Source: Salinibacterium sp. SWN248 (GTDB taxonomy: Bacteria > Actinomycetota > Actinomycetes > Actinomycetales > Microbacteriaceae). Taken from it: DNA of 64,000 nucleotides. The position numbers were made by a program, and so were the translations under genes. The stretch spans positions 434,001 through 498,000 of the forward strand of contig NZ_JADYWW010000001.1 of NCBI RefSeq assembly GCF_015864575.1. Reading direction: 5' to 3'. The notes beneath the pieces are model-generated. The model made no database searches. It saw nothing but the letters and a program-made list of their open reading frames with translations, and was not told the DNA's origin. Positions 1-64,000 of this stretch are shown here, piece after piece. Within the stretch, counting starts at the first letter, position 1. Every line of letters starts with the position of its first letter.

Positions 1-10
1 CGCTAGTCGG

Positions 11-40
11 ATGCCGCCCTTACGCTTGTGAGGGCGGCAT
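11..40. terminator. Perfect 10-bp hairpin, likely terminator of an upstream gene
   Basis: The arms ATGCCGCCCT and AGGGCGGCAT pair perfectly around a 10-nt loop, and a short T-containing tail follows. It precedes the first complete gene, so it probably ends a transcript that began left of the window. Termination activity is inferred from the hairpin alone. Confidence 0.6.
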
Positions 41-124
41 TCGTTGCATTCACGGCGCCACACCAGCGCCCCGCACCACCTTCTCACCATCTCATTGCCA
101 CCCCGGATCGAAAGGCCTCGTGCC

Positions 125-1450
125 ATGACCGAGCAGAACACCCCCGACCTCGATGCCTACGCACTCGAGCTCGATCAGGCGCACATCTTTCATTCGTGGT
201 CGGCGCAGACTCCCGCCCATGCTGCGGCCGTGAGTATCAAGAGTGGGCTCGGCACTCGCGTGTGGGATCACGCCGGAAACGAATATCTCGACTTTTCTAG
301 CCAGCACGTCAATGTGAATTTGGGGCACCAGCATCCGGCCCTGCTTGAAGCTATTCGGGTGCAGTCTCAGTTGCTCGCAACAATCTCACCGCCCACCGCC
401 AACATCACACGGGGCGAGGCGGCGAAGCGATTGGCTGCCATTGCGCCCGAGGGGTTCAACCGCGTGTTCTTTACGAATGGCGGCTCTGACGCCAACGAGA
501 TTGCAATGCGGATGGCGCGGCTCTACACCGGGCGCGACAAGATTCTCTCGGCGTACCGCTCGTATCACGGCAACACCGGCAGCAGCATTGTGGCCACGGG
601 CGACCCGCGTCGCATCCCCAACGAGTTCGCTCGCGGCCACGTGCACTTCTTCGGCCCTTACCTGTATCGCTCCGAGTTCTGGGCGACGACGCCCGAGCAA
701 GAAAGCAAACGTGCGCTGCAGCACTTGCGGCGCGTCATCGAAGCGGAAGGGGCGGAGTCGATCGCGGCCGTGCTGCTCGAGCCGATTCCCGGCACTCCGG
801 GCATTTTGGTGCCGCCGCCCGGCTACCTCGCTGGCGTGCGCGAACTGTGTGATCAGCACGGCATCCTGCTGATCTTCGACGAAGTGATGTGTGGCTTTGG
901 GCGCACCGGCGAGTGGTTCGCCTTCGACGCCTTCGATGCGCGGCCCGACCTCATCACCTTCGCCAAGGGAGTGAACTCGGGCTACGTTCCCATCGGCGGT
1001 GTGATCATCGACGACCCGATTGCGGCGCACTTCAACGACCGGGTGTTCCCCGGCGGGCTGACGTACTCGGGGCATCCGCTGGCTGCCGCCACCGTCGTAG
1101 CCTCACTCGACACGATCGCCTCCGAAGGTGTTCTTGAGCACGTGCGCGATATCTCGGAGAACCACCTCGGGCCGGCGCTTGAGGCTCTGGCCGAACGGCA
1201 TCCGTCGATCGGTGAAGTGCGCGGTCGCGGAGTGTTCTGGGCTCTCGAGCTCGTGACCGATCGGGCGACCCGTGAACCCGTGCCGGCCGCAACGATGGGG
1301 CGCATTCGGGCTGGCCTCGTGGAACGCGGTCTGCTGCCCTTTGTGGCGGAGAACCGCATCCATGTGTTGCCGCCGTGTGTCGTCACGCCTGCCGAAATCG
1401 CTGAGGCGATGGAGATCTACGATGCGGTGCTGACGCTCGAATTGGGGTAA
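125..1450 (+). CDS. PLP-dependent class III aminotransferase
   Basis: A 441-residue cytosolic fold-type I aminotransferase that would move an amino group from an amine or omega-amino acid to a keto acid. The family signature is visible in order: the phosphate-binding NGGSDANE segment near residue 115, FDEVMCGFGRTG with the PLP-pyridine Asp near 251, and the Schiff-base Lys in FAKGVNSGY near 281. I chose the ATG at 125 because the reading frame upstream has no family-like sequence and an AAAGG stands about 10 nt before it. The substrate cannot be read from sequence. The N-terminus resembles actinobacterial enzymes named aspartate or taurine-type aminotransferase family. Polyamine import and GABA catabolism genes elsewhere in the window make an amine substrate plausible, but this gene is not in their operons. 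Confidence 0.88.
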   Translation: MTEQNTPDLDAYALELDQAHIFHSWSAQTPAHAAAVSIKSGLGTRVWDHAGNEYLDFSSQHVNVNLGHQHPALLEAIRVQSQLLATISPPTANITRGEAAKRLAAIAPEGFNRVFFTNGGSDANEIAMRMARLYTGRDKILSAYRSYHGNTGSSIVATGDPRRIPNEFARGHVHFFGPYLYRSEFWATTPEQESKRALQHLRRVIEAEGAESIAAVLLEPIPGTPGILVPPPGYLAGVRELCDQHGILLIFDEVMCGFGRTGEWFAFDAFDARPDLITFAKGVNSGYVPIGGVIIDDPIAAHFNDRVFPGGLTYSGHPLAAATVVASLDTIASEGVLEHVRDISENHLGPALEALAERHPSIGEVRGRGVFWALELVTDRATREPVPAATMGRIRAGLVERGLLPFVAENRIHVLPPCVVTPAEIAEAMEIYDAVLTLELG

Positions 1451-1532
1451 CGCGGGAGCTGTGACACACGGTTCAATCGCGCCGCCGATTCATACACTTG
1501 GGTGAAACTCAATTTATGGGTTCGGTGAGGGG

Positions 1533-1979
1533 ATGACCATGGTCGAAATGAGCGGCACACCTGGAGGGTCGGAAGATCCGCACGAATTGACCAAGGACTA
1601 CGCGGAGCTCGAAGAGTCAGAATTCATGCTCGCCCCGCGCCGGTACGACCCCGACAACCTTGCCGCCGGAAAGAAGCTCAACGTAGCGAAACTGCACAAA
1701 GCTCTCCTCGCCATGGACGAATCCCTCGGTGGTGGTGGCACGATCACCGACCCTGCCGAGTGGGTCACTCAAGAAACCACGGATCTGGCGCTCAGTGATT
1801 TCGCCGGAGTGACGATCTTTGCCGAGGATGGCGCGGTGCGGGCCGTCGCGATCGAATTGGGCTCACCGACTAAGCAACAGTGGAGCACTCTTTACCCGCA
1901 GTTGCGCCGTCTCGCGAGAACTCTCTGGGTGCATTTTGCGCCGGGTGAATCTGAAAGCTGGGCGTCGAATCGGGAGTAG
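1533..1979 (+). CDS. Uncharacterised small soluble protein
   Basis: 148 residues (146 if the second ATG, at 1539, is used). I do not recognise a family. It has no signal peptide, membrane segment or cysteine cluster. The N-terminal third is acidic and probably flexible; the rest (residues 60-140) looks like a small alpha/beta domain. Third-position GC and the GGTGAGGGG-type ribosome site just upstream support a real gene. It stands alone, separated from both neighbours by more than 80 bp. Confidence 0.65.
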   Translation: MTMVEMSGTPGGSEDPHELTKDYAELEESEFMLAPRRYDPDNLAAGKKLNVAKLHKALLAMDESLGGGGTITDPAEWVTQETTDLALSDFAGVTIFAEDGAVRAVAIELGSPTKQQWSTLYPQLRRLARTLWVHFAPGESESWASNRE

Positions 1980-2070
1980 CCTTTCTCGAGTCACACGATC
2001 ACGGGAATTGCACAGGGTGATGAATCAGAATCTGTGCGGACCAATCGAAGATTCACGCGTGTAGAAAATA

Positions 2071-2499
2071 GTGAGAGCAATGACCCCCGTCGCCGCAGAA
2101 CGCGCATCGTGGCAGTTCGTCGCGATGGCCTGCCTCGCGCTGGCACTCATCACGGGCATTGTGGCGATGCACTCACTCGTGTCGTCCACCTCGCATTCTG
2201 AGTCGGCGATGTCGGCCACCATGTCGATGGAGAGCGCCACCGTCGAGGAAGCTACGTTTACTACCCCGGCGCTCACTGCAGTCGACTGCTCGGGATGTGG
2301 CGGCGACGCATCCATGGCTCTCATGCGGTGCGTGCTCGCCCTCCTCACCGTTTCGCTCCTCCTTGCCTCGCCCTCGCTGGTTCGAGGCTGGGACGGGTTC
2401 CTCGAGCAGCGGTCGTTTGCTGCTGCGCTCGTCACGCGTTTCGCTCGCGTGGTGCCGCCGCATCCTAATCTCATAGCTCTCTGCATCAGTCGCACCTAA
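2071..2499 (+). CDS. DUF6153-like membrane protein
   Basis: 142 residues from a GTG at 2071 (133 if the ATG at 2080... is used in the same frame). It has a hydrophobic segment at residues 14-33, a Ser/Met-rich extracytoplasmic stretch, a CSGCGG motif followed by a further Cys, a second hydrophobic segment near 90-106, and a C-terminus ending LCISRT. This architecture matches my recollection of DUF6153, small actinobacterial membrane proteins found beside DUF305 genes. The next gene downstream is indeed a DUF305 lipoprotein. The Met/Cys content suggests metal (copper-type) association, but that is inference. Family assignment was not checked by search. Confidence 0.65.
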   Translation: MRAMTPVAAERASWQFVAMACLALALITGIVAMHSLVSSTSHSESAMSATMSMESATVEEATFTTPALTAVDCSGCGGDASMALMRCVLALLTVSLLLASPSLVRGWDGFLEQRSFAAALVTRFARVVPPHPNLIALCISRT

Positions 2500-2589
2500 T
2501 AGCCGCACTGTCGACTCAGCTTCGACGCGCCTTGCGCTGGACCGTTCTGGTCCCGCGCCTATTTGTGACTAATTTGGAGAACTTGAGAA

Positions 2590-3180
2590 ATGAAAACTCG
2601 TTTCGCGGCGACCGCCGCAATCGCCCTAACCGCACTGCTAACGCTCTCGGGGTGTGCGAACGCTATGGAGGAAGCAGGGTCAAACCCTGACTCGTCGCCC
2701 ACAGAATCGGTAGTGGTCGCCGACGCGAACAGCGCGGATGTCATGTTCACGGCCATGATGATTCCGCACCACGAACAGGCGGTTGAGATGGCCGACATGG
2801 TGTTGGGGAAAGACGGCATCGACGAGCGCGTGGTGACGCTCGCCCAAGAGATCAAGGCAGCTCAAGGCCCCGAGATCGAGCTCATGACCTCGTGGGTAGA
2901 GGGCTGGGGTGTCGGGATGACAGACGGTATGGACGGCATGGGTAACGGTGACGGGATGATGAGTGACTCCGACATGGCCGACCTCGAAGCAGCGAACGGA
3001 GACGATGCTTCTCGCTTGTTCCTCGAGCAGATGATTGTGCATCACGAGGGCGCTATCGACATGGCTGAGCTGGAAATCGATTCGGGACAAAATGAGGATG
3101 TCCTTGCTCTTGCCCAAGAGGTAATGGATGCGCAGACCACGGAAATTTCGCTCATGCGGAGCATCATTAGTTCGCTGTAG
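2590..3180 (+). CDS. DUF305 lipoprotein (putative metal-binding)
   Basis: 196 residues, exported and probably lipidated at Cys22 (lipobox LTLSGC). Two copies of the DUF305 ferritin-like helical pattern are visible: MMIPHHEQAVEMADM near residues 56-70 and MIVHHEGAIDMAEL near 148-161. Each carries the family's paired histidines and Met-rich helix. A Met/Gly/Asp-rich linker (DGMDGMGNGDGMM) separates them. The family occurs widely near copper homeostasis genes, though no reaction is established. A GGAG ribosome site lies just upstream. It follows the DUF6153-like gene by 90 bp on the same strand, so the two probably work together at the cell envelope. Confidence 0.9.
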   Translation: MKTRFAATAAIALTALLTLSGCANAMEEAGSNPDSSPTESVVVADANSADVMFTAMMIPHHEQAVEMADMVLGKDGIDERVVTLAQEIKAAQGPEIELMTSWVEGWGVGMTDGMDGMGNGDGMMSDSDMADLEAANGDDASRLFLEQMIVHHEGAIDMAELEIDSGQNEDVLALAQEVMDAQTTEISLMRSIISSL

Positions 3181-3188
3181 CGACGCAG

Positions 3189-3214
3189 GGTCCGCCGTTT
3201 TCGGGCGGCGGGCC
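3189..3214 (+). terminator. GC-rich hairpin after the DUF305 gene
   Basis: GGTCCGCCG pairs with CGGCGGGCC (one G-T pair) across an 8-nt TTTTCGGG loop, nine bases after the stop codon. There is no strong U tract, so it is a candidate terminator only. Confidence 0.45.
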
Positions 3215-3263
3215 ATTGTCATCGTGCATTGCTCAATTGGCTTCGCAACAGAAAGGTACTCGC

Positions 3264-4547
3264 ATGGCTACACGTACAGACAAGATCTCGCTCATGGGCT
3301 CAGTGTCGTTAGGCACGGGGGTGATGATCGGCGCGGGAATTTTCGCTCTCGTCGGCCAGGTCGCAGAATTCGCTGGAGACTTCTTCCCGCTCGCCTTCTT
3401 ACTTGGCGCAATCGTTGCCGCCATCAGCTCGTACTCCTACGTTCGCTACTCCAGCGTGAATCCCTCAGCGGGCGGGATCGCGATGTTGCTGAAGGATGCT
3501 TACGGGCCGGGAGTCGCCGCCGGCTCGTTCTCGCTATTCATGTACGTGTCGATGGTGGTGGCGGAGAGTCTGCTGGCGCGCACCTTCGGTACCTACCTGC
3601 TGCGCCCGTTTGGGCTGCAGGACTCCGTGATTTTGGTGCCGATACTGGGAGTCGCCGCAATCGCCACTGCGGCGATCGTCAACTTCGTGGGCAACACTGT
3701 CGTCGAGCGCTCGGCAACGATCACGGCAATCGCCAAGATTATTGGCATTGCTGTGCTCGCTATTGCTGGCCTCATCGGTGTCTCGGCGGGCGGAGAAGGA
3801 TTCTTGGCAAAGTCGTCGGGGGATTCGATCAGCATCGTAGGAGTGCTGGCGGGAACGACGCTGTGCGTTCTCGCGTATAAGGGCTTCACGACGATCACCA
3901 ATCAGGGTGACGACATCCGAGATCCGAAGCGAAACATTGCTCGCTCCATCCTCATTTCGCTGGCAATCTGCACCTTCCTGTACTTGCTCATCACGGTGTC
4001 CGTGAGTTCGAGCATCGGTGCGAGCGGGGCTGTGGATGCTCGCAACTACGCTTTGGCACAAGCCGCGGAACCGTTCTTCGGCGCGTGGGGTGTCGGCATT
4101 ACCGTTGCGATCGCTGTGGTGGCGACGCTCTCGGGGCTGCTCGCGAGTTTGTACTCAGTGTCGCGGCTCTACGGGATGCTGCAGGAGATGAAGCAGGCTC
4201 CGTCGTTGCCGAAGTCGGTTCCGCATCAGCCCATGATCATCACTGCGGGCCTCGCCATTCTCGTCACCGTATTTCTCGATCTCAGCCAGATCGCGTCGAT
4301 GGGAGTCTTTCTCTATCTCACGATGGATATGGCGGTGCAGTGGGCTGTCATCCGCCGACTGCGGGCCAAGATTGAGGCTCGAATCTGGCTTCCGGTGCTG
4401 ACGATTGTGCTCGACCTCGCCATCCTGATTCCGTTTGCGGTTCTCAAGATTCAGAGCGACCTCTTCACTGTCATTGTCGCTGCTGTAGTGGCGGCTGCCA
4501 TTGTCGCGGCTCAGGTCGTGACGGTTCGGGCCCGCTCGAATCATTAG
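3264..4547 (+). CDS. APC-family amino acid permease
   Basis: A 427-residue polytopic membrane protein with about twelve hydrophobic segments. It starts with the APC-superfamily TM1 signature GVMIGAGIFALVGQ at residues 16-29. The GAGIF turn is the substrate-binding unwound helix of this superfamily. The ATG at 3264 has a GAAAGG ribosome site 8 nt upstream and places TM1 at the expected distance; the open frame before it is not family-like. It would import amino acids or amines by proton or sodium symport. The substrate is not predictable from sequence. It stands as a single gene between the DUF305 lipoprotein and the metal-sensor pair. Confidence 0.85.
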   Translation: MATRTDKISLMGSVSLGTGVMIGAGIFALVGQVAEFAGDFFPLAFLLGAIVAAISSYSYVRYSSVNPSAGGIAMLLKDAYGPGVAAGSFSLFMYVSMVVAESLLARTFGTYLLRPFGLQDSVILVPILGVAAIATAAIVNFVGNTVVERSATITAIAKIIGIAVLAIAGLIGVSAGGEGFLAKSSGDSISIVGVLAGTTLCVLAYKGFTTITNQGDDIRDPKRNIARSILISLAICTFLYLLITVSVSSSIGASGAVDARNYALAQAAEPFFGAWGVGITVAIAVVATLSGLLASLYSVSRLYGMLQEMKQAPSLPKSVPHQPMIITAGLAILVTVFLDLSQIASMGVFLYLTMDMAVQWAVIRRLRAKIEARIWLPVLTIVLDLAILIPFAVLKIQSDLFTVIVAAVVAAAIVAAQVVTVRARSNH

Positions 4548-4567
4548 GGGCGAGAGTTCCCGCGGCA

Positions 4568-4587
4568 TAATATCTAAGCATGCATGC
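4568..4587 (+). promoter_or_regulatory. Candidate leaderless promoter with palindrome for the kmtR-nreB operon
   Basis: TAATAT at 4568-4573 is well placed as a -10 box for transcription starting at or beside the ATG at 4580, which would make the mRNA leaderless. A perfect palindrome GCATGCATGC (4578-4587) overlaps the start codon and is a possible operator for autoregulation. No Shine-Dalgarno sequence precedes this ATG, which supports the leaderless reading. Confidence 0.45.
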
Positions 4588-4924
4588 GGATACGAAGATA
4601 GAAAGAATCCAACCGGATAGCGACTACGTGGAGATCGCGGTTGAGGTATTTCGGCTATTGGCGGATGCCACAAGAATTCGCATCGTGTTGGCGCTGCAAG
4701 ACGATGAGCTGTCGGTGAATCATCTCGCCGACATCGTTGACCGCAGTCCGGCCTCGGTATCTCAACATCTAGCGAAGTTGCGGTGGGGCAAACTCGTGCA
4801 GGTACGCAAGCACGGCAATCGAGTGTTTTATCGATTGACCGATGAGCACGCGAAACGGTTAGTGATCGAGGCCATCCTTCAAGCCGAGCACACAGTGGAT
4901 GAATCGCCAGCGCACCACGCATGA
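4580..4924 (+). CDS. kmtR: ArsR/SmtB-family nickel/cobalt sensor, KmtR-like
   Basis: A 114-residue winged-helix repressor. The helix-turn-helix SPASVSQHLAKLR at residues 56-68 is typical of ArsR/SmtB. The metal ligands described for Mycobacterium tuberculosis KmtR have counterparts here as I recall that alignment: His90 in TDEH, Glu103-His104 in QAEH, and the terminal His112-His113. Metal binding in this family releases the repressor from DNA and derepresses an exporter gene. The next gene is an NreB-like exporter whose ATG overlaps this stop (ATGA), so the pair is one translationally coupled operon. A palindrome overlaps the start codon and may be the operator. Ni/Co specificity is inferred from ligand conservation and context. 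Confidence 0.8.
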   Translation: MHADTKIERIQPDSDYVEIAVEVFRLLADATRIRIVLALQDDELSVNHLADIVDRSPASVSQHLAKLRWGKLVQVRKHGNRVFYRLTDEHAKRLVIEAILQAEHTVDESPAHHA

Positions 4925-6171
4925 TCGAGGTTCTGCGCAACAGGACCTACCGCGCACTGTTCAGCGCGCAAGTGATTGCCCTTCTCGGGACAGGGTTGCT
5001 CACGGTCGCCTTGGGGCTACTGGCGTTCGATCTTGCCGGGGATGCCGCTGGCCGAGTGCTCGGCACGGCTCTCACCATCAAGATGGTCGCCTATGTTGGC
5101 GTCGCACCTGTTGTCGCGGCGCTGGTTGACCGGATTCCGAAAAAGGCAGTCCTAGTCGGGGCCGACATGCTCCGTATCGCTATCGCGCTGATGCTGCCCT
5201 TGGTCACAGAAACGTGGCACATCTATGGGTTGGTGTTCATTCTGCAATCCGCGTCGGCCACCTTTACTCCAGCGTTCCAGTCCCTAATCCCTGCCGTGGT
5301 ACCCGAGGCGCGAGACTATACGCGGGCCTTATCGCTATCGAGGATGGCTTACGACCTTGAGGCCTTGCTGAGCCCAACGATTGCCGCAGTATTGCTGACT
5401 GTTGTCAGCTACAACAACTTGTTTGTTGGCACTGCGATTGGTTTCGCGGGTTCTGCGGTGCTGGTCTTGGCGACTGCACTGCCGCGGCATCCGTCGGATC
5501 AGGAATCCGGCACCTTTTGGCAGCGGCTTCCGGCTGGCGCACTGGTGTTCTTTCGGACCCCGAGCTTGCGATTTCTGATGCTGACAAATGTGGTCGTCGC
5601 GGCGGGGACTGCGCTGGTTCTCGTGAACTCCGTTGTTTATGCCAAGGGAATCTTCGAGTTAAACGATGCTGCGTTGGCAATTGCTCTCGGCGCCTATGGT
5701 GTCGGCTCGCTCATTGTCGCGGTGAACGTACCGAGGCTTGCCGATCGCATCGGCGTGACGCGCACGATGCTCGGCGGAGCAGTCGTCGTCGTTGGTGGGC
5801 TGATTGCTGCCATCGCCGTCACCATTCTCGCTGTCACCACCTCGACCGGATGGTGGGCCCTGCTCGCGACCTGGCTGGTCCTCGGCATGGGGAGCTCCCT
5901 CATCAGCACGCCATCGTCGAGGTTGCTTGCCGACGCGTCCACGCCTGCTAACCGCAATCTTGTTTATACCGCGCAATTCGCGCTCTCGCACTCGTGCTTC
6001 TTGGTGACCTATCCGGTGGCGGGATGGCTGGGAGCCGTTAGCCTTCCGATCGCCACGGCCAGCCTCGCCCTCGTTGCGCTGGCGGGTGCTGTCGGCGCGT
6101 TTCGTATTCGCCGGCGCGCGATAGTTCTCTCACAGTATTGGGAAAACACGGAATCACGTATTGGTCGCTAA
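4921..6171 (+). CDS. nreB: MFS exporter, NreB-type nickel/cobalt efflux
   Basis: 416 residues with about twelve membrane helices. The N-terminus MIEVLRNRTYRALFSAQVIA and the loop DRIPKKAVLVGADMLR match the NreB branch of the major facilitator superfamily as I recall it. It should expel Ni2+ and perhaps Co2+ by proton antiport across the cytoplasmic membrane. The ATG overlaps the stop of the upstream KmtR-like sensor, which makes co-expression and induction by the same metal very likely. Unlike some NreB proteins it does not end in a histidine-rich tail; the C-terminus is basic (RIRRRA...). General MFS drug export is the alternative, less favoured because of the sensor's metal ligands. Confidence 0.75.
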   Translation: MIEVLRNRTYRALFSAQVIALLGTGLLTVALGLLAFDLAGDAAGRVLGTALTIKMVAYVGVAPVVAALVDRIPKKAVLVGADMLRIAIALMLPLVTETWHIYGLVFILQSASATFTPAFQSLIPAVVPEARDYTRALSLSRMAYDLEALLSPTIAAVLLTVVSYNNLFVGTAIGFAGSAVLVLATALPRHPSDQESGTFWQRLPAGALVFFRTPSLRFLMLTNVVVAAGTALVLVNSVVYAKGIFELNDAALAIALGAYGVGSLIVAVNVPRLADRIGVTRTMLGGAVVVVGGLIAAIAVTILAVTTSTGWWALLATWLVLGMGSSLISTPSSRLLADASTPANRNLVYTAQFALSHSCFLVTYPVAGWLGAVSLPIATASLALVALAGAVGAFRIRRRAIVLSQYWENTESRIGR

Positions 6172-6217
6172 GGGCTCGGTGCCGGATGCGAGCCGGCCAT
6201 TCGCTAGTCGCGCCGCG

Positions 6218-7030
6218 CTACTCGCGCTCGTCGGCCCCGCGAGCCAGTCGCTGCGAAACCCACACGGGAATGAACGACGCGAGAATTACGACGGTCGCGA
6301 CGACGTTGACGAGGGATGCCTCGTTGGGCCTTGCCATCTGGTTCATGATCCAGAGTGGCAGGGTGTCGACACCGGGTGGGGCCGTGAAGATCGTGACGAC
6401 AACTTCGTCGAAGCTGAGGGCGAACGCCAGAATCGCGCCTGCCACGAACGCGCTGCGGAACTGCGGGAACGTCACGAGCCGGAACGTTTGCAGCGGCGTC
6501 GCGCCGAGGTCGCGGGAGGCTTCCTCGATGCTCGGGTTGATGCGGCGCAAGCGGGCGAGCACGTTGTTGAAGACCATGACGATGCAGAAGGTGCCGTGGG
6601 CGATGATCATGCCGAAGTATCCGACCTCGATGCCGATCGGCTCGAGCACCTGGTTGTAGGTGTTGTTGAGGGCAACACCCGTGACGATGCCGGGCAGGGC
6701 GATCGGCAGCACGACGAGCAGGTTGACGGTTTGCTTGCCGAAGAAATTGTGCCGCTGGAGGGCGAAGGCCACGAGCGTCCCGAGAACGAGGGCGATCGCG
6801 GTGGCGCCGAGCCCCACGATGACCGAGTTCAGCAGTGCAGCCCGAATGGGCTCGTTGATGAACGCAGCTTGCCACCAGACGGTGGAGAACTCGGCGATCG
6901 GCCAGCTCGACAGGCGCGCGGCGCTGAACGAGTTGATCACGACGAGGAACAGCGGGATGTACATGAACGCGAGGGAGATCGCGACGATTGTGCCGAGCGT
7001 GAACTTGGCGCCGAGGGAGAGTCTCAACAT
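6218..7030 (-). CDS. potC: ABC transporter permease, PotC-like (spermidine/putrescine)
   Basis: 270 residues with six predicted membrane segments. The inner-membrane ABC permease coupling motif lies at EEASRDLGATPLQTFRLVTFP (about residues 173-193), the EAA loop that contacts the ATPase. Best family match is PotC/YdcV. It is the last gene of the minus-strand operon potA-potD-potB-potC and starts 7 nt after the potB stop. It pairs with PotB to form the channel. Its 3' end converges with the nreB gene; the short gap holds only a weak GCCGG/CCGGC hairpin. Confidence 0.9.
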   Translation of the reverse strand: MLRLSLGAKFTLGTIVAISLAFMYIPLFLVVINSFSAARLSSWPIAEFSTVWWQAAFINEPIRAALLNSVIVGLGATAIALVLGTLVAFALQRHNFFGKQTVNLLVVLPIALPGIVTGVALNNTYNQVLEPIGIEVGYFGMIIAHGTFCIVMVFNNVLARLRRINPSIEEASRDLGATPLQTFRLVTFPQFRSAFVAGAILAFALSFDEVVVTIFTAPPGVDTLPLWIMNQMARPNEASLVNVVATVVILASFIPVWVSQRLARGADERE

Positions 7031-7037
7031 GGTGGCG

Positions 7038-7865
7038 TCACATCCGTTCTAGAGCGCCGGTGCGCTGCACGCTGACGAGATAAATGACCACAAAGGCGAT
7101 CGGCACGAGCGAGAATGCGGCAGCGATCGGAGGGTTCAGGTTGATGTTGGAGGCGATGATGCTGCCGATCATTTGCGTCGATCCACCCACGAACTTGGCG
7201 GCGATGTAGTCGCCGAGGCTGAGCGAGAACGTGAAGATGGAGCCGGCGATGATCGCCGGCCTAATAAGAGGAAGCACAACGGTGCGAATTGTGAACCCGG
7301 CGCCCGCTCCGAGGTCGGAGGAAGCGTCGAACAGATTCGGGGGCAGCTGGCGAATAGCGGTGTAGACCGGCACGGCCATGTACGGAAGCCACAAATACGT
7401 GAGCGTCAGCACGACAGTGACGATGCTGAAGCCGGGGCCGCTGATGCCGAGCGGGCCGAGCATCGAGTTGAAGAAGCCTTCTTCGGTGAAGGTGATGCGC
7501 ATGGCGAGAATCTTCACGAGGTAGCCAGCCCACAGCGGGAGCGTGATGGCGACTGCCAGAATGGCGCGCAGCTTGGGCGAAGCGACCTTCGCCATGAAGA
7601 TGCCGAGCGGCACCGAGATCAGGATGCTCAACACCGTGACCGCGAGGGCGATGCCGAGCGTGCGCAGCGAGGTGGTGGCATACGCGGGGTTTGCGATGAT
7701 CTGCTCAAAGTTGCGGAGGGTGAAGCCCGGCTTCACCTTGGAGGTGAAGGGGTCGGTCACCCAGAACGCCGTCACGAGAAGCATGACGAGCGAGAAGATG
7801 TAGATGCCGATGAGCCACAGCATAGGCAGCGCCAGCAGTGCCGAGAGTTGCGCGCGGCGATTCAT
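7038..7865 (-). CDS. potB: ABC transporter permease, PotB-like
   Basis: 275 residues from the ATG at 7865 (MNRRAQLSALLALPMLW). The longer open frame upstream overlaps the potD 3' region and is not family-like. It has six membrane segments, with the EAA-type coupling loop ASSDLGAGAGFTIRTVVLPL near residue 205. It forms the heterodimeric channel with the PotC-like permease. About 100 bp separates it from the end of potD, so it is presumably co-transcribed. The polyamine substrate is inferred from family and gene order. Confidence 0.9.
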   Translation of the reverse strand: MNRRAQLSALLALPMLWLIGIYIFSLVMLLVTAFWVTDPFTSKVKPGFTLRNFEQIIANPAYATTSLRTLGIALAVTVLSILISVPLGIFMAKVASPKLRAILAVAITLPLWAGYLVKILAMRITFTEEGFFNSMLGPLGISGPGFSIVTVVLTLTYLWLPYMAVPVYTAIRQLPPNLFDASSDLGAGAGFTIRTVVLPLIRPAIIAGSIFTFSLSLGDYIAAKFVGGSTQMIGSIIASNINLNPPIAAAFSLVPIAFVVIYLVSVQRTGALERM

Positions 7866-7969
7866 GGGAGTCCGATCGGTTGGTGCGTGGGGAAAACTGC
7901 TGGTCGAGAGTTGCGGGTGCTGCGAGGAATGAGGGGTGAGCGAGCAAGGCCGCTCACCCCTGCGGTTAG

Positions 7970-9154
7970 CTAGCTCTTGACGGAGAGCCAGGCATCCGTC
8001 CACTGCTGGAAGTTCGTGCAGGTGACGTCGGTGCGACCATCAATGCACTGCTCGATGGGGGTGGTCCAGAACCAGACGTTGCTGAAGTATTCTTCGTCGG
8101 TGGCGTTGAAGTACTCGCAGTGTGCTGCAGCTTCGTCGCTCGTTTCGCAGAAGGCAGCGTTGGCGGGAGCCATACCGAAGTTCGTGGCGATTGCGCCGTT
8201 CACGTCGGCAGAGCTGGTGTAGTCAACCCAGGCGTAGGCACAGTTGGGCGACTGGGACTCAGCGGCGATCATCCAGGCATCCGACCATCCGGTTGAACCC
8301 TCTTCAGGAAGAACACTCTTGAACTTGTCGTCATCGGTGAGCTTGCGCAGGATCTCCCACGAGGTACCGAGAACGGTAGTGCCGCCGGCGAACGAGGTGA
8401 TCTGAGCGGCAGGGTCGGCCCAGTACTCGGAGACGATCTTGTTCTGCTGCTTGAGCAGATCGATCGCAGCATCGAGCTGGTCCTGGTCGAGCGCGTACGG
8501 GTTGGTGATGCCGAGGTCAGGCTCGTGAGCCATCAGATACACGGCAGCGTCGGCGATGTAGATCGGTGCGTCATAGGCAATGATCTGGCCGGCGTAGGGG
8601 CTGTCTGACTCCCACGCAACATCCCAGCTCGTGGGCTCTTCAGTCACAACATCGCTGTTGTACTGCAGGATGTTGGCGCCGCGGCCGATGGGAACGCCAT
8701 ACGACTTGCCGTTGATGGTGTCATAAATCTGACCCTTCATGCCCTCGACGATTTCGTCACCGAAGTTGGGAACGAGGTCGAGGTTGATGGGCTGAACGTC
8801 GCCACCGGCGATCAGGCGAAGGCTTGCATCGCCCGAAGCGGAGACGATGTCGTAGTCGCCCGTGCGCATGAGCTGCACCATCTCGTCACTCGTGCCGGCG
8901 ACACGACGGTTGACCGTGCATCCTGTTTCGGCAGTGAATTCGTCGGACCAGGCGGGCTCAACGAAGCCGCTCCACGCGACGATGTTAACTTCGCTTTCCA
9001 TCTCGCCCAGCTCTTCGAGCATGGGGATGTCGGGCACGTCGATGCTGAGGCCGCCGGCAGCGGTGCCGGTGCTGTCAGTGTCGGACGAACAGCCGCTGAG
9101 GGCGAGAGCGGCAACAGCGAGGAACGCTGCGCCGGTCATGATCTTGGATCGCAT
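7970..9154 (-). CDS. potD: Extracellular solute-binding lipoprotein, PotD-like
   Basis: 394 residues starting at the ATG at 9154, which has an AAGGAG ribosome site 6 nt upstream. The open frame runs further upstream as low-complexity sequence and should not be included. A lipobox LALSGC places the lipid anchor at Cys22. The mature part is a class-II/III periplasmic binding protein, with the family's VNIVAWSGFVEPAW strand near the start and alternating domain segments. Extra cysteines occur in the second half (for example ETGCTVN and EQCIDGRTDVTC), possibly forming disulfides outside the cell. It would capture putrescine, spermidine or a related amine and hand it to PotB/PotC. The exact ligand is not predictable. 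Confidence 0.9.
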   Translation of the reverse strand: MRSKIMTGAAFLAVAALALSGCSSDTDSTGTAAGGLSIDVPDIPMLEELGEMESEVNIVAWSGFVEPAWSDEFTAETGCTVNRRVAGTSDEMVQLMRTGDYDIVSASGDASLRLIAGGDVQPINLDLVPNFGDEIVEGMKGQIYDTINGKSYGVPIGRGANILQYNSDVVTEEPTSWDVAWESDSPYAGQIIAYDAPIYIADAAVYLMAHEPDLGITNPYALDQDQLDAAIDLLKQQNKIVSEYWADPAAQITSFAGGTTVLGTSWEILRKLTDDDKFKSVLPEEGSTGWSDAWMIAAESQSPNCAYAWVDYTSSADVNGAIATNFGMAPANAAFCETSDEAAAHCEYFNATDEEYFSNVWFWTTPIEQCIDGRTDVTCTNFQQWTDAWLSVKS

Positions 9155-9317
9155 GATGACTCCTTGGGTGATTGATGGGTGCTGCTGTGGATGCTGCGTG
9201 TGCTGTGTTTGCTGTTGCGGTGTGACTGTGGCTGGGCCGGTTGTGCCGGATTTGCCGGTATTGCAGGGGTGATCTGTGGGGTGGATGCGTCTGTTGGCCG
9301 ATCGCCTGACTCGTCGG

Positions 9318-10376
9318 TTAGCCGATGCGCGAGGCGTGATCGGCGGTCCATTCGACGCGCACGCGGTCGCCGCGAGCGAAGGCGGATTCGGCGGAGGGGT
9401 GATGGTCGTTGGCGCGCTCGGCGATGATGCGCACGCCGGATTCGGTGTCGACGAGAAAGCGGGTCGTCGGTCCGGTGTAGACGGTTTCGGAGACCGTGCC
9501 GAGCAGCGATACGGCTCCGGCGCTCGCCGCGGTGTCGGCGGTGAGCAGGCGAACCCGTTCGGGGCGCACGCTCGATTGCACGCCATCCGCAGAGAGTTCG
9601 GCGGGGATGAGGTTCGAGAGTCCCAAGAAGCGGGCGACGAATTCGGTCGCCGGGAATTCGTAGACTTCGCGGGCGGTGCCGACCTGCTCGACGCGGCCGT
9701 TGTTGAAGACGGCGACGCGGTCGCTCAGGGTGAGCGCTTCTTCTTGGTCGTGGGTGACGAAGATGAAGGTGATACCAACTTCGCGCTGAATCTGCTTGAG
9801 CTCGATCTGCATCTCTTCGCGCAGCTGCTTGTCGAGGGCGCCGAGCGGTTCGTCGAGAAGTAGTACTTGCGGGCGCAGGATGAGCGCGCGGGCTAGGGCG
9901 ATGCGCTGGCGTTGACCGCCCGAAAGCTGGTGGGGGAGGCGGTCGGCAACGGCCGAGAGTCGAACTTGCTCGAGCGCGAGGCCCACTTGAGTTGCGCGTT
10001 CGGCGCGACTGACACCGGCAACCCGCAGGCCGTAGCCCACGTTTTCGGCGATCGTGAAGTGTGGGAACAGTGCGTAGTCCTGAAACACCGTGTTGACCTG
10101 GCGCGCGTGCGGCGGAACCGCGGTTACGTCGGTGCCGGAGAGGTGGATGCTGCCGCTCGTGACGTTCTCGAAGCCGGCGATCATCCGCAGCACGGTGGTC
10201 TTGCCTGATCCGGAGGGGCCGAGCATCGAGAGGAACTCGCCGGGCTTCACGTCGAGGTCGAGCGCTTCGACTGCGGTGAAGTCGCCGAACTTCTTAGAGA
10301 CGCCGGCGAGGCTGACGGCGCCGGGCGCGGGAGCGGCATCCGTAGTGGACGGGGCTGGCTGAGCGGACGCGTGCAC
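9318..10376 (-). CDS. potA: ABC transporter ATP-binding protein, PotA-like
   Basis: 352 residues from the GTG at 10376, chosen because AAGGAG stands 7 nt upstream; the alternative start 21 codons earlier has no ribosome site. Walker A GPSGSGKTT is near residues 53-61, the signature LSGGQRQRIALARAL near 150, Walker B VLLLDEPLGALD follows, and the switch His lies in FVTHDQEEA. The last 110 residues form the TOBE/MOP regulatory domain usual in PotA/MalK-type ATPases. It is the first gene of the pot operon and energises PotBC. A 163-bp gap to potD holds only Pro/Thr/Gln-coding-like repetitive sequence with no recognisable gene. Confidence 0.92.
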   Translation of the reverse strand: MHASAQPAPSTTDAAPAPGAVSLAGVSKKFGDFTAVEALDLDVKPGEFLSMLGPSGSGKTTVLRMIAGFENVTSGSIHLSGTDVTAVPPHARQVNTVFQDYALFPHFTIAENVGYGLRVAGVSRAERATQVGLALEQVRLSAVADRLPHQLSGGQRQRIALARALILRPQVLLLDEPLGALDKQLREEMQIELKQIQREVGITFIFVTHDQEEALTLSDRVAVFNNGRVEQVGTAREVYEFPATEFVARFLGLSNLIPAELSADGVQSSVRPERVRLLTADTAASAGAVSLLGTVSETVYTGPTTRFLVDTESGVRIIAERANDHHPSAESAFARGDRVRVEWTADHASRIG

Positions 10377-10417
10377 GGGTGACTCCTTGGAACGACGGTG
10401 ATCTCTGAGTGAGAGTA

Positions 10418-10446
10418 AACCTATAGAACCAGAGTTCATATTTCAA
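10418..10446 (-). promoter_or_regulatory. Candidate sigma70-type promoter of the pot operon
   Basis: On the minus strand TTGAAA (10446-10441) and TAGGTT (10423-10418) are separated by exactly 17 bp, the optimal -35/-10 spacing. Transcription would start about 35 bp before the potA GTG. Prediction from consensus only. Confidence 0.5.
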
Positions 10447-10499
10447 GCGTGTGTCCAAATCGTCACAAAAAGGCAACGGCTCAGGTGATTGGTGCGAGA

Positions 10500-10509
10500 A
10501 TTGATCAAT
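10500..10509. promoter_or_regulatory. ATTGATCAAT palindrome at the start of the GntR gene
   Basis: A perfect 10-bp palindrome overlaps the ATG of the divergent GntR-family regulator and lies about 55 bp upstream of the predicted pot promoter. The position suits an autoregulatory operator. GntR/FadR operators are short dyads of this kind, but the match to any specific consensus was not tested. Confidence 0.4.
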
Positions 10510-11311
10510 GCACTCGACTGACTCGGCTGAAACGCCGCGAAATAGTGCGGCGGTAGCTGATGACGCCGCTCGCTCTCGCGACGCTGCGCGGCCGGGCCGA
10601 CTGCAAGGTTCGCTCTTTCAATCGATCGGCGATGCCGGTCGGGCAGAGCTCGTCGAACGCCGTCTCGCCAGTGCGATTACCGGCGGTCACTTACGGGCGG
10701 GCGAGCGTCTTCCCTCAGAAAATGACCTCGCTCGAAGCTTCGGCGTAGCGCCGACAACCGTGCGCGAATCCCTGCTGGCTCTGCGCAGCCAGGGTCTCGT
10801 GGTGACTCGTCGCGGTCGCAATGGCGGCAGCTTCGTGGCGGACTCAGCCGACCCGGTAGCTCACGCGCGCACCGCCTTGGCGGCAACATCCCGCGTCGCC
10901 CTTCGTGATTTGGGCGCCCACTATGCCGCCATCACTGCTGCGTGCGTTCGCTTGGCTGCGCGCCGAGCGGTGCCCTCCGAAGTGCAGCAAGTGCGCTCGC
11001 GCCTGGCCCGACTCGATGAGTCGGATCTCGAACAGTGGCGCAGCACCCTCGACGATGCGCAGATCGAACTCGTCGCGCTTAGCCAGTCGGCCCGTCTCAC
11101 TCGTGAACAGATGCGATTGCAGGCCGAAATGTCGCCGATGCTTCGCCTGATTGACGTGGATGAGACATCCCGTCAGGCCCAACCTGCGCTGTTGGCGAGT
11201 GTCGTGGATGCGGTGGAAGCCGGCGACGACCACGAAGCCGTTGCGGCCACCGAACGCATGGTGGATGCCGTGATCAACGCCCTCATCGATTTGCAGTCGC
11301 AATCACGCTGA
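10508..11311 (+). CDS. GntR/FadR-family transcriptional regulator
   Basis: 267 residues. The winged HTH typical of GntR is clear at residues 45-110: LPSENDLARSFGVAPTTVRESLLALRSQGLVVTRRGRNGG in short segments. The C-terminal 140 residues are all-helical and fit the FCD ligand-binding domain of the FadR subfamily. It is divergent from the pot importer and probably controls it, with an amine or its metabolite as effector. The first 35 residues are Ala/Asp-rich and likely disordered. Ligand and target are inferred from location. Confidence 0.85.
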   Translation: MHSTDSAETPRNSAAVADDAARSRDAARPGRLQGSLFQSIGDAGRAELVERRLASAITGGHLRAGERLPSENDLARSFGVAPTTVRESLLALRSQGLVVTRRGRNGGSFVADSADPVAHARTALAATSRVALRDLGAHYAAITAACVRLAARRAVPSEVQQVRSRLARLDESDLEQWRSTLDDAQIELVALSQSARLTREQMRLQAEMSPMLRLIDVDETSRQAQPALLASVVDAVEAGDDHEAVAATERMVDAVINALIDLQSQSR

Positions 11312-11379
11312 ACTAGCGGTGCAGGGCATCTGGTGCATAAGATGCCACGAACAGGATCAGTCAGAGTAGGCGGCACCCG

Positions 11380-11412
11380 ATGACCACGAGCGATAGCGCA
11401 ACGCAACGATGA
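11380..11412 (+). other. Ten-codon upstream ORF overlapping the Cache-protein start
   Basis: ATG at 11380 opens a frame coding MTTSDSATQR and stops at TGA 11410-11412, which overlaps the ATG of the next gene as ATGA. Either it is a short upstream ORF that couples translation, or the annotated downstream start is not the real one. The spacing before it (GAGTAGGCGGC) includes a passable ribosome site. Confidence 0.35.
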
Positions 11413-12113
11413 CGACACCAACGAGCACGAGCACAGCAGCTCGCGCGGCGGCCATCGTCTCGCAGTATTTCAGCGCCCCGATCGCCAGCCTCGAAGCCAC
11501 CGCACTTCTGCTCGGCACCGAGCTGGCGGCATCCGGAAATCTCGGCCCGCTTTCGTCTCAGCAGATTGACGCGCTAGTGGAGCCGCACGCTCTCGCGACG
11601 GTTGCGCTGCCCGATGTTCACATCTACGGTGCCGGGTTTATTGCGACCGTTGGGCTGCTGACGGATGAGCGTAACCACCTCTCGTGGTGGCAGGGCGATG
11701 ACCCTAAACGCCTGCTTTTGGCCGCGCAATCGGTGAACAAGGAGCACATCGATTACAGCGAACTTGAGTGGTTCCGCGTGCCGATGGAGACCGGCCGCGG
11801 CCACGTTGCCGGGCCCTATGTCGACTACCTCTGCAGTGACGAATACACGATAACAATCGCCGCTCCCGTGCACATCGACGGCACATTCGTCGGCGTCGCT
11901 GGCCTCGATTTGCTCATCGATTCGGTCGAACGGCAACTGCTGCCGAAGCTCGCCGAACTCGGCGACAAAGTCACGCTCGTCAACAGCGTCGGTCGTGTCG
12001 TTATCTCGACGGATCCGCGGCACGCCACGGGTGATGCCGTGCGTGGTGGGGCCCTCGCTGAGCTCGAGCGCACGGAGTGCGAGGGTGTCGCGCTGGAGAT
12101 CATCGCTGAATAA
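11409..12113 (+). CDS. Cache (PDC-like) sensory-domain protein
   Basis: 234 residues. A helix of about 40 residues leads into a PDC/Cache-type fold; the segments GAGFIATVGLLTDERNHLSWWQG, WFRVPMETGRGHVAGPYVDYL and ITIAAPVHIDGTFVGVAGLDLLIDSVE, split across residues 75-180, are the usual dCache core. Such domains bind small molecules such as amino acids or amines. No signal peptide, membrane helix or output domain is visible, so it looks like a free cytosolic ligand-binding protein. It lies 97 bp downstream of the GntR regulator on the same strand, and similar pairs are, to my knowledge, common beside amine-uptake genes in actinobacteria. Its role is otherwise unknown. Confidence 0.75.
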   Translation: MTTPTSTSTAARAAAIVSQYFSAPIASLEATALLLGTELAASGNLGPLSSQQIDALVEPHALATVALPDVHIYGAGFIATVGLLTDERNHLSWWQGDDPKRLLLAAQSVNKEHIDYSELEWFRVPMETGRGHVAGPYVDYLCSDEYTITIAAPVHIDGTFVGVAGLDLLIDSVERQLLPKLAELGDKVTLVNSVGRVVISTDPRHATGDAVRGGALAELERTECEGVALEIIAE

Positions 12114-12183
12114 TTCAGGCGTCCGTGAGAGAGCATCGCTCCGTATCTCGAACGTGTAATGCGAGCCGCCGTATGCTCTTCGT

Positions 12184-12831
12184 ATGGCAACGACGGGTGT
12201 GCAGGCGAATTCGTTAGGATCCAACGCAGGGGTGCCAATGCGACTTGCGGCGCTGGAAGATTTACCGGGCGTCGTTGGCACTCTTGTGGAGGCGTTCGAC
12301 AAGGACCCGGTGTGGGCTTGGGCGTTTCCCGATCCCCAGTTGCGTGCTGCCCAGCATGCGACTGTCTTTCGGATGACTGTCGCCCACGCCATTGCGAATA
12401 AGGCCGCCTGGCTCACCGCGGGTTGCGGAGCGGTCGTGACGGCGTTTGGCCCCGGCGTCAATGAAATGTCCGATTCGGATGCGGAACAGTTTCCGACCGT
12501 TCTTCGTGGTTTTCTCGGAGATCACGCCGACGCAGTCAACGGTCTCTTCGAACGCTTCGAGCATGCCCGCCCTGTCGATACTCCGCACCTCTACATTTCC
12601 ATGCTCGGCGTTCAAGATGAGGCACGCGGAAACGGAATCGGGATGTCGCTGCTCGCTCGTGTCGTAGCGCAGGCAGATGCTCAAGGAGTTGGAACTTATT
12701 TAGAGTCAAGCAACGGTGCCAATGACCGACGCTATGAGGCAGCGGGATTCAGGATGCACGGCAGCGTTCCTGTAGCGCCGGGGTTGCCGGCGGTCAACAC
12801 AATGTGGCGGGATCCGGCCCGAGGCAAATAG
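12184..12831 (+). CDS. GNAT-family N-acetyltransferase
   Basis: 215 residues. The acetyl-CoA pyrophosphate-binding motif A is LGVQDEARGNGIGMSLL near residues 141-157, with the RGNGIG loop of the GNAT fold. The C-terminal NDRRYEAAGFRMHG is the usual motif B region. Substrate is unknown; the layout (hydrophobic WAWAFPDP near 45, motif A late) resembles small-molecule acetyltransferases. It is a single gene facing the convergent FMN reductase, with a hairpin between them. Confidence 0.82.
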   Translation: MATTGVQANSLGSNAGVPMRLAALEDLPGVVGTLVEAFDKDPVWAWAFPDPQLRAAQHATVFRMTVAHAIANKAAWLTAGCGAVVTAFGPGVNEMSDSDAEQFPTVLRGFLGDHADAVNGLFERFEHARPVDTPHLYISMLGVQDEARGNGIGMSLLARVVAQADAQGVGTYLESSNGANDRRYEAAGFRMHGSVPVAPGLPAVNTMWRDPARGK

Positions 12832-12854
12832 GGCATCCCCCCCCCGAACGCCGA

Positions 12855-12885
12855 AACGGCTCCCCGGGTATTGCGGGAAGCCGTT
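12855..12885. terminator. Hairpin between convergent genes
   Basis: AACGGCTCCC (12855-12864) pairs with GGGAAGCCGTT (12875-12885) with one bulged A. It sits between the ends of the GNAT gene and the FMN reductase gene, so it could serve both directions. A run of nine C residues precedes it (12837-12845). No U tract follows on either strand. Confidence 0.45.
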
Positions 12886-12903
12886 CGAGGGGTACGCGGG
12901 TAC

Positions 12904-13485
12904 TTAGGCGGCGGCGGTGGCCAGCTGCTCGGCGCGCACAGTTGCCATACCGCGTGTCCACGCGGTGAGCTGGTCAACCATCGGTTCGAGGGTGCCGGCG
13001 TTCTGTTCGGTCGGGGCGAAGACGGTGAAGTTCTCGAAGTCGGTGAACAGCGAGAACATGACCGAGCGCTGCACGTGAGCTACTTGTAGCTCGGAGAGCA
13101 CCCCGCGCAGGTGCTCGACGGCGCGAACGCCGCCCATGGAGCCGTAGGAGACGAAGCCAGCAGCCTTGTTCTTGAACTCAGCGTTGAGGAACGAGAGTGC
13201 GTTCACAAGAACGGGACCAGCGGTGTGGTTGTACTCATGAGCGACGAAGATGAAGCCGTCGAATTCGCTAATCTTGGCTGACCACGCTTTGGTGTGGTCG
13301 TTTTGGTAGTTCTGGTACGCGGCGGGGTAGGGCTCGTCGAGCATCGGGAGGTCGAAGTCGGCGATGTTGACGATTTCGAACTCGGCGTCGTCTCGGGTCG
13401 AAACCTGGGCGAGAACCCATTCGGCGACGGACTGGTTGACGCTGCCCGGGCGGCTAGCACCCGTGATGATCGCAATCTTGGTCAT
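12904..13485 (-). CDS. NADPH-dependent FMN reductase family protein
   Basis: 193 residues, flavodoxin-like. The N-terminal TGASRPGSVNQSVAEWV loop (residues 9-25) is the FMN phosphate-binding segment, and FIFVAHEYNHTAGPVLVNAL near residues 79-98 is the family's second FMN contact. The enzyme would reduce flavins or quinones with NADPH in the cytosol. It is divergent from a MarR-family gene across about 100 bp of dyad-rich DNA, which suggests that MarR represses it and responds to an electrophile or oxidant. Substrate unknown. Confidence 0.87.
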   Translation of the reverse strand: MTKIAIITGASRPGSVNQSVAEWVLAQVSTRDDAEFEIVNIADFDLPMLDEPYPAAYQNYQNDHTKAWSAKISEFDGFIFVAHEYNHTAGPVLVNALSFLNAEFKNKAAGFVSYGSMGGVRAVEHLRGVLSELQVAHVQRSVMFSLFTDFENFTVFAPTEQNAGTLEPMVDQLTAWTRGMATVRAEQLATAAA

Positions 13486-13510
13486 GCTGTATCCCCTTAG
13501 GACGAATTTT

Positions 13511-13559
13511 GTTGACGTGTCACTAAAGATGTTGTCATATCAACAATAAAGTGTCAAAC
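13511..13559. promoter_or_regulatory. Dyad-rich intergenic region, candidate MarR operator
   Basis: Two symmetric elements lie between the divergent FMN reductase and MarR genes. TGTTG-TCATAT-CAACA occupies 13530-13545. It is flanked by GTTGAC (13511-13516) and GTGTCAAAC (13551-13559), which form an outer inverted pair. MarR proteins typically bind TTG-N-CAA dyads of this size. Confidence 0.45.
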
Positions 13560-13590
13560 TAAATCTTGCGAGCGATGAAAAGAGGCTGTG

Positions 13591-14082
13591 ATGACGAACG
13601 CACAGGAAATGGATGACCGCGAGAACGCCGTGTGGCGTGGTTTCGTGAGCGCAACACAGCAGCTGGCGTCGTCTCTCGACAGGCAGTTGGTTCAGGATGC
13701 TCAGCTCTCCGGTCCGGAGCACGTGGTGCTCACGGCGCTTGCCGAGCACGCCCAGCAGTCCGACATTCTCATTCGCGCCCGTGATCTGGGCTTCTCTCTC
13801 GGGTGGGACCGCAGCCGTCTCTCACACCTGCTCAAGCGCATGGAGACTCGCGGCCTCCTGGAGCGCACGAGCTGCCCCTCGGATGCTCGCGGTCTCAACG
13901 TGCAGATCACCGCCGACGGTCTCGAAACGGTGCGGCAGGCATCATCCGGGTACCTAGAGTTTGTGCGCACGCACTTCTTCAACCTGCTGACCCGCGAGGA
14001 GCAGGATGCCCTGGCCTCGGTTAGCGCCAAGATCAAGTCCACCCTCGAGCCGCAGTGCGATTCGGCGGCTGCCGCCTCGTAG
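13591..14082 (+). CDS. MarR-family transcriptional regulator
   Basis: 163 residues from ATG 13591, which has AGAGG 5 nt upstream; the GTG at 13588 is an alternative. The winged HTH is visible as the recognition helix WDRSRLSHLLKRMETRGL at residues 71-88, followed by the wing CPSDARGLNVQIT. The single Cys in the wing differs from the N-terminal redox Cys of OhrR, so thiol sensing is not supported. It probably represses itself and the divergent FMN reductase. Ligand unknown. Confidence 0.87.
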   Translation: MTNAQEMDDRENAVWRGFVSATQQLASSLDRQLVQDAQLSGPEHVVLTALAEHAQQSDILIRARDLGFSLGWDRSRLSHLLKRMETRGLLERTSCPSDARGLNVQITADGLETVRQASSGYLEFVRTHFFNLLTREEQDALASVSAKIKSTLEPQCDSAAAAS

Positions 14083-14124
14083 CGGCGGAGCCGCCGAACG
14101 CTCTGGAAGCGACGGGCAGCGCGG

Positions 14125-14373
14125 CTATTCGGGGATCTCGTCGAGCGGTTTCTGGCCAGAGCTGACGGCGAGCGCAATCAGCGCGACTGCTGAGATGACG
14201 AAGAGCGCGAACCCCGCAACGGTCGCACCGGCGACCCAGTCCGCAGCCCGGATCGGGTCAAGCCCTTGCTCTTCGCGAAGCCGATAGTTCACGCCTTCGA
14301 TCACGGTGAGCACGACCGCGGTGATGAGTCCGAGGCCACCCACCACGGCAAACCAGACGATGGCGCGCTTCAC
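14125..14373 (-). CDS. Small two-helix membrane protein
   Basis: 82 residues with two hydrophobic segments (about 5-26 and 45-70) joined by a polar loop containing RLREEQGLDP. No family recognised. Its start overlaps the stop of the upstream GNAT gene as ATGA, so the two are co-translated. The function is unknown; it may be an accessory envelope protein. Confidence 0.7.
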   Translation of the reverse strand: MKRAIVWFAVVGGLGLITAVVLTVIEGVNYRLREEQGLDPIRAADWVAGATVAGFALFVISAVALIALAVSSGQKPLDEIPE

Positions 14374-14960
14374 TGAGTGACACCCTCACGAGGTGAAGCC
14401 GTCGCGCCATTCGGCTCCGGGTGTTGCACGGCCGACTCGAGTGTCTTCTCGAGAACCTCGAACTGCAGGTCGCCCCGCTGGGGGATCCCGAACCGCTCTT
14501 CGCCGTAGGGAAAAGGCTTCGTGATGCCGGTGCGCACATACCCGCGGCGTTCATAGAAGGCGATGAGTTCCTCGCGCACATCGATCACCGTCATTTGCAT
14601 CACGCTGATTCCCCACTCGCGAGCGGCGAATGCTTCGGCCTCCGCGAGCACCAGCTTGCCAACCCCGCCGCCTTGCTGATTCGGGTCGACGGAGAACATC
14701 CCGAAGTACCCTTTTCCGTGGTCGTCGGCAACGTGCGCGCAGGCCACGAGCTGGTCGTCACGCTCGGCGAGCAGGATGCTCGACCGCGGCCGAGCGAGGT
14801 CGGCTTCCAGAGCTGCGACGTCGAGGCGTGCGCCCTCAATCAGATCAGCTTCGCTCGTCCAACCGGCCCGGCTCTCTTCGCCGCGGTACGCCGCAGTAAC
14901 CAGAGTTAGTAGCGCCGGGATGTCGTCGCGGGTCGCCGTGCGAAAGTTCAGGGTGCTCAT
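14370..14960 (-). CDS. GNAT-family N-acetyltransferase
   Basis: 196 residues. It opens NFRTATRDDIPALLTLVTAAY, the usual GNAT beginning, and carries motif A as MFSVDPNQQGGGVGKLVL near residues 89-106 with the QGGGVG acetyl-CoA loop. The C-terminal FYERRGYVRTGITKPFPYGEE resembles enzymes that act on small amines or peptides. Substrate unknown. It overlaps the downstream two-helix membrane protein gene by four bases. Confidence 0.85.
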   Translation of the reverse strand: MSTLNFRTATRDDIPALLTLVTAAYRGEESRAGWTSEADLIEGARLDVAALEADLARPRSSILLAERDDQLVACAHVADDHGKGYFGMFSVDPNQQGGGVGKLVLAEAEAFAAREWGISVMQMTVIDVREELIAFYERRGYVRTGITKPFPYGEERFGIPQRGDLQFEVLEKTLESAVQHPEPNGATASPREGVTQ

Positions 14961-15019
14961 TCCAGCATCCTAAGTGCGAACGTGGTCGCCGAGCTCGCGG
15001 CCACGATCGCGGCGAAGAG

Positions 15020-16120
15020 TCAGTCAGTGCGCGGCCTGTTGGGGTCACTGCACTGACCGCTGCCGAGGCCGTTCACCGGCTCGCCCCCGTTTCCGCACAG
15101 TGATCCGCCCGGTGGCGCCTCATCGACCACAGTTGTCGTGATCGCTGTCCACCCGATAATTTCGCCGGCGAACACCGGGACCAACTTGCTGTCGACAAGC
15201 TGGACAATGCGCTCGCCAATGAGGAGCCCCGAATCGGGGTCGATGATGATTTCATAAAGAAATCCGTCTTCTTCTTCGCGGCCGAAGGCTACTCCGGTTC
15301 GACCGTTGAGCGTAGCTGCCTCATCGGTGATTTCAACCCCAGGAATCCCCGCCAAGGCCCCATAGAGCGCGGCACGGAGCTCCGCCGGAACCACGCCGGT
15401 GCGCAGCGTCGTGGAGATGAAGTCGAACGCTTGACCATCGGCGCTCACGCCATGGCCTGCGGTGATCCGATAGATATAGTTGAGCAGTCGCTGGGGGTCG
15501 CGTGGCAATTCATCCAGTCTCCAGCCGCGTGGTTTCGAGTTATCGAAACCGCCGAACGGAGCCCGACTGATTTGCTCTTCCTCGAAGCCTGCCCGGGCAG
15601 ACTCCTGCGCTTCCTCTTCAAAACCCTCACCGAAGACCTTGATTGCTGCACGCGGCTCGGTTACGAAAACCCACTCGTCTGAATGGTCAGCAGGAACATA
15701 CATTTGCAAGTTTTGGCTCTCCAAATATGCAAAGTTCTCCCAGTCGGCATTCTGGACCTGGCCCATGAATGCCGCCTCGGTGTCGACCTTCAGATACTGG
15801 CCCGGGCCCACCACCGGATCGGAGTTCTCGATCGCGGCAGCAGCGGCGTTGCCCAAGGCAGAGGCGGCAGCAGCATCCGCTCCACCTTGCCAGCCAGCGA
15901 GCCCTAAAACGTCAGTGAAAACCAAGGTCGCGACGAGGGCGCCAGCGGCGAGAGCGCTGGTGCCACTGAACAAAGCGATGCGCTTCTTAGAGTTCGGTCT
16001 GGCGATTGCCGGTTGTTGCCCGATGTGTTCGACCAGACCTCGTCGACCGCGGCTCAGAGCCTCGGCAGACGGATCCGCGACGTCCTTACCGAACGATCGG
16101 AGCAGTTGAAGTTCGTCCAC
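15020..16120 (-). CDS. ECF sigma-linked membrane protein (CU044_5270-like)
   Basis: 366 residues from a GTG at 16120 with an excellent AGGAGG ribosome site. A cytoplasmic N-terminus of about 45 residues is followed by one membrane helix (IALFSGTSALAAGALVATLVF) and a large extracytoplasmic domain. Proteins of this layout, named CU044_5270 family in actinobacteria, sit directly after ECF sigma genes and are thought to act with them, perhaps as anti-sigma factors. Here it overlaps the sigma gene by 35 bp. The gene continues to CGNGGEPVNGLGSGQCSD, a C-terminal Cys pair that could form a disulfide outside the cell. Family name is from memory. Confidence 0.75.
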   Translation of the reverse strand: MDELQLLRSFGKDVADPSAEALSRGRRGLVEHIGQQPAIARPNSKKRIALFSGTSALAAGALVATLVFTDVLGLAGWQGGADAAAASALGNAAAAAIENSDPVVGPGQYLKVDTEAAFMGQVQNADWENFAYLESQNLQMYVPADHSDEWVFVTEPRAAIKVFGEGFEEEAQESARAGFEEEQISRAPFGGFDNSKPRGWRLDELPRDPQRLLNYIYRITAGHGVSADGQAFDFISTTLRTGVVPAELRAALYGALAGIPGVEITDEAATLNGRTGVAFGREEEDGFLYEIIIDPDSGLLIGERIVQLVDSKLVPVFAGEIIGWTAITTTVVDEAPPGGSLCGNGGEPVNGLGSGQCSDPNRPRTD

Positions 16121-16667
16121 GATCCACCTCCTGTGCCGGCGCGACGCCAGCAGATTGGCGCAGCACTCGCCGCGCGCGATTGAGACGTGACCGAACAGTC
16201 CCGACGGGAATGTTCAAGGCGAGTGCGACGCCCTCATAGTCGAGGTCGCCCCACGCATACAGCAGCAGTGCATCCCGGTCGCGAGCAGGCAGTTTGCGAA
16301 TTGCTCCCGCCAGAGCCCGAATCGAGAGGTCGGCGTCGAGTCGATCATCGTGATTCTCGACGACCGTCGCCGGAGGCCCCGAGGCCACGACCGCACGCAA
16401 GAACCGCGCTTCAGAACCCCGCTGTTTGCGGATCAGCACTGTCGCGATTCCGAGCAACCACGGCAGAGCACTCTCGAAGGCACTATCGAAGCGGTTGCGC
16501 CGCTCAAAAGCGACCAAAAAAGTCTCGGCCATGATGTCATCCGCGGTGTCGACGCCCGCTCGCCGTGCCGCATACCGATAGACGGATGTCGCGTGGCGGT
16601 CGTACATCTCGGCGAAGACCGCAGGGTTATCCCACGACCTCCGGATGATCTCGTTATCGCTAGTCAC
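16086..16667 (-). CDS. ECF-type RNA polymerase sigma factor
   Basis: 193 residues with sigma region 2 at about 14-80 (FAEMYDRHATSVYRYAARR, then DIMAETFLVAF) and region 4 near 125-180 (LPARDRDALLLYAWGDLDYEGVA and VGTVRSRLNRARRVL in separate segments). It directs RNA polymerase to a regulon not visible here. The overlapping downstream membrane protein is its probable partner or anti-sigma factor. The long gap upstream (16668-16872) contains an 18-bp inverted repeat. Confidence 0.88.
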   Translation of the reverse strand: MTSDNEIIRRSWDNPAVFAEMYDRHATSVYRYAARRAGVDTADDIMAETFLVAFERRNRFDSAFESALPWLLGIATVLIRKQRGSEARFLRAVVASGPPATVVENHDDRLDADLSIRALAGAIRKLPARDRDALLLYAWGDLDYEGVALALNIPVGTVRSRLNRARRVLRQSAGVAPAQEVDRGRTSTAPIVR

Positions 16668-16759
16668 ACTAGGTATTGCCCGATTGCTTGAATTAAGTTC
16701 ACGATTGGTGTCTCACGCGAGCGTAGCGCAGCCAGCTTTTTGCGGAACGTGCCCTGCTG

Positions 16760-16808
16760 ATGCCATAGAAGTATCAGTTATGCGCTCTCGCTGATACTTC
16801 TATGGCAT
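16760..16808. repeat. Perfect 18-bp inverted repeat with 13-nt loop
   Basis: The left arm at 16760-16777 reads ATGCCATAGAAGTATCAG; the right arm at 16791-16808 is its exact reverse complement, with a TTATGCGCTCTCG loop. The arms are AT-richer than the neighbourhood. It lies between the start of the sigma gene and the end of a small membrane gene, in a 205-bp gap with no other gene. No U tract follows, so a simple intrinsic terminator is not the best reading. A protein-binding site or remnant of a small mobile element is possible. Confidence 0.8.
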
Positions 16809-16872
16809 TAGTGCGACCTCTCGTGACGCACAGCTTGACAAGAAGTGAGTGACGCTTAGTGGCATAGTGCGC

Positions 16873-17166
16873 TCAGGCACTGTCATTGACGAGAATGACA
16901 ATTTTGCCGTTGGCGAGATCGGGCAGTGCGTTGTTGTCGTCGCTGTCGGGGGCGGGCGCCGGGATCGATTGTTCCGCCTCCCACAGGAGATGTGCGGAGT
17001 ACGCCGTGGGATGGAAAACTTCGTCGAATGGGGCGATGAATCCGCCCGACATCTGCTTTCGGGGATTCGTTTCGCGGTCACGAGCTATCTCCCATTTCCG
17101 CCACAGTGGCCACAGAAAAGGCAGGACGACAACTGCGATACCGATGATTGCTAGCGCGATCCCCAT
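16873..17166 (-). CDS. Small single-span membrane protein
   Basis: 97 residues from the ATG at 17166. The first 20 residues (GIALAIIGIAVVVLPFLWPLW) form a membrane segment, followed by a basic stop-transfer (RKWEIARDRETNPRKQ) and a hydrophilic acidic tail. The frame is open further upstream, but that part is antisense to the next gene and was excluded. No family recognised. It diverges from the shikimate dehydrogenase-like gene. Confidence 0.6.
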   Translation of the reverse strand: MGIALAIIGIAVVVLPFLWPLWRKWEIARDRETNPRKQMSGGFIAPFDEVFHPTAYSAHLLWEAEQSIPAPAPDSDDNNALPDLANGKIVILVNDSA

Positions 17167-17350
17167 GCCTTCACGATAGTGCGGTAGTCCGCAGTTTGCG
17201 CTGATGGTGAGAAAAAATCTGGGATTGGACTGAAGCTGTCGGGTATGGGCGCGTCGAGTTTTCGCAGTCGCCGCTGGCCACCTACATCCGTCACCGTCGC
17301 CGCCGTGCTGAGCGCGGGTTACTCGTTTGATCTGCCGCGATAATGGGTCA

Positions 17351-18163
17351 ATGCCGATCCTCAACAAAGACATGACGTTGTGTATCTCGCTCGCCGCACG
17401 ACCCTCGAACCTCGGCACGCGATTTCACAACTACCTCTATGAAGAGCTCGGTCTGAACTTCATCTACAAAGCGTTCACGACGAGCAACATTGAGGATGCC
17501 ATCGCCGGAGTCCGCGGCCTGGGCATCCGGGGCTGTTCCGTTTCGATGCCGTTCAAAGAGGCCGTGCTTGAGCTTGTGGATGTTGTCGAGCACTCGGCCG
17601 CAGCGATCGAGTCGGTGAACACGATCGTGAACAATGACGGCGTGCTTACGGCATCCAATACCGACTATGAGGCCGCGGCCGACCTAATCGCACGCCACCA
17701 GCTTGACCCGACGTTGTCGGTGCTGGTTCGCGGATCGGGCGGCATGGCCAAAGCGGTCGTCGCGGCCTTCCACGGTGCCGGCTTTGCTGACGTGACCGTG
17801 CTCGCCCGCAACGTCGAGGCGGGCGAAGCGATCGCGACGAAGTATGGCTACCGCGCCGTGAGCATCGACCCGCAGCCGGGCCACGCGGTGATCGTCAACG
17901 TGACCCCGCTCGGGATGGCGGGAGACACCGCCGACGAACTCGCGTTCACGCCTGACCACATTCGCGCCGCGCAGACGGTGTTCGATGTGGTGGCGTTCCC
18001 GGCCGAGACCCCGCTGATCCGGGCCGCTCGGGATGCCGGAAAACTCGTCATCACGGGTGCCGAAGTCATCGCACTCCAGGCTGCGGCGCAGTTCGTTCGC
18101 TACACCGGTGTCACGCTGACGCCCGAGCAGATCGCGCGCGCTTCGGCGTTCTCGCGAGAGTAA
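17351..18163 (+). CDS. Shikimate 5-dehydrogenase-like protein (AroE family)
   Basis: 270 residues. The catalytic Lys lies in SMPFKEAVLEL (about residue 66) and the catalytic Asp in ASNTDYEAA (about residue 102), both conserved in AroE/YdiB. The NADP-binding loop is VRGSGGMAKAVVAAF near 126-140, where AroE usually has GAGG. The enzyme would reduce 3-dehydroshikimate or oxidise a quinate-like compound. With no other aro gene nearby it may be a paralogue rather than the pathway enzyme. I used ATG 17351; the frame before it is not family-like. Confidence 0.83.
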   Translation: MPILNKDMTLCISLAARPSNLGTRFHNYLYEELGLNFIYKAFTTSNIEDAIAGVRGLGIRGCSVSMPFKEAVLELVDVVEHSAAAIESVNTIVNNDGVLTASNTDYEAAADLIARHQLDPTLSVLVRGSGGMAKAVVAAFHGAGFADVTVLARNVEAGEAIATKYGYRAVSIDPQPGHAVIVNVTPLGMAGDTADELAFTPDHIRAAQTVFDVVAFPAETPLIRAARDAGKLVITGAEVIALQAAAQFVRYTGVTLTPEQIARASAFSRE

Positions 18164-18198
18164 CCCTCTTCTTCGGCGGCGCCGTGTAGCGTCAAGTA

Positions 18199-19035
18199 AT
18201 GCCAACCTACGAAGGTTCCGACGGGGCGACGCTTCACTACGAAATCGTGGGCAGCGGCACAGAGCCGATCATTGTCCTCGCCGGAGGTGCTGCGCGCCAC
18301 CCGACTTACCTTGGCGATCTTGCCGGGCTCGGCGAGAGGCGCACGCTGATCGTTCCCCACCTCAGGGGCGTGGGTCGATCGCCGATGCCAGTTGTCGAAG
18401 AGCATGGCTCCATGTGGGCTCAAGCTGCCGACATAGAACGGCTGCGTATCCATCTAGGGCTCGAGCGCGTGGTTCTGGTGGCGCATTCAGCTGGGACGCG
18501 GTTGGCCATTGCGTACGCTGCTCAATTCGCTGAACCCCTCGCCCGGATGGTGCTGATAACTCCTCCGGCGACGTACTTAGTGGACGAAGCATCCGATACC
18601 GACGTACTTACCCAAAGACGACGGGGAGACTCGGTTTTCGAGTCAGCTTTTGCCGCATTATCTGCAGGCCCAGCAGTAATGGACGAGGCCGGTTACAACG
18701 CGTGGCAGCAGCAAACAGCGCCCGCGGGGTATGCGAAGTGGGGTGCGAAGGAAAAGGCTCACGCCCTCGTCGGCGGCTGGAGCCTCGCGGCGACTCAGGC
18801 GTATTTCAGTGCTGCCCCTCCGGATGACCTTGCTTCGCGGCTAGGGCACATCGCGGCGCCCGTGCTCGTAGTCGCCGGCGCCGAGGACTGCCTCACCGGT
18901 CTCAATCCGGTGATCGCGCTCGCAACACTCTTTCCTGCGGGGAGCACGGCGGTGATTGAGAAAAGCGGCCATTATCCGTGGGTGGAGCAGCCGGTGGCTT
19001 TCAGGCAAGCGGTCGAGGCGTTTCTGGACGCCTAG
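18199..19035 (+). CDS. Alpha/beta-hydrolase
   Basis: 278 residues. The oxyanion region HLRGVGRSP near residue 54, the nucleophile elbow VAHSAGT near 94-100 (the usual first Gly of GxSxG is Ala), the acid in VVAGAEDCLT near 229 and the base in KSGHYPWVEQ near 256 make a complete triad. The overall pattern is like proline iminopeptidases and other small esterases; the substrate is unknown. It starts 35 bp after the shikimate dehydrogenase-like gene. Its stop overlaps the stop of the convergent membrane gene by four bases. Confidence 0.85.
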   Translation: MPTYEGSDGATLHYEIVGSGTEPIIVLAGGAARHPTYLGDLAGLGERRTLIVPHLRGVGRSPMPVVEEHGSMWAQAADIERLRIHLGLERVVLVAHSAGTRLAIAYAAQFAEPLARMVLITPPATYLVDEASDTDVLTQRRRGDSVFESAFAALSAGPAVMDEAGYNAWQQQTAPAGYAKWGAKEKAHALVGGWSLAATQAYFSAAPPDDLASRLGHIAAPVLVVAGAEDCLTGLNPVIALATLFPAGSTAVIEKSGHYPWVEQPVAFRQAVEAFLDA

Positions 19036-19580
19036 TCGCCTCGACGTTTGCCTAGGTTCGCCGCCTTGAACAGGATCGGTACAAAGACAGCAAACACTCC
19101 CGCTCCAATCCAGCCGCTAATCGGCGCGATCGCAGGGGCAAAGAAGAGGGCAACAGTCCCAACGAGAACGAGCGCGCCCGCAAGTGCCGCGAACAACTTC
19201 ATCCCGTACAGCGAGATAAAGGTGAGGTAGTGGGCGCCGACGATGATCAGAGAGGCTGGGAAGAACAGCTCGGGGGCGTAAGCGCCTAGGGCAATCGCGA
19301 CGAGAAGCCCCAGTGGGATTGTGAAAGCGGACTGCATCGCGAGCCCAATCGAGGGATGACCCTTCGGAAGCGCGCTCTCGCCTGGCATGAGTTTGAGGAT
19401 GATGGCGGAGAGCGGAAAAATCAGCATGCCTCCGAAAAAGAGGGTGACCATCGCAGCCCCCGGTGACACAAGGAAGTAGACCGCGTTTGCGGAGGCCCAC
19501 AGGATCGCCGAGACGAGTGGACCGCTGTAGCCGCCGCGGTAGATTCGGCGCACATCTGCTTGTGCCTGAGTTATCGTCAT
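19032..19580 (-). CDS. Multi-span membrane protein, possibly DUF7010
   Basis: 182 residues with about five hydrophobic segments. The N-terminus (ITQAQADVRRIYRGGYSGPL) and layout resemble the DUF7010 family as I recall it; this was not checked. No catalytic motif. It follows the CPBP protease gene on the same strand after about 60 bp and may be co-transcribed with it. Function unknown. Confidence 0.65.
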   Translation of the reverse strand: MTITQAQADVRRIYRGGYSGPLVSAILWASANAVYFLVSPGAAMVTLFFGGMLIFPLSAIILKLMPGESALPKGHPSIGLAMQSAFTIPLGLLVAIALGAYAPELFFPASLIIVGAHYLTFISLYGMKLFAALAGALVLVGTVALFFAPAIAPISGWIGAGVFAVFVPILFKAANLGKRRGD

Positions 19581-19641
19581 GCTCTATTGAAGCAGGTAAT
19601 CTCGTCGTTCTCCCGGCGGGTGGCTGCTGTTTGCCCATAAC

Positions 19642-20433
19642 TCACGCCGGGATGACTCCTGACAGTTGCAAAGCGGGAAAAATGACGGCGGGGGAGCTCG
19701 TCATCAGGTTCACCACAAAGTGTGAAATCGCGATCGGCATGAGCCGTTTCTGTTTCTGAGCGATCAGCGAGGAGCCGATGCCCCACACGGTGAAGGCCAC
19801 AACGTAGACGATCATGGCGTCGACGGTCGGCGCGAAGAACGCGTGCTGCAACCCGAACGCTACGGAGCAGGCGGCGATCGCGATCGACCGTGGCCAGATT
19901 CCGCTGAGCCGAGAGAGCGCGTAGCCGCGATACACGGCCTCCTCGGCGGGGGCGTTGAGCGGGGCGAAGGTGATCACGGCGACGATCCCGAGCACGAGAG
20001 CCCAAAGCGGTGACGTGACGGATGCGGCATCCGGGTTAACAAAGACGGTTTCGAAGGCGGTGAACGTGTTCGTCCCGTGCAGGATCCACATCGTGCCGAT
20101 AATCGTTGCGACGAAGGGGATGTAGAGCACGGCAATCCAAAGCAGAGCCCACCCGATGTCGGCGACGAGCCCGACTCCGCGCCGAGGCGCGAACAGGCCG
20201 CGGAGTGTTTGGCCGTCCACGCGCAGCAGGCGGATCACGAGCCACAACGAGATCAGGTTGACCGGCAGCAGCGAGAGTGAGAGCAGCATCGGTGAGGGCG
20301 GAAACGCGGCACTCGGATCGAAGCCGCGGGCGAGCATCCAGACCAGCACTGTTGCGAAGCCGACGAGTGCCAGCCTTGCGCCGAGTAGCCCGAGGGCCTT
20401 CTTGGCGAAAGGTGAGGGAGCGTCGGCATTCAT
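19642..20433 (-). CDS. CPBP-family intramembrane metalloprotease
   Basis: 263 residues with about eight membrane helices. The diagnostic motif APAEEAVYRGYAL (EExxxR, near residues 171-183) is followed by FGLQHAFFAP and by AISHFVVNLM, which supply the zinc-coordinating or catalytic residues of the CAAX/Abi protease family. Members process prenylated proteins or bacteriocin precursors, or act in immunity; the substrate here is unknown. The next gene downstream encodes a small membrane protein. Confidence 0.88.
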   Translation of the reverse strand: MNADAPSPFAKKALGLLGARLALVGFATVLVWMLARGFDPSAAFPPSPMLLSLSLLPVNLISLWLVIRLLRVDGQTLRGLFAPRRGVGLVADIGWALLWIAVLYIPFVATIIGTMWILHGTNTFTAFETVFVNPDAASVTSPLWALVLGIVAVITFAPLNAPAEEAVYRGYALSRLSGIWPRSIAIAACSVAFGLQHAFFAPTVDAMIVYVVAFTVWGIGSSLIAQKQKRLMPIAISHFVVNLMTSSPAVIFPALQLSGVIPA

Positions 20434-20485
20434 GCGTCGACTTTAGCGATGGAGGTCGCTTCGATCGGTCGGAGGTCAGCCTCGC

Positions 20486-21103
20486 CTATGGCAGTATCCT
20501 CATTCGGCGGTGCGAGACGATTATCGCTTGAGGCCGCTCGCCCGGCGGACGCCTGACCTGCAAAGTATCGAGCTCGAAGCCTGCCGCGTGTAGCTCGTCG
20601 CTAAGTTCGTCCACCGGCCAGCGGTATGCCGGAACTACAGCGTGCGCGAACTGCTCAACGATGGGGCCCTCGAAGAATCCGATGAGCAGTGTGCCGCCGG
20701 GGCGAAGTGCGCGGCGAAATTCCTGAAGCGGGAGCTGGATCTCGGCGGGCTCGTGGTGGATCACAGAGAACCAAGCGAGCACTGCATCGAGCGACTCGTC
20801 CGGCACTTCGAGGGCGTTGAGCGATCCGGTTGCGAAGTCGATGCGGGGATAGGTGCGCTGAGCGCGTTCGATGAACTCGGGCACCAAGTCGATACCGCGG
20901 GCCGAGAGCCCCAGCTCGACGAGAAAGCTCGTCCATTGGCCTGGGCCGCAACCGGCGTCAATGACGTTGCCGCGGGGCGCGATGCTGCGAGCCCATGTCT
21001 CGACAAATTCGCGATCTTCGGGATGCACGGCATCCATCGATCCGAACCTCGTGACGTATTCCTGCGCCCGCAGCGAATACGCATCGCCAACTTCATTGCT
21101 CAC
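20486..21103 (-). CDS. Class I SAM-dependent methyltransferase
   Basis: 205 residues. SAM-binding motif I is GNVIDAGCGPGQWT near residues 45-58, followed by the acidic Asp in ARGIDLVPEFI and motif IV AVLAWFSVIHHEP. Such small free-standing enzymes act on diverse metabolites; the substrate is unknown. It is a single gene between the protease gene and a divergent ribbon-helix-helix gene. Confidence 0.87.
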   Translation of the reverse strand: MSNEVGDAYSLRAQEYVTRFGSMDAVHPEDREFVETWARSIAPRGNVIDAGCGPGQWTSFLVELGLSARGIDLVPEFIERAQRTYPRIDFATGSLNALEVPDESLDAVLAWFSVIHHEPAEIQLPLQEFRRALRPGGTLLIGFFEGPIVEQFAHAVVPAYRWPVDELSDELHAAGFELDTLQVRRPPGERPQAIIVSHRRMRILP

Positions 21104-21249
21104 GGCCTTCAGCTTAAGCGGTGGGGCGCGCTTGGCTTAGGGGGGATAAAGCGACCCAGCGGGATTGCGTCGCTAAGTCACGGAGGTAGTTTCGTGCCAC
21201 ATCTCTTGTTTCGCGTTACGTTGTTCGATTTTCGTATTACGGTAACTGG

Positions 21250-21513
21250 ATGAGGGCGGGTGAGTCGGTAAACGGAGTTCCTATTACTGAGGAGCAGATC
21301 GCTGTATGGGCGGCTATAGCGGAGGCTGGATATGGCGTCGCCAATTTTAAGGAGCGGGGACGGGGTCGCCCCGGGCGAGGTGCTGAGCCTTCACAGGTCG
21401 TCGCGTTAAGGCTCACATCTGACGAACTCGCAGCGATTGACGCCCGCGCCGCACTCAACCACAAGTCTCGATCGGAGACTATCCGCGACGCGCTCGCTGT
21501 GTACCTTGCGTAA
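21250..21513 (+). CDS. Ribbon-helix-helix DNA-binding protein
   Basis: 87 residues. The C-terminal half is a CopG/Arc-type RHH domain: beta strand SQVVALRLT (residues 51-59), then helices DELAAIDARAALNH and SRSETIRDALAVYL. The first 45 residues carry a basic Gly/Arg stretch (KERGRGRPGRG). Such proteins are often antitoxins, but no toxin gene lies next to it, so it may be a free regulator or orphan antitoxin. Its ATG lies 146 bp from the divergent methyltransferase. Confidence 0.75.
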   Translation: MRAGESVNGVPITEEQIAVWAAIAEAGYGVANFKERGRGRPGRGAEPSQVVALRLTSDELAAIDARAALNHKSRSETIRDALAVYLA

Positions 21514-21630
21514 AGGGCCACTGTTCGGGTGCGAACTAATCATCCAGACCATTAAAGCTCAGCCGCAGATGCTGGATTCGCTGCCCTAGCGCCTGTTTTC
21601 CATGGGCTCAAACGACGGCATAATGCTGCC

Positions 21631-22092
21631 ATGACCAACTCCGATCAGGCGCCGCCGTCGACTTCCTCCTTCAGGCCCCACTCGAGAGATTTCGAGGGCT
21701 TTGAGATGCCATCATCGGTTCCGCCCGGTATGCGCCTCGAGCTAAGCCGTGCTCCTCTGAAACCTGGGCAAGAGCCGATTTTTGAGGAATGGATGAACGA
21801 GCTCAACGATCGCTATGACGAGCACGAAGCCGCGGTATCGGCTGAGCGTCAGATCTTTGAAGCAACCTTTAAAAGCACCGAAGCGGATGGCCAAGTGTGG
21901 ATCTACCACCTCAGTCTCATGGGCATGGAGGGCGAGCCCCTCGATGAGCAGCTCCCGATGGGCGCGGATCACGCAGCGTATGGCCGACGCGCAAAAGAGC
22001 CCGGTTGGGAAGAGCTCGAGCCCAAATTCATGCTCACGCCGAACAACCTGCGCGAACTGATGGAGAAGTGGGCAGCGACGGGAACCGCGTAG
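21631..22092 (+). CDS. DUF6176-like uncharacterised protein
   Basis: 153 residues, soluble, no membrane segment. The core MRLELSRAPLKPGQEPIFEEWM (split around residue 33) and WIYHLSLMGMEGEPLDE resemble the small alpha/beta DUF6176 proteins as I remember them, a dimeric ferredoxin-like type fold. The last third (AYGRRAKEPGWEELEPKFML) is also typical. The first 30 residues are Pro/Ser-rich and variable. No function is known. Confidence 0.65.
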   Translation: MTNSDQAPPSTSSFRPHSRDFEGFEMPSSVPPGMRLELSRAPLKPGQEPIFEEWMNELNDRYDEHEAAVSAERQIFEATFKSTEADGQVWIYHLSLMGMEGEPLDEQLPMGADHAAYGRRAKEPGWEELEPKFMLTPNNLRELMEKWAATGTA

Positions 22093-22148
22093 TCGTAAAC
22101 CCGCCCACAAGCTAACGCGGCGAGGATGAGGGAGCCTGGTTCACGCTG

Positions 22149-22997
22149 CTATTTGGCTGTTTTCGTGAAACTAGGTTTCTGTGCCAGAACCTCAATGACG
22201 CGCGATCGATCATCGATCCATGATGCGAAATCCACGTCGAGGTATCCCGCGACGGTAAGGAGGTCGTCATAACGGGCGGCGAGGTCACTCGACCAAATCC
22301 GATGATGGTGACCAATCCGGTTTCGGAAGTCACGGAGGCGAGCTACCGGTTCTTGCACGGTTTTCTGGCCTCGATTGGGGCTGTTCGGGAACGCCCCAGC
22401 AAGGTCGGGCCATAGAAACACTTGGCCTTTCGAAACCATCTGGTGCCAAAACCCAAACGAAATTTCGGAAATGATTTGCCCGGGGCTCACGGGCATACCG
22501 TTCCGCCTGACGCGCTCTATCGCGATCGCAACATCTTTGTATGGCTGCTTGTGCTGGCGTGGCCCAAAGCGGTCGCGGCCGAGCTCCTTGGCGTCATCAA
22601 ATATCCAGTGCCCGGCCCGGCCTTTGCTTTCATGGATAGTCGTCAATTCAAGGTCAATGGCGTTTCGTAGACCGACTTCGAGAAAGCTCAGAGATTCCCA
22701 GAATGCAGCAGAAACGGCGGCGTTCCACTCGTAGAGTCGTACTGCCGCGACTAGATCACCTCCACACGCATCGAGGTAATGCTGCAATCGCGCCGTCGCA
22801 AAGTGCTGTTCATAGAACGACCACTGCTGAGAGTTGACCACTGACCCGCTTGCCTTTAGTGTTGTATTCAACACCCCGGATCCGTCCCTGTAGTCCTCGT
22901 AAGAGGACCGGTCACACGGCCGGGGTTCTGCTGTTAACGATCCTGCCACTCCAGTGCTCTTCGCCGCCGGAGTATCCACATCGCTTCTGAGCGGCAA
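22149..22997 (-). CDS. Abi-like protein with HEPN-type motif
   Basis: 282 residues at the longest reading; a GTG at the codon for Val near residue 52 (VVNSQQW) is a credible shorter start because family similarity begins there. Family features are RLQHYLDACGGDL, LYEWNAAVSAAFWESLSFLEVGLRNAID and the C-terminal RLRDFRNRIGHHHRIW. The last contains R-x4-H (RNRIGH), the catalytic motif of HEPN ribonucleases. Abi-like proteins of this kind are linked to phage abortive infection or RNA cleavage. It is encoded alone with no partner. Bases look less GC-rich here than in the flanking genes, which may indicate transfer. Confidence 0.75.
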   Translation of the reverse strand: MPLRSDVDTPAAKSTGVAGSLTAEPRPCDRSSYEDYRDGSGVLNTTLKASGSVVNSQQWSFYEQHFATARLQHYLDACGGDLVAAVRLYEWNAAVSAAFWESLSFLEVGLRNAIDLELTTIHESKGRAGHWIFDDAKELGRDRFGPRQHKQPYKDVAIAIERVRRNGMPVSPGQIISEISFGFWHQMVSKGQVFLWPDLAGAFPNSPNRGQKTVQEPVARLRDFRNRIGHHHRIWSSDLAARYDDLLTVAGYLDVDFASWIDDRSRVIEVLAQKPSFTKTAK

Positions 22998-23018
22998 GCC
23001 TCCACTGCGATTGAGCAG

Positions 23019-24155
23019 CTATTCCCGCACAGACACCGTTACCGTGAACTTGCTATTGCGGCCGGCCTGGCGGGTGGGGCCGACGGTGCGGTTCAGGTAG
23101 TCGCGGTATCCGAGGTGGGTGTTGAAGACGACCCACAGTTCGCCGCCGGGTTTGAGCACGCGGCGGGCGTCAGCCAGCATCCGCAACGCAACGCCCGCAT
23201 GCACGGTGGCGCCGGTGTGGAAGGGCGGATTGCACACAATCAGATCAGCACTGGCCGTCGGCCGTTCTGTGAGGGCGTCTTCGCGCGCGGCCTCAACGCG
23301 GGCTCCGACTCCGTTCGCGTCGGCCGTTTCGCGGGTCGATGCCACAGCGGCGATGGACTGGTCAACGGCAACCACGTGCAGGTCGGGGCGGGCGAGAGCA
23401 AGCGAAACGGCGAGCACTCCGGTGCCGCTGCCGAGGTCGACGGCGGTGGCGGCATCCGGCTTCATCTCGGGCAGGAACGTCATGAGAAAACGGGTGCCGA
23501 TGTCGAGGGTAGCCCCGGCGAAAGCGCCACCGTGGGCGCTGACCGTGAGCTCATCGACGGGAAGCTCGGGTTCGCGCAGCACCGACGTCGTCGGGTAGCG
23601 AGCCTCGGTGACGTCGCGTCGCGGGCCCACCGAAGTGAGCGTGCGCGACTTCTGGCGGGCACGACCGGCGTTCACATCATCGAAGGAACGCGCCAGCACC
23701 TCATTCATCGCCAAGGTCATGTGCTTGATGCGGCCGCCCGAAACTACGACCACGTCGGGCGACGCGAAGCGGGCAATGGCCTGAGCCCACTCATCCAACT
23801 CGGCCAAGCTGCGCGGCAATTGCATTAACACCAGCCGTGCGCCCTCGAGCAACTCGGCGCCCAAAGCGTGCGAGCTGTAGTGCGGGGCGAGGTCGCCGGC
23901 GTTCTCGGCCAGAGCAAGCTCCGACACCAGAGAATCTTGAAACACGCGGATGCCGCGGCAGTCGTGCAAGGTCGCAGCCCCGAGGGTGAGCGCCCCATAG
24001 TTGTCGCCCATCACCACCAGCTCGCCCGGCTGGGTGTCGGCCAACTGCGAAGCAGCCTCATCGAGGATGAGGCGATCGCTGGCATCCACCGCAAAAAGGT
24101 TAGGGGCTTCCACGTCGGGCCAACGTCGCAGAGTGGCGAACAGGTGCTCAGACAT
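23019..24155 (-). CDS. RsmC/RlmG-like rRNA guanine-N2 methyltransferase
   Basis: 378 residues from the ATG at 24155. Two tandem domains: an N-terminal degenerate methyltransferase-like half (residues 1-185) and a C-terminal catalytic half with SAM motif I VDLGSGTGVLAVSLA near residue 235 and motif IV LIVCNPPFHTG near 310. The NPPF motif identifies base methyltransferases acting on an exocyclic amine, and the two-half plan matches RsmC/RlmG, which modify guanine in 16S or 23S rRNA. Which position is methylated cannot be told. Confidence 0.8.
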   Translation of the reverse strand: MSEHLFATLRRWPDVEAPNLFAVDASDRLILDEAASQLADTQPGELVVMGDNYGALTLGAATLHDCRGIRVFQDSLVSELALAENAGDLAPHYSSHALGAELLEGARLVLMQLPRSLAELDEWAQAIARFASPDVVVVSGGRIKHMTLAMNEVLARSFDDVNAGRARQKSRTLTSVGPRRDVTEARYPTTSVLREPELPVDELTVSAHGGAFAGATLDIGTRFLMTFLPEMKPDAATAVDLGSGTGVLAVSLALARPDLHVVAVDQSIAAVASTRETADANGVGARVEAAREDALTERPTASADLIVCNPPFHTGATVHAGVALRMLADARRVLKPGGELWVVFNTHLGYRDYLNRTVGPTRQAGRNSKFTVTVSVRE

Positions 24156-24306
24156 GGGGACTCTTTCGGTGGCGCGGCACCGCAGACAACGTGTGCGGCG
24201 GAGCCTCAAGCGTAACCGAGCGCCCTGAACCAGCCCGGCGTACAGAACTGAGCCACCCCGGCGCACCGCAGGCCGAACGCGTCAACCCGGCCGGTTAACC
24301 CAGAAA

Positions 24307-24340
24307 GCGAGCAGCCCCGGCACTAGGTGGGGCCACTCGC
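24307..24340 (-). terminator. Terminator of the gabT-gabD operon
   Basis: Read on the minus strand, GCGAGTGGCCCC pairs with GGGGCTGCTCGC (two mismatched bases inside the stem) and is followed directly by TTTCT. It lies 10 bp past the stop of the small Cys4 ORF, which implies that ORF is in the transcript. Confidence 0.65.
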
Positions 24341-24350
24341 TCACGGAAAT

Positions 24351-24434
24351 CTAGTTGTAGCCGCGGGTGATGTGGGGCTCGTCAATGCACAGAGGGCATT
24401 CCTCTAGATGCGCCGACGGGATGCAATCGCACAT
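24351..24434 (-). CDS. 27-residue Cys4 microprotein coupled to gabD
   Basis: The ATG shares a base with the gabD stop codon (TAATG), the classic arrangement for translation re-initiation. The 27-residue product has cysteines at 2, 4, 13 and 16 in a C-x-C...C-P-L-C pattern, with histidines at 9 and 21, and ends GYN. Two Cys pairs suit binding of one zinc or iron, but this is inference. It ends 10 bp before the operon's terminator hairpin, so it lies fully within the transcript. I know of no family for it. Confidence 0.6.
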   Translation of the reverse strand: MCDCIPSAHLEECPLCIDEPHITRGYN

Positions 24435-25900
24435 TAGCTATTGGGAACGAGCGTGTACTTAGTAGAGAGGTACTCGTGGATGCCTTCCGAGCCGCCTTCG
24501 CGACCGATGCCGGACTGCTTGACTCCACCGAAGGGTGCTGCCGCGTTGGAGAGCACGCCCACGTTGAGGCCCATCATGCCGGTGTCGAGGGCATCGATCA
24601 TCCGGTTTCCCCGAGCAAGGCTCTCGGTGAACACATAGGAGACGAGACCATACTCGGTGTCGTTCGCGAGGCGCACGCCTTCGGCTTCGTCGGTGAACTC
24701 TACGATCGAGACAACCGGTCCGAAGATTTCTTCGCGCAGAATCTCGCTGTCGGCGGGAACGTGGGAAACGATCGTGGGCTCATAGAAGCTTCCATCGCCT
24801 TCGACGCGCTTGCCGCCGGCCACGAGAGTCGCGCCGCGCTTCACGGCATCCTGAACCAACTCGTCGGCCTTGTCGACGGCCTTGTCGTTGATGAGCGGGC
24901 CAATGTTGACGCCGTCTTCGGTGCCGCGACCGATCTTCATGTCAGCGACGCGAGCGGCAACCTTCTCGGCGAACTCGGCGGCAACCGAGCTGTGCACGAT
25001 GAAGCGGTTGGCGGCGGTGCAGGCCTGGCCGATGTTGCGGAACTTGGCCGCAATCGCGCCGTCGACCGCCTTGTCGAGGTCAGCGTCGTCGAAGACAACG
25101 AACGGGGCGTTGCCGCCGAGTTCCATCGAGGTGCGCAGAACGTTTTCGGAAGCCTGCTTAATGAGCGCCTTGCCGACGGGAGTGGAGCCGGTGAACGAGA
25201 GTTTGCGCAGGCGCGAGTCCGCGATGATCGGCTCGGACACGGCGGACGAGCTCGAGGTGGTGACGACGTTGAGCACGCCAGCGGGCAGCCCAGCCTCTTC
25301 GAAGAGCTTCGCCAAGAACAACGTGCTGAGCGGAGTGAGCGCGGCGGGCTTCACGACAACCGTGCAGCCGGCGGCGAGAGCGGGCGCAATCTTGCGGGTC
25401 GCCATCGCGAGCGGAAAGTTCCACGGCGTAATAAGGAAGCACGGGCCAACCGGGCGCTGCGACACGATCATGCGACCGGTGCCCTCAGGGGTGTTGCCGA
25501 AACGACCCGAGATGCGCACGGCCTCTTCGCTGAACCAGCGCAAGAACTCGCCACCGTAGGTGACTTCACCGTTGGCCTCGGCAAGCGGCTTGCCCATCTC
25601 GAGCGTCATCAGCAGCGCAATGTCACTGCGGTGCTTTTGCACGAGGTCGAAAGTGCGGCGCAGAATCTCGCCACGCTCGCGAGCGGGAGTCGCGGCCCAG
25701 GCATCCTGCGCAGCAACGGCCGCGTCGAGCGCCCGCATGCCGTCGTCAGCCGAGGCATCCGAAATGGTGCGGATGACCTTGCCGGTAGCGGGGTCGGTCA
25801 CGTCGAGAGTTTTGCTGCCCGTGGCGGCAACCCACTCACCGCCGATGAAGAGCTGGTTCGGCACGGCTTCGAGAAGCTGGGATTCGGTGGAGTTCGTCAT
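24434..25900 (-). CDS. gabD: NAD(P)-dependent succinate-semialdehyde dehydrogenase
   Basis: 488 residues, cytosolic aldehyde dehydrogenase. Cofactor-binding TPWNFPLAMATRK and FTGSTPVGKAL are in place; the general base Glu is in MELGGNAPF near residue 263 and the nucleophile Cys in NIGQACTAANRF near 297. It oxidises succinate semialdehyde to succinate, the last step of GABA breakdown. It follows gabT by 33 bp on the same strand and overlaps the start of a 27-residue ORF. It is one of two semialdehyde-dehydrogenase-like genes in this cluster. Confidence 0.93.
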   Translation of the reverse strand: MTNSTESQLLEAVPNQLFIGGEWVAATGSKTLDVTDPATGKVIRTISDASADDGMRALDAAVAAQDAWAATPARERGEILRRTFDLVQKHRSDIALLMTLEMGKPLAEANGEVTYGGEFLRWFSEEAVRISGRFGNTPEGTGRMIVSQRPVGPCFLITPWNFPLAMATRKIAPALAAGCTVVVKPAALTPLSTLFLAKLFEEAGLPAGVLNVVTTSSSSAVSEPIIADSRLRKLSFTGSTPVGKALIKQASENVLRTSMELGGNAPFVVFDDADLDKAVDGAIAAKFRNIGQACTAANRFIVHSSVAAEFAEKVAARVADMKIGRGTEDGVNIGPLINDKAVDKADELVQDAVKRGATLVAGGKRVEGDGSFYEPTIVSHVPADSEILREEIFGPVVSIVEFTDEAEGVRLANDTEYGLVSYVFTESLARGNRMIDALDTGMMGLNVGVLSNAAAPFGGVKQSGIGREGGSEGIHEYLSTKYTLVPNS

Positions 25901-25933
25901 GCGGTGAGCACCTTTCGTGGTGGAAGTCGAAAA

Positions 25934-27295
25934 CTAGGCGTTGGCGAGAGCGTCGCGCACGACGTCGAGGCCGTCAGCAATGAGCTCGTCAGAGATCGAC
26001 AGCGGCGGGAGGAAGCGGATGACGTTGCCATAGGTTCCGCAGGTCAGCACGACAACACCGGCGGCGTGCGCTGCAGCCGCAACCTTCGACGTAAGGGCGG
26101 CGTCGGGCTCTTTCGTGGTGGGGTCAACGAGTTCCATGGCGATCATCGCGCCACGGCCACGAACATCTCCGATGCGGGGGTCGCCGGCGCGGAGGCCGTT
26201 GAGGCGACCACGGAAGGCGGTTCCGATTTCGCGGGCACGCTCGATGGCGCCCGACTCTTCGAAGGTGCGGATGGTGGCGAGCGCTGCGGCACAGGCGATC
26301 GGGTTTCCGCCGTACGTTCCGCCGAGGCCGCCGACGTGGGCGGCATCCATGACATCGGCACGGCCGGTGACAGCCGAAAGCGGGAGGCCGCCGGCGATGC
26401 CCTTGGCGGTGACCATGATGTCGGGAACGAGGTTCTCGTGGTTGGAGGCGAAGAGGTCTCCAGTGCGAGCGAAGCCGGTCTGCACTTCGTCAGCGATGAA
26501 GATCACCTTGTTGGCGGTGGCCCACTCGCTGAGCGCGGGGAGGAATCCGGGGGCGGGCTCGATGAAGCCACCTTCGCCCTGGATGGGCTCGATGATGATC
26601 GCGGCGAGGTTGCTGGCGCCGATCTGCTTCTCGATCTGCAGGATGGCGCGGGCTGCGGCATCCTCACCGCTGATTCCGCCATCGCGGAACGGGTACGACA
26701 TTGGCGCACGGTACAGCTCGGGGGCGAAGGGGCCGAAGCCGCTCTTGTAGGGCATCGACTTGGCGGTGAGGCCCATCGTGAGGTTGGTGCGACCGTGGTA
26801 CGCGTGGTCAAAAGCAACAACGGCCTGCTTGCCGGTGAAGTAGCGGGCGATCTTGATGGCGTTCTCGACAGCTTCGGAGCCCGAGTTGAACAGCGCGGTG
26901 CGCTTCTCGTGAGTGCCGGGGGTGATTTCGTTGAGCTTCTCGGCGACCTCGATGTAGCTTTCGTAGCCGTTGATCATGAAGCACGTGTGGGTGAACTGGG
27001 CGACCTGCGCGGTGACAGCTTCGACAACGGCGGGTGCCGCGTTGCCCACGCCGGTCACGGCGATGCCGGAACCGAAGTCGATGAGGGTGTTGCCATCAAC
27101 GTCGAGAAGCACGCCGCCACCGGCAGCTTCAACGAAGACGGGGAGAGTGATGCCGATCGCGGAAGGAACTGCCTGCTTCTTGCGCTCGAGCAGTGCCTGC
27201 GAGCGGGGACCGGGAATCGCTGTGACGAGGTTGCGCTTCTGCGGAAGCGAGGGGCCGCCGACCGGGGCCGTGGGAGCGAGGGAAGAAGTAGACAT
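25934..27295 (-). CDS. gabT: 4-aminobutyrate aminotransferase
   Basis: 453 residues from the ATG at 27295; the longer frame upstream runs into the divergent pucR gene and was rejected. It is a class III PLP enzyme: ALFNSGSEAVENAIKIARY near 130, IADEVQTGFARTG near 268 with the PLP Asp, and the Schiff-base Lys in VTAKGIAGGLPLSAV near 297. It converts GABA plus 2-oxoglutarate to succinate semialdehyde plus glutamate. It heads the gabT-gabD operon and is divergent from a PucR-type regulator. Confidence 0.92.
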   Translation of the reverse strand: MSTSSLAPTAPVGGPSLPQKRNLVTAIPGPRSQALLERKKQAVPSAIGITLPVFVEAAGGGVLLDVDGNTLIDFGSGIAVTGVGNAAPAVVEAVTAQVAQFTHTCFMINGYESYIEVAEKLNEITPGTHEKRTALFNSGSEAVENAIKIARYFTGKQAVVAFDHAYHGRTNLTMGLTAKSMPYKSGFGPFAPELYRAPMSYPFRDGGISGEDAAARAILQIEKQIGASNLAAIIIEPIQGEGGFIEPAPGFLPALSEWATANKVIFIADEVQTGFARTGDLFASNHENLVPDIMVTAKGIAGGLPLSAVTGRADVMDAAHVGGLGGTYGGNPIACAAALATIRTFEESGAIERAREIGTAFRGRLNGLRAGDPRIGDVRGRGAMIAMELVDPTTKEPDAALTSKVAAAAHAAGVVVLTCGTYGNVIRFLPPLSISDELIADGLDVVRDALANA

Positions 27296-27402
27296 GGCCA
27301 CCGGTATCCAATCTGAGTAGACGATGTTCGTTCGTGCAGGCGAGCTGCGGCGTGCAAACGTTTGGTTCAACCTAGTTCGCGGATGCCCGGCACAACAGAC
27401 AC

Positions 27403-27415
27403 AGAGTGGCACTCT
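27403..27415. promoter_or_regulatory. AGAGTGGCACTCT palindrome between gabT and pucR
   Basis: A 13-bp perfect palindrome (central G) lies 107 bp upstream of gabT and 40 bp upstream of the divergent pucR gene. The position suits an operator for the PucR regulator controlling both directions. Not matched to a known consensus. Confidence 0.45.
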
Positions 27416-27455
27416 TTGCAGCAATAACTGACAGAATGGCAGCAGGAGGATTGCC

Positions 27456-29015
27456 ATGCCCACACCCCTCGCCGACGTGATCGCGACTGAGCGTCTCGCG
27501 CTGCGCCCGCTCACCGCCGCTGACACCTTCGAGCGCACCGTCACGTGGGTGCACAACTCCGACCTCGACGATCCAACGCCCTTCGTCACCGAAGGCCAAT
27601 TGCTGCTCACGACCGGGCGCCAATTCGTCGACAACGCCGCCCCGGATGCCGTGCCCGACTTCGATTCCTACGTCGCCAGGCTCACCAGCGCTGGCGTCGC
27701 GGCGATCGGTTTCGGCACCGAAGTGATCACCCACGGAGTGCCCGCCGGTCTTGTCGCCGCGTGCTCCGCCGCCGGGCTCCCGCTCTTCGAAGTGCCGTAT
27801 CGCATCCCGTTCATCGCCATCAGCCGCCTCGTCGCCGACAACGAAGCCGAGCAAGCGCGCGCCGGTTTCGACCGCGCCCTCGCCGCCCAAAACGACATCG
27901 CCAGCGCCGCCGTCGGCAAAGGCCGCCTGCCTGCTGCGGCTGCCCGCGCCGCCGAGCACCTCGACTGTGGCGTCTGGATCTTCGACGCCGACGGCGAGCT
28001 CGTCGGCGACAGCTCCGAACCTCCGCGCGGCGGGAAAGCCGGCCGTGCATCCGCCAGCCGACCTGCGGATGCCACCCGCGCCATCCGCAGTTCGGTCACG
28101 ACCTTGCTGGGTCGGGCTCGTCGCGCGCGCGTCGTTGAGCAGTTGCTGGGTGAGCACCGCGTGGTGCAAACGCTGGGCCCGAGCGGACGCTTGTGCGGGG
28201 CCATCGCGTGGTCGCGCGACACCGAATTTGGGGCACTCGACAATTCGGTGATGACGGTGTTGGCCGCGCTCGCCGAGGTGTCGCTCGAGCAGACCGAGAA
28301 TTTGCGGGTGGGCCATCGGGCGATTTTGGAGCAGCTGTTTCAGCTGTTGAAGGATGGCCGGGTCGACAGCGTGCGGCGTGCGGTTCGGGTGGCGGGCATC
28401 GATTTGCCGGCGGAACGTTTCGCGGTCGCGGCGCTCGAGTTGAGCCAAACCACGGCGAGCGTTCGCGATGTGCTCGAGCGTCGGGCCGCTCGCGCCGAGA
28501 GCACGTTTTTTGCGGTGGCCGATGGCCGGCACTTGCTGGTGCTGATCGATGACAGCCAGTTGCGTGCCGAGAAACGATTCTTTGCCGCCAACGAACTCAC
28601 GGTCGGGCTCTCGGCGGTGCTCGGGTGGAGCGAGCTGAATGTCGCGATCACCCAGGCGGTGCGCTCGCTTGAGGCAGCGCCGGCCGGAACAATCACCGAA
28701 TTCGACAGCCTCGTAGGCGAGAGCTTTTTCGGCCTGCTCGCCTCCAGCTCGGTGGCCGATATCGCTCACGCTCGCCTCGCCAGCGTGATCGAATCGGCCG
28801 ACGGCCTCGCGCTGCTACGGGCTGCGCAAGTGTGGCTGCGGCACAACGGTCAGTGGGATCCCGCGGCACGCGAGTTGGGCATCCATCGGCACGGTGTGAA
28901 GTCGCGGATGCAGCGGCTCGCCGACCTCACCAATCTGAGTCTCGACACCTTCCAGGGCCGTGCCGAGTTGTGGGCGATGTTGGCGGCGATCGACCTCGGC
29001 GAAACCGGCTCGTAG
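27456..29015 (+). CDS. PucR-family transcriptional regulator
   Basis: 519 residues with an AGGAGG ribosome site. The N-terminal PucR effector domain (residues 1-120) contains LVTEGQLLLTTGRQF-like sequence here seen as VTEGQLLLTTGRQF; the central part is a GGDEF-like fold usual in the family; the C-terminus has the PucR HTH: QWDPAARELGIHRHGVKSRM and LADLTNLSLDTFQGRAELW. It probably activates or represses gabT-gabD in response to GABA or a purine-type ligand. It is divergent from gabT and followed by a second dehydrogenase gene. Confidence 0.87.
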   Translation: MPTPLADVIATERLALRPLTAADTFERTVTWVHNSDLDDPTPFVTEGQLLLTTGRQFVDNAAPDAVPDFDSYVARLTSAGVAAIGFGTEVITHGVPAGLVAACSAAGLPLFEVPYRIPFIAISRLVADNEAEQARAGFDRALAAQNDIASAAVGKGRLPAAAARAAEHLDCGVWIFDADGELVGDSSEPPRGGKAGRASASRPADATRAIRSSVTTLLGRARRARVVEQLLGEHRVVQTLGPSGRLCGAIAWSRDTEFGALDNSVMTVLAALAEVSLEQTENLRVGHRAILEQLFQLLKDGRVDSVRRAVRVAGIDLPAERFAVAALELSQTTASVRDVLERRAARAESTFFAVADGRHLLVLIDDSQLRAEKRFFAANELTVGLSAVLGWSELNVAITQAVRSLEAAPAGTITEFDSLVGESFFGLLASSSVADIAHARLASVIESADGLALLRAAQVWLRHNGQWDPAARELGIHRHGVKSRMQRLADLTNLSLDTFQGRAELWAMLAAIDLGETGS

Positions 29016-29132
29016 CCGCATCGAGAATCGGCTCGCAAAAACCCTAACTTCCAATTTTCAGGATTTCGCCTGTAGCCTACGAACAAATCTCGGCGGCGTC
29101 GCCGGTCATTTTCGAGCAGCGAGGAGCCTCTC

Positions 29133-30497
29133 ATGAAGACCTTTCAAGTGATCAATCCCTACACCGGCGAAGAGGGCACTGCCCACCCCGCTGTCAGCGA
29201 CGAAGTGATCGAGCAGATCGTCGCCGCAGCCCACTCTGAGTACAACGGCGGAATGAACCGTGATCAGGTAAAAGAGCGTGCAGCGATCGTCACGCGTATC
29301 GCCGATCTTCTCACCGAACGCTCGGCTGCATTCGGCGAAATTATCGTGCGCGAAATGGGCAAGCCTTTGGCCCAAGCGGTGGGTGAAGTTGAGTTCTCTG
29401 CCGACATTTTCCGCTACTTCGCCGACAACGCTGAAGCGTTCCTCGCCGACGAACAAATTCCTGCCGGATCGGGCACTGCGTGGATTCGCAAGAGCCCCAT
29501 CGGTCCAGTTCTGGGCATCATGCCCTGGAACTTTCCGATCTACCAGATCGCCCGTTTTGCCGGCCCGAGCATCGTTCTCGGCAACCCTGTTTTGGTGAAG
29601 CCAGCCCAGCAGTGCCCCGAATCATCGGCGGCACTTGAAGCCCTCATTCACGAGGCCGGTTTGCCGATCGGCGGCTACCAAAATGTGCTCGCCGACAACG
29701 ACCAAATCGCCGCGATGATCGACGACCCGCGCATTCAAGGAGTCTCCCTCACGGGCTCCGAGCGTGCCGGTGCAATCGTCGGTGCTGCGGCCGGAACCAA
29801 CCTCAAGAAGAGCGTGCTCGAACTGGGCGGCTCTGACCCGTTCATCCTCATGTCGACTGACGACATGGATGCCACAGTCGAGGCTGCAGTTGCGGCTCGC
29901 GTCGACAACAACGGCCAGGCTTGCAACGGCGCCAAGCGCTTCGTCATCATCGATTCGCTCTACGAAGAATTCGCCGAGAAGTTCAGCGCCGCGATGGGTG
30001 CCATCACGGTCGGTGACCCCATGGATGAAAGCACTGAGCTCGGCCCACTGTGCTCGGTAGCCGCCGCCGAAAACCTCGAAGACCAGGTCGCAGAAGCAGT
30101 CGCTGCCGGCGCCACCCTGCGCGTCGGAACTGGCAAGCGCGACGGCACCAAGTTTGCGCCAGCCGTGCTCGAAAACATCAGCCCCGAGAACCCTGCGTAC
30201 ATCACCGAGTTCTTCGGGCCGGTCGCTCAACTGCACCGCGTAGCCAGCGAAGAAGAGGCCATCGTGCTCGCCAACGCGACGCCGTTCGGTCTCGGATCGT
30301 ACGTCTTCACGACGGATGCCGACCAAGCCGACCGCATCGCTGACGGCATCGACGCCGGCATGGTTTACATCAACGAGGTCGGCGCGGATGCTCCCGAGCT
30401 GCCTTTCGGTGGAGTCAAGAACTCCGGCACCGGTCGCGAACTTGGTTCGCACGGCATCGACGAGTTCATGAACCGCAAGCTGGTCAAGCGCCCGTAA
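29133..30497 (+). CDS. Aldehyde dehydrogenase, second SSADH-like enzyme
   Basis: 454 residues, shorter than gabD (488) and of the YneI/Sad-type branch. It shows GIMPWNFPIYQIAR near residue 129, SLTGSERAGAIVG near 206, the general base Glu in LELGGSDPF near 229, and the nucleophile Cys in NNGQACNGAKR near 263. It would oxidise succinate semialdehyde or a related aldehyde with NAD(P). It lies 117 bp downstream of pucR on the same strand and ends at a strong terminator. It may serve a different aldehyde, such as that made from putrescine. Confidence 0.9.
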   Translation: MKTFQVINPYTGEEGTAHPAVSDEVIEQIVAAAHSEYNGGMNRDQVKERAAIVTRIADLLTERSAAFGEIIVREMGKPLAQAVGEVEFSADIFRYFADNAEAFLADEQIPAGSGTAWIRKSPIGPVLGIMPWNFPIYQIARFAGPSIVLGNPVLVKPAQQCPESSAALEALIHEAGLPIGGYQNVLADNDQIAAMIDDPRIQGVSLTGSERAGAIVGAAAGTNLKKSVLELGGSDPFILMSTDDMDATVEAAVAARVDNNGQACNGAKRFVIIDSLYEEFAEKFSAAMGAITVGDPMDESTELGPLCSVAAAENLEDQVAEAVAAGATLRVGTGKRDGTKFAPAVLENISPENPAYITEFFGPVAQLHRVASEEEAIVLANATPFGLGSYVFTTDADQADRIADGIDAGMVYINEVGADAPELPFGGVKNSGTGRELGSHGIDEFMNRKLVKRP

Positions 30498-30508
30498 GCG
30501 CCGCGTAA

Positions 30509-30554
30509 AAAGGCCCCGGCCGCACTGCACTGAGCAGTCGCGACCGGGGCCTTT
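30509..30554 (+). terminator. Strong intrinsic-type terminator after the second dehydrogenase
   Basis: AAAGGCCCCGG pairs perfectly with CCGGGGCCTTT, with extra pairing (CGC/GCG) toward the loop. It begins 12 bp past the stop codon, and the flanking A/T runs give a bidirectional look. Confidence 0.8.
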
Positions 30555-30649
30555 GCGTGCGAGCTTTATCAGGGCGTCCCTGCTGAATACGCTATGCGCT
30601 CTCCGCAATCGATCGGGCGGGGCAGTAACTTCCTGACACTCAATCCGCC

Positions 30650-30847
30650 CTAATTGAGCGGGAAAAGAGCGACGCTTAGAACCGCCATGAGGATAAGAGC
30701 GAGGGCCCCGACTGCGGCCATCACTCCCACCCACAAAGGAGCTTTCGCTTGATCCTTTTCTCGTCGTGCTCGAAGGAAAATGCCCAATATTGCTATTAGG
30801 GCTATGAAAAATGTGGCTGCGAAGCCGAGCAGTACCTGAGTTGACAT
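30650..30847 (-). CDS. Small two-helix membrane protein
   Basis: 65 residues with two membrane helices (about 5-25 and 38-60) joined by a basic loop (RARREKDQAKAP). No family recognised. It lies 33 bp downstream of a larger membrane protein of unknown function on the same strand. Bases look less GC-rich than the gab genes beside it. Confidence 0.55.
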   Translation of the reverse strand: MSTQVLLGFAATFFIALIAILGIFLRARREKDQAKAPLWVGVMAAVGALALILMAVLSVALFPLN

Positions 30848-30880
30848 GTCACCCGCCGTGAGAATGTTGCAGTTGAGAGC

Positions 30881-31591
30881 TTAGAAACAGACCCGTTTTG
30901 AGGTCCAAGTTACTTGGTCCACCCGCCACAGGAAATACTGGGACTCTACGCCAAGGCCTATGCCGAGTGCGGCGACAACCGCTCCGCCTGGAAGCCCTAC
31001 AACCGTCCCAGAGACGAATAGGCCGGCGATTGCGTAGAACGCGCCGAACCCGATTCCCATCCACGCGATTGTTTGGAGCTGCCATTTGTATACGACCATG
31101 CACTTTCGCGCAACGGTGTGGATGCTGAGGCTGCTAACGGATTGCTCTTGCAATGTTTGAATCTTGTCACGAAGCCCGGAGATGCCTTCGGTCTCAATTA
31201 TCGTGTCAATCTGGCTCTTGATTGCTTCGTATGCAGTGACTGCCTTTGCGTAGTCCTCCGGTGATGAATTTGCTGCGTACTCTAGTTGCGCTTCAGCAAC
31301 CCTGTGCTCACCCTCGGCGAGCATGGATTCGATCTCGGCGTCGGAGAGGCTCGCCAATTCGCTATCACTAAGAATCTCAGCAGCTTGGGCAGGCGGCGAA
31401 TCGATTTCATGGCTAATGGATTCAGCCGAAGTAACGCTCGTTGCAACATCAGCAGGTGCTGCTGCGGAGTTGCTCGACTGTGCAGCAATGCCAATTCCTG
31501 CGATGAGAGTAAGCGCCAGCAGTCCGGCTGCTAGCACCGCCCAAGAACGTTTAGCGATATCGATATATGTTGCTTTTTGAAGAGCATTCAT
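30881..31591 (-). CDS. Unrecognised membrane-anchored protein with Gly-rich C-terminal helices
   Basis: 236 residues, start supported by a GGAG site. Residues 15-37 form a signal anchor or signal peptide (IAAQ after it). Residues 38-150 are acidic, Ser/Ala/Glu-rich and probably coiled (SDSELASLSDAEIESML and following). Residues 165-220 contain two Gly-rich hydrophobic segments (GIGFGAFYAIAGLFVSGTVV, then GAVVAALGIGLGV), followed by a short charged tail ending VCF. The amphipathic/hydrophobic C-terminus after a long leader-like part is unusual. I do not recognise the family. The downstream 65-residue membrane gene is probably its partner. Confidence 0.6.
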   Translation of the reverse strand: MNALQKATYIDIAKRSWAVLAAGLLALTLIAGIGIAAQSSNSAAAPADVATSVTSAESISHEIDSPPAQAAEILSDSELASLSDAEIESMLAEGEHRVAEAQLEYAANSSPEDYAKAVTAYEAIKSQIDTIIETEGISGLRDKIQTLQEQSVSSLSIHTVARKCMVVYKWQLQTIAWMGIGFGAFYAIAGLFVSGTVVGLPGGAVVAALGIGLGVESQYFLWRVDQVTWTSKRVCF

Positions 31592-31629
31592 TCCATCATC
31601 TCCAACTTCGTTGTATGCGAGATTGCAAT

Positions 31630-31971
31630 TTATGATCGAGACTCACTTTTGGAGATTTTTGTCCACAACGGCGAAATGCGCTCCGCAGAGGCGGGCTTAG
31701 CTGAGGGCTCTCCGGGAGCAGAAACGTAGTCGCCGCCCGAATAGTAGCTCGGCGCGCGTACAGCCCGCTTCGGATGACGCAAGACGAGATCGACAAACGA
31801 GATACGGCTGCGTGTTTCTCCGCGAGGGAACGCGTGCCCGTAGCTCGTCTTTTTATTTCCCAGCGCGTCGTAGCACTCGGCCAGTTCGCGGTTCGCCCCG
31901 CAGCGCAAAGCGCACGTTCCGTTTTTCGCGGGGCAGAACGATGATTCCTGCGGCAGCGCAGTGTCTCCCAT
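31630..31971 (-). CDS. Small Cys-rich hypothetical protein
   Basis: 113 residues. Cysteines at 13, 20, 24 and 33 (CPAKNGTCALRC, then AECYDALG) could bind a metal. The middle reads ISFVDLVLRHPKRAVRAPSYYSGG. Third-position GC is high, which supports coding, but no clear ribosome site precedes the ATG at 31971. It follows the TPR-like gene by 44 bp on the same strand, so it may be the third gene of the HSP90 operon. No family recognised. Confidence 0.5.
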   Translation of the reverse strand: MGDTALPQESSFCPAKNGTCALRCGANRELAECYDALGNKKTSYGHAFPRGETRSRISFVDLVLRHPKRAVRAPSYYSGGDYVSAPGEPSAKPASAERISPLWTKISKSESRS

Positions 31972-32015
31972 GGAGCGATTGCGCGCCGCGGTGGCCGGGA
32001 TAGAGAGGGAAGCGG

Positions 32016-34820
32016 TTAGCTAGCACCCTCCGCAATTGCCCGGGCGGCAGCAGCATCCGAAGTTCGCCCCAGCTTGTCGAGACTTTCGGCCAGGTCAAAC
32101 GCCGTGATCTGACGTAGGCGCTCGTGGTTGGCAGCTTGCTCCATCACTGACTGCAGCACCGCCACAGCTTCGTCGTGACGGCCCTCGCCGGCCAAGACGT
32201 TGGCAACGAAGCGTTCGCAGTTCGCACCCGCAACGGGATCGCCCGCCGCGCGGTATTCGTCGGCTGCTGTGAGTGCCAGTGCCACCGACTCCTTCGGCTT
32301 TCCGAGGCTCGCGAGCGCGCGTGCCTTCGAGTCGGTCACGTCGGCATGCAACCAATCGGCGTTGTGTTCGGCGGCCAACGCCAGCACCTCATCCAGTGCC
32401 TCAAGGCCGGCGGCGTTGCCCGCTTCGGCGTGAGCGCGCCCCGACTGGTGCAGCACGCGCACAAGCAGGTTGAGGTCATCGGGCGTAGCGCGAGCATGCG
32501 TCACAGCATTCTCGAGCAACGTTGCGGCAGTCTCGTGATCGCCGTGTTGCGCGTGCACACTCGCGCTGTCAGCGAGCGTCCGTGCTGCACTCTGGGTGTC
32601 GCCGGACTCGAGGTACAGCTCCGTTGCGGTCTCCCAGGTGCCAACAGCAGAACCCGGTTCGCCAGAGTCAGCGAAACCGTGCCCGAGCCAGAACAGAGTC
32701 TCGCCGCGGCTGCCAGGCGCGGTCTGCGCAGCAGTCTCTTCTTCGAACAGCGAGAGCAAAAGCTCGATGGCTTCTGCCGACTCTCCGCCGCGCACGAGCG
32801 CTCGGCCGAGGGCGTAGCGCGCCCCTACGGTCTCGATCTCGAGGCGTTCGGCATAGCGGATTCCGAGACGGAAGCGACCAGCGGCATCCGTGAACTGTTC
32901 GGCTTCGTCATAGAGGCGTCCGGCCAGAATGGTGGTGTCGTGCAGCGGGCCAGCAGCATCGATCGCATTGGCGCATTCGGCCGCCGCATCCGCGCTAGCG
33001 GCACCGGCAGCGAACTGGCCGCCACTGCCCAAAATGCGGGCACGAAGCGCGTGAGCGTGGGCCAAAACACCACGGTTGGATGTCGCCCCCAGCAGATCAT
33101 CAAGGTGCGCGAGTGCGCGATCAGTGTCGCCAGCGGTGGCCGCCAGGTCGGAAAGATACCGCAGCGCGTGGGCGCGCAGCAGGGGCATCTCGCCAGCCTC
33201 GGCGTGCACGAGCGCACTCGCCGCAAGCTTCGTCACAGCCTCGAGATCGGGCTCCTCGCCGCGCAGCAGCACGCTCAGTAGTGACAGTTCGATGTCGGCG
33301 ATTTGCGCGGGAGCCAACTCCTCCGAGACGCCAACAGCGACGCTCAGTTTGTCGAAATCGTCTTGCTCGGCGCGACCAAACAGTGAGAGGCCGAGCAGCT
33401 CTTCGAGCGACGCTTGCGCCTCGTTGCCGTGCTCACGGAGAGCCGGGATGCGTTCGGCGAGAGCAGCCTCGGCTGCAGCGAGATCGCCGGTAGCCACCAG
33501 CCCAGCAACCAACGTGCTCAGGGCAGCAGTGCGCTCCGTGCCCGTTGCCAAATCCGCAGCCTTACGCGCGGCGGGCAACGCGGTGGGCAGCCAACCGATT
33601 GCGGTCAGCTCTTCTGCTCGCAGCAGCCAGCCGGCGGCATCCGTCGGTTCGGCGTCGGCGGGAGTGGGGGCGGCAAGAGTTTCACTCGTGAGGCTGAGGG
33701 GATAGTTCTCGTTGGCGAGATTCTTAGCCTTCTGGATGCGCGTGGCGCGGTAGTTGTTGTCGGCGCGTTCGTCGAACTGGTCGCCGATCCGGCGCGCGGC
33801 AGCCCACGTGGCGGTGGCAAGTTCTTCGGCGGTCCAGGTGCCGTCGTGCTCTCCGAAGAGTGCCGTGAGGTCGTTGCTTTCGGCGCCGCGAACAACTTGC
33901 TCGCCGAAGGCGGCCGCGGTCACGGCGTCGAGCAGCACGCCGGCCGCAACCAAGCCGGAGAACTGGCCGTCGGCGTTGAGCTGGTCGTGCACAAACCACG
34001 AGAGGTGGCGTTCGAGCATGGCGAGGCCACGGGCTTCATTGCCGGTGACGGCGCAGAAGATGAAGTGATTGGCGATGATGCTGAGGTTGTCGGCGTTGTC
34101 GCGGGCGAGGTTGTAGCTGCGAAAGTGGGCGGCGCGAGCATCATCGAGGCGGCCGGCGCGCAGGTAGGGGAGTAGGGCGCGCGAAAGGGCGGCTTCTGGC
34201 TCGTCGCCGCAGCTGTAGCCACCTTCGATGAGTTCGTCGAAGAGCACGATGGCTTCGGCGTCGCGCCCTGTTTCTGTGAGGAAGCCGCTGGCATCGCTGC
34301 GTACGCAGGCGTCACAGTGGCTGTAGTCGTCGCGGGGCGTCACGGCGAGTTGGGCGCGCAATTCTTCGGCGCGGTCGAGCTGGCCAAGACGCCAGGCCGT
34401 GGCGAACTGAGAGGTCAGCACGCCGCTCTGGCCGATTCCGGCGTCGCGGTAGTGGCTTTCCATGTCGGCGAGGGCGCCGGAGATGTCGTCGGTGCCGAAG
34501 ATGGGTGAGCTCGCGAGGGTCGTGGCGATCCACTTGAACTGCCACATGAGCCCGGCACCGCCCTCGACCACGTCGTCGGGAAAGCGCACGGGGTCAGCGT
34601 CGTGCTTGGCGAGGCACCACGCGAATGAGGAGAGCAGAGCTTCGGTGTCGCCAAGCTGATTGGCGGATGCCGTCAGCCGAATGCGCGCACGGTACTCCAA
34701 CTCTTCGTCCCCCAGTTCGACCGCGAGCGCAATCGCCTCATCGACGCGAGCTCGTTCCTCGGGGCCGAAGGCCATCGTGTCGATCTCGCTGAACAGTTCG
34801 GTGATGCGGGCGACGCTCAT
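32016..34820 (-). CDS. Large helical TPR-like protein, partner of the HSP90-family ATPase
   Basis: 934 residues, almost entirely Ala/Leu/Glu-rich helical repeats of about 34-40 residues with TPR-like spacing, for example ARTLADSASVHAQHGDHETA, AVTHARATPDDLNLLVRVLH and SGRAHAEAGNAAGLEALDEVL. No membrane segment and no catalytic motif. A pair of Cys in HCDACVRSD near residue 190 is the only unusual motif. The start ATG overlaps the stop of the HSP90-family gene (ATGA), so the two are translationally coupled. In eukaryotes TPR proteins are HSP90 co-chaperones; the same partnership is suggested here by gene order. Confidence 0.75.
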   Translation of the reverse strand: MSVARITELFSEIDTMAFGPEERARVDEAIALAVELGDEELEYRARIRLTASANQLGDTEALLSSFAWCLAKHDADPVRFPDDVVEGGAGLMWQFKWIATTLASSPIFGTDDISGALADMESHYRDAGIGQSGVLTSQFATAWRLGQLDRAEELRAQLAVTPRDDYSHCDACVRSDASGFLTETGRDAEAIVLFDELIEGGYSCGDEPEAALSRALLPYLRAGRLDDARAAHFRSYNLARDNADNLSIIANHFIFCAVTGNEARGLAMLERHLSWFVHDQLNADGQFSGLVAAGVLLDAVTAAAFGEQVVRGAESNDLTALFGEHDGTWTAEELATATWAAARRIGDQFDERADNNYRATRIQKAKNLANENYPLSLTSETLAAPTPADAEPTDAAGWLLRAEELTAIGWLPTALPAARKAADLATGTERTAALSTLVAGLVATGDLAAAEAALAERIPALREHGNEAQASLEELLGLSLFGRAEQDDFDKLSVAVGVSEELAPAQIADIELSLLSVLLRGEEPDLEAVTKLAASALVHAEAGEMPLLRAHALRYLSDLAATAGDTDRALAHLDDLLGATSNRGVLAHAHALRARILGSGGQFAAGAASADAAAECANAIDAAGPLHDTTILAGRLYDEAEQFTDAAGRFRLGIRYAERLEIETVGARYALGRALVRGGESAEAIELLLSLFEEETAAQTAPGSRGETLFWLGHGFADSGEPGSAVGTWETATELYLESGDTQSAARTLADSASVHAQHGDHETAATLLENAVTHARATPDDLNLLVRVLHQSGRAHAEAGNAAGLEALDEVLALAAEHNADWLHADVTDSKARALASLGKPKESVALALTAADEYRAAGDPVAGANCERFVANVLAGEGRHDEAVAVLQSVMEQAANHERLRQITAFDLAESLDKLGRTSDAAAARAIAEGAS

Positions 34821-36676
34821 AGGGAAGAACTTTCTGGGAGGGAATCACCGAGTGCGACACTCATGGCGATCAGATCTGACATGGAATTGGTCATCATGGC
34901 GCGGTCGCGCACGCTGAGGGGGCGTTGGCTGGTGAGAAGGGCTTGAACGTAGAGCAGTTCGATGGTGCGGGAGAAGACGGCGTCATCACTCAGGGTGGAG
35001 AGGGTGACGACGACGGGGTTGTTCCAGTTGAGGCACAGGCGGGCGAGAGATTTACTGGTGCCGTCGCTAGCGAGGCGTTCCTCGGCGAACGCATCCATTT
35101 TGCCGAGCACGTCTTTCCACAACCCGGGGCGACTGATTTCGCGGGCCGCCCGACGGTCGATGGAACGCAAGACTTCGGGGTCGGCGAGGTAGAGGCCCGT
35201 GACGTCGGTGGCGGGAACGCCGCGCACAATCACAGCGCAGCCGGCATCCGCGAGTACAGCGCTGGCACGGTCTTCGAGCTTCACCACAAGGCTGCGCGCA
35301 TCAAGCGGTGGCACCTCGAGAAAGTCGAGTTCGTCGAGCACGCTCACGCGGTCGACGGTGAGGCCGTCGACGAGGGTGGGGAGTAGGCGGGCGATCTCGG
35401 TGTCGTAGATGTAGCCACCGTTGATCACAGGACGGTCGGGGCTCGCGATGCTCGCGATCTGCCGAAATTCGTCCACCGTTTCGGCATAACGCAACTGCGT
35501 GTGATCCCGAGTGAGGCTCTCGATCGTCATGCGCCCGAGCGTGGTTTCGACGCTCAGCCACGGAGTGATGAACTTCGCTAGTTCTTCGTCGTGGATCACG
35601 AGGGACTTGAGGGCGAGTGAATGAATTTGCACAAAGTCGTTGAGCTGGGCCGGATGCCGGGCCGCCATTTCCAGCACCCACTGCCGCAGCACCGTGCCGA
35701 TTGCCGCCCGCGTGTGCTCGAGGATGTCGTCGTCCACGAGCGATTCGCGGCTCGCCGTCGGGGTGAGCGAGGTGCTGTTCAGCACGACGCGCACGAAGAA
35801 CGCCCAGTCGGGCAGCAGTGCATCCACGTTTTCGCTCAGCAGCATCCGGCCAAGGTAAACGCGGTTTGCTTGACGAGCTCCTGGCGGTGGCGAGTGGGGC
35901 AACACATAGGCAACACCCGTGGTGCTGGTGCCGGGCACACTCAACGGAATGGCGGCGAAGGGCTCAACGCCGAGCAACTCGCGACCGTAGATCAGCAGCT
36001 CGGATGCCGTGGCCGTGTGCGCATCAAGGAACGGAGCATCGTGCGTGACGGTTTCAACACCGCCGCCCGGCAGGTCAACGCGAACTGCCACCGGCAGAAA
36101 CTCGGCGAAGGTCGACGCGAGCGAGAGCACCGTCGAGGTGCCGAGCAAGTCGTGCTGATCAAAGCGAGGCTTGAGCGAGACGGTGGTGCCGATGGGGAGG
36201 TCGCCCTCCAACTCGCGCACGCTGAACGTGCCGTCGCTATTGCCGATCCACTCCACTGGGGCTGAGCCGCGAGCGGAGCGGGACTGAATCACAATCTGGT
36301 CGGCCACCATGAAGCAGCTCAATAATCCGATGCCAAACTGCCCGAGGTAGTCGCTGCGGGGAAGGTCGAAGATGTCGCGTTTCGAGGAGCGCCCGACGGT
36401 CGAGAGCAGCTCGGTCATTTCATCGGCGGTGAGCCCGATGCCGTCATCCTGAAACCGGAATGTGTCGTTGTGCTCGCTGAGGGGAGTGATGCGGATGCCG
36501 CGGCTCGCGTCGTCACCGTCGAGCTCAACCCGGGCGGCGAGAGCGTCGCGCCCGTTCTGCAGGAGTTCGCGCAAATACACTCGCGGACTCGAGTAGATGT
36601 GCTTGCTCAGGAGGTCAACGACTCCCGTGAGGTTCACTTGAAAGGAGTGGAGATCGTCTCGGGAATCGGCGTTCAC
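34817..36676 (-). CDS. HSP90-family GHKL ATPase (non-canonical HtpG)
   Basis: 619 residues. The N-terminal GHKL ATP site is intact: ELLQNGRDAL near residues 37-46 (canonical HtpG has ISNASDAL), FQDDGIGL near 75-82, and YLGQFGIGLLSCFMVAD near 108-124. The middle domain contains RVYLGRMLLSENVDALLPDWAF. The end is SLPESSSL with no MEEVD-type tail. Divergence in the ATP-lid and N-box marks it as a paralogous branch called HSP90 family protein. It is the first gene of an operon with the TPR-like protein, divergent from clpB. The shared intergenic region has a HAIR element. Confidence 0.85.
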   Translation of the reverse strand: MNADSRDDLHSFQVNLTGVVDLLSKHIYSSPRVYLRELLQNGRDALAARVELDGDDASRGIRITPLSEHNDTFRFQDDGIGLTADEMTELLSTVGRSSKRDIFDLPRSDYLGQFGIGLLSCFMVADQIVIQSRSARGSAPVEWIGNSDGTFSVRELEGDLPIGTTVSLKPRFDQHDLLGTSTVLSLASTFAEFLPVAVRVDLPGGGVETVTHDAPFLDAHTATASELLIYGRELLGVEPFAAIPLSVPGTSTTGVAYVLPHSPPPGARQANRVYLGRMLLSENVDALLPDWAFFVRVVLNSTSLTPTASRESLVDDDILEHTRAAIGTVLRQWVLEMAARHPAQLNDFVQIHSLALKSLVIHDEELAKFITPWLSVETTLGRMTIESLTRDHTQLRYAETVDEFRQIASIASPDRPVINGGYIYDTEIARLLPTLVDGLTVDRVSVLDELDFLEVPPLDARSLVVKLEDRASAVLADAGCAVIVRGVPATDVTGLYLADPEVLRSIDRRAAREISRPGLWKDVLGKMDAFAEERLASDGTSKSLARLCLNWNNPVVVTLSTLSDDAVFSRTIELLYVQALLTSQRPLSVRDRAMMTNSMSDLIAMSVALGDSLPESSSL

Positions 36677-36750
36677 CCCAAAAGTCTCTCATCTGTTGAC
36701 CGATCTCTCGAAGTACACAGCGTTCACCTAGCCACGAGTGACCGCGCGGG

Positions 36751-36777
36751 TATAAAGTTGAGTCATCTCAACTCAAG
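36751..36777 (+). promoter_or_regulatory. clpB promoter with HAIR (HspR-binding) element
   Basis: TTGAGT-N7-ACTCAAG at 36758-36777 matches the HspR-associated inverted repeat (consensus CTTGAGT-N7-ACTCAAG), missing only the first base. A -10-like TATAAA (36751-36756) directly precedes it, so bound HspR would block clpB transcription. The divergent HSP90-TPR operon starts 75 bp away on the other side and may also be controlled. HspR itself is not in the window. Confidence 0.85.
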
Positions 36778-36795
36778 TTTGTGGAGGGTTTGTAA

Positions 36796-38958
36796 ATGGC
36801 GAACATGCAGGGTGCCCCAAGTACCGATGACGAGCAAAAAAGTGCTCTCGAAAAGTACGGGGTAAATCTCACCGAGATTGCACGCAGTGGCAAGCTCGAC
36901 CCCGTGATCGGACGTGACGCCGAAATTCGTCGTGTCAGTCAAGTGCTGACGCGACGCACGAAGAACAACCCTGTACTCATTGGTGAGCCCGGTGTCGGAA
37001 AGACGGCCGTTGTTGAAGGCCTCGCTCAGCGCATCATCGCCGGAGACGTTGCCGACTCCCTCAAAGACAAGCAGCTCATCTCCCTCGACCTCGCTGCCCT
37101 CGTCGCCGGTGCCAAGTACCGCGGCGAGTTCGAAGAGCGCCTCAAGGCCGTGCTGAAAGAGATCAAAGACTCCGACGGCCAAGTCATCACCTTCATTGAC
37201 GAACTTCACACCCTCATGGGCGCTGGCGGTGGCGACGGTTCGGTCGCGGCATCCAACATGCTCAAGCCCATGTTGGCCCGTGGCGAACTGCGATTGATCG
37301 GTGCCACAACGCTCGACGAGTACCGCCAATACATCGAGAAGGATGCCGCACTTGAGCGCCGCTTCCAGCAAGTGTTCGTTGGTGAGCCTTCCGTCGAAGA
37401 CACCGTCGCGATTTTGCGTGGCCTCAAGGAGCGTTACGAAGCCCACCACAAGGTGACCATCGCTGACTCCGCGCTGGTAGCAGCCGCAGCACTCAGCAAC
37501 CGCTACATCTCGGGCCGCAAACTTCCCGACAAAGCGATCGACCTCATCGACGAGGCGGCAAGCCACCTCAAGATGGAGATCGATTCCTCGCCCGTTGAGA
37601 TCGACAAGCTCAAGCGTGCCGTTGATCGCCTGCGCATCGAAGAGCACGCTCTCAAGAAGGAGAAAGACGAGGCGTCGAAGGCGCGACTCGCAAAGCTCCG
37701 CGAAGATCTCGCCAGCCAAAGCAAATTGCTGAACGAGTTGGAAGGGCGCTGGAAGCTCGAAAAGGCGAGCCTGACCGACGTCGGTGAGCTGAAGACTCGC
37801 CTCAACGATGCTCGTATTGCCTCCGAGCGCGCGATGCGTGACGGCGATTACCAAAAGGTGTCGAAGCTCGAGTACGAGACGATCCCGTCAATCCAACGCG
37901 CCCTCGTCACCGCCGAAAGCAACGAGCCAACCGGTCCCCGCATGGTCAATGACCAGGTGACCGAAGAAGACATTGCTGCCGTTGTGGCCGCGTGGACAGG
38001 CATCCCTGTCGATCGCCTCACCGAGGGCGAGACCGAGAAGCTGCTTCACCTCGAAGCAGAACTCGGCAAGCGTCTCATCGGTCAAAAGGAAGCGGTGCAA
38101 GCGGTCTCTGAGGCGGTTCGCCGCACGCGGGCCGGAATCTCCGACCCCGACCGCCCCACCGGCTCGTTCCTGTTCCTCGGCCCCACCGGCGTCGGAAAGA
38201 CCGAGCTCGCGAAGGCTCTCGCTCAGTACCTCTTCAATGACGAGAAAGCTCTCGTGCGCATCGACATGAGCGAGTACGGCGAGAAGTTCTCCGTCTCGCG
38301 CCTCGTCGGTGCCCCTCCCGGTTACATCGGATTCGAACAGGGCGGTCAGCTGACCGAGGCTGTGCGCCGTCGCCCCTACTCGGTGATCCTGCTCGACGAG
38401 GTCGAAAAGGCGCACCCTGAGGTCTTCGACATTCTCCTGCAGGTGCTCGATGATGGTCGTCTCACCGATGGCCAGGGCCGCACTGTCGACTTCCGCAACG
38501 TCATCCTGATTCTCACCAGCAACTTGGGCAGCCAGTTCATCACTGACCAAGAGCTGCCGTGGGATGCCCGCAAGGCCGCCGTCGATGACCTCGTACGCAA
38601 GTCGTTCAAGCCGGAGTTCATCAACCGTCTCGACGACATCGTGGTGTTCCAGCCGCTCTCAACCGACGACCTTAGTCAGATCGTTGAGCTCGATATCGAC
38701 CGTTTGGGCAAGCGCCTCACCGATCGTCGCCTGCAGCTTGCTGTGACCCCGGATGCTCGCACCTGGCTTTCGGAGCGCGGCTACGACCCCATCTACGGCG
38801 CACGACCGCTCCGCCGACTCATGCAGCGCGAGATCGACGACAAGCTCGCCAAGGCGTTGCTCGCTGGCGAGATTCGCGATGGTGACACCGTGCTCGTGGG
38901 GCTCGCCGAAAACGGCGAAGGCCTCAAGGTGTCTCGGTCGGAGCCTGACGCCGGCTAA
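36796..38958 (+). CDS. clpB: ClpB-type AAA+ disaggregase lacking the N-domain
   Basis: 720 residues. The two AAA+ modules are complete: Walker A1 GEPGVGKTA near 63-71, Walker B1 FIDELH near 131, a coiled-coil middle domain (about residues 268-385), Walker A2 GPTGVGKTE near 462, and Walker B2 [12 protein letters not shown]. The double-Clp N-domain of typical ClpB (about 140 residues) is absent: the protein begins just before the first AAA+ module. The middle domain marks it as ClpB rather than ClpA/ClpC, and no ClpP-binding IGF loop is seen. It refolds aggregated proteins with ATP in the cytosol. The start is set by GGAGGG 10 nt upstream. HAIR control is expected. Confidence 0.92.
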
Positions 38959-38965
38959 ACCGCGC

Positions 38966-39025
38966 GCTAAGGCAACCGCTAAGGCAACCGCTAAGGCAAC
39001 CGCTAAGGCAACCGCTAAGGCAACC
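38966..39025. repeat. Five perfect tandem copies of a 12-bp repeat
   Basis: The unit GCTAAGGCAACC recurs five times without change at 38966-39025, and a sixth, degenerate copy (GCTGAGATGAACC) follows. It fills the gap between the stop of clpB and the stop of the convergent xth gene. In one forward frame it would encode KATA repeats, in the opposite strand LAVA repeats, but no gene start serves either. A perfect short array of this kind usually varies in copy number between strains. Confidence 0.9.
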
Positions 39026-39040
39026 GCTGAGATGAACCGC

Positions 39041-39877
39041 TTAGAGAAACATGGGCCGATCGTCGTCGTTCTCGGTGTCGATCGCGAGTTCGACGACAAC
39101 GGGAACGTGGTCGCTTGGGCCATCGCCCTTGCGCTCTTCGCGGTCGATCGATGCGCCCGTCACGAGTTCGTCGAATGCGGGCGAACCGAGCACGAAGTCG
39201 ATGCGCATTCCCTCATTGCGCGGGAACCGCAGGCGCTGGTAGTCCCAGTAGGTATAGCCCTCGATGTTGCGGCTGCGGAGAGTATCGATCATCCCTGCTT
39301 CTTCAAAGGCCCGGAAGGCTGCGCGTTCGGCGTCGCTCACGTGAGTCTTGCCCTCGAAGGCTGCGATGTCCCAGACGTCGTGATCGAAGGGGGCAATGTT
39401 GAAATCACCCATCAGGGCGAGAGGCTGTTCCGGATTGTCGCGCATCCATTGAGCAGCTTGCGTCTTGAGGTTAGCGAGCCACTCGAGCTTGTAGGGGTAG
39501 TGCGGGTTGTCGAGCTCGCGGCCATTGGGCACGTAGAGGCTCCAGAGTCGGGCACCCTCAACGGTGACGCCAAGCGCGCGCGCTTCGATCGGCACCGTGC
39601 CGTCATCGAGCGCTTTGCCAAAGCCGGGCTGGGTGTCGAAGCCGACCGAGACATCCTCCATGGGAAGGCGGCTCGCGAAGGCCACGCCATTCCACTGGTT
39701 GAGGCCGTGGAGCTCGACCTCGTAGCCCGCTTCGGTGAACGCTTCGAGAGGAAATTGCTCGGGCTTGCACTTGATTTCTTGCATCGCCAGTACGTCAATA
39801 TCTTCGCGGAGCAGCCAGTCAACGACGCGGCTGACTCGGGTTCTGATGGAGTTCACGTTCCAAGTGGCAATGAGCAT
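39041..39877 (-). CDS. xth: Exodeoxyribonuclease III
   Basis: 278 residues, EEP-superfamily nuclease that cuts DNA at abasic sites and trims 3' ends in base-excision repair. Catalytic motifs in order: WNVNSIRTR near 6-14, AMQEIKCK with the metal-binding Glu near 34, SLYVPNGRE near 112, GDFNIAPFD near 157 and GPSDHVPVVVEL near 254-265. It converges with clpB; the 12-bp repeat array lies between them. Start ATG 39877 is supported by family alignment. Confidence 0.92.
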   Translation of the reverse strand: MLIATWNVNSIRTRVSRVVDWLLREDIDVLAMQEIKCKPEQFPLEAFTEAGYEVELHGLNQWNGVAFASRLPMEDVSVGFDTQPGFGKALDDGTVPIEARALGVTVEGARLWSLYVPNGRELDNPHYPYKLEWLANLKTQAAQWMRDNPEQPLALMGDFNIAPFDHDVWDIAAFEGKTHVSDAERAAFRAFEEAGMIDTLRSRNIEGYTYWDYQRLRFPRNEGMRIDFVLGSPAFDELVTGASIDREERKGDGPSDHVPVVVELAIDTENDDDRPMFL

Positions 39878-39948
39878 GCTTCAACGGTAATAGGTCTACC
39901 CCCGCATTGGGCGACGACAGGGGCGGCCCCGCCCCGTAAAGTCATCGT

Positions 39949-40092
39949 ATGCAGCAAGATATCCTTCTCGATGAAGCTGCGGCGAAGGCTGACCGTCTCG
40001 ACCGCCGCAACGCGACAATCGTCGCCACCTTGGGCTTCGTGGGCGTCACCATCTCGGGTGTTTTGCTGGTTTTCGGCGAGACCATCCTCTAG
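39949..40092 (+). CDS. 47-residue single-span membrane peptide upstream of pyrE
   Basis: ATG 39949 opens a 47-residue frame: an acidic/basic amphipathic N-terminus (QQDILLDEAAAKADRLDRR) followed by one hydrophobic segment (TIVATLGFVGVTISGVLLVF) and a short tail. Its stop TAG overlaps the AGGAGG ribosome site used by the next start. A -10-like TAAAGT lies 7 nt before the ATG, so the mRNA may be leaderless. Looks like a genuine small membrane protein of unknown function, probably transcribed with pyrE. Confidence 0.65.
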   Translation: MQQDILLDEAAAKADRLDRRNATIVATLGFVGVTISGVLLVFGETIL

Positions 40093-40126
40093 GAGGTCCG
40101 CGACAATGGGTATTCTGTACTCGTGA
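40091..40126 (+). promoter_or_regulatory. pyrE leader: six-codon ORF and possible leaderless promoter
   Basis: AGGAGG at 40091-40096 is 10 nt before an ATG (40106) that encodes only MGILYS and stops at TGA 40124-40126, overlapping the pyrE GTG as GTGA. The same stretch contains TATTCT (40111-40116), a -10 box placed to start transcription at that GTG. So pyrE may be translated through a short leader ORF, or from a leaderless transcript, or both. Confidence 0.55.
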
Positions 40127-40674
40127 CCGACGCCAAGCAACAGCTCATTGAGCACATTTCCGCCGATGCCGTGTTCCACGGTGATTTCACTTTGACGAGC
40201 GGAAAGAAGGCCACCTACTACGTCGACATGCGTCGCGTCAGCCTCGACCACCGCGTCGCTCCGCTCATCGGTCAGGTCATGATTGACCTCATCGCCGATG
40301 TGCCAGACATCGTTGCTGTCGGAGGGATGACGATGGGGGCCGACCCGATCGCCGCCGCAATTCTTCACCAGGGTGCGGCCCGCGGCCTCACCTACGACGC
40401 TTTTGTCGTGCGCAAGGAGCCCAAGGATCACGGCCGTGGTCGTCAGGTCGAAGGGCCTGAGCTCGAAGGCAAGCGCGTCATTGTTCTTGAAGACACCTCG
40501 ACGACCGGTGGTTCACCACTTGCTGCTATCGAGGCGCTCGAGAAAGTCGGCGCCATTATTGCCGGCGTTGCCGTTGTCGTTGATCGTGACACTGGCGCCA
40601 AGGAGCGCATCGAGGCCGCCGGCTACCCCTACTTTTCAGCGATCGGGCTTGGTGATTTGGGGCTTACTCCGTGA
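40123..40674 (+). CDS. pyrE: Orotate phosphoribosyltransferase
   Basis: 183 residues. It joins orotate to PRPP to make OMP in de novo pyrimidine synthesis, in the cytosol. The PRPP-binding motif VIVLEDTSTTGGS is near residues 122-134; the catalytic loop Lys lies in VRKEPKDHGRGRQ. The start is a GTG at 40123, overlapping a six-codon ORF. The next gene overlaps its stop as GTGA, so pyrE is translationally linked to a cell-envelope gene. Confidence 0.93.
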   Translation: MTDAKQQLIEHISADAVFHGDFTLTSGKKATYYVDMRRVSLDHRVAPLIGQVMIDLIADVPDIVAVGGMTMGADPIAAAILHQGAARGLTYDAFVVRKEPKDHGRGRQVEGPELEGKRVIVLEDTSTTGGSPLAAIEALEKVGAIIAGVAVVVDRDTGAKERIEAAGYPYFSAIGLGDLGLTP

Positions 40675-42128
40675 CCTCTGGCGACAACGGCTCGGGCGCT
40701 GGTGACAACCAGGAACCTCGCGAGTCCTCCTTCAACTGGGGACTCACTCCGACCGAGCCCGAAGCGCCACCCAAGCCCACACGGGCAACTCCTGTAGAGC
40801 CGGAACAACCCGACGATTCTGACGTTCCGGCGAGCTCACCGGCACCCGAACACCCCCAGGCTCCTGCGGCTCCCCAGGCGCCCACACCTCCGCAGGTTCC
40901 CGAGCATCCCGAAACATTCGTGGCCCCCGCTGTTCCGCAGCCGACCGCGCTTGAAGTTCCTTTGCCGCCAATGACCCCATCGCCGGGCACGCCGCCGCCG
41001 GCAACGCCCGAGGTTCCCGGTCTTCTCAAGCTCCCGCCGATGCCGGGCGAACAGCCTCCCGCGCAGCCGCCAGCATTCCCTGCCGGGTCGCCAGCGGCCG
41101 CCCACGCGGCCGATCCTGCGCAGCCTGCCGATCCCGCCGATCCTGTTATTCCTTCGCGAGAGCCTCTCATCGAGCCGCCGCCGACCGAAGCAATCAACGT
41201 CGCAGACCTGCCAACGGGCGCCATGGATATCTCTGATCTCCCCACCGGGGCGATGGATATTTCCGACCTCCCCACTGGCGCGATGGATATCGCCGACCTG
41301 CCAACCGCCGCGATGGATGCCGCCACTCGGCGACAGGCTCAGCTGCCGGCTTCGGTTGACCAATCGCTGGAAGGCGCGACCGAAGTCATGGGAGCGCAGT
41401 CGCTCGAAGGCATCTCGGCAGAGTCGGAATCCGTCGAGCACGACGCCGTGAGTGACCTCTTCGGTGAAGACAAATTCGTAGAGTACGAAGATCAGGCTCT
41501 CGTCGCGCAGGTGCCAGCGGTCATTTCACGACCGCGGGTTCCCCAGCCTCCGCGGCCACCGATTCCGCGCGGTCAATTGATCGGGCTGGCTATCGCCGGA
41601 GGTCTGGTCGCGGCGCTCGCCTTGGTCGCCCTGTTCTTGGCGGGTACTCGCCTCGGCCCCTCCGTAATGCCTGCTGCGGTTGCCTCGCCGACCCCGTCGG
41701 CGACAGCTACTGCCATTGTTCCCGTTGTGGGCCCGGTAGCGCCGGGAACCTATCAGTGGAATGAACTCGCCGGCGGCGAGTGCCTTGACCCCTTCGCTTC
41801 TGCCTGGGAGCAGGAGTACACCGTGATCGATTGCACGCAGCCTCACGCCGCGCAGTTGCTCACGATCGGCCTGTTCGAGGATGCTGCGTCTGATCCTTAT
41901 CCAGAAGCGGAAGAGCTCGCATCGCGCACAGCGACAGCCTGCTCTACGGACGCTGTGATCGACTTCGCGGCGGCGCAATCATTCTCTAACCTCGAAATCG
42001 TGGCGAGCTTCGCTGCAACAGCGAGCGACTGGGATGCCGGAAACCGCGACTACTACTGCTTCGCGACGCGCTCCGGTGATGCCGCTCTCACGACATCCGT
42101 CGCTCAACCGCAAACGCCCTCCGAATAG
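40671..42128 (+). CDS. Septum-formation-domain membrane protein
   Basis: 485 residues from a GTG that overlaps the pyrE stop (GTGA). Residues 1-185 are Pro/Ala/Glu-rich and disordered. Residues 179-218 are four 10-residue repeats DLPTGAMDIS. One membrane helix is at about 303-326 (LIGLAIAGGLVAALALVALF). The extracytoplasmic C-domain (about 350-475) has conserved Trp/Cys (YQWNELAGGECLDPF, then YTVIDCTQPHAAQ) and ends with a further Cys pair; this matches the actinobacterial septum-formation domain as I know it. It may act in cell division or wall assembly. Confidence 0.72.
   Translation: MTSGDNGSGAGDNQEPRESSFNWGLTPTEPEAPPKPTRATPVEPEQPDDSDVPASSPAPEHPQAPAAPQAPTPPQVPEHPETFVAPAVPQPTALEVPLPPMTPSPGTPPPATPEVPGLLKLPPMPGEQPPAQPPAFPAGSPAAAHAADPAQPADPADPVIPSREPLIEPPPTEAINVADLPTGAMDISDLPTGAMDISDLPTGAMDIADLPTAAMDAATRRQAQLPASVDQSLEGATEVMGAQSLEGISAESESVEHDAVSDLFGEDKFVEYEDQALVAQVPAVISRPRVPQPPRPPIPRGQLIGLAIAGGLVAALALVALFLAGTRLGPSVMPAAVASPTPSATATAIVPVVGPVAPGTYQWNELAGGECLDPFASAWEQEYTVIDCTQPHAAQLLTIGLFEDAASDPYPEAEELASRTATACSTDAVIDFAAAQSFSNLEIVASFAATASDWDAGNRDYYCFATRSGDAALTTSVAQPQTPSE
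41205..41324 (+). repeat. Four 30-bp in-frame tandem repeats
   Basis: Four units each encode DLPTGAMDIS/A (the last is DLPTAAMDAA). Third-position differences between units show they are not very recent copies. They lie in the cytoplasmic disordered part of the septum-formation-domain protein. Confidence 0.85.
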
Positions 42129-42174
42129 CGGGTTGGCCGGGGCTGCCGGTTCAGAGTGATCGGTGCGTGGCCAA

Positions 42175-42948
42175 CTAGTTCAGTAGGTCCGCGACGCTGT
42201 CGAGAACTTCGTTGGGGCGGAACGGGTAGCGGTCGATTTCTTTCTGATCGCTGATTCCGGTGAGCACGAGAACAGTGTGGAGACCCGCCTCGATGCCGGC
42301 GACGATGTCGGTGTCCATGCGGTCACCAATCATGCCGGTGGTTTCGCTATGGGCGCCGATCTTGTTGAGCGCCGAGCGGAACATCATCGGGTTCGGCTTG
42401 CCGACGATGTAGGGCTCCCGACCAGTGGCCTTGGTGATGAGAGCAGCGACCGCGCCCGTTGCGGGCAAGGGGCCGTCAGCACTCGGGCCGGTGGCATCCG
42501 GGTTGGTCACAATAAAGCGGCTGCCGTTGCCGATGAGGCGGATCGCCTTGGTGATGGCTTCGAACGAGTAGTTGCGGGTTTCGCCAATCACGACATAGTC
42601 GGGGTTGGTTTCCGTCATGATGAAACCGGCTTCGTGAAGGGCGGTCGTGATGCCAGACTCGCCGATGACGAACGCGCTGCCGCCCGGAATCTGCTCTTTC
42701 AGGAAGTCAGCCGTCGCGAGCGCAGAAGTCCAAATTGCCGACTCGGGAACATCGAGACCCGATGCCTTGAGCCGGGCGCTCAGATCGCGCGGGGTGAAGA
42801 TCGAGTTGTTCGTGAGCACCAAGTAGGGCTTCTTCTCATCGCGCCACTGCTTCAGCAGCTCTGAGGCGCCGGGAACGGGATGGTTCTCATGAACGAGAAC
42901 ACCATCCATGTCGGTGAGCCAGCATTCGATTTCGTCACGATTCCTCAT
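42175..42948 (-). CDS. HAD-IIA family phosphatase (NagD-like)
   Basis: 257 residues. Motif I is LTDMDGVLVHENHP (nucleophile Asp near residue 12), motif II YLVLTNNSIFTPRDL near 41-55, motif III Lys in PYIVGKPNPMMF near 177, and motif IV GMIGDRMDTDIVAGIEAG near 205-222. It would remove phosphate from a sugar- or nucleotide-monophosphate; the substrate is unknown. Its start overlaps the stop of the upstream DNA methyltransferase gene by four bases (ATGA), so they are co-translated. Confidence 0.88.
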   Translation of the reverse strand: MRNRDEIECWLTDMDGVLVHENHPVPGASELLKQWRDEKKPYLVLTNNSIFTPRDLSARLKASGLDVPESAIWTSALATADFLKEQIPGGSAFVIGESGITTALHEAGFIMTETNPDYVVIGETRNYSFEAITKAIRLIGNGSRFIVTNPDATGPSADGPLPATGAVAALITKATGREPYIVGKPNPMMFRSALNKIGAHSETTGMIGDRMDTDIVAGIEAGLHTVLVLTGISDQKEIDRYPFRPNEVLDSVADLLN

Positions 42949-43805
42949 GCGCTCATGTTAGCGAACACCGTCTCCTCTGACAGCCGTTTGGTGATGATGG
43001 CGATCGCGTCGGGATTCTGTTCGACGAGGACCACGCGACGCTTGAGGGCTTGGGCGACGGCACCGGTTGTGCCGCTTCCGGCGAAGAAATCGAGCACCCA
43101 ATCGCCGGGCTGGCTGGATGCCTGAACGATGCGTCGCAGTATGCCTTCCGGCTTCTGCGTGGCGTAGCCCGTTTTCTCTTTACCGGTAGGGGACACGATG
43201 GTGTGCCACCAGACATCCGTCGGTAGTTTGCCGCGGGCTGCCTTTTCTGGTGTCACAAGACCGGGCGCCATGTAGGGCTCGCGGTCGACTTCTTCGTTAT
43301 TGAAGTAGTAGTTCTTCGGGTTCTTTACATAGACAAGGATCGTGTCGTGCTTCGAGGGCCACTTCTTGGTGGCGCGGGCGCCATAGTCGTAGGCCCAGAT
43401 GATCTCGTTGAGGAAGCTCTCGCGCCCAAAGAGAGCGTCGAGAGCGACTTTGGCGTAGTGCACTTCGCGGTAGTCGAGGTGGAGGTAGAGGGTGCCGCGG
43501 TCGTCGAGCAGGCGCCATGCCTCCTGCAACCGTGGCTCTAAGAACTCCCAATAATCGGCGAACGTGTCGTCGTAGGAATACAACACTCCCTTAATCGTGT
43601 CGTAACTGTTGCCTCCGAAGCCCACGCGCGTACCTTCGGTCGAGCGTTGAGTGGTTAAGGCTTGACGGCGCTGCGTCCGCCCAGTGTTGAACGGGGGATC
43701 GATGTAGATCAGCCGGAAGCTTTCGTCAGGCAAAGTGCTGATCACGGGCAGGTTATCGCCGTGCACAACAAGGTCGGGTCCATCGGAGGTCCAAGGCGGC
43801 TGCAT
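42945..43805 (-). CDS. Site-specific DNA methyltransferase, beta class (N4/N6)
   Basis: 286 residues. The catalytic motif DPPF (residues 36-39) precedes the SAM-binding motif FAGSGTTG (near 241-248), which is the order of the beta class of amino-methyltransferases. Between them lie YLHLDYREVHYAK and YATQKPEGILRRI, also typical. It methylates an exocyclic amine of adenine or cytosine in a specific DNA sequence that cannot be predicted. No restriction endonuclease or specificity subunit is nearby, so it is an orphan. It overlaps the HAD phosphatase gene. DNA methylation may serve epigenetic or replication control. Confidence 0.88.
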   Translation of the reverse strand: MQPPWTSDGPDLVVHGDNLPVISTLPDESFRLIYIDPPFNTGRTQRRQALTTQRSTEGTRVGFGGNSYDTIKGVLYSYDDTFADYWEFLEPRLQEAWRLLDDRGTLYLHLDYREVHYAKVALDALFGRESFLNEIIWAYDYGARATKKWPSKHDTILVYVKNPKNYYFNNEEVDREPYMAPGLVTPEKAARGKLPTDVWWHTIVSPTGKEKTGYATQKPEGILRRIVQASSQPGDWVLDFFAGSGTTGAVAQALKRRVVLVEQNPDAIAIITKRLSEETVFANMSA

Positions 43806-44037
43806 CCCTTGAGATTAACAGCCGGTGGCGCGCTCGGGTCACACCGGCACGAAGCACCCTATGAGGTCGCTAAGAATCAGAGCTCTAGCCCCAGTGCGGG
43901 GCGGCTTCGGCTGGTTAGGCTGTCCAAAACTTCGACCAACGGTTTATGGTTGGAGGAGATGCGCTCACCCGAAGGGCTATTCGTTGACGATGCGATGACC
44001 CGCAAAGTCAGGGATTTTGACTCGGGGGAGAGAAATA

Positions 44038-47000
44038 GTGCGGCACAACAGCAGCAACGTGGAGCGCACGCAGCGTAGTGCTCGAAGCGCGTTCATGCGT
44101 GGCGTCGCATCTGTCGTCGCCTTCGGTCTTCTCGTGGCCGGACTGACTGTCATGCCGTCATCGCCCGCCGAAGCTGCCGTCGTGCAGTGGGGAACCAACG
44201 CCGGTACGTCGCCGAGCTACCAAACCACCGTCAACGGTGACTTCCTCATGGCCGGTAACGGCGTTCTCGCCTGTAACCGACCGCTCTACTCGGCGGCGCA
44301 AATTGGCACGTGTATCGACCTACACTCGGCATCGGGCGGAAACGGCAATACGGCCAACGACAACTTCTACCTCGAAAACTCGAACACGGTAGCCGGCTTC
44401 ACCACCAACTCGAGCTCGGCAAACATCACCATCCCCGCGGGCGCCGGCGTCAAGAAAGCCTTCCTGAGCTGGAGCGCCAACACCGGTGCCTACACGGGGA
44501 TCACGGAAAATGCGTGTGCGAGCCCGAACGCGACGCGCGGCACCGCTCTTATGCCTGCCGGTTCGGCAACCGGTTATCGCACCGCGCCCGCCAAACTCAA
44601 GGTGGGCACTGGCGCCGTCACTACCGTGGCGCCGACGACACTGCTGGAAGACCCGGTCGGCACGCCCTCGTCGATTTATTACAGCGCAAGCGCTGACGTC
44701 ACCACAGCTTTCGCTGGAGCGGTCACGGGAACCCCGCTCACGGTATCCGCTGGTGACCTGTGGGCACCGCAGGGTGCTGGTTGCTACGCCGGCTGGACTC
44801 TGACGGTCGTCTACGACTACGGCATTTACATTCCGAGCCAACCGCTGTCGCAGCCGCACCGCATCATCTTCTACGAAGGTCACGTTCGCATGACCGCCGC
44901 AGAGGCGCCGCTGACGGTTGCTTTCAACGGTTTCAGCGCGATTGCCACCGGAACTCGCGCTGGATTCTCGCTCTACGAGGGTGACCGCATCATCCAGGGC
45001 GACATCGCTGAGTATTCGCGCGGCAACGGCGGCTACACCCAGATAGCGAACAGCGCGGGCAACAACAACAACATCGGAATCGGTCGAGGAGAGGGCTCTG
45101 TTCGCTACACGGCACCCACCGATATTGGCCCCTTCACTAACCAGAGTGTGGATGTCGCGACCGTCAACCTAGCCAACGTGCAGTCCGGCGACACTTCCGT
45201 CAACCTCCGCATGAGCACGAGTGGCGACTCGTACCTGCTGCAAAACGCGATCCTGTCCGTGCCCAGCGCCGGAATCAATATCTCCAAGAGCTATGACGGA
45301 ACGCTCGACCAGCAATCGCGCACGGCAACAGAACCGGCAACCTTCACGATCACCGTGACCAACTCAGGCGTCGGGGTTCTGCAGAACATTGTCGTCGCAG
45401 ACGACCAGACCAACTGTGCACGCACATTGACCGGCGTGACGCTTGCCCCGCTTGAGTCGTATACGTACACGTGTGTTGCGAATGGTCCAACGACCGCCAG
45501 CTACGACTCGACTGCCTCAGTGACGGCGAGCACTGTGGTGGGAAATAGTCCGGCGACAGGCAGCGACTCCACTCGCGTTCTGCTTTCCTCTCTCTCGCTC
45601 GCCAAGACGAGTGCGCTCGCTGGTGGAGCAACCGGTCGCGCCGGCGACACCCTGAACTACACGTTCACCATCAAGAACAACGGTGACTCGCCCCTTACCG
45701 GAGTAGCGGTCACTGACCCGCTGCCCGGGCTTTCCGCCATCGCCTACTCCTGGCCGACAGGAACCGCTGGCGCCCTCGCCGCTGGTGCCTCCGCGACGGG
45801 AACGGCAACGTACACGCTGACGCAGGCAGATGTCGATGCCGGTTCGATCGCGAACACGGCGAGCGCCACCGGCACGGATGCCGACGGCGGTATCAAGCCT
45901 GTCGCGACGGCCAACCGCACCACGCCCATCCCGGTGAATGCTGTTCTCGAAACCAAGAAGACGGCCGCCTATGCCGGTGCCGGAGTCGGCAATGTCGGCG
46001 ACGTCGTGAACTATTCGTTCTCCGTAAAAAACACGGGTAACGTCACGCTCACCTCGGTCACCCTGACCGACCCTCTCACCGGGCTGTCCGCGATCGCGGT
46101 CACCTGGCCGGGAACCGCGGGTCGTCTCGCACCGGGTCAGACCGCCACAGGAACCGCGACGTATACGGTGAAGCAGGCGGACGTTAACACCGGAAAGATC
46201 GTGAACCAAGCGACGTCGGCTGGCCGCACCCCCAAGAACGTCGCTGTCACGGGCCTGAGCAACGAGGTCACGCTGGCTACCGCGCCTGCAGCTCCCGGGC
46301 TCACCACCACGAAGTCGGGAACAGTAGCCAATCCCAAGGGCGTTGGCAGCGTCGTCACCTATACCTTCAGCGCCAAGAACACCGGAAACGTGACGCTCAC
46401 CGGTGTCGCCATTGCCGACCCGCTCGTCGGTCTCTCCGCTCTGACCTACTCGTGGCCGGGAACCGCCGGAACTCTGGCTCCGGGCCAGACCGTGACCGCC
46501 ACCGCGACGTACACCGTGAAGCAGTCCGATGTTGATGCTGGATTGGTGCGCAACACCGCCACCAGCTCGGGAACATCACCCAGCGGCACCGCCGTTACTG
46601 CGGCATCCCCTCGCGTTGATGTTGCGCTGCAAACTCGCACTCCCGCTGTTTCGCTGACGAAGACGGGTGCGCTCGCGGGCGGTTCCACCGCTGGCAGCAC
46701 CGTGAACTACTCCTTCGTTCTGACGAACTCGGGCAACGTGACGCTGACCAATGCGGGCATCACCGACCCGCTCTCGGGCCTCTCTTCGATCACGTACGGC
46801 ACGTGGCCGGGCACCGCCGGCACTCTCGTGCCCGGTCAGTCCGTCACGGCAACCGCGACCTACACCGTGAAGCAATCGGATGTCGATGCCGGTGCGGTCG
46901 TGAACAGTGCGACGGCGAAGGCCACACCTCCGACCGGTGCTGACGTGACGCGGACGACTCCCGCGACGGTTCCGATCACGGCTGACGCCAAGATAGTTGT

Positions 47001-50000
47001 CACGAAGTCGGGCGCGTACACGACAGGATCCGGCGCTGTCGGCTCGGTTGTGACCTACACCTTCAGCGTGAAGAATGACGGAAACGTCACCCTCAGCCAG
47101 GTGGCTTTGGCCGACCCGCTCTCGGGACTCAGCCCCATCGCCGTGACCTGGCCCGGAGCATCCGGAGTATTGGCTCCCGGTCAGACGGCTACGGGAACCG
47201 CGACGTACACGGTGAAGCAATCCGACGTGGATGCGGGTTCGGTTAAGAACACGGCAACGGCTACGGCGAAGACTCCCACCGGCGGCGCGGTGACGCAGGC
47301 CTCCACGCAGTCTGTAGTGCCCACGGTCGCACCGACTCGACTCATCACGACCACGAAGTCGGCAACGATTGCCGGCGGCGCAACGGGCAAGGTCGGCGAC
47401 GTCATCAGCTACGCGTTCAGCGCGAAGAACGACGGTAACGTCACACTCTCCGGTGTCACGATTGCTGACCCGCACGCTGGCCTCTCGGCGCTGACCTACA
47501 CGTGGCCCGGCGCCACTGGCGTGCTCGCACCCGGCCAGACCGTCACCGCAGTTGCGACTTACACCATCAAGCAATCCGATGTGGATGCCGGCTCGGTCAA
47601 GAACATTGCCACCGGTAGTGGAACTCACGCCGGCACTACCGTGAGCAACCCCTCGTCTGAAATCACCGTTCCGACCGTCGCTGCAAACCCGGTCGTCACC
47701 ACGCTCAAATCGGGGGCGCTCGCCGCCGGTTCGACCGGCCGCGCTGGCGACACCGTGAACTTCTCGATCAAGCTCACCAACTCGGGCAACGTCACCCTGA
47801 CCTCTGTCTCGGCCACCGACACGCTCCCCGGTCTCTCGGCGCTCACCTACGGCACGTGGCCCTCGGGCACGACTGGCACACTCGCGCCGGGCCAGTCGGT
47901 TACGGCGACAGCGACCTACACCCTGAAGCAGTCTGACGTGGATGCCGGCTCGGTCTCGAATACCGCGACTGGTTCGGGAACGCCGCCCACCGGTGCCGCA
48001 GTGACCAGCACGAGCCCCGCCACGGTTCCGATCACCGCTGGCCCCGCACTGACCGTCTCGAAGTCGGGAGCGGTCACGACCGGAAACGGTTCTGTCGGCG
48101 ACACCGTCACCTTCTCCTTCGTGGTGCGCAACACCGGTAACGTCACCGCCACTGGCGTTGGCATCTCCGACAGCCTCGTCGACCTCTCCGCCGTGACCTT
48201 CGGCACCTGGCCGAGCGGCACAGCAGGCACGCTTACTCCCAACACTCAGGTGACCGCTACGGCCACCTATCTGATCAAGCAGGCTGACGTTAACGCTGGC
48301 TCTGTGAAGAACACGGCCACGGCATCCGGAAGCACGCCGTCGGGCGGAACCGTGACGGCAACGTCCCCGCAGGCGGTCGTTCCGACGGTGGCGTCATCGC
48401 CCGCGATCGATACGCAGAAGACGGCAAGCGTTGCCGGAACCGGCGCTGTCGGCGATGTCATCACGTACACCTTCACCGCCAAGAACACCGGTAACGTCAC
48501 CCTCACGGGCGTCTCGATTGCCGACCCGCTCACGGGACTTTCGGCTCTGACGTACGGCGCCTGGCCCGGTGGAGTTGCCGGAACGCTTGCGCCCAACGCG
48601 CAGGTCACGGCCACGGCGACCTACACAATCGCTCAGTCGGATGTCGACGCGGGTTCTGTCAAGAACACGGCGACCTCGCAGGGCTCGTTCGGGGCGACGA
48701 CGGTCACTGACCCGTCACCTCAGATCACGACGCCCACGGTCGCCTCGGTTCGCACCATATCGCTGACCAAGAACGCGGTCCTCGCGGCGGGCGCAACCGG
48801 CGTCGCTGGCGATGCCGTCAACTACAGCTTCGTCGTGCGCAACACCGGTAACGTCACGCTCACGGGCGTCGGCATCACCGATCCATTGCCCGACCTTTCG
48901 GCCGTCACGTTCGGCACCTGGCCGAGCGGAACAGCCGGTCGTCTCCTGCCGCAAACACAGGTCACGGCTACTGCCACCTACATTTTGAAGCAGTCGGATA
49001 TTGACGCCGGCTCAGTCGCGAACACTGCGACGACCCGCGGCACCCCTCCCACCGGTGCCGTCGTGTCGGCGACCGCTCCCGCTACCGTTGTCGTCGCCTC
49101 GAATGGTGCCCTTGCGGTAACGAAGACGGGTGCCGTCACGTCGGGTACCGGCGGCGTCGGTAGCACGATGACCTTCTCGTTCTCCATCACCAACCCCGGA
49201 AACGTCACGATGACGGGTGTCGCGATTGTGGATTCCCTCGTGGGCCTTTCCGCGCCGGTATACACCTGGCCGACCGCGACGGCCGGGCGACTTGCTCCGG
49301 GCCAGACGGCGACCGCGACCGCGACGTATACGGTCAAGCAGGCCGATGTAAACGCGGGCTCGGTAGCGAACACGGCAACAGTGTCGGGCAAGACTCCGAC
49401 GAACGCAACGGTCACTTCTGCGCCGTCGACCGCGAACGTGCCCACGATCACGGGCGCCCCTGAGCTCACCACCACAAAGTCGGCGAACGTCACTTCGGGA
49501 GCCAAAGTCGGCGACTCGATCACGTACTCCATCGCGATCTCGAACACGGGTAACCAGACCATCACCGGCGTCGCTCTGACGGACTCGCTCGTCGGTCTCT
49601 CCACTCCTGTTGTCACGTGGCCGGGTGTGGCGGGAACCCTGGCTCCAGGCCAGACGGCTACAGCCCTCGCAAGCTACACCGTGAAGCAGTCGGATGTTGA
49701 TGCTGGCTCGATCGCCAACACGGCGTCAGCAGCGGGAACAGCTCCGGGCGCGACTCCCGTCAGCGATGACTCCAACCCCGTGGTCACGACCACCGTTACT
49801 CCGGCGCCGACTCTCTCGCTCGTGAAGTCGGGCACGCTGCCGGCTGGTTCCACATCCGTTGCGGGCGAAGTAGTGACCTACAGCTTCGTCATCCGCAACA
49901 CCGGCAACGTCACGATCACGGGTGCCGCGGTCAGCGACCCACTCTCTGGTCTTTCGTCGATCACGTATGGCACCTGGCCGTCGGGCACCACCGGAACGTT

Positions 50001-53000
50001 GGCGCCGAACACTCAAGTGACGGCCACCGCTACCTACACGGTGAAGCAGACGGATGTCGACGCGGGTTCGATCGCGAACACCGCGACCGCAACGGGAACG
50101 GGCGTGAGCGGCGGGGCTGCTGCTCCGGCGACGAGCAACGCGACAGTTCCTCTCGCTACGACAGCCAAACTCACGGTGTCGAAGACGGGCGCTACGGTAG
50201 CCGGGGCGAACAAGCTCGGCGACACCGTCACTTTCTCGTTCGTCGTCAAGAACACCGGAAACGTCACGCTCTCGAGCGTCGGCATCACCGACACTCTTCC
50301 GGATCTCTCGGCTGTCACCTTCGGCACCTGGCCGGGCGGCACGACCGGAGTTCTCGCTCCCAACGCGCAGGTCACCGCTACCGCGACGTACACAATCAAG
50401 CAGTCTGACGTGAACGCTGGCTCTGTGAAGAACACGGCTACGGCATCCGGAACGCCGCCATCGGGCCCCGTTGCTACGGCATCCTCGACCCAGGCTGTCG
50501 TGCCGACTGTTGCCGCTTCGCCTGCGCTCGTCACGACCAAGAGCGCTGTTGTCGGCGGCACGGGAACCGGCGCGATCGGTGACACCGTCACCTACACCTT
50601 CACAGCGCGCAACTCCGGTAACGTCACGCTCACCGGCGTCACGCTGACCGACCCGTTGAGCGGGCTCTCGAACCCCACCTACGCCTGGTCGGGTGGCGTT
50701 AGCGGCCAGCTCAACCCGAACGGAACCGTCACCGGAACCGCCACCTACACAATCACGCAGGCGGATGTTGACGCCGGCTCGGTCAAGAACATTGCGACCG
50801 CAACGGGTACGCCTCCCACGGGCGCTGCCGTGACTGCTCCGTCGCCGCAGCTCGTCACACCGACGATCGCTTCAGCACCGAAGATCGGTGTGACGAAGTC
50901 GGGCGCTCTCGCGCCGGGCGCGCAGGGCGTTGCGGGTGACGTTGTCACGTGGAGCCTCACGCTCACCAACTCGGGCAATGTGACGCTCACCTCGGTAGCG
51001 GTCGCTGACTCGCTTCCCGGCGTCTCCGCCGTGACCTATGGCACGTGGCCCTCGACGGCCGGAACGTTGGCTCCGGGCCAGAGCGTCTCGGCCACGGCCA
51101 CGTACGTTCTCACGCAGGCCGACATCGACGCCGGCGCTGTGTCGAATACGGCAAACGGTGCGGGAACCCCGCCGCGCGGATCACCCGCAACGGCCACTGC
51201 TCCCTCAACCCTTCCGCTCGCATCGAACTCCAGCATCACGCTCGATAAGACCGCAGCCATTGTTTCTCCCGGCACGGGCGTGGTGGGTGACACCATCCGC
51301 TACACGTTCACCGCCGAGAACACGGGTAACGTAACCCTGACCAACGTGATCATCGCCGACCCGCGTCCCGGACTCAGCGCACTCACCTACGGAACCTGGA
51401 CCAGCGGCACTGTTGGCCGCCTCGCTCCGGGTCAGACGATTACGGCAACGGCTGACTACGTCATCCGCCAGGCCGACCAGAACGCCGGCGTTGTGAACAA
51501 CACGGCGTCCGTTTCGGGCAAGCCTCCCGCAGGCGCGAACGCCACGGCGTCGTCTGCTGCGGTAGCTACTCCGACCGCAACGCGCGTTCCCGGCATCCTC
51601 ACCACCAAGACCTCGAGCGTGGCCGGAACCGGTGCCGTTGGCGATGTCATTACGTACACGATCACCGTTCGCAATACCGGAAACACGACTCTCACGTCGG
51701 TATCGGCGAGCGACCCGCTCTCGGGACTCAGCACGCTCACCTACGGCGCTTGGCCTGGCGGCGAGACGGGAACGCTGCAGCCCAACACCCAGGTTGTCGC
51801 CACCGCGAAGTACACGATCAAGCAGTCCGATGTGAACACGGGTTCGGTCACGAACACGGCAACAGGTCAGGGCACGTCGCCCTCCGCCGGCGTGATCACT
51901 GACCCCTCCGATGAAGTCATCACTCCGACCGTTGCGACGAACCCCGTGGCGACCTTCGCGAAGTCTGGCGCGCTCGCCCCCGGTTCCGTTGGTGTTTCCG
52001 GCGACGTCATCACCTACACCTTAACCACGAAGAACACCGGAAACGTCACACTCACGGGTGTCTCCGTCGCCGACCCGCTGGCTGATCTCGGCGCCATTTC
52101 GTACACGTGGCCAGGTGCCACAGGTGTGCTCACCCCGGGTCAAACCGTCACCGCTACCGCCAACTACACGGTGAAGCAGTCGGATGTGGATGCTGGCTCT
52201 GTCAGTAACGCCGCGACGGCCACCGTCACTCCGCCTTCCGGCACGCCCTTCAGCGAGACGGACTCAGAGACGGTCTCGATCACGCCCGCTCCCGGAATCT
52301 CGGTCAGCAAGGTTGCCTCCGTCGGTGGAACCGGTGCAGAAAACGACGTCATCACCTACACGATGACGATTCGCAACACGGGTAACCAGACACTCACCGT
52401 CGTGACGCTCATCGACAACCTGCCTGGTTTGAGCGCTCCGACCTTCGTCTGGCCGGGAGCGGACAATGAGCTTGCGCCAGGCCAGACAGCCACGGCGACC
52501 GCAACGTACACGATCGATCAAGACGACCTCAACGCCGGCGAAGTAACGAACACCGCCAGCGTGACCGCTCAAACTCCTGGTGGCGGCCCCGAGGTGGCGG
52601 CAAGCTCTGGCGCCGTCGTTGTCGCGACCGGTGCCCAGCGTCCCGAGCTCACGACAACGAAGACCGCCAGTGTCGTGCCGAGCCCGGCCGCTGAAGGCAC
52701 CACGATCACTTACTCCTTCCTGGTGGAGAACACGGGAAACGTGACCATCGAGAACCTCGTTCTCAACGACCCGCTCCTGGGCGCAGCAACACCGACGTTG
52801 TCCGCGACATCACTCGACCCGGGTGAATCCGCCACAGCAACGGCGACCTACACGATCACTCAGGCCGATGTCGACGCCGGTTCGGTGACGAACACGGCGA
52901 AGGCTGCCGGTGCCACCACAGCAGATCCCGCCGTGCCGGTTGAAAGCCCGGTCTCTTCGGTGACGACTCCGACCGCGCCCGCCGCCCCCGGTATCTCGGT

Positions 53001-56000
53001 CACGAAAACGGGCACCGCCGCTCAAGACGCCGGCGACCTGATCGACTGGAGCTTCACTGTTACCAACACCGGAAACGTCACCCTCAGTGGCGTGACCCTC
53101 AACGATGCTCTCGCCGGCGTGACGCCCGTCTTTGGAACCTTCCCCAGCGGCATCTCTGGTCAGCTGAACCCCGGCGATAGCGTCTTGGCCACCGCTGACG
53201 ACAACGTCGTGACGCAGGCGGATGTCGACGCGGGCTCCGTCGTGAACACCGTGACCGCATCCGGTACTCCGTCGCGTGGTGCCGTCGCCAATTCGACCAC
53301 CGCCGCGACCGTGCCGCTGGCGCCGGACGCTGGCATCACGATCGTCAAGTCAGAAGACGCCACTCCCGCTGATCGCGGTCTCGGTGATCCCGTGAATTTC
53401 ACGTTCACCGTGACCAACACGGGTAACGTCACGTTGAGTTCGATCAGCATCATCGACGAACTCGATGGTGTCTCGGCGATCTCGTATGACTGGACAGGTA
53501 ACCCCTCCCAGACTCTCGCTCCCAATGCTGTGCTGACCGCGACCGCGACGTACGCCCTCACGCAGGAAGACATCGACCGCGGCTTCGTCGATAACGACTC
53601 AAGCGTGCTCGCTTCGACTCCTGCTGGAGCGATCCTCGATGAGGATTCCACCACCGTTACGGTCACCACCGAAGCGTCCGCCCCGGTTCTCGTGACGACC
53701 AAGGACGCCGTGCTCAACGGCACGGGTGTCGTTGGCGACACGATCAGCTACACGATCACGATGCTGAACGACGGAAACGTCACCGTGACGGATGCCGCAA
53801 TCACCGACTCTCTCGCAGGGCTGAGCGCTCTCGTCTACGGCGAGTGGCTTTCTGGTGTGGACGGCGAGCTGGCTCCCGGCGAGTCCGTCTCGGCCACGGC
53901 GAACTACACGATCACGCAGGCGGATGTCGACGCTGGCTCGGTCAGCAACGTCGCGACCGGCGATGCCGAGTCCGCTCGCGATGGCGCAGCGGTGACCGAT
54001 GATTCGCCTGCCGCGGTCACGCCTCTCGTTGCTCAGGCCCCCGCCATTTCGGCGACAAAGAGTGGCGCACTCGAGTCGGGTGCTGAGGGCGAAGCTAACG
54101 ACACCGTCGAGTTCTCGTTCACCATCACGAACGATGGAAACGTCACGCTGACCGGCGTGACCTTGGCTGACCCGCTCGCTGATCTCTCGACAATCACGTA
54201 CACGTGGCCCACCGCGACCGATGGTGTGCTTGCTCCTGGCGCCACGGCAACCGCCGTCGCGACCTACGAACTCAAGCAGAGCGATGTGGACTCCGGTTCA
54301 GTAGTCAACCTCGCGACGCCGTCGGGTATCGACCCCGGTGCCGTCACGGTTGATGGCTCCGAAGTGGTGGCAACCGTTGTCGTCGAGCCCGATGCGAGCC
54401 TCAGTGCGAGCAAGTCGGGCGAGCTCCGCGCTGGCGGAATCGGTCAAGTCGGCGACATCGTCGACTACGTGCTGATCGCGACGAACACCGGAAACGTGAC
54501 ACTCCACGACGGAGAACTGCTCGACCCGCTGCCCGGAATCACACCTCCGGTCATCACGTGGCCGACCGCAGCTAACCCTGGCGTTCTCAAGCCGGGCGAG
54601 TCCGTCACGGGAACCGCGTCCTACGCGCTCACTCAAGACGACGTTGACCGCGGATTCCGGGACAACACGGCGCGCGTTCAAGCCCTCACGCCGAATAACG
54701 TCGTTGTTCCTGCGATCACGAACACCGTCATCATTCCGACCGTTCGCCCCGCTCCTCTCCTGACCGTTGACAAGTCAGCGGTCGTTGCTGACGCTGGCGA
54801 ACTCGGCGATGAGATCGCGTACTCCTTCACGATCACTAACGACGGAAACATCACCGTCTCAGGTATCACCTTGGCCGACCCGCTGCCCGGCCTCGCCGAT
54901 CTCACCGTGAACTGGCCTGCCGCCAACACCACGCAGTCACTCGCACCTGGTGAGAGCGTTGGAGCAACCGCAACCTACGAAATCACTCAGGGCGACGTCA
55001 ACAACGGTGACGTCACCAACACGGCAACCGCGAGTGGAACCGACGCGCAGGGCACAGCGGTCACCGGCGACTCGCCTGAGGTCGTCACCGAGATCGTCGC
55101 CGCCGCTCCCTCGCTCAGCGCGACCAAGAGCGCGGCCCTTGCTGCGGGAGCAACGGGAGTCGCGGGCGACACCGTGGAATACAGCTTCACCGTCACCAAC
55201 AACGGAAACGTCTCCCTGACATCCGTCAACCTCATCGATCAGCTGCCGGGACTCACTGGTGTGACGTTCGGCACGTGGCCGACGGCGACTGACGGCCTGC
55301 TCAATCCAGGCGACGATGTCTCCGCAACCGCAACGTACACACTGCTGCAGAGCGATATCGATGCTGGTTCTCTCGCGAACAGCGTCAACGCGATGGGCGT
55401 TCCGCCGACCGGATCTGCTGTGACACAGCCGGCCTCCGCAACGCTTCCGCTCACCCCAGCCCCCGACTTCACGATCGTGAAGACCGGAGACCTCGGCGCG
55501 CAGCTTGGCGAAGTCGGCGACGTTGTTGACTACTCCTTCAGTATTACCAACTCGGGCAACGTGACGCTCTCGGGTGTTGTGCTCATCGACTCCATGCCTG
55601 GTGTCAGCACTCCGGTCATCGTGTGGCCAGGGGCTGAACGAGTTCTTGCTCCCGGCGAAACAGCCACAGCCACTGCCGAATACACGATCACTCAAGACGA
55701 TGTCGACGCGGGTTCTGTAACCAACATCGCTGAAGCCTTGGGTGCGACCCCCGACGGTAGCGAGTACTTCGAATTCTCCGATCCTGCGGTGAACCCCACC
55801 ATTGAGCGCACGGCATCAGTCACGATCGACAAGGTCGGTACAACTCCGGATGGCGCGGCTCTTGGCGACCTCGTTCACTACAGCTTCACCGTGGAGAACA
55901 CCGGAAACACGACCCTCACCGATGTTGCGATTGACGACCCGCTCGTCGGACTGTCGACCATCGTCTACTCCTGGCCCGGTGCCGCAGGCGAGCTCGCTCC

Positions 56001-59000
56001 TTCTGAGACAGCAACGGCGACCGCAACGTACGCGGTCACGCAGGCTGACATCGACCGCGGCTACGTGCGCAACTCGGCGGATGTCGACGCAACGTCACCG
56101 CTGGGTGCCGTTGACGATTCAGTCGGCCCCATCGATGTGCCGACCGTCATTGCTGCTGCAGCGATTGAAACCACCAAGAACGGTGCGCTCGAGGCTGGCT
56201 CAACTGGATTCGCCGGCGACATCATCGACTATTCGTTTACCGTGCGAAACACTGGAAACGTCACGCTCACGGGCGTCACGCTGACCGACCCGCTCACGGG
56301 TCTCAGCGCGCTGACCTACACGTGGCCGACCGCAACGGACGGCATGCTCGAGCCCGGCCAGAGTGCAACCGCGGTTGCCACCTACGAGCTCACGCAGGCT
56401 GATGTTGATGCGGGCAAGGTTGACAACACGGTGACGGCCGAGGGAACAACTCCTGCGGCAGGCACCGTCGACGACACTGCCGATGAGACAGTGACGATCA
56501 CGCCAGCACCCGTGCTCACGCCCTTCAAGTCGGGAACGATTCTGAATGGTGGCGTCGGTGCTGTGGGCGACACCGTGCAGTACACGCTCACCGTGACCAA
56601 CGACGGAAACGTCACCCTCTATGAGGGCCAGTTGCTCGACCCGTTGCCCGGACTCTCGGTTCCGGTTATCACGTGGCCAGATAGCGAAAAGCCTGGTGAG
56701 ATTCCGGTTGGCGAATCTGTCATCGGTATTGCGACGTATGTAATCACGCAGGCAGACGTCGACCTCGGCTATATCCCCAACACGGCAGACATGTCGGCGA
56801 AGACCCCGCAGGGTGTTGTCATAGTCGAAGCCTCGAACGAAGTTATTGTGCCGATGGTGTTGCCGGCTCCGAACATCACGGTCGCGAAGTCTGGTGCGCC
56901 TCAGGGCTCGGCTGACCTCGGCGACACAATCGACTACTCGTTCGAGATTCTCAACTCGGGTAACGTCACGCTCGATTCCGTCACACTGACGGACCCACTG
57001 CCGAGCCTCTCGGCGATCACGATCACGTGGCCAACTCCGACAAGCCCTGGCGTGCTCGCTCCCGGTGAGATCGCCACCGCCACGGCGGACTACGAGATCA
57101 CTCAGGAAGACGTGGATGCTGGCGCTGTTCTGAACATCGCGACCGCTGATGGCGTTGACCCCAACGGCACAGACGTCACCGATGACTCTGAAGCGAGCAC
57201 CGTTCCGACCGAAACGATCCGCGCTCTCGTGGAACTCACCAAGAGCGGTGTTCTCGCTGACCCGGCTCGCGCCGATGAGGGCGACACCGTGAACTGGTCG
57301 TTCGAGCTCAGCAACACAGGCAACGTCACGCTGACCGGTGTGGAGATCGTCGATTCCCTTGCGGGCATCTCGGCTCTGACCTACACGTGGCCCGGCGCCG
57401 ACGGCACGCTCAAGGTGGGCGAATCGGTAACGGCAACGGCGACATCCGCGCTCACTCAGGAGCAGATCGATGCCGGCACCGTAGAGAACGATGCTGTCGG
57501 TTCAGGCACCCCTCCGCGCGGCGACGCTGTGACTGACCCCGCGACGGCAGCAGTCGTGCTCGCCTCGCAGGCCAGCATGGCGGTGACCAAGGACGGCACT
57601 GTTGATGGTGCCGGCAACGCGGGCGACACGATTGACTACGACTTCAGCATCACCAACACCGGTAACGTGACGCTCACGCTCGTCAATCTGGTTGACGCGC
57701 TCGTCGGTGTCAGTAGCCCCGTCTTTACGTGGCCCGGGACTGCAGGAGAGCTGCAACCAGGTGAGACGGTTACGGCCATTGCTGATTACACGATCACGCA
57801 GGATGACGTCGACCGGGGCAGCGTCTCCAACGTGGCGACCGCCAGCGGAAAGCCGCCCATCGGTGACACGATCACGGTGAGCACGACGGTCACCGAAACG
57901 ACCGTCGCTCCGGCCGCTGCTTCGCTGCTGCTGACCAAGTCATCGAGCACGGGTGCCAGCGCCGGTGTCAACGACATCATCACGTACACGTTCGAGGTTG
58001 AGAACACCGGAAACGTCACGGTCGATGAGATCGTGATCTCCGACCCGCTGCCAGGTCTCAGCACTCCCGTGGTCAACTGGCCCGGAGCCAACGGTGTACT
58101 CGCCCCGGGCACGACGGCAACGGCAACGGCAACCTACGCGATCACACAGGCCGACGTCGATGCCGGCGCGGTGGATAACACTGCTGTCGCCAATGGCACT
58201 TCGCCGACCGACGTTGCGGTGCCGAGCAACACGGCTCTCGAGTCGACGCCGACGGATGCTGCTGCCCCCGACATCCTCGTCACGAAGAGTGCTGCTCTGG
58301 CTCCGGGTTCGACCGGCTTCGCGGGGGACCTCGTCGAGTACGATTTCTCGCTGACGAACACCGGCAACCAGACCCTGACGTCGGTGTCGCTGGCCGATCC
58401 GCTTCCGGGCTTGTCTGCTCTCGTTTACTCCTGGCCCACCGCCACGGCCGGAACGCTGGCCCCCGGTGCTGTCGTTACGGCTACCGCAACGCACGAACTC
58501 ACTCAGGCCGACATCGACTCGGGCTCGGTGGCCAACGTCGTGACCGGTAGCGCAACGCCGCCATCCGGGGTTGCATTCACCGAACAGGCTCCGGCTGCCG
58601 TGGCGATCGCCGCGAACGGCGAGCTAGAGGCTAAAAAGTGGGGAGTATTGCGTGCTGGGGGAATCGGCCAGGTTGGCGACTGGGTCGACTACCGCCTCGA
58701 AGCCACCAACACCGGTAACGTCACGCTGATCGATGGCGAGCTGCGCGATCCGCTTCCGGGGCTGAGCGTTCCCGTCATCACGTGGCCGAACCCAACACAG
58801 CCCGGCGTTCTGTTGCCGGGAGAGACCGTGCTCGGTGAAGCATCGGTTCAGCTCACGCAGGAAGACGTCGACCGCGGCTACATCTCCAACATCGCCGATA
58901 TTGGCGCTACTGACCCGAATGATGATGACGTTCCGGCGACCACCAACGAGGTCATCGTCTACACGGTTCAGCCGCAGCCGAGCATGACGGTCGTGAAATC

Positions 59001-62000
59001 GGGCGAGATCGCCGTGACGGGCGAGAACGGCGTCGGCGACACCGTTGACTTCGAGTTCGAAGTTCGCAACACCGGAAATGTCACGATCGGTTCGATCGTT
59101 GTCACCGATCTGCTGCCGGGGATGACTACCCCCGACGTGCAGTGGCCAGCAGCGAACACGACGGAGATCCTCGCTCCCAACGAGACGGTAACCGCGACGG
59201 CTAGCTACGACATCCGTCAATCGGATGTCGACCGCGGATTCGTAGAAAACACGGCGAGCGCTACGGCAGTTCCGGTGCGCGGCGATCCGATCGCGGCCAC
59301 CTCGAACACGGTCGAAGTTCCCACGGAGGCTCCGAACGTTGTGGTTTCTGTCACCAACACCGGCGCGCTGACGAACCCGGGCCCGGCTGTAGAGGGCGAC
59401 ACTGTCACCTGGAACTACAGCTTCACGAGCACGAGTAACGTGACGCTCTCGAGCGTTGAGCTGAGCGACTTTATTGGCTCGCTGCCCGCAGGCGATTACA
59501 CCTGGCCCGGCGTCGCGGGCGTTCTCGCTCCCGGCGACACGGTCACGGCAGTTCGCGTGCAAACGCTGACTCAGGCCGATATCGACTCGGGTGCGGTGTC
59601 GAGCGTTGTCACCGGTGAGGGAACTCCTCCGGTGGGCGCTGCGGCAAGCGCCACTGCTCCGGCGACCGTCACTCTCGCGGCTGATGGCCTGTTGCAGGTA
59701 ACGAAGTCGAGCGAGCTGGCTGTTGCGGGCGAGAACGGTCCTGGCGACACGATCGATTACACGATCGTGGTTACCAACATCGGAAACGTCACGCTGCGCA
59801 CGGTGACCATCACCGACAGCATCGACAACGTTTCGATCAACTCGATCGTCTGGCCCGCCAACAGCGGCGTGCTGGCTCCCGGTGAGTCGGCGACGGCCAG
59901 TGCGACCTACGTTCTCGAACAGGATGACGTTGACCGCGGTTATGTCGACAACGCGGCATCCACCCGTGGCGTCACGCCGGGCGGCGACCCTGTCACGGCG
60001 ACCTCGAACGTTGACCGGGAACTGACTGCAGTTTCTGACCCCAGCATCACAGCCGAGAAGTCGGGCGTAATGACCTCGGGTTCGGGTGAAGTCGGTTCTG
60101 AAATCACGTACAGCTTCATCGTGAAGAACACCGGAAACGTGACCCTGCGCCTCGTAGGAGTTCTCGACCCACTGATCGATGTTGTTCCCTCCGACCTCAC
60201 CTTCCCGTCGGCCACCGGTATTCTTGGTCCGAACGAGCAGGCTGTTGGCTCCGTCGTGTACACCGTCACGCAGGCAGACGTCGATAACGGCACCGTGGAG
60301 AACACGGCGACCGCGATCGGTACTGCGCCCGACGGCAGCGAAGTGCAGGGCGTCTCTAACACGGTCTTCAACCCGACCGATGAGGCTGCACCATCCATCG
60401 TCACTTCCCACACCGCGGCTCTCGCTACGGGAGCAACGGGGGTGCTCGGCGACGGCATGGACTACACGTTCACCATCACGAATGACGGAAACGTCACGCT
60501 CGACGGCGTGACGCTCTCGAACACGATTCCGGGCCTCACCGGCTTCGTCTACACCTGGCCAGACCCGGCCGCTCCTGGCGTTCTCGCACCGGGCGAAAGT
60601 GTCACCGTCACGGCGACCCGTCTTGTTGATCAGGCGGATGTCGACGCTGGTGAAGTACGCAACGTCGCGACCGGCGAGGGTAACTCTCCTGCCGCAACCG
60701 CCGTTGATGCTGATTCTGCGGTGACTATCGTTCCGCTCATCGAAGCGCTGTCGAGCGTTGACATTGCCAAGGCTGGCGAACCTCGCGACACGGTGAACCC
60801 CGTCGTCGTTGGTTCGTGGATCGACTACACCTTCACCGTCGAGAACGCGGGCGAAACCACACTGAGTGGTGTCACTGTTGCTGACCCGAAGGTCGGAACG
60901 ACTGCGGTCGTGTACGGCACGTGGCCGGCAGCAGCCGGCGTATTGGCTCCGGGGGAGTCGGTTACGGCAACCGCGAGCTACCAGGTCACGCAGGCTGAGT
61001 TCGATGCCGGTTCGGCATCCAACACTGCCAACGTGACATCGACGAACCCGGCGGGCGACACCGTGATCGACACCTCCAACACTGTTGTGGTGCCGACCGC
61101 AGCTGGCGACCCTGACATCCAAATCACGAAGACTCAGGTACTGGCCGCTGGCGCGACCGGCAACGCGGGAGACACCGTGGAGTTCACCTTCGAGGTCACC
61201 AACACCGGTGATGTCACGCTGAACGGTGTCACGATTGCTGACGACCAGATCGATCTCAGCACGCTGACGATCACCTGGCCGGGTGCTCCGGGCGTTCTCG
61301 CTCCGGGCCAGTCGGCCACGGCGACCGCAACGTACGTGCTCACTCAGGATGACGTGGATGCTGGTTCGATCAGCTCCGACGCCTCCACGGCGGGAACGCC
61401 GGCAGTGGGCGCTGTGGTGACGGATTCAGCCACCGGCTCAACGCCGATTGTCGAAGACCCGTCGATGACCATCACGAAGACGAGTTCGTTCGCGACCTTC
61501 GCTCAGCAGGGCGCGACCGTGAACTACGTCATCAAGGTCGTCAACACCGGTAACGTCACGCTCACCGCCGTCGTAATCAGTGATCCCAAGCTGGGCGTCT
61601 CCGCGCTCACCTACAACTGGCCGGGTACTCCGGGCGAGTTGGCTCCGGGGGAGTCGGTTACTGCAACGGCAACCTATGTGATCACTCAGGATGATGTGGA
61701 TGTCGAACAGACCACGAACGTGGCCACGGTCGACGCGAACGCGCCCTCGGGTGCCATCGCGCCGGAAGAAGCAACCGACGTTCTCGCGATCCCGAACATG
61801 CCGAACATCGCACTGACGATTTCGGGTGTGCTCGGTGCGGGCCAGCAGGGCTACCCCGGCGATGTTGTGACGTTCACCTACGTGGCGACGAACACGGGAA
61901 CGCTGCCGCTGACGAATGTCACGATCGCCGACCCGCGGTCGGGACTGTCGGCCATGCGCTATGGCACTTGGCCGGGAGCGATTGGTTCGCTCGCACCGGG

Positions 62001-62271
62001 CGAATCGATCACCGCAACGGCAACCTACGTCATCCGTGAAAGCGATGCCGGAACGACGCTGTACGAAACGGCAACGGTCACGAGCACCGAGATCAACTCG
62101 GGAGACCCCGTGGTCGCAACCGCACAGACAAGTTTGCAGCTACCTACCAAGGCACTCTCTTACACTGGGTCAGACCCCCGAGGAACCCTCGCAACCGGGT
62201 TGGGCACACTGCTCGCCGGCCTCGCTCTGATCCTGCTCGCCCGCAGAAGACAACGACAGGAAAATTCATGA
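44038..62271 (+). CDS. Giant LSYTG-anchored surface protein with about 48 DUF11-like modules
   Basis: A 6,077-residue exported protein starting at GTG 44038, chosen because GGGGGAG lies 6-12 nt upstream; a TTG seven codons earlier is the alternative. The signal peptide spans residues 1-47 (basic start, hydrophobic GVASVVAFGLLVAGL, cleavage after AEA). Residues 48-410 form a unique head domain containing all the N-terminal cysteines. About 48 immunoglobulin-like DUF11/DUF7507-type modules of 117 residues follow. The consensus has VTYTF, NTGNVTL, DPL, GLS, W-P, APGQ, ATATYT and D-V-D-AGSV-N-TA segments. The C-terminus is LSYTG (near 6040), a membrane helix and RRRQRQENS, a sortase-type sorting signal. 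It is probably a wall-anchored adhesin. No sortase gene is in the window. It overlaps the next gene as ATGA. Confidence 0.88.
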   Translation: MRHNSSNVERTQRSARSAFMRGVASVVAFGLLVAGLTVMPSSPAEAAVVQWGTNAGTSPSYQTTVNGDFLMAGNGVLACNRPLYSAAQIGTCIDLHSASGGNGNTANDNFYLENSNTVAGFTTNSSSANITIPAGAGVKKAFLSWSANTGAYTGITENACASPNATRGTALMPAGSATGYRTAPAKLKVGTGAVTTVAPTTLLEDPVGTPSSIYYSASADVTTAFAGAVTGTPLTVSAGDLWAPQGAGCYAGWTLTVVYDYGIYIPSQPLSQPHRIIFYEGHVRMTAAEAPLTVAFNGFSAIATGTRAGFSLYEGDRIIQGDIAEYSRGNGGYTQIANSAGNNNNIGIGRGEGSVRYTAPTDIGPFTNQSVDVATVNLANVQSGDTSVNLRMSTSGDSYLLQNAILSVPSAGINISKSYDGTLDQQSRTATEPATFTITVTNSGVGVLQNIVVADDQTNCARTLTGVTLAPLESYTYTCVANGPTTASYDSTASVTASTVVGNSPATGSDSTRVLLSSLSLAKTSALAGGATGRAGDTLNYTFTIKNNGDSPLTGVAVTDPLPGLSAIAYSWPTGTAGALAAGASATGTATYTLTQADVDAGSIANTASATGTDADGGIKPVATANRTTPIPVNAVLETKKTAAYAGAGVGNVGDVVNYSFSVKNTGNVTLTSVTLTDPLTGLSAIAVTWPGTAGRLAPGQTATGTATYTVKQADVNTGKIVNQATSAGRTPKNVAVTGLSNEVTLATAPAAPGLTTTKSGTVANPKGVGSVVTYTFSAKNTGNVTLTGVAIADPLVGLSALTYSWPGTAGTLAPGQTVTATATYTVKQSDVDAGLVRNTATSSGTSPSGTAVTAASPRVDVALQTRTPAVSLTKTGALAGGSTAGSTVNYSFVLTNSGNVTLTNAGITDPLSGLSSITYGTWPGTAGTLVPGQSVTATATYTVKQSDVDAGAVVNSATAKATPPTGADVTRTTPATVPITADAKIVVTKSGAYTTGSGAVGSVVTYTFSVKNDGNVTLSQVALADPLSGLSPIAVTWPGASGVLAPGQTATGTATYTVKQSDVDAGSVKNTATATAKTPTGGAVTQASTQSVVPTVAPTRLITTTKSATIAGGATGKVGDVISYAFSAKNDGNVTLSGVTIADPHAGLSALTYTWPGATGVLAPGQTVTAVATYTIKQSDVDAGSVKNIATGSGTHAGTTVSNPSSEITVPTVAANPVVTTLKSGALAAGSTGRAGDTVNFSIKLTNSGNVTLTSVSATDTLPGLSALTYGTWPSGTTGTLAPGQSVTATATYTLKQSDVDAGSVSNTATGSGTPPTGAAVTSTSPATVPITAGPALTVSKSGAVTTGNGSVGDTVTFSFVVRNTGNVTATGVGISDSLVDLSAVTFGTWPSGTAGTLTPNTQVTATATYLIKQADVNAGSVKNTATASGSTPSGGTVTATSPQAVVPTVASSPAIDTQKTASVAGTGAVGDVITYTFTAKNTGNVTLTGVSIADPLTGLSALTYGAWPGGVAGTLAPNAQVTATATYTIAQSDVDAGSVKNTATSQGSFGATTVTDPSPQITTPTVASVRTISLTKNAVLAAGATGVAGDAVNYSFVVRNTGNVTLTGVGITDPLPDLSAVTFGTWPSGTAGRLLPQTQVTATATYILKQSDIDAGSVANTATTRGTPPTGAVVSATAPATVVVASNGALAVTKTGAVTSGTGGVGSTMTFSFSITNPGNVTMTGVAIVDSLVGLSAPVYTWPTATAGRLAPGQTATATATYTVKQADVNAGSVANTATVSGKTPTNATVTSAPSTANVPTITGAPELTTTKSANVTSGAKVGDSITYSIAISNTGNQTITGVALTDSLVGLSTPVVTWPGVAGTLAPGQTATALASYTVKQSDVDAGSIANTASAAGTAPGATPVSDDSNPVVTTTVTPAPTLSLVKSGTLPAGSTSVAGEVVTYSFVIRNTGNVTITGAAVSDPLSGLSSITYGTWPSGTTGTLAPNTQVTATATYTVKQTDVDAGSIANTATATGTGVSGGAAAPATSNATVPLATTAKLTVSKTGATVAGANKLGDTVTFSFVVKNTGNVTLSSVGITDTLPDLSAVTFGTWPGGTTGVLAPNAQVTATATYTIKQSDVNAGSVKNTATASGTPPSGPVATASSTQAVVPTVAASPALVTTKSAVVGGTGTGAIGDTVTYTFTARNSGNVTLTGVTLTDPLSGLSNPTYAWSGGVSGQLNPNGTVTGTATYTITQADVDAGSVKNIATATGTPPTGAAVTAPSPQLVTPTIASAPKIGVTKSGALAPGAQGVAGDVVTWSLTLTNSGNVTLTSVAVADSLPGVSAVTYGTWPSTAGTLAPGQSVSATATYVLTQADIDAGAVSNTANGAGTPPRGSPATATAPSTLPLASNSSITLDKTAAIVSPGTGVVGDTIRYTFTAENTGNVTLTNVIIADPRPGLSALTYGTWTSGTVGRLAPGQTITATADYVIRQADQNAGVVNNTASVSGKPPAGANATASSAAVATPTATRVPGILTTKTSSVAGTGAVGDVITYTITVRNTGNTTLTSVSASDPLSGLSTLTYGAWPGGETGTLQPNTQVVATAKYTIKQSDVNTGSVTNTATGQGTSPSAGVITDPSDEVITPTVATNPVATFAKSGALAPGSVGVSGDVITYTLTTKNTGNVTLTGVSVADPLADLGAISYTWPGATGVLTPGQTVTATANYTVKQSDVDAGSVSNAATATVTPPSGTPFSETDSETVSITPAPGISVSKVASVGGTGAENDVITYTMTIRNTGNQTLTVVTLIDNLPGLSAPTFVWPGADNELAPGQTATATATYTIDQDDLNAGEVTNTASVTAQTPGGGPEVAASSGAVVVATGAQRPELTTTKTASVVPSPAAEGTTITYSFLVENTGNVTIENLVLNDPLLGAATPTLSATSLDPGESATATATYTITQADVDAGSVTNTAKAAGATTADPAVPVESPVSSVTTPTAPAAPGISVTKTGTAAQDAGDLIDWSFTVTNTGNVTLSGVTLNDALAGVTPVFGTFPSGISGQLNPGDSVLATADDNVVTQADVDAGSVVNTVTASGTPSRGAVANSTTAATVPLAPDAGITIVKSEDATPADRGLGDPVNFTFTVTNTGNVTLSSISIIDELDGVSAISYDWTGNPSQTLAPNAVLTATATYALTQEDIDRGFVDNDSSVLASTPAGAILDEDSTTVTVTTEASAPVLVTTKDAVLNGTGVVGDTISYTITMLNDGNVTVTDAAITDSLAGLSALVYGEWLSGVDGELAPGESVSATANYTITQADVDAGSVSNVATGDAESARDGAAVTDDSPAAVTPLVAQAPAISATKSGALESGAEGEANDTVEFSFTITNDGNVTLTGVTLADPLADLSTITYTWPTATDGVLAPGATATAVATYELKQSDVDSGSVVNLATPSGIDPGAVTVDGSEVVATVVVEPDASLSASKSGELRAGGIGQVGDIVDYVLIATNTGNVTLHDGELLDPLPGITPPVITWPTAANPGVLKPGESVTGTASYALTQDDVDRGFRDNTARVQALTPNNVVVPAITNTVIIPTVRPAPLLTVDKSAVVADAGELGDEIAYSFTITNDGNITVSGITLADPLPGLADLTVNWPAANTTQSLAPGESVGATATYEITQGDVNNGDVTNTATASGTDAQGTAVTGDSPEVVTEIVAAAPSLSATKSAALAAGATGVAGDTVEYSFTVTNNGNVSLTSVNLIDQLPGLTGVTFGTWPTATDGLLNPGDDVSATATYTLLQSDIDAGSLANSVNAMGVPPTGSAVTQPASATLPLTPAPDFTIVKTGDLGAQLGEVGDVVDYSFSITNSGNVTLSGVVLIDSMPGVSTPVIVWPGAERVLAPGETATATAEYTITQDDVDAGSVTNIAEALGATPDGSEYFEFSDPAVNPTIERTASVTIDKVGTTPDGAALGDLVHYSFTVENTGNTTLTDVAIDDPLVGLSTIVYSWPGAAGELAPSETATATATYAVTQADIDRGYVRNSADVDATSPLGAVDDSVGPIDVPTVIAAAAIETTKNGALEAGSTGFAGDIIDYSFTVRNTGNVTLTGVTLTDPLTGLSALTYTWPTATDGMLEPGQSATAVATYELTQADVDAGKVDNTVTAEGTTPAAGTVDDTADETVTITPAPVLTPFKSGTILNGGVGAVGDTVQYTLTVTNDGNVTLYEGQLLDPLPGLSVPVITWPDSEKPGEIPVGESVIGIATYVITQADVDLGYIPNTADMSAKTPQGVVIVEASNEVIVPMVLPAPNITVAKSGAPQGSADLGDTIDYSFEILNSGNVTLDSVTLTDPLPSLSAITITWPTPTSPGVLAPGEIATATADYEITQEDVDAGAVLNIATADGVDPNGTDVTDDSEASTVPTETIRALVELTKSGVLADPARADEGDTVNWSFELSNTGNVTLTGVEIVDSLAGISALTYTWPGADGTLKVGESVTATATSALTQEQIDAGTVENDAVGSGTPPRGDAVTDPATAAVVLASQASMAVTKDGTVDGAGNAGDTIDYDFSITNTGNVTLTLVNLVDALVGVSSPVFTWPGTAGELQPGETVTAIADYTITQDDVDRGSVSNVATASGKPPIGDTITVSTTVTETTVAPAAASLLLTKSSSTGASAGVNDIITYTFEVENTGNVTVDEIVISDPLPGLSTPVVNWPGANGVLAPGTTATATATYAITQADVDAGAVDNTAVANGTSPTDVAVPSNTALESTPTDAAAPDILVTKSAALAPGSTGFAGDLVEYDFSLTNTGNQTLTSVSLADPLPGLSALVYSWPTATAGTLAPGAVVTATATHELTQADIDSGSVANVVTGSATPPSGVAFTEQAPAAVAIAANGELEAKKWGVLRAGGIGQVGDWVDYRLEATNTGNVTLIDGELRDPLPGLSVPVITWPNPTQPGVLLPGETVLGEASVQLTQEDVDRGYISNIADIGATDPNDDDVPATTNEVIVYTVQPQPSMTVVKSGEIAVTGENGVGDTVDFEFEVRNTGNVTIGSIVVTDLLPGMTTPDVQWPAANTTEILAPNETVTATASYDIRQSDVDRGFVENTASATAVPVRGDPIAATSNTVEVPTEAPNVVVSVTNTGALTNPGPAVEGDTVTWNYSFTSTSNVTLSSVELSDFIGSLPAGDYTWPGVAGVLAPGDTVTAVRVQTLTQADIDSGAVSSVVTGEGTPPVGAAASATAPATVTLAADGLLQVTKSSELAVAGENGPGDTIDYTIVVTNIGNVTLRTVTITDSIDNVSINSIVWPANSGVLAPGESATASATYVLEQDDVDRGYVDNAASTRGVTPGGDPVTATSNVDRELTAVSDPSITAEKSGVMTSGSGEVGSEITYSFIVKNTGNVTLRLVGVLDPLIDVVPSDLTFPSATGILGPNEQAVGSVVYTVTQADVDNGTVENTATAIGTAPDGSEVQGVSNTVFNPTDEAAPSIVTSHTAALATGATGVLGDGMDYTFTITNDGNVTLDGVTLSNTIPGLTGFVYTWPDPAAPGVLAPGESVTVTATRLVDQADVDAGEVRNVATGEGNSPAATAVDADSAVTIVPLIEALSSVDIAKAGEPRDTVNPVVVGSWIDYTFTVENAGETTLSGVTVADPKVGTTAVVYGTWPAAAGVLAPGESVTATASYQVTQAEFDAGSASNTANVTSTNPAGDTVIDTSNTVVVPTAAGDPDIQITKTQVLAAGATGNAGDTVEFTFEVTNTGDVTLNGVTIADDQIDLSTLTITWPGAPGVLAPGQSATATATYVLTQDDVDAGSISSDASTAGTPAVGAVVTDSATGSTPIVEDPSMTITKTSSFATFAQQGATVNYVIKVVNTGNVTLTAVVISDPKLGVSALTYNWPGTPGELAPGESVTATATYVITQDDVDVEQTTNVATVDANAPSGAIAPEEATDVLAIPNMPNIALTISGVLGAGQQGYPGDVVTFTYVATNTGTLPLTNVTIADPRSGLSAMRYGTWPGAIGSLAPGESITATATYVIRESDAGTTLYETATVTSTEINSGDPVVATAQTSLQLPTKALSYTGSDPRGTLATGLGTLLAGLALILLARRRQRQENS
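45271..62145 (+). repeat. 48-module tandem array with a three-module higher-order period
   Basis: Modules of about 352 bp repeat from 45271 to 62145. Modules 2-48 fall in a strict A-B-C order. Every third boundary carries the same linker, GTPPtGaaV...ATVPL, near 46.92, 47.98, 49.04, 51.17, 53.26, 55.40, 57.51, 58.55 and 59.62 kb, so the unit is about 1.06 kb. Type B modules carry a GALAxGatGxAGD start, type A an xTTTKsaxvaGtGaVGD start, and type C an LxVxKsGa start. Cysteine occurs only in the first module. Confidence 0.85.
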
Positions 62272-62717
62272 AACTCCGCACACGACTGACCGCTACCGCT
62301 GTTCCATTTGCGATTCTCGCGCTCACGCTGGCGGGATGCACCAACGGCACTGAGGAACAGCCTGACGCCACCGAAAGCTCGGCAGCGGCAGAGCAGACCC
62401 CCGGGGTAACTGACATCACGGATGCTCCTGGCACCGGCGAGAACCTTGAAGGTGCTCTTGCTGATTCCACCGTTGAACAGTGCGAGCGCGATGGCGACGA
62501 CTGGGTCGTGAACGGGTCTGTGACGAACTCCACCGATGCCAGCGCCACGTACCGCATCTACGTCTCACTGCTCAACGGAGCCAACGACACCCGCGCTCTC
62601 ACCCAGGTGGATGTCGAGGCAACCGAGCCCGGCGCGACCACCGACTGGGAGACTGTCATTCCTGTCGCCGAAGACGAGCTCACCTGCGTGCTGCGCGTCG
62701 AGCGCTACGAAGGCTAG
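62268..62717 (+). CDS. Small lipoprotein coupled to the giant surface protein
   Basis: 149 residues. The signal peptide has a lipobox LTLAGC with Cys24, followed by an acidic Thr/Ala/Glu linker. Residues 70-149 form a compact beta-rich domain with a Cys near 75 and another near 142, a probable disulfide (EQCERDGDDWVV and ELTCVLRVE). The layout resembles small FxLYD-like extracytoplasmic domains. The ATG overlaps the stop of the giant gene (ATGA), so both are made from one mRNA. It may act with the giant protein at the membrane or help its export or anchoring, but this is inference. Confidence 0.7.
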   Translation: MKLRTRLTATAVPFAILALTLAGCTNGTEEQPDATESSAAAEQTPGVTDITDAPGTGENLEGALADSTVEQCERDGDDWVVNGSVTNSTDASATYRIYVSLLNGANDTRALTQVDVEATEPGATTDWETVIPVAEDELTCVLRVERYEG

Positions 62718-62792
62718 TCGCGAACGGTCGCCCCGCACAGGGCTGCCGCCACGAGGCGGTACTCAGGCTAGGCCGCTGACGACTATCGTGGA

Positions 62793-63431
62793 ATGGTGAC
62801 TGAACCGAACCCCAGCGTCGAGCTGTCGACCAACGGCGTGGGGCCCTGGCAGGGCGAATGGCCCACTGACGCCCACTACGATCCTGCGCTGCTCGAACGC
62901 GGGGATAGTCGCAACGTTATTGACCGGTATCGCTACTGGAACATGGAATCGATCATTGCCGATCTTGACGTGACGCGGCATCCGTTCCACGTTGCCATCG
63001 AGAACTGGCAGCACGACATGAACATCGGTTCCATCGTGCGCAGCGCCAACGCGTTCGGTGCCGACACTGTGCACATCATTGGGCGGCGGCGCTGGAACAA
63101 ACGCGGCGCCATGGTCACTGACCGCTACCAGCACGTGCTGCATCATCCAGATGTCGCGGCCTTCGTCGAGTGGACTGAAGCGAACGACCTGCCGATCATC
63201 GCGATCGACAACGTGCCCGGCAGCGTCATCATCGAAACTTTTGACATCCCCAAGCGCTGCGTGCTGCTGTTCGGCCAAGAGGGCCCCGGGCTCTCTCCCG
63301 AAGCAATCGACGCTGCCACGGATGTCGTGGAGATCAGCCAGTTCGGTTCAACCCGATCCATCAATGCGTCAGCCGCGGCTGCCGTAGCGATGCATAACTG
63401 GATTACCCAGCACGTCAGCTTCACGAAGTAG
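62793..63431 (+). CDS. TrmH/SpoU-family RNA 2'-O-methyltransferase
   Basis: 212 residues, with ATG 62793 or the adjacent GTG 62796 as start. The SPOUT knot signature is complete: NWQHDMNIGSIVRSANAFG near 70-88, LLFGQEGPGLSPEAI near 158-172 and ISQFGSTRSINASAAAAVAM near 182-201. It methylates a ribose 2'-OH in tRNA or rRNA using SAM, in the cytosol. The exact nucleotide is unknown. It is a single gene, separated from the lipoprotein gene by 75 bp. Confidence 0.88.
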   Translation: MVTEPNPSVELSTNGVGPWQGEWPTDAHYDPALLERGDSRNVIDRYRYWNMESIIADLDVTRHPFHVAIENWQHDMNIGSIVRSANAFGADTVHIIGRRRWNKRGAMVTDRYQHVLHHPDVAAFVEWTEANDLPIIAIDNVPGSVIIETFDIPKRCVLLFGQEGPGLSPEAIDAATDVVEISQFGSTRSINASAAAAVAMHNWITQHVSFTK

Positions 63432-63468
63432 GCCCGCGCGACTCGATCGGGCCCACTTCGCTTTGCCG

Positions 63469-64000
63469 TTAGTCCCTTACGACTACCGCGACGGGCGCGA
63501 TGATCATTCGGTGGTGTCCGGCAACTCGTGATTCACCGGTCACCGTGAGCGATAGCCCGTCCGTTGCGGTGTCGCTTGACGTTCCGACGCTGAAGATCAG
63601 CTCGCCCGGCTCGACAATGCGCTTCATCTCGATGCCGGTGTAGGCGCTGAGCTCAGGGCTGATCGTGAACGAGACGTGCGCCGTTTCGCCCGGTTCGAGG
63701 GAAACGCGCGCGAAACCGACGAGCTTCTGAACCGGTCGAGCCACGGTAGCAACGGGGTCGGAAAGGTAGACCTGAACGGTCTCGGAGCCGGCGGACGCGC
63801 CCGTGTTCTTCACGTCGACGGACACTGTGGTCGCGCCGTCGATGTCGACCGTCTCATCGGCGAGCACAGCCGGGGAGAGCGAAAACGTGGTGTAGCTGAG
63901 CCCGTGACCGAACGCGAATGCCGGTGAGGTGGACTGGTTGGAGATCTTGTCGATAGTGCGGGTGAGTGGCGCTCCCAGGTAGAGGTGTTGTCCGCCGCCC
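63469..64000 (-). CDS. GH3 beta-glucosidase, C-terminal part (cut by the window edge)
   Basis: The last 176 codons of a gene that continues beyond base 64000. Reading in from the edge, FAFGHGLSYTTFSL is the usual end of the GH3 C-terminal domain. A fibronectin type III-like domain follows (VSVDVKNTGASAGSETVQVYL, VGFARVSLEPGETAHVSF and FSVGTSS), typical of family 3 beta-glucosidases and xylosidases. The catalytic residues would lie outside the window. The short 132-residue frame beginning at 63867 is part of this gene, not a separate one. Its 3' end converges with the RNA methyltransferase gene. Confidence 0.85.
   Translation of the reverse strand, partial: GGGQHLYLGAPLTRTIDKISNQSTSPAFAFGHGLSYTTFSLSPAVLADETVDIDGATTVSVDVKNTGASAGSETVQVYLSDPVATVARPVQKLVGFARVSLEPGETAHVSFTISPELSAYTGIEMKRIVEPGELIFSVGTSSDTATDGLSLTVTGESRVAGHHRMIIAPVAVVVRD

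Follow-up and report, generated by a model that had tools for sequence, protein, structure and literature searches.

A three-module super-repeat of conserved length in the stalk of a giant, probably fibrillar surface protein of Salinibacterium

The giant surface protein gene and its surroundings

The window, a stretch of 64,000 nucleotides from Salinibacterium sp. SWN248 (Microbacteriaceae), contains a gene for a giant surface protein on the plus strand (positions 44017–62271), which is one open frame encoding 6084 amino acids from a TTG codon. The 6,077 residues given in the initial annotation correspond to an alternative GTG start at 44038. A signal peptide (MRGVASVV...AEA; 44095–44175), recognised by eye and conserved in the orthologs, is followed by an N-terminal tip domain of approximately 360 residues (44188–45273), a long array of modules, and an LSYTG motif with a hydrophobic stretch and a basic tail (62155–62271), which we take to be a sortase-type wall anchor. 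No Pfam wall-anchor domain was matched in the protein in the Pfam profile scan, and neither of the two sortase genes in the genome adjoins the gene. The gene is flanked by a DNA methylase and HAD hydrolase pair on the minus strand (42175–43805) and by a SpoU methylase gene (62793–63431). Antisense open frames of up to 832 amino acids run through the array on the minus strand (58624–61122) and are most likely a by-product of the G+C-rich coding sequence. Two more long DUF11 proteins (2421 and at least 2428 amino acids) are encoded about 60–70 kb upstream in the same genome (L083), and were rejected as a length control because their domain type differs.

The tip domain was predicted with AlphaFold2 to be all-beta (pLDDT 88.4, pTM 0.91). 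It matched no Pfam or NCBIfam family and no plasmid, and its closest named record, from Salinibacterium amurskyense, was 94% identical. Comparison of the model with PDB folds gave only weak matches (TM ≤0.26 among the best 50 matches listed), which did not identify the domain.

When the protein was cut at the Lys-containing starts, 48 modules of approximately 117 residues were obtained (45274–62127), the number given in the initial annotation. In the profile scan, the array matched DUF7507 (CLIPPER_2) first and DUF11 second, and CLIPPER_2 (DUF7507, PF24346) exceeded the cut-off in 21 and 26 stretches of the two scanned parts of the protein. The AlphaFold2 model of one triplet (modules 8–10) consisted of three beta-sandwiches, with a pLDDT of 94.4 and a pTM of only 0.73. 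Its structural neighbours in Foldseek and VIA were chains whose domains are of the Ig-like, cadherin, integrin, or adhesin kind, such as PrgB, antigen I/II, and RTX adhesin repeats. The whole-chain TM reached approximately 0.37 among the matches listed, and low values are expected because the chains are bent. A PDB sequence search with the triplet profile gave no match, and the DUF11 structure 9IFR was absent among the best 50 structural matches listed, which is uninformative on kinship. An Ig-like bead is approximately 4 nm long, and 48 of them would form a stalk of nearly 190 nm. Taken together, the protein is likely a fibrillar adhesin with an isopeptide-locked stalk, the predicted cross-links of which are described below.

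The charge of the stalk changes along its length (45592–62127), with a mean of -2.0 in modules 2–24 and -11.2 in modules 25–48; modules up to about 19 are near neutral and later modules strongly acidic. A step near modules 20–24 was also found in L027, L023, G136, G047, and G241, and a later one in G143 and G245.

Register, number, and age of the modules

The array is a three-module higher-order repeat. The mean identity between modules at every multiple of three (offsets 3, 6, and so on to 24) exceeded that at the neighbouring offsets, with a period-3 contrast of 4.0 points (z 9.2) that was reached in none of 1000 shuffles of module order, in a test covering five periods per array. Mean identities at offsets 1, 2, 4, and 5 were 44.9, 44.2, 43.7, and 43.6%, and by module cutting, neighbours were 44.2% identical vs 47.7% for modules three apart. 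For 34 of the 48 modules, the nearest relative was three modules away or a multiple thereof, where one third would be expected (binomial p 1.2e-7), and for only one did it lie next door. The three-module unit proposed in the initial annotation was therefore confirmed by the identity matrix, and neighbours were not each other's closest relatives. Its more specific expectation, that each module would be closest to those exactly three or six away, held for only 14 of 48 modules.

The register does not extend over the whole array. Module 1 (45274–45591) is divergent and outside the A-B-C order. Modules 2–25 (45592–54045) form eight triplets with period 3, near neutral in charge up to about module 19, and modules 26–43 (54046–60396), which are acidic, form six triplets arranged as three six-module blocks. 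In modules 2–43, the nearest relative was in phase for 33 of 42, whereas in the wall-side segment (modules 44–48; 60397–62127), this was true of only one of five, and the mean identities to the three phases were almost equal (41.0, 41.5, and 41.2%). The strict order claimed from module 2 onward thus applies as far as module 43, with 14 triplets rather than about 16. Within modules 26–43, identity was 49.1% at offset 6, 44.5% at offset 3, and 42.4% at offset 9. Modules 27 (54400–54759), 33 (56515–56874), and 39 (58624–58983) were close relatives (27–39, 65–66%; 27–33, 54%; 33–39, 52%), so the period of six suspected from these three modules is real in this segment. The low-resolution module tree required 53 changes for five groups (the three classes, and the odd and even modules of the period-2 arrays described below), where shuffling gave 155.6 on average and the minimum would be 4; the three clean clades that had been expected were not recovered. 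At the DNA level, where a self-comparison had been suggested as a further check, the array had no self-match of at least 150 bp at 80% identity or more, and a single 29-bp row was all that Tandem Repeats Finder listed when run with periods up to 500.

Within the genus, the tip domain was matched in 10 of 27 genomes, counting that of the window; the 17 genomes with no match include some fragmented drafts. All 10 genes, eight intact and two frame-broken, have 48 modules. In the two frame-broken genes (L025 and L026), 6 + 43 and 1 + 48 module matches were found with one module split in each, giving 48 apiece; these genes are either decaying or mis-sequenced. The protein is dispensable, because 17 of the 27 genomes had no tip-domain match and two of the genes were frame-broken. 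The other seven intact genes aligned to that of the window with no indel of at least 10 residues inside the repeat, and among the eight, 2650 of 2688 between-genome best module matches were at the same index. Paralogous modules showed no greater similarity within a genome than between genomes, the excess being 0.08–0.2 points in three comparisons. As this excess is at most 0.2 points, there is no sign of ongoing module exchange in the genus, and ongoing gene conversion was rejected as an explanation. Recent tandem growth was also rejected, given the lack of DNA self-matches at the above threshold and of any gain or loss of modules in the genus.

In the family, 26 of 349 genomes matched the tip domain. 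Among the period-3 relatives in other genera, five arrays also have 48 modules (G136, G047, G143, G245, and G197), G241 has 47, with a Pro-rich spacer in place of the last module, and G074 has 36; the numbers found family-wide (also 47, 39, 36, 34, 29, and 9) show that the count is not invariant. G136 and G047 align to the window array without gaps, and the alignment of G143 or G245 to G000 takes compensating gaps at modules 14–25. Aligned with G245, the 12 modules missing from G074 fall into two runs of six; aligned with the window array, they form a single run of twelve, and with other partners they are scattered in shorter runs, so their location depends on the partner. Orthologous modules in different genera share only about 45–55% identity. 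The best-matching Salinibacterium index was in phase for 43 of 48 modules in G136, 39 of 48 in G047, 40 of 47 in G241, 35 of 48 in G143, 34 of 48 in G245, 35 of 48 in G197, 26 of 36 in G074, 24 of 29 in Lacisediminihabitans, and 23 of 34 in G160. The module count in this lineage is old and nearly frozen. Since the genus genomes all have 48 modules that are orthologous index by index, and the relatives mostly have 48, the array is old and is not growing. The initial suggestion of growth by triplet or six-module blocks is supported for an ancient process, by periods 3 and 6 and the 12-module difference between relatives, but not for an active one. Between genera, the excess similarity of paralogs was 0.9–1.9 points in phase and 0.5–1.4 points out of phase, and a few period-6 sets (26/32/38, 27/33/39, and 28/34) seem to have been homogenised within lineages.

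We tested 32 arrays bearing the same tip domain for a period (27 and 5 more, that of the window included); 18 showed period 3, among which eight are Salinibacterium orthologs and hence not independent. Six showed period 2 (G191, G282, G237, G347, G198, and G443), and eight showed none, three of these having only 8–12 modules tested. The first 34 modules of G160 had a weak period 3 (4 of 1000 shuffles), and G245, a period-3 array, also had a weak period-2 signal (10 of 1000). A 13-module piece from the far end of the G160 gene, which is frame-broken (L066, L082), showed period 2 (1 of 500 shuffles), with alternating modules of the Ser type described below. G443, from another family of the same order (L077, L078), encodes an 8199-residue frame with the same tip domain and approximately 61 module matches; it has period 2 without Ser-type modules, and its end piece shows no period. 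Among the period-2 arrays, G191 and G282 matched module for module (39 of 39), as did the 38 detected modules of G237 and G347, whose module 1 has diverged too far to be picked up with the profile. No register was shared between the window array and the period-2 or non-periodic arrays. The possibility that the odd modules of the period-2 arrays are plain A modules was rejected, as they only lean toward that class: 9, 9, 5, and 6 of 14 odd modules and 5, 5, 4, and 4 of 14 even modules were called A in G191, G282, G237, and G347, respectively. In the tip-domain tree, these four 39-module arrays grouped together (97/97) at a fork that also leads to period-3 sequences and is unresolved, and G198 was placed elsewhere on a long branch. 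The label of period 2 needs two changes on this tree, so this period may have arisen twice.

Class-specific columns and predicted cross-links

Class profiles built without the test lineage placed 173 of 192 modules correctly in segment 2–25, 105 of 144 in segment 26–43, and 9 of 39 in segment 44–48, and 25 of 28 modules of a fully held-out Lacisediminihabitans array fell in register; position-specific classes are kept across species, as in a super-repeat. In modules 2–25, the class-specific columns sit mainly at the two ends of the module, the first strand with the AB loop and the last strands with the linker. They were more frequent at these ends and linkers than elsewhere (19 of 44 vs 5 of 68, p 1e-5), although the regions were delimited only once the columns had been inspected, and adjacent columns are not independent. 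The bias persisted among variable columns only (19 of 37 vs 3 of 33, p 2e-4), in which ortholog identity was similar (0.41 vs 0.40) and entropy differed (2.40 vs 2.06), and among columns whose ortholog identity was intermediate (14 of 27 vs 5 of 38, p 1e-3). It is therefore not merely a result of slow evolution, because variable columns show it at equal ortholog identity. Judged by strand order in the AlphaFold2 triplet model and by ordinary Ig topology, most of these columns would lie at the end facing the neighbouring module. Of the 20 class columns of modules 2–25, 12 are also found in the set of 27 class columns from the period-2 arrays (hypergeometric p 1.4e-4, counted by hand), and common descent may be behind part of this overlap.

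The initial annotation read the triplets as three different surfaces alternating along the fibre. This is not the best reading: in modules 2–25, the class-specific columns concentrate at the ends and linkers, and none of the 23 middle-loop columns was class-specific. In modules 26–43, five of the 23 were, and the end and linker bias was weaker (18 of 44 vs 15 of 68), so faces could still alternate in that segment. Because the class columns cluster at module ends and linkers, we read the alternation of the three classes as one of joints, which the column pattern favours over one of binding faces; for the array as a whole, alternating faces seem improbable.

DUF7507 modules are predicted in PMC12617251 to form a Lys–Asn isopeptide bond aided by Asp (a K-D-N triad). 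We surveyed this triad in 961 usable modules of 1026, excluding module 1 and dropping 65 gapped rows. The acid was kept in all 863 modules that kept Lys, and in the 98 modules that had lost Lys, the acid was lost in 40 and Asn in 66. Among columns that were at least half conserved, Asp41 and Asn86 were those most correlated with Lys4. Counting against the triad, 80 modules have Lys and the acid but lack Asn. In the window protein, the predicted triad is kept in 43 of 47 modules (module 1 excluded), and most of the 48 modules are predicted to be locked by an internal Lys–Asn bond. The modules without a full triad are 41 (59344–59691; N-D-S for K-D-N), 44 (H-N-N), 46 (K-D-S), and 48 (I-D-E), and since the losses are confined to these four, they are non-periodic. 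Module 48 (61807–62127) lacks the full triad in all 13 intact 48-module arrays.

The relatives also contain a module type in which Ser replaces Asn, accompanied by Tyr24 (80 of 113) and Gln43 (63 of 113), both of which are almost absent from K-D-N modules. Ser-type modules of the four 39-module arrays occupied 49 of 52 odd positions from 13 to 37 and no even position from 12, and in G047 and G143, they occupied all six A positions at 26, 29, 32, 35, 38, and 41. The other period-3 arrays showed this pattern in part only; in Salinibacterium, the type was found at module 41 only, plus module 35 in two species. Where Lys is replaced by Asp, a Lys–Asn bond is impossible, and Ser-type modules probably lack the isopeptide bond. 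Some relatives, although not the window protein, have lost the predicted Lys-Asp-Asn cross-link site in every second or third module. Alternation of the known DUF11 and DUF7507 families was rejected as the source of the register, because single modules of the Asn and Ser types alike matched DUF7507 first (10 of 10; three from the window and seven from two relatives).

A proposed stalk with a repeating set of joints

We regard the protein as a wall-anchored fibrillar adhesin in which the N-terminal tip domain would be carried out on 48 Ig-like DUF7507 (CLIPPER_2) modules. The three classes would form three kinds of inter-module joint (A-B, B-C, and C-A), which would give the stalk a fixed length and a geometry that repeats every three modules and, locally, every six. 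The modules would have arisen by ancient duplication of triplets and six-module blocks, after which they would have diverged at the DNA level beyond recombination; the count would then be held at 48 because the copies are too diverged to recombine and because of selection on length or geometry. The fact that several related species keep the bead number suggests that the shape or stiffness of the fibre depends on module order. We hold this account of a fixed-length, sortase-anchored stalk with a super-repeat of joints, derived by ancient block duplication, with slightly better than even confidence, and favour the set of joints over mere history and over alternating binding faces.

The most serious competing explanation is that the A-B-C order is the functionless, fading footprint of ancient three- and six-module duplications, and that nothing but the present divergence of the copies, too great for recombination, keeps the count frozen. 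Such a history accounts for the nesting of period 6 inside period 3, for relatives differing by 12 modules, for DNA similarity too low for recombination, for the lineage-specific homogenisation of the 26/32/38, 27/33/39, and 28/34 sets between genera, and for the arrays with period 2 or no period. However, if the footprint were neutral, columns of equal variability would be expected to carry it to the same degree, whereas the columns of modules 2–25 are marked mainly at the ends and linkers, and the class calls persist between genera at only about 45–55% ortholog identity. We therefore consider history by itself possible but rather unlikely. Slightly less probable even than alternating faces is that adjacent modules are kept unlike to prevent mispairing during folding, with the alternation as a by-product: this principle, argued for Acinetobacter BAP in PMC4647330, fits the lower identity of neighbours than of modules three apart, but neighbours (44.9%) are no less alike than other out-of-phase pairs, and in the eight non-periodic arrays, offset 1 is at most 0.8 points under offset 2.

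The domain and the kind of adhesin are already known. The CLIPPER_2/CLIPPER (DUF7507/DUF11) adhesins (PMC12617251) share with the window protein the module family, the Ig-like fold, the K-D-N triad, and a stalk of tandem modules that joins an N-terminal domain to an anchor. The window protein differs from them in its A-B-C order inside a single family, number and register being conserved between species, and its relatives differ in losing the triad periodically; neither "Salinibacterium" nor "Microbacteriaceae" was found in the paper by word search, and "alternating" in one sentence only. The giant adhesin of Mobiluncus mulieris (PMC10619420) is likewise a giant LPxTG adhesin with a cross-linked Ig-like stalk, in which 51 Ig-like domains mix ester and isopeptide types; unlike that of the window array, its module number is not conserved (5040 vs 7651 amino acids), and the words "periodic", "pattern", and "alternat" were absent from that text. 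Acinetobacter BAP, too, is a giant adhesin of bacteria in which Ig-like modules fall into several classes, but its module make-up, organisation, and copy number vary between strains of one species (PMC4647330). The A-band super-repeats of titin, composed of Ig-like and FnIII beads and discussed as a molecular ruler (PMC10665226; on the role in length, see also PMC7427331 and PMC5648799), share with the array the Ig-like beads, the higher-order repeat, and position-specific conservation. Titin is eukaryotic and intracellular and mixes domain families; the likeness is taken as an analogy of layout only. No description of the register, the frozen count, or the periodic cross-link pattern was found in the PMC literature searched.

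By this analogy, the protein might be what a titin-style super-repeat looks like in bacteria and outside the cell: a fixed-length stalk in which module order programs repeating joints and, in the relatives, also a repeating pattern of modules with and without the cross-link, in every second module in one lineage and in every third in another; we put this forward tentatively, with somewhat less than even confidence. Repeat arrays of adhesins can vary in number and make-up even within a species, as in Acinetobacter BAP, whereas here, number and order have been kept over several genera while approximately half of the residues changed. If the proposal is correct, the shape and stretchiness of the fibre would be written in the order of its modules and could be re-tuned between lineages via the period. 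Arrays with the same tip domain and a period of three, two, or none constitute a natural experiment on module order in a cross-linked fibre.
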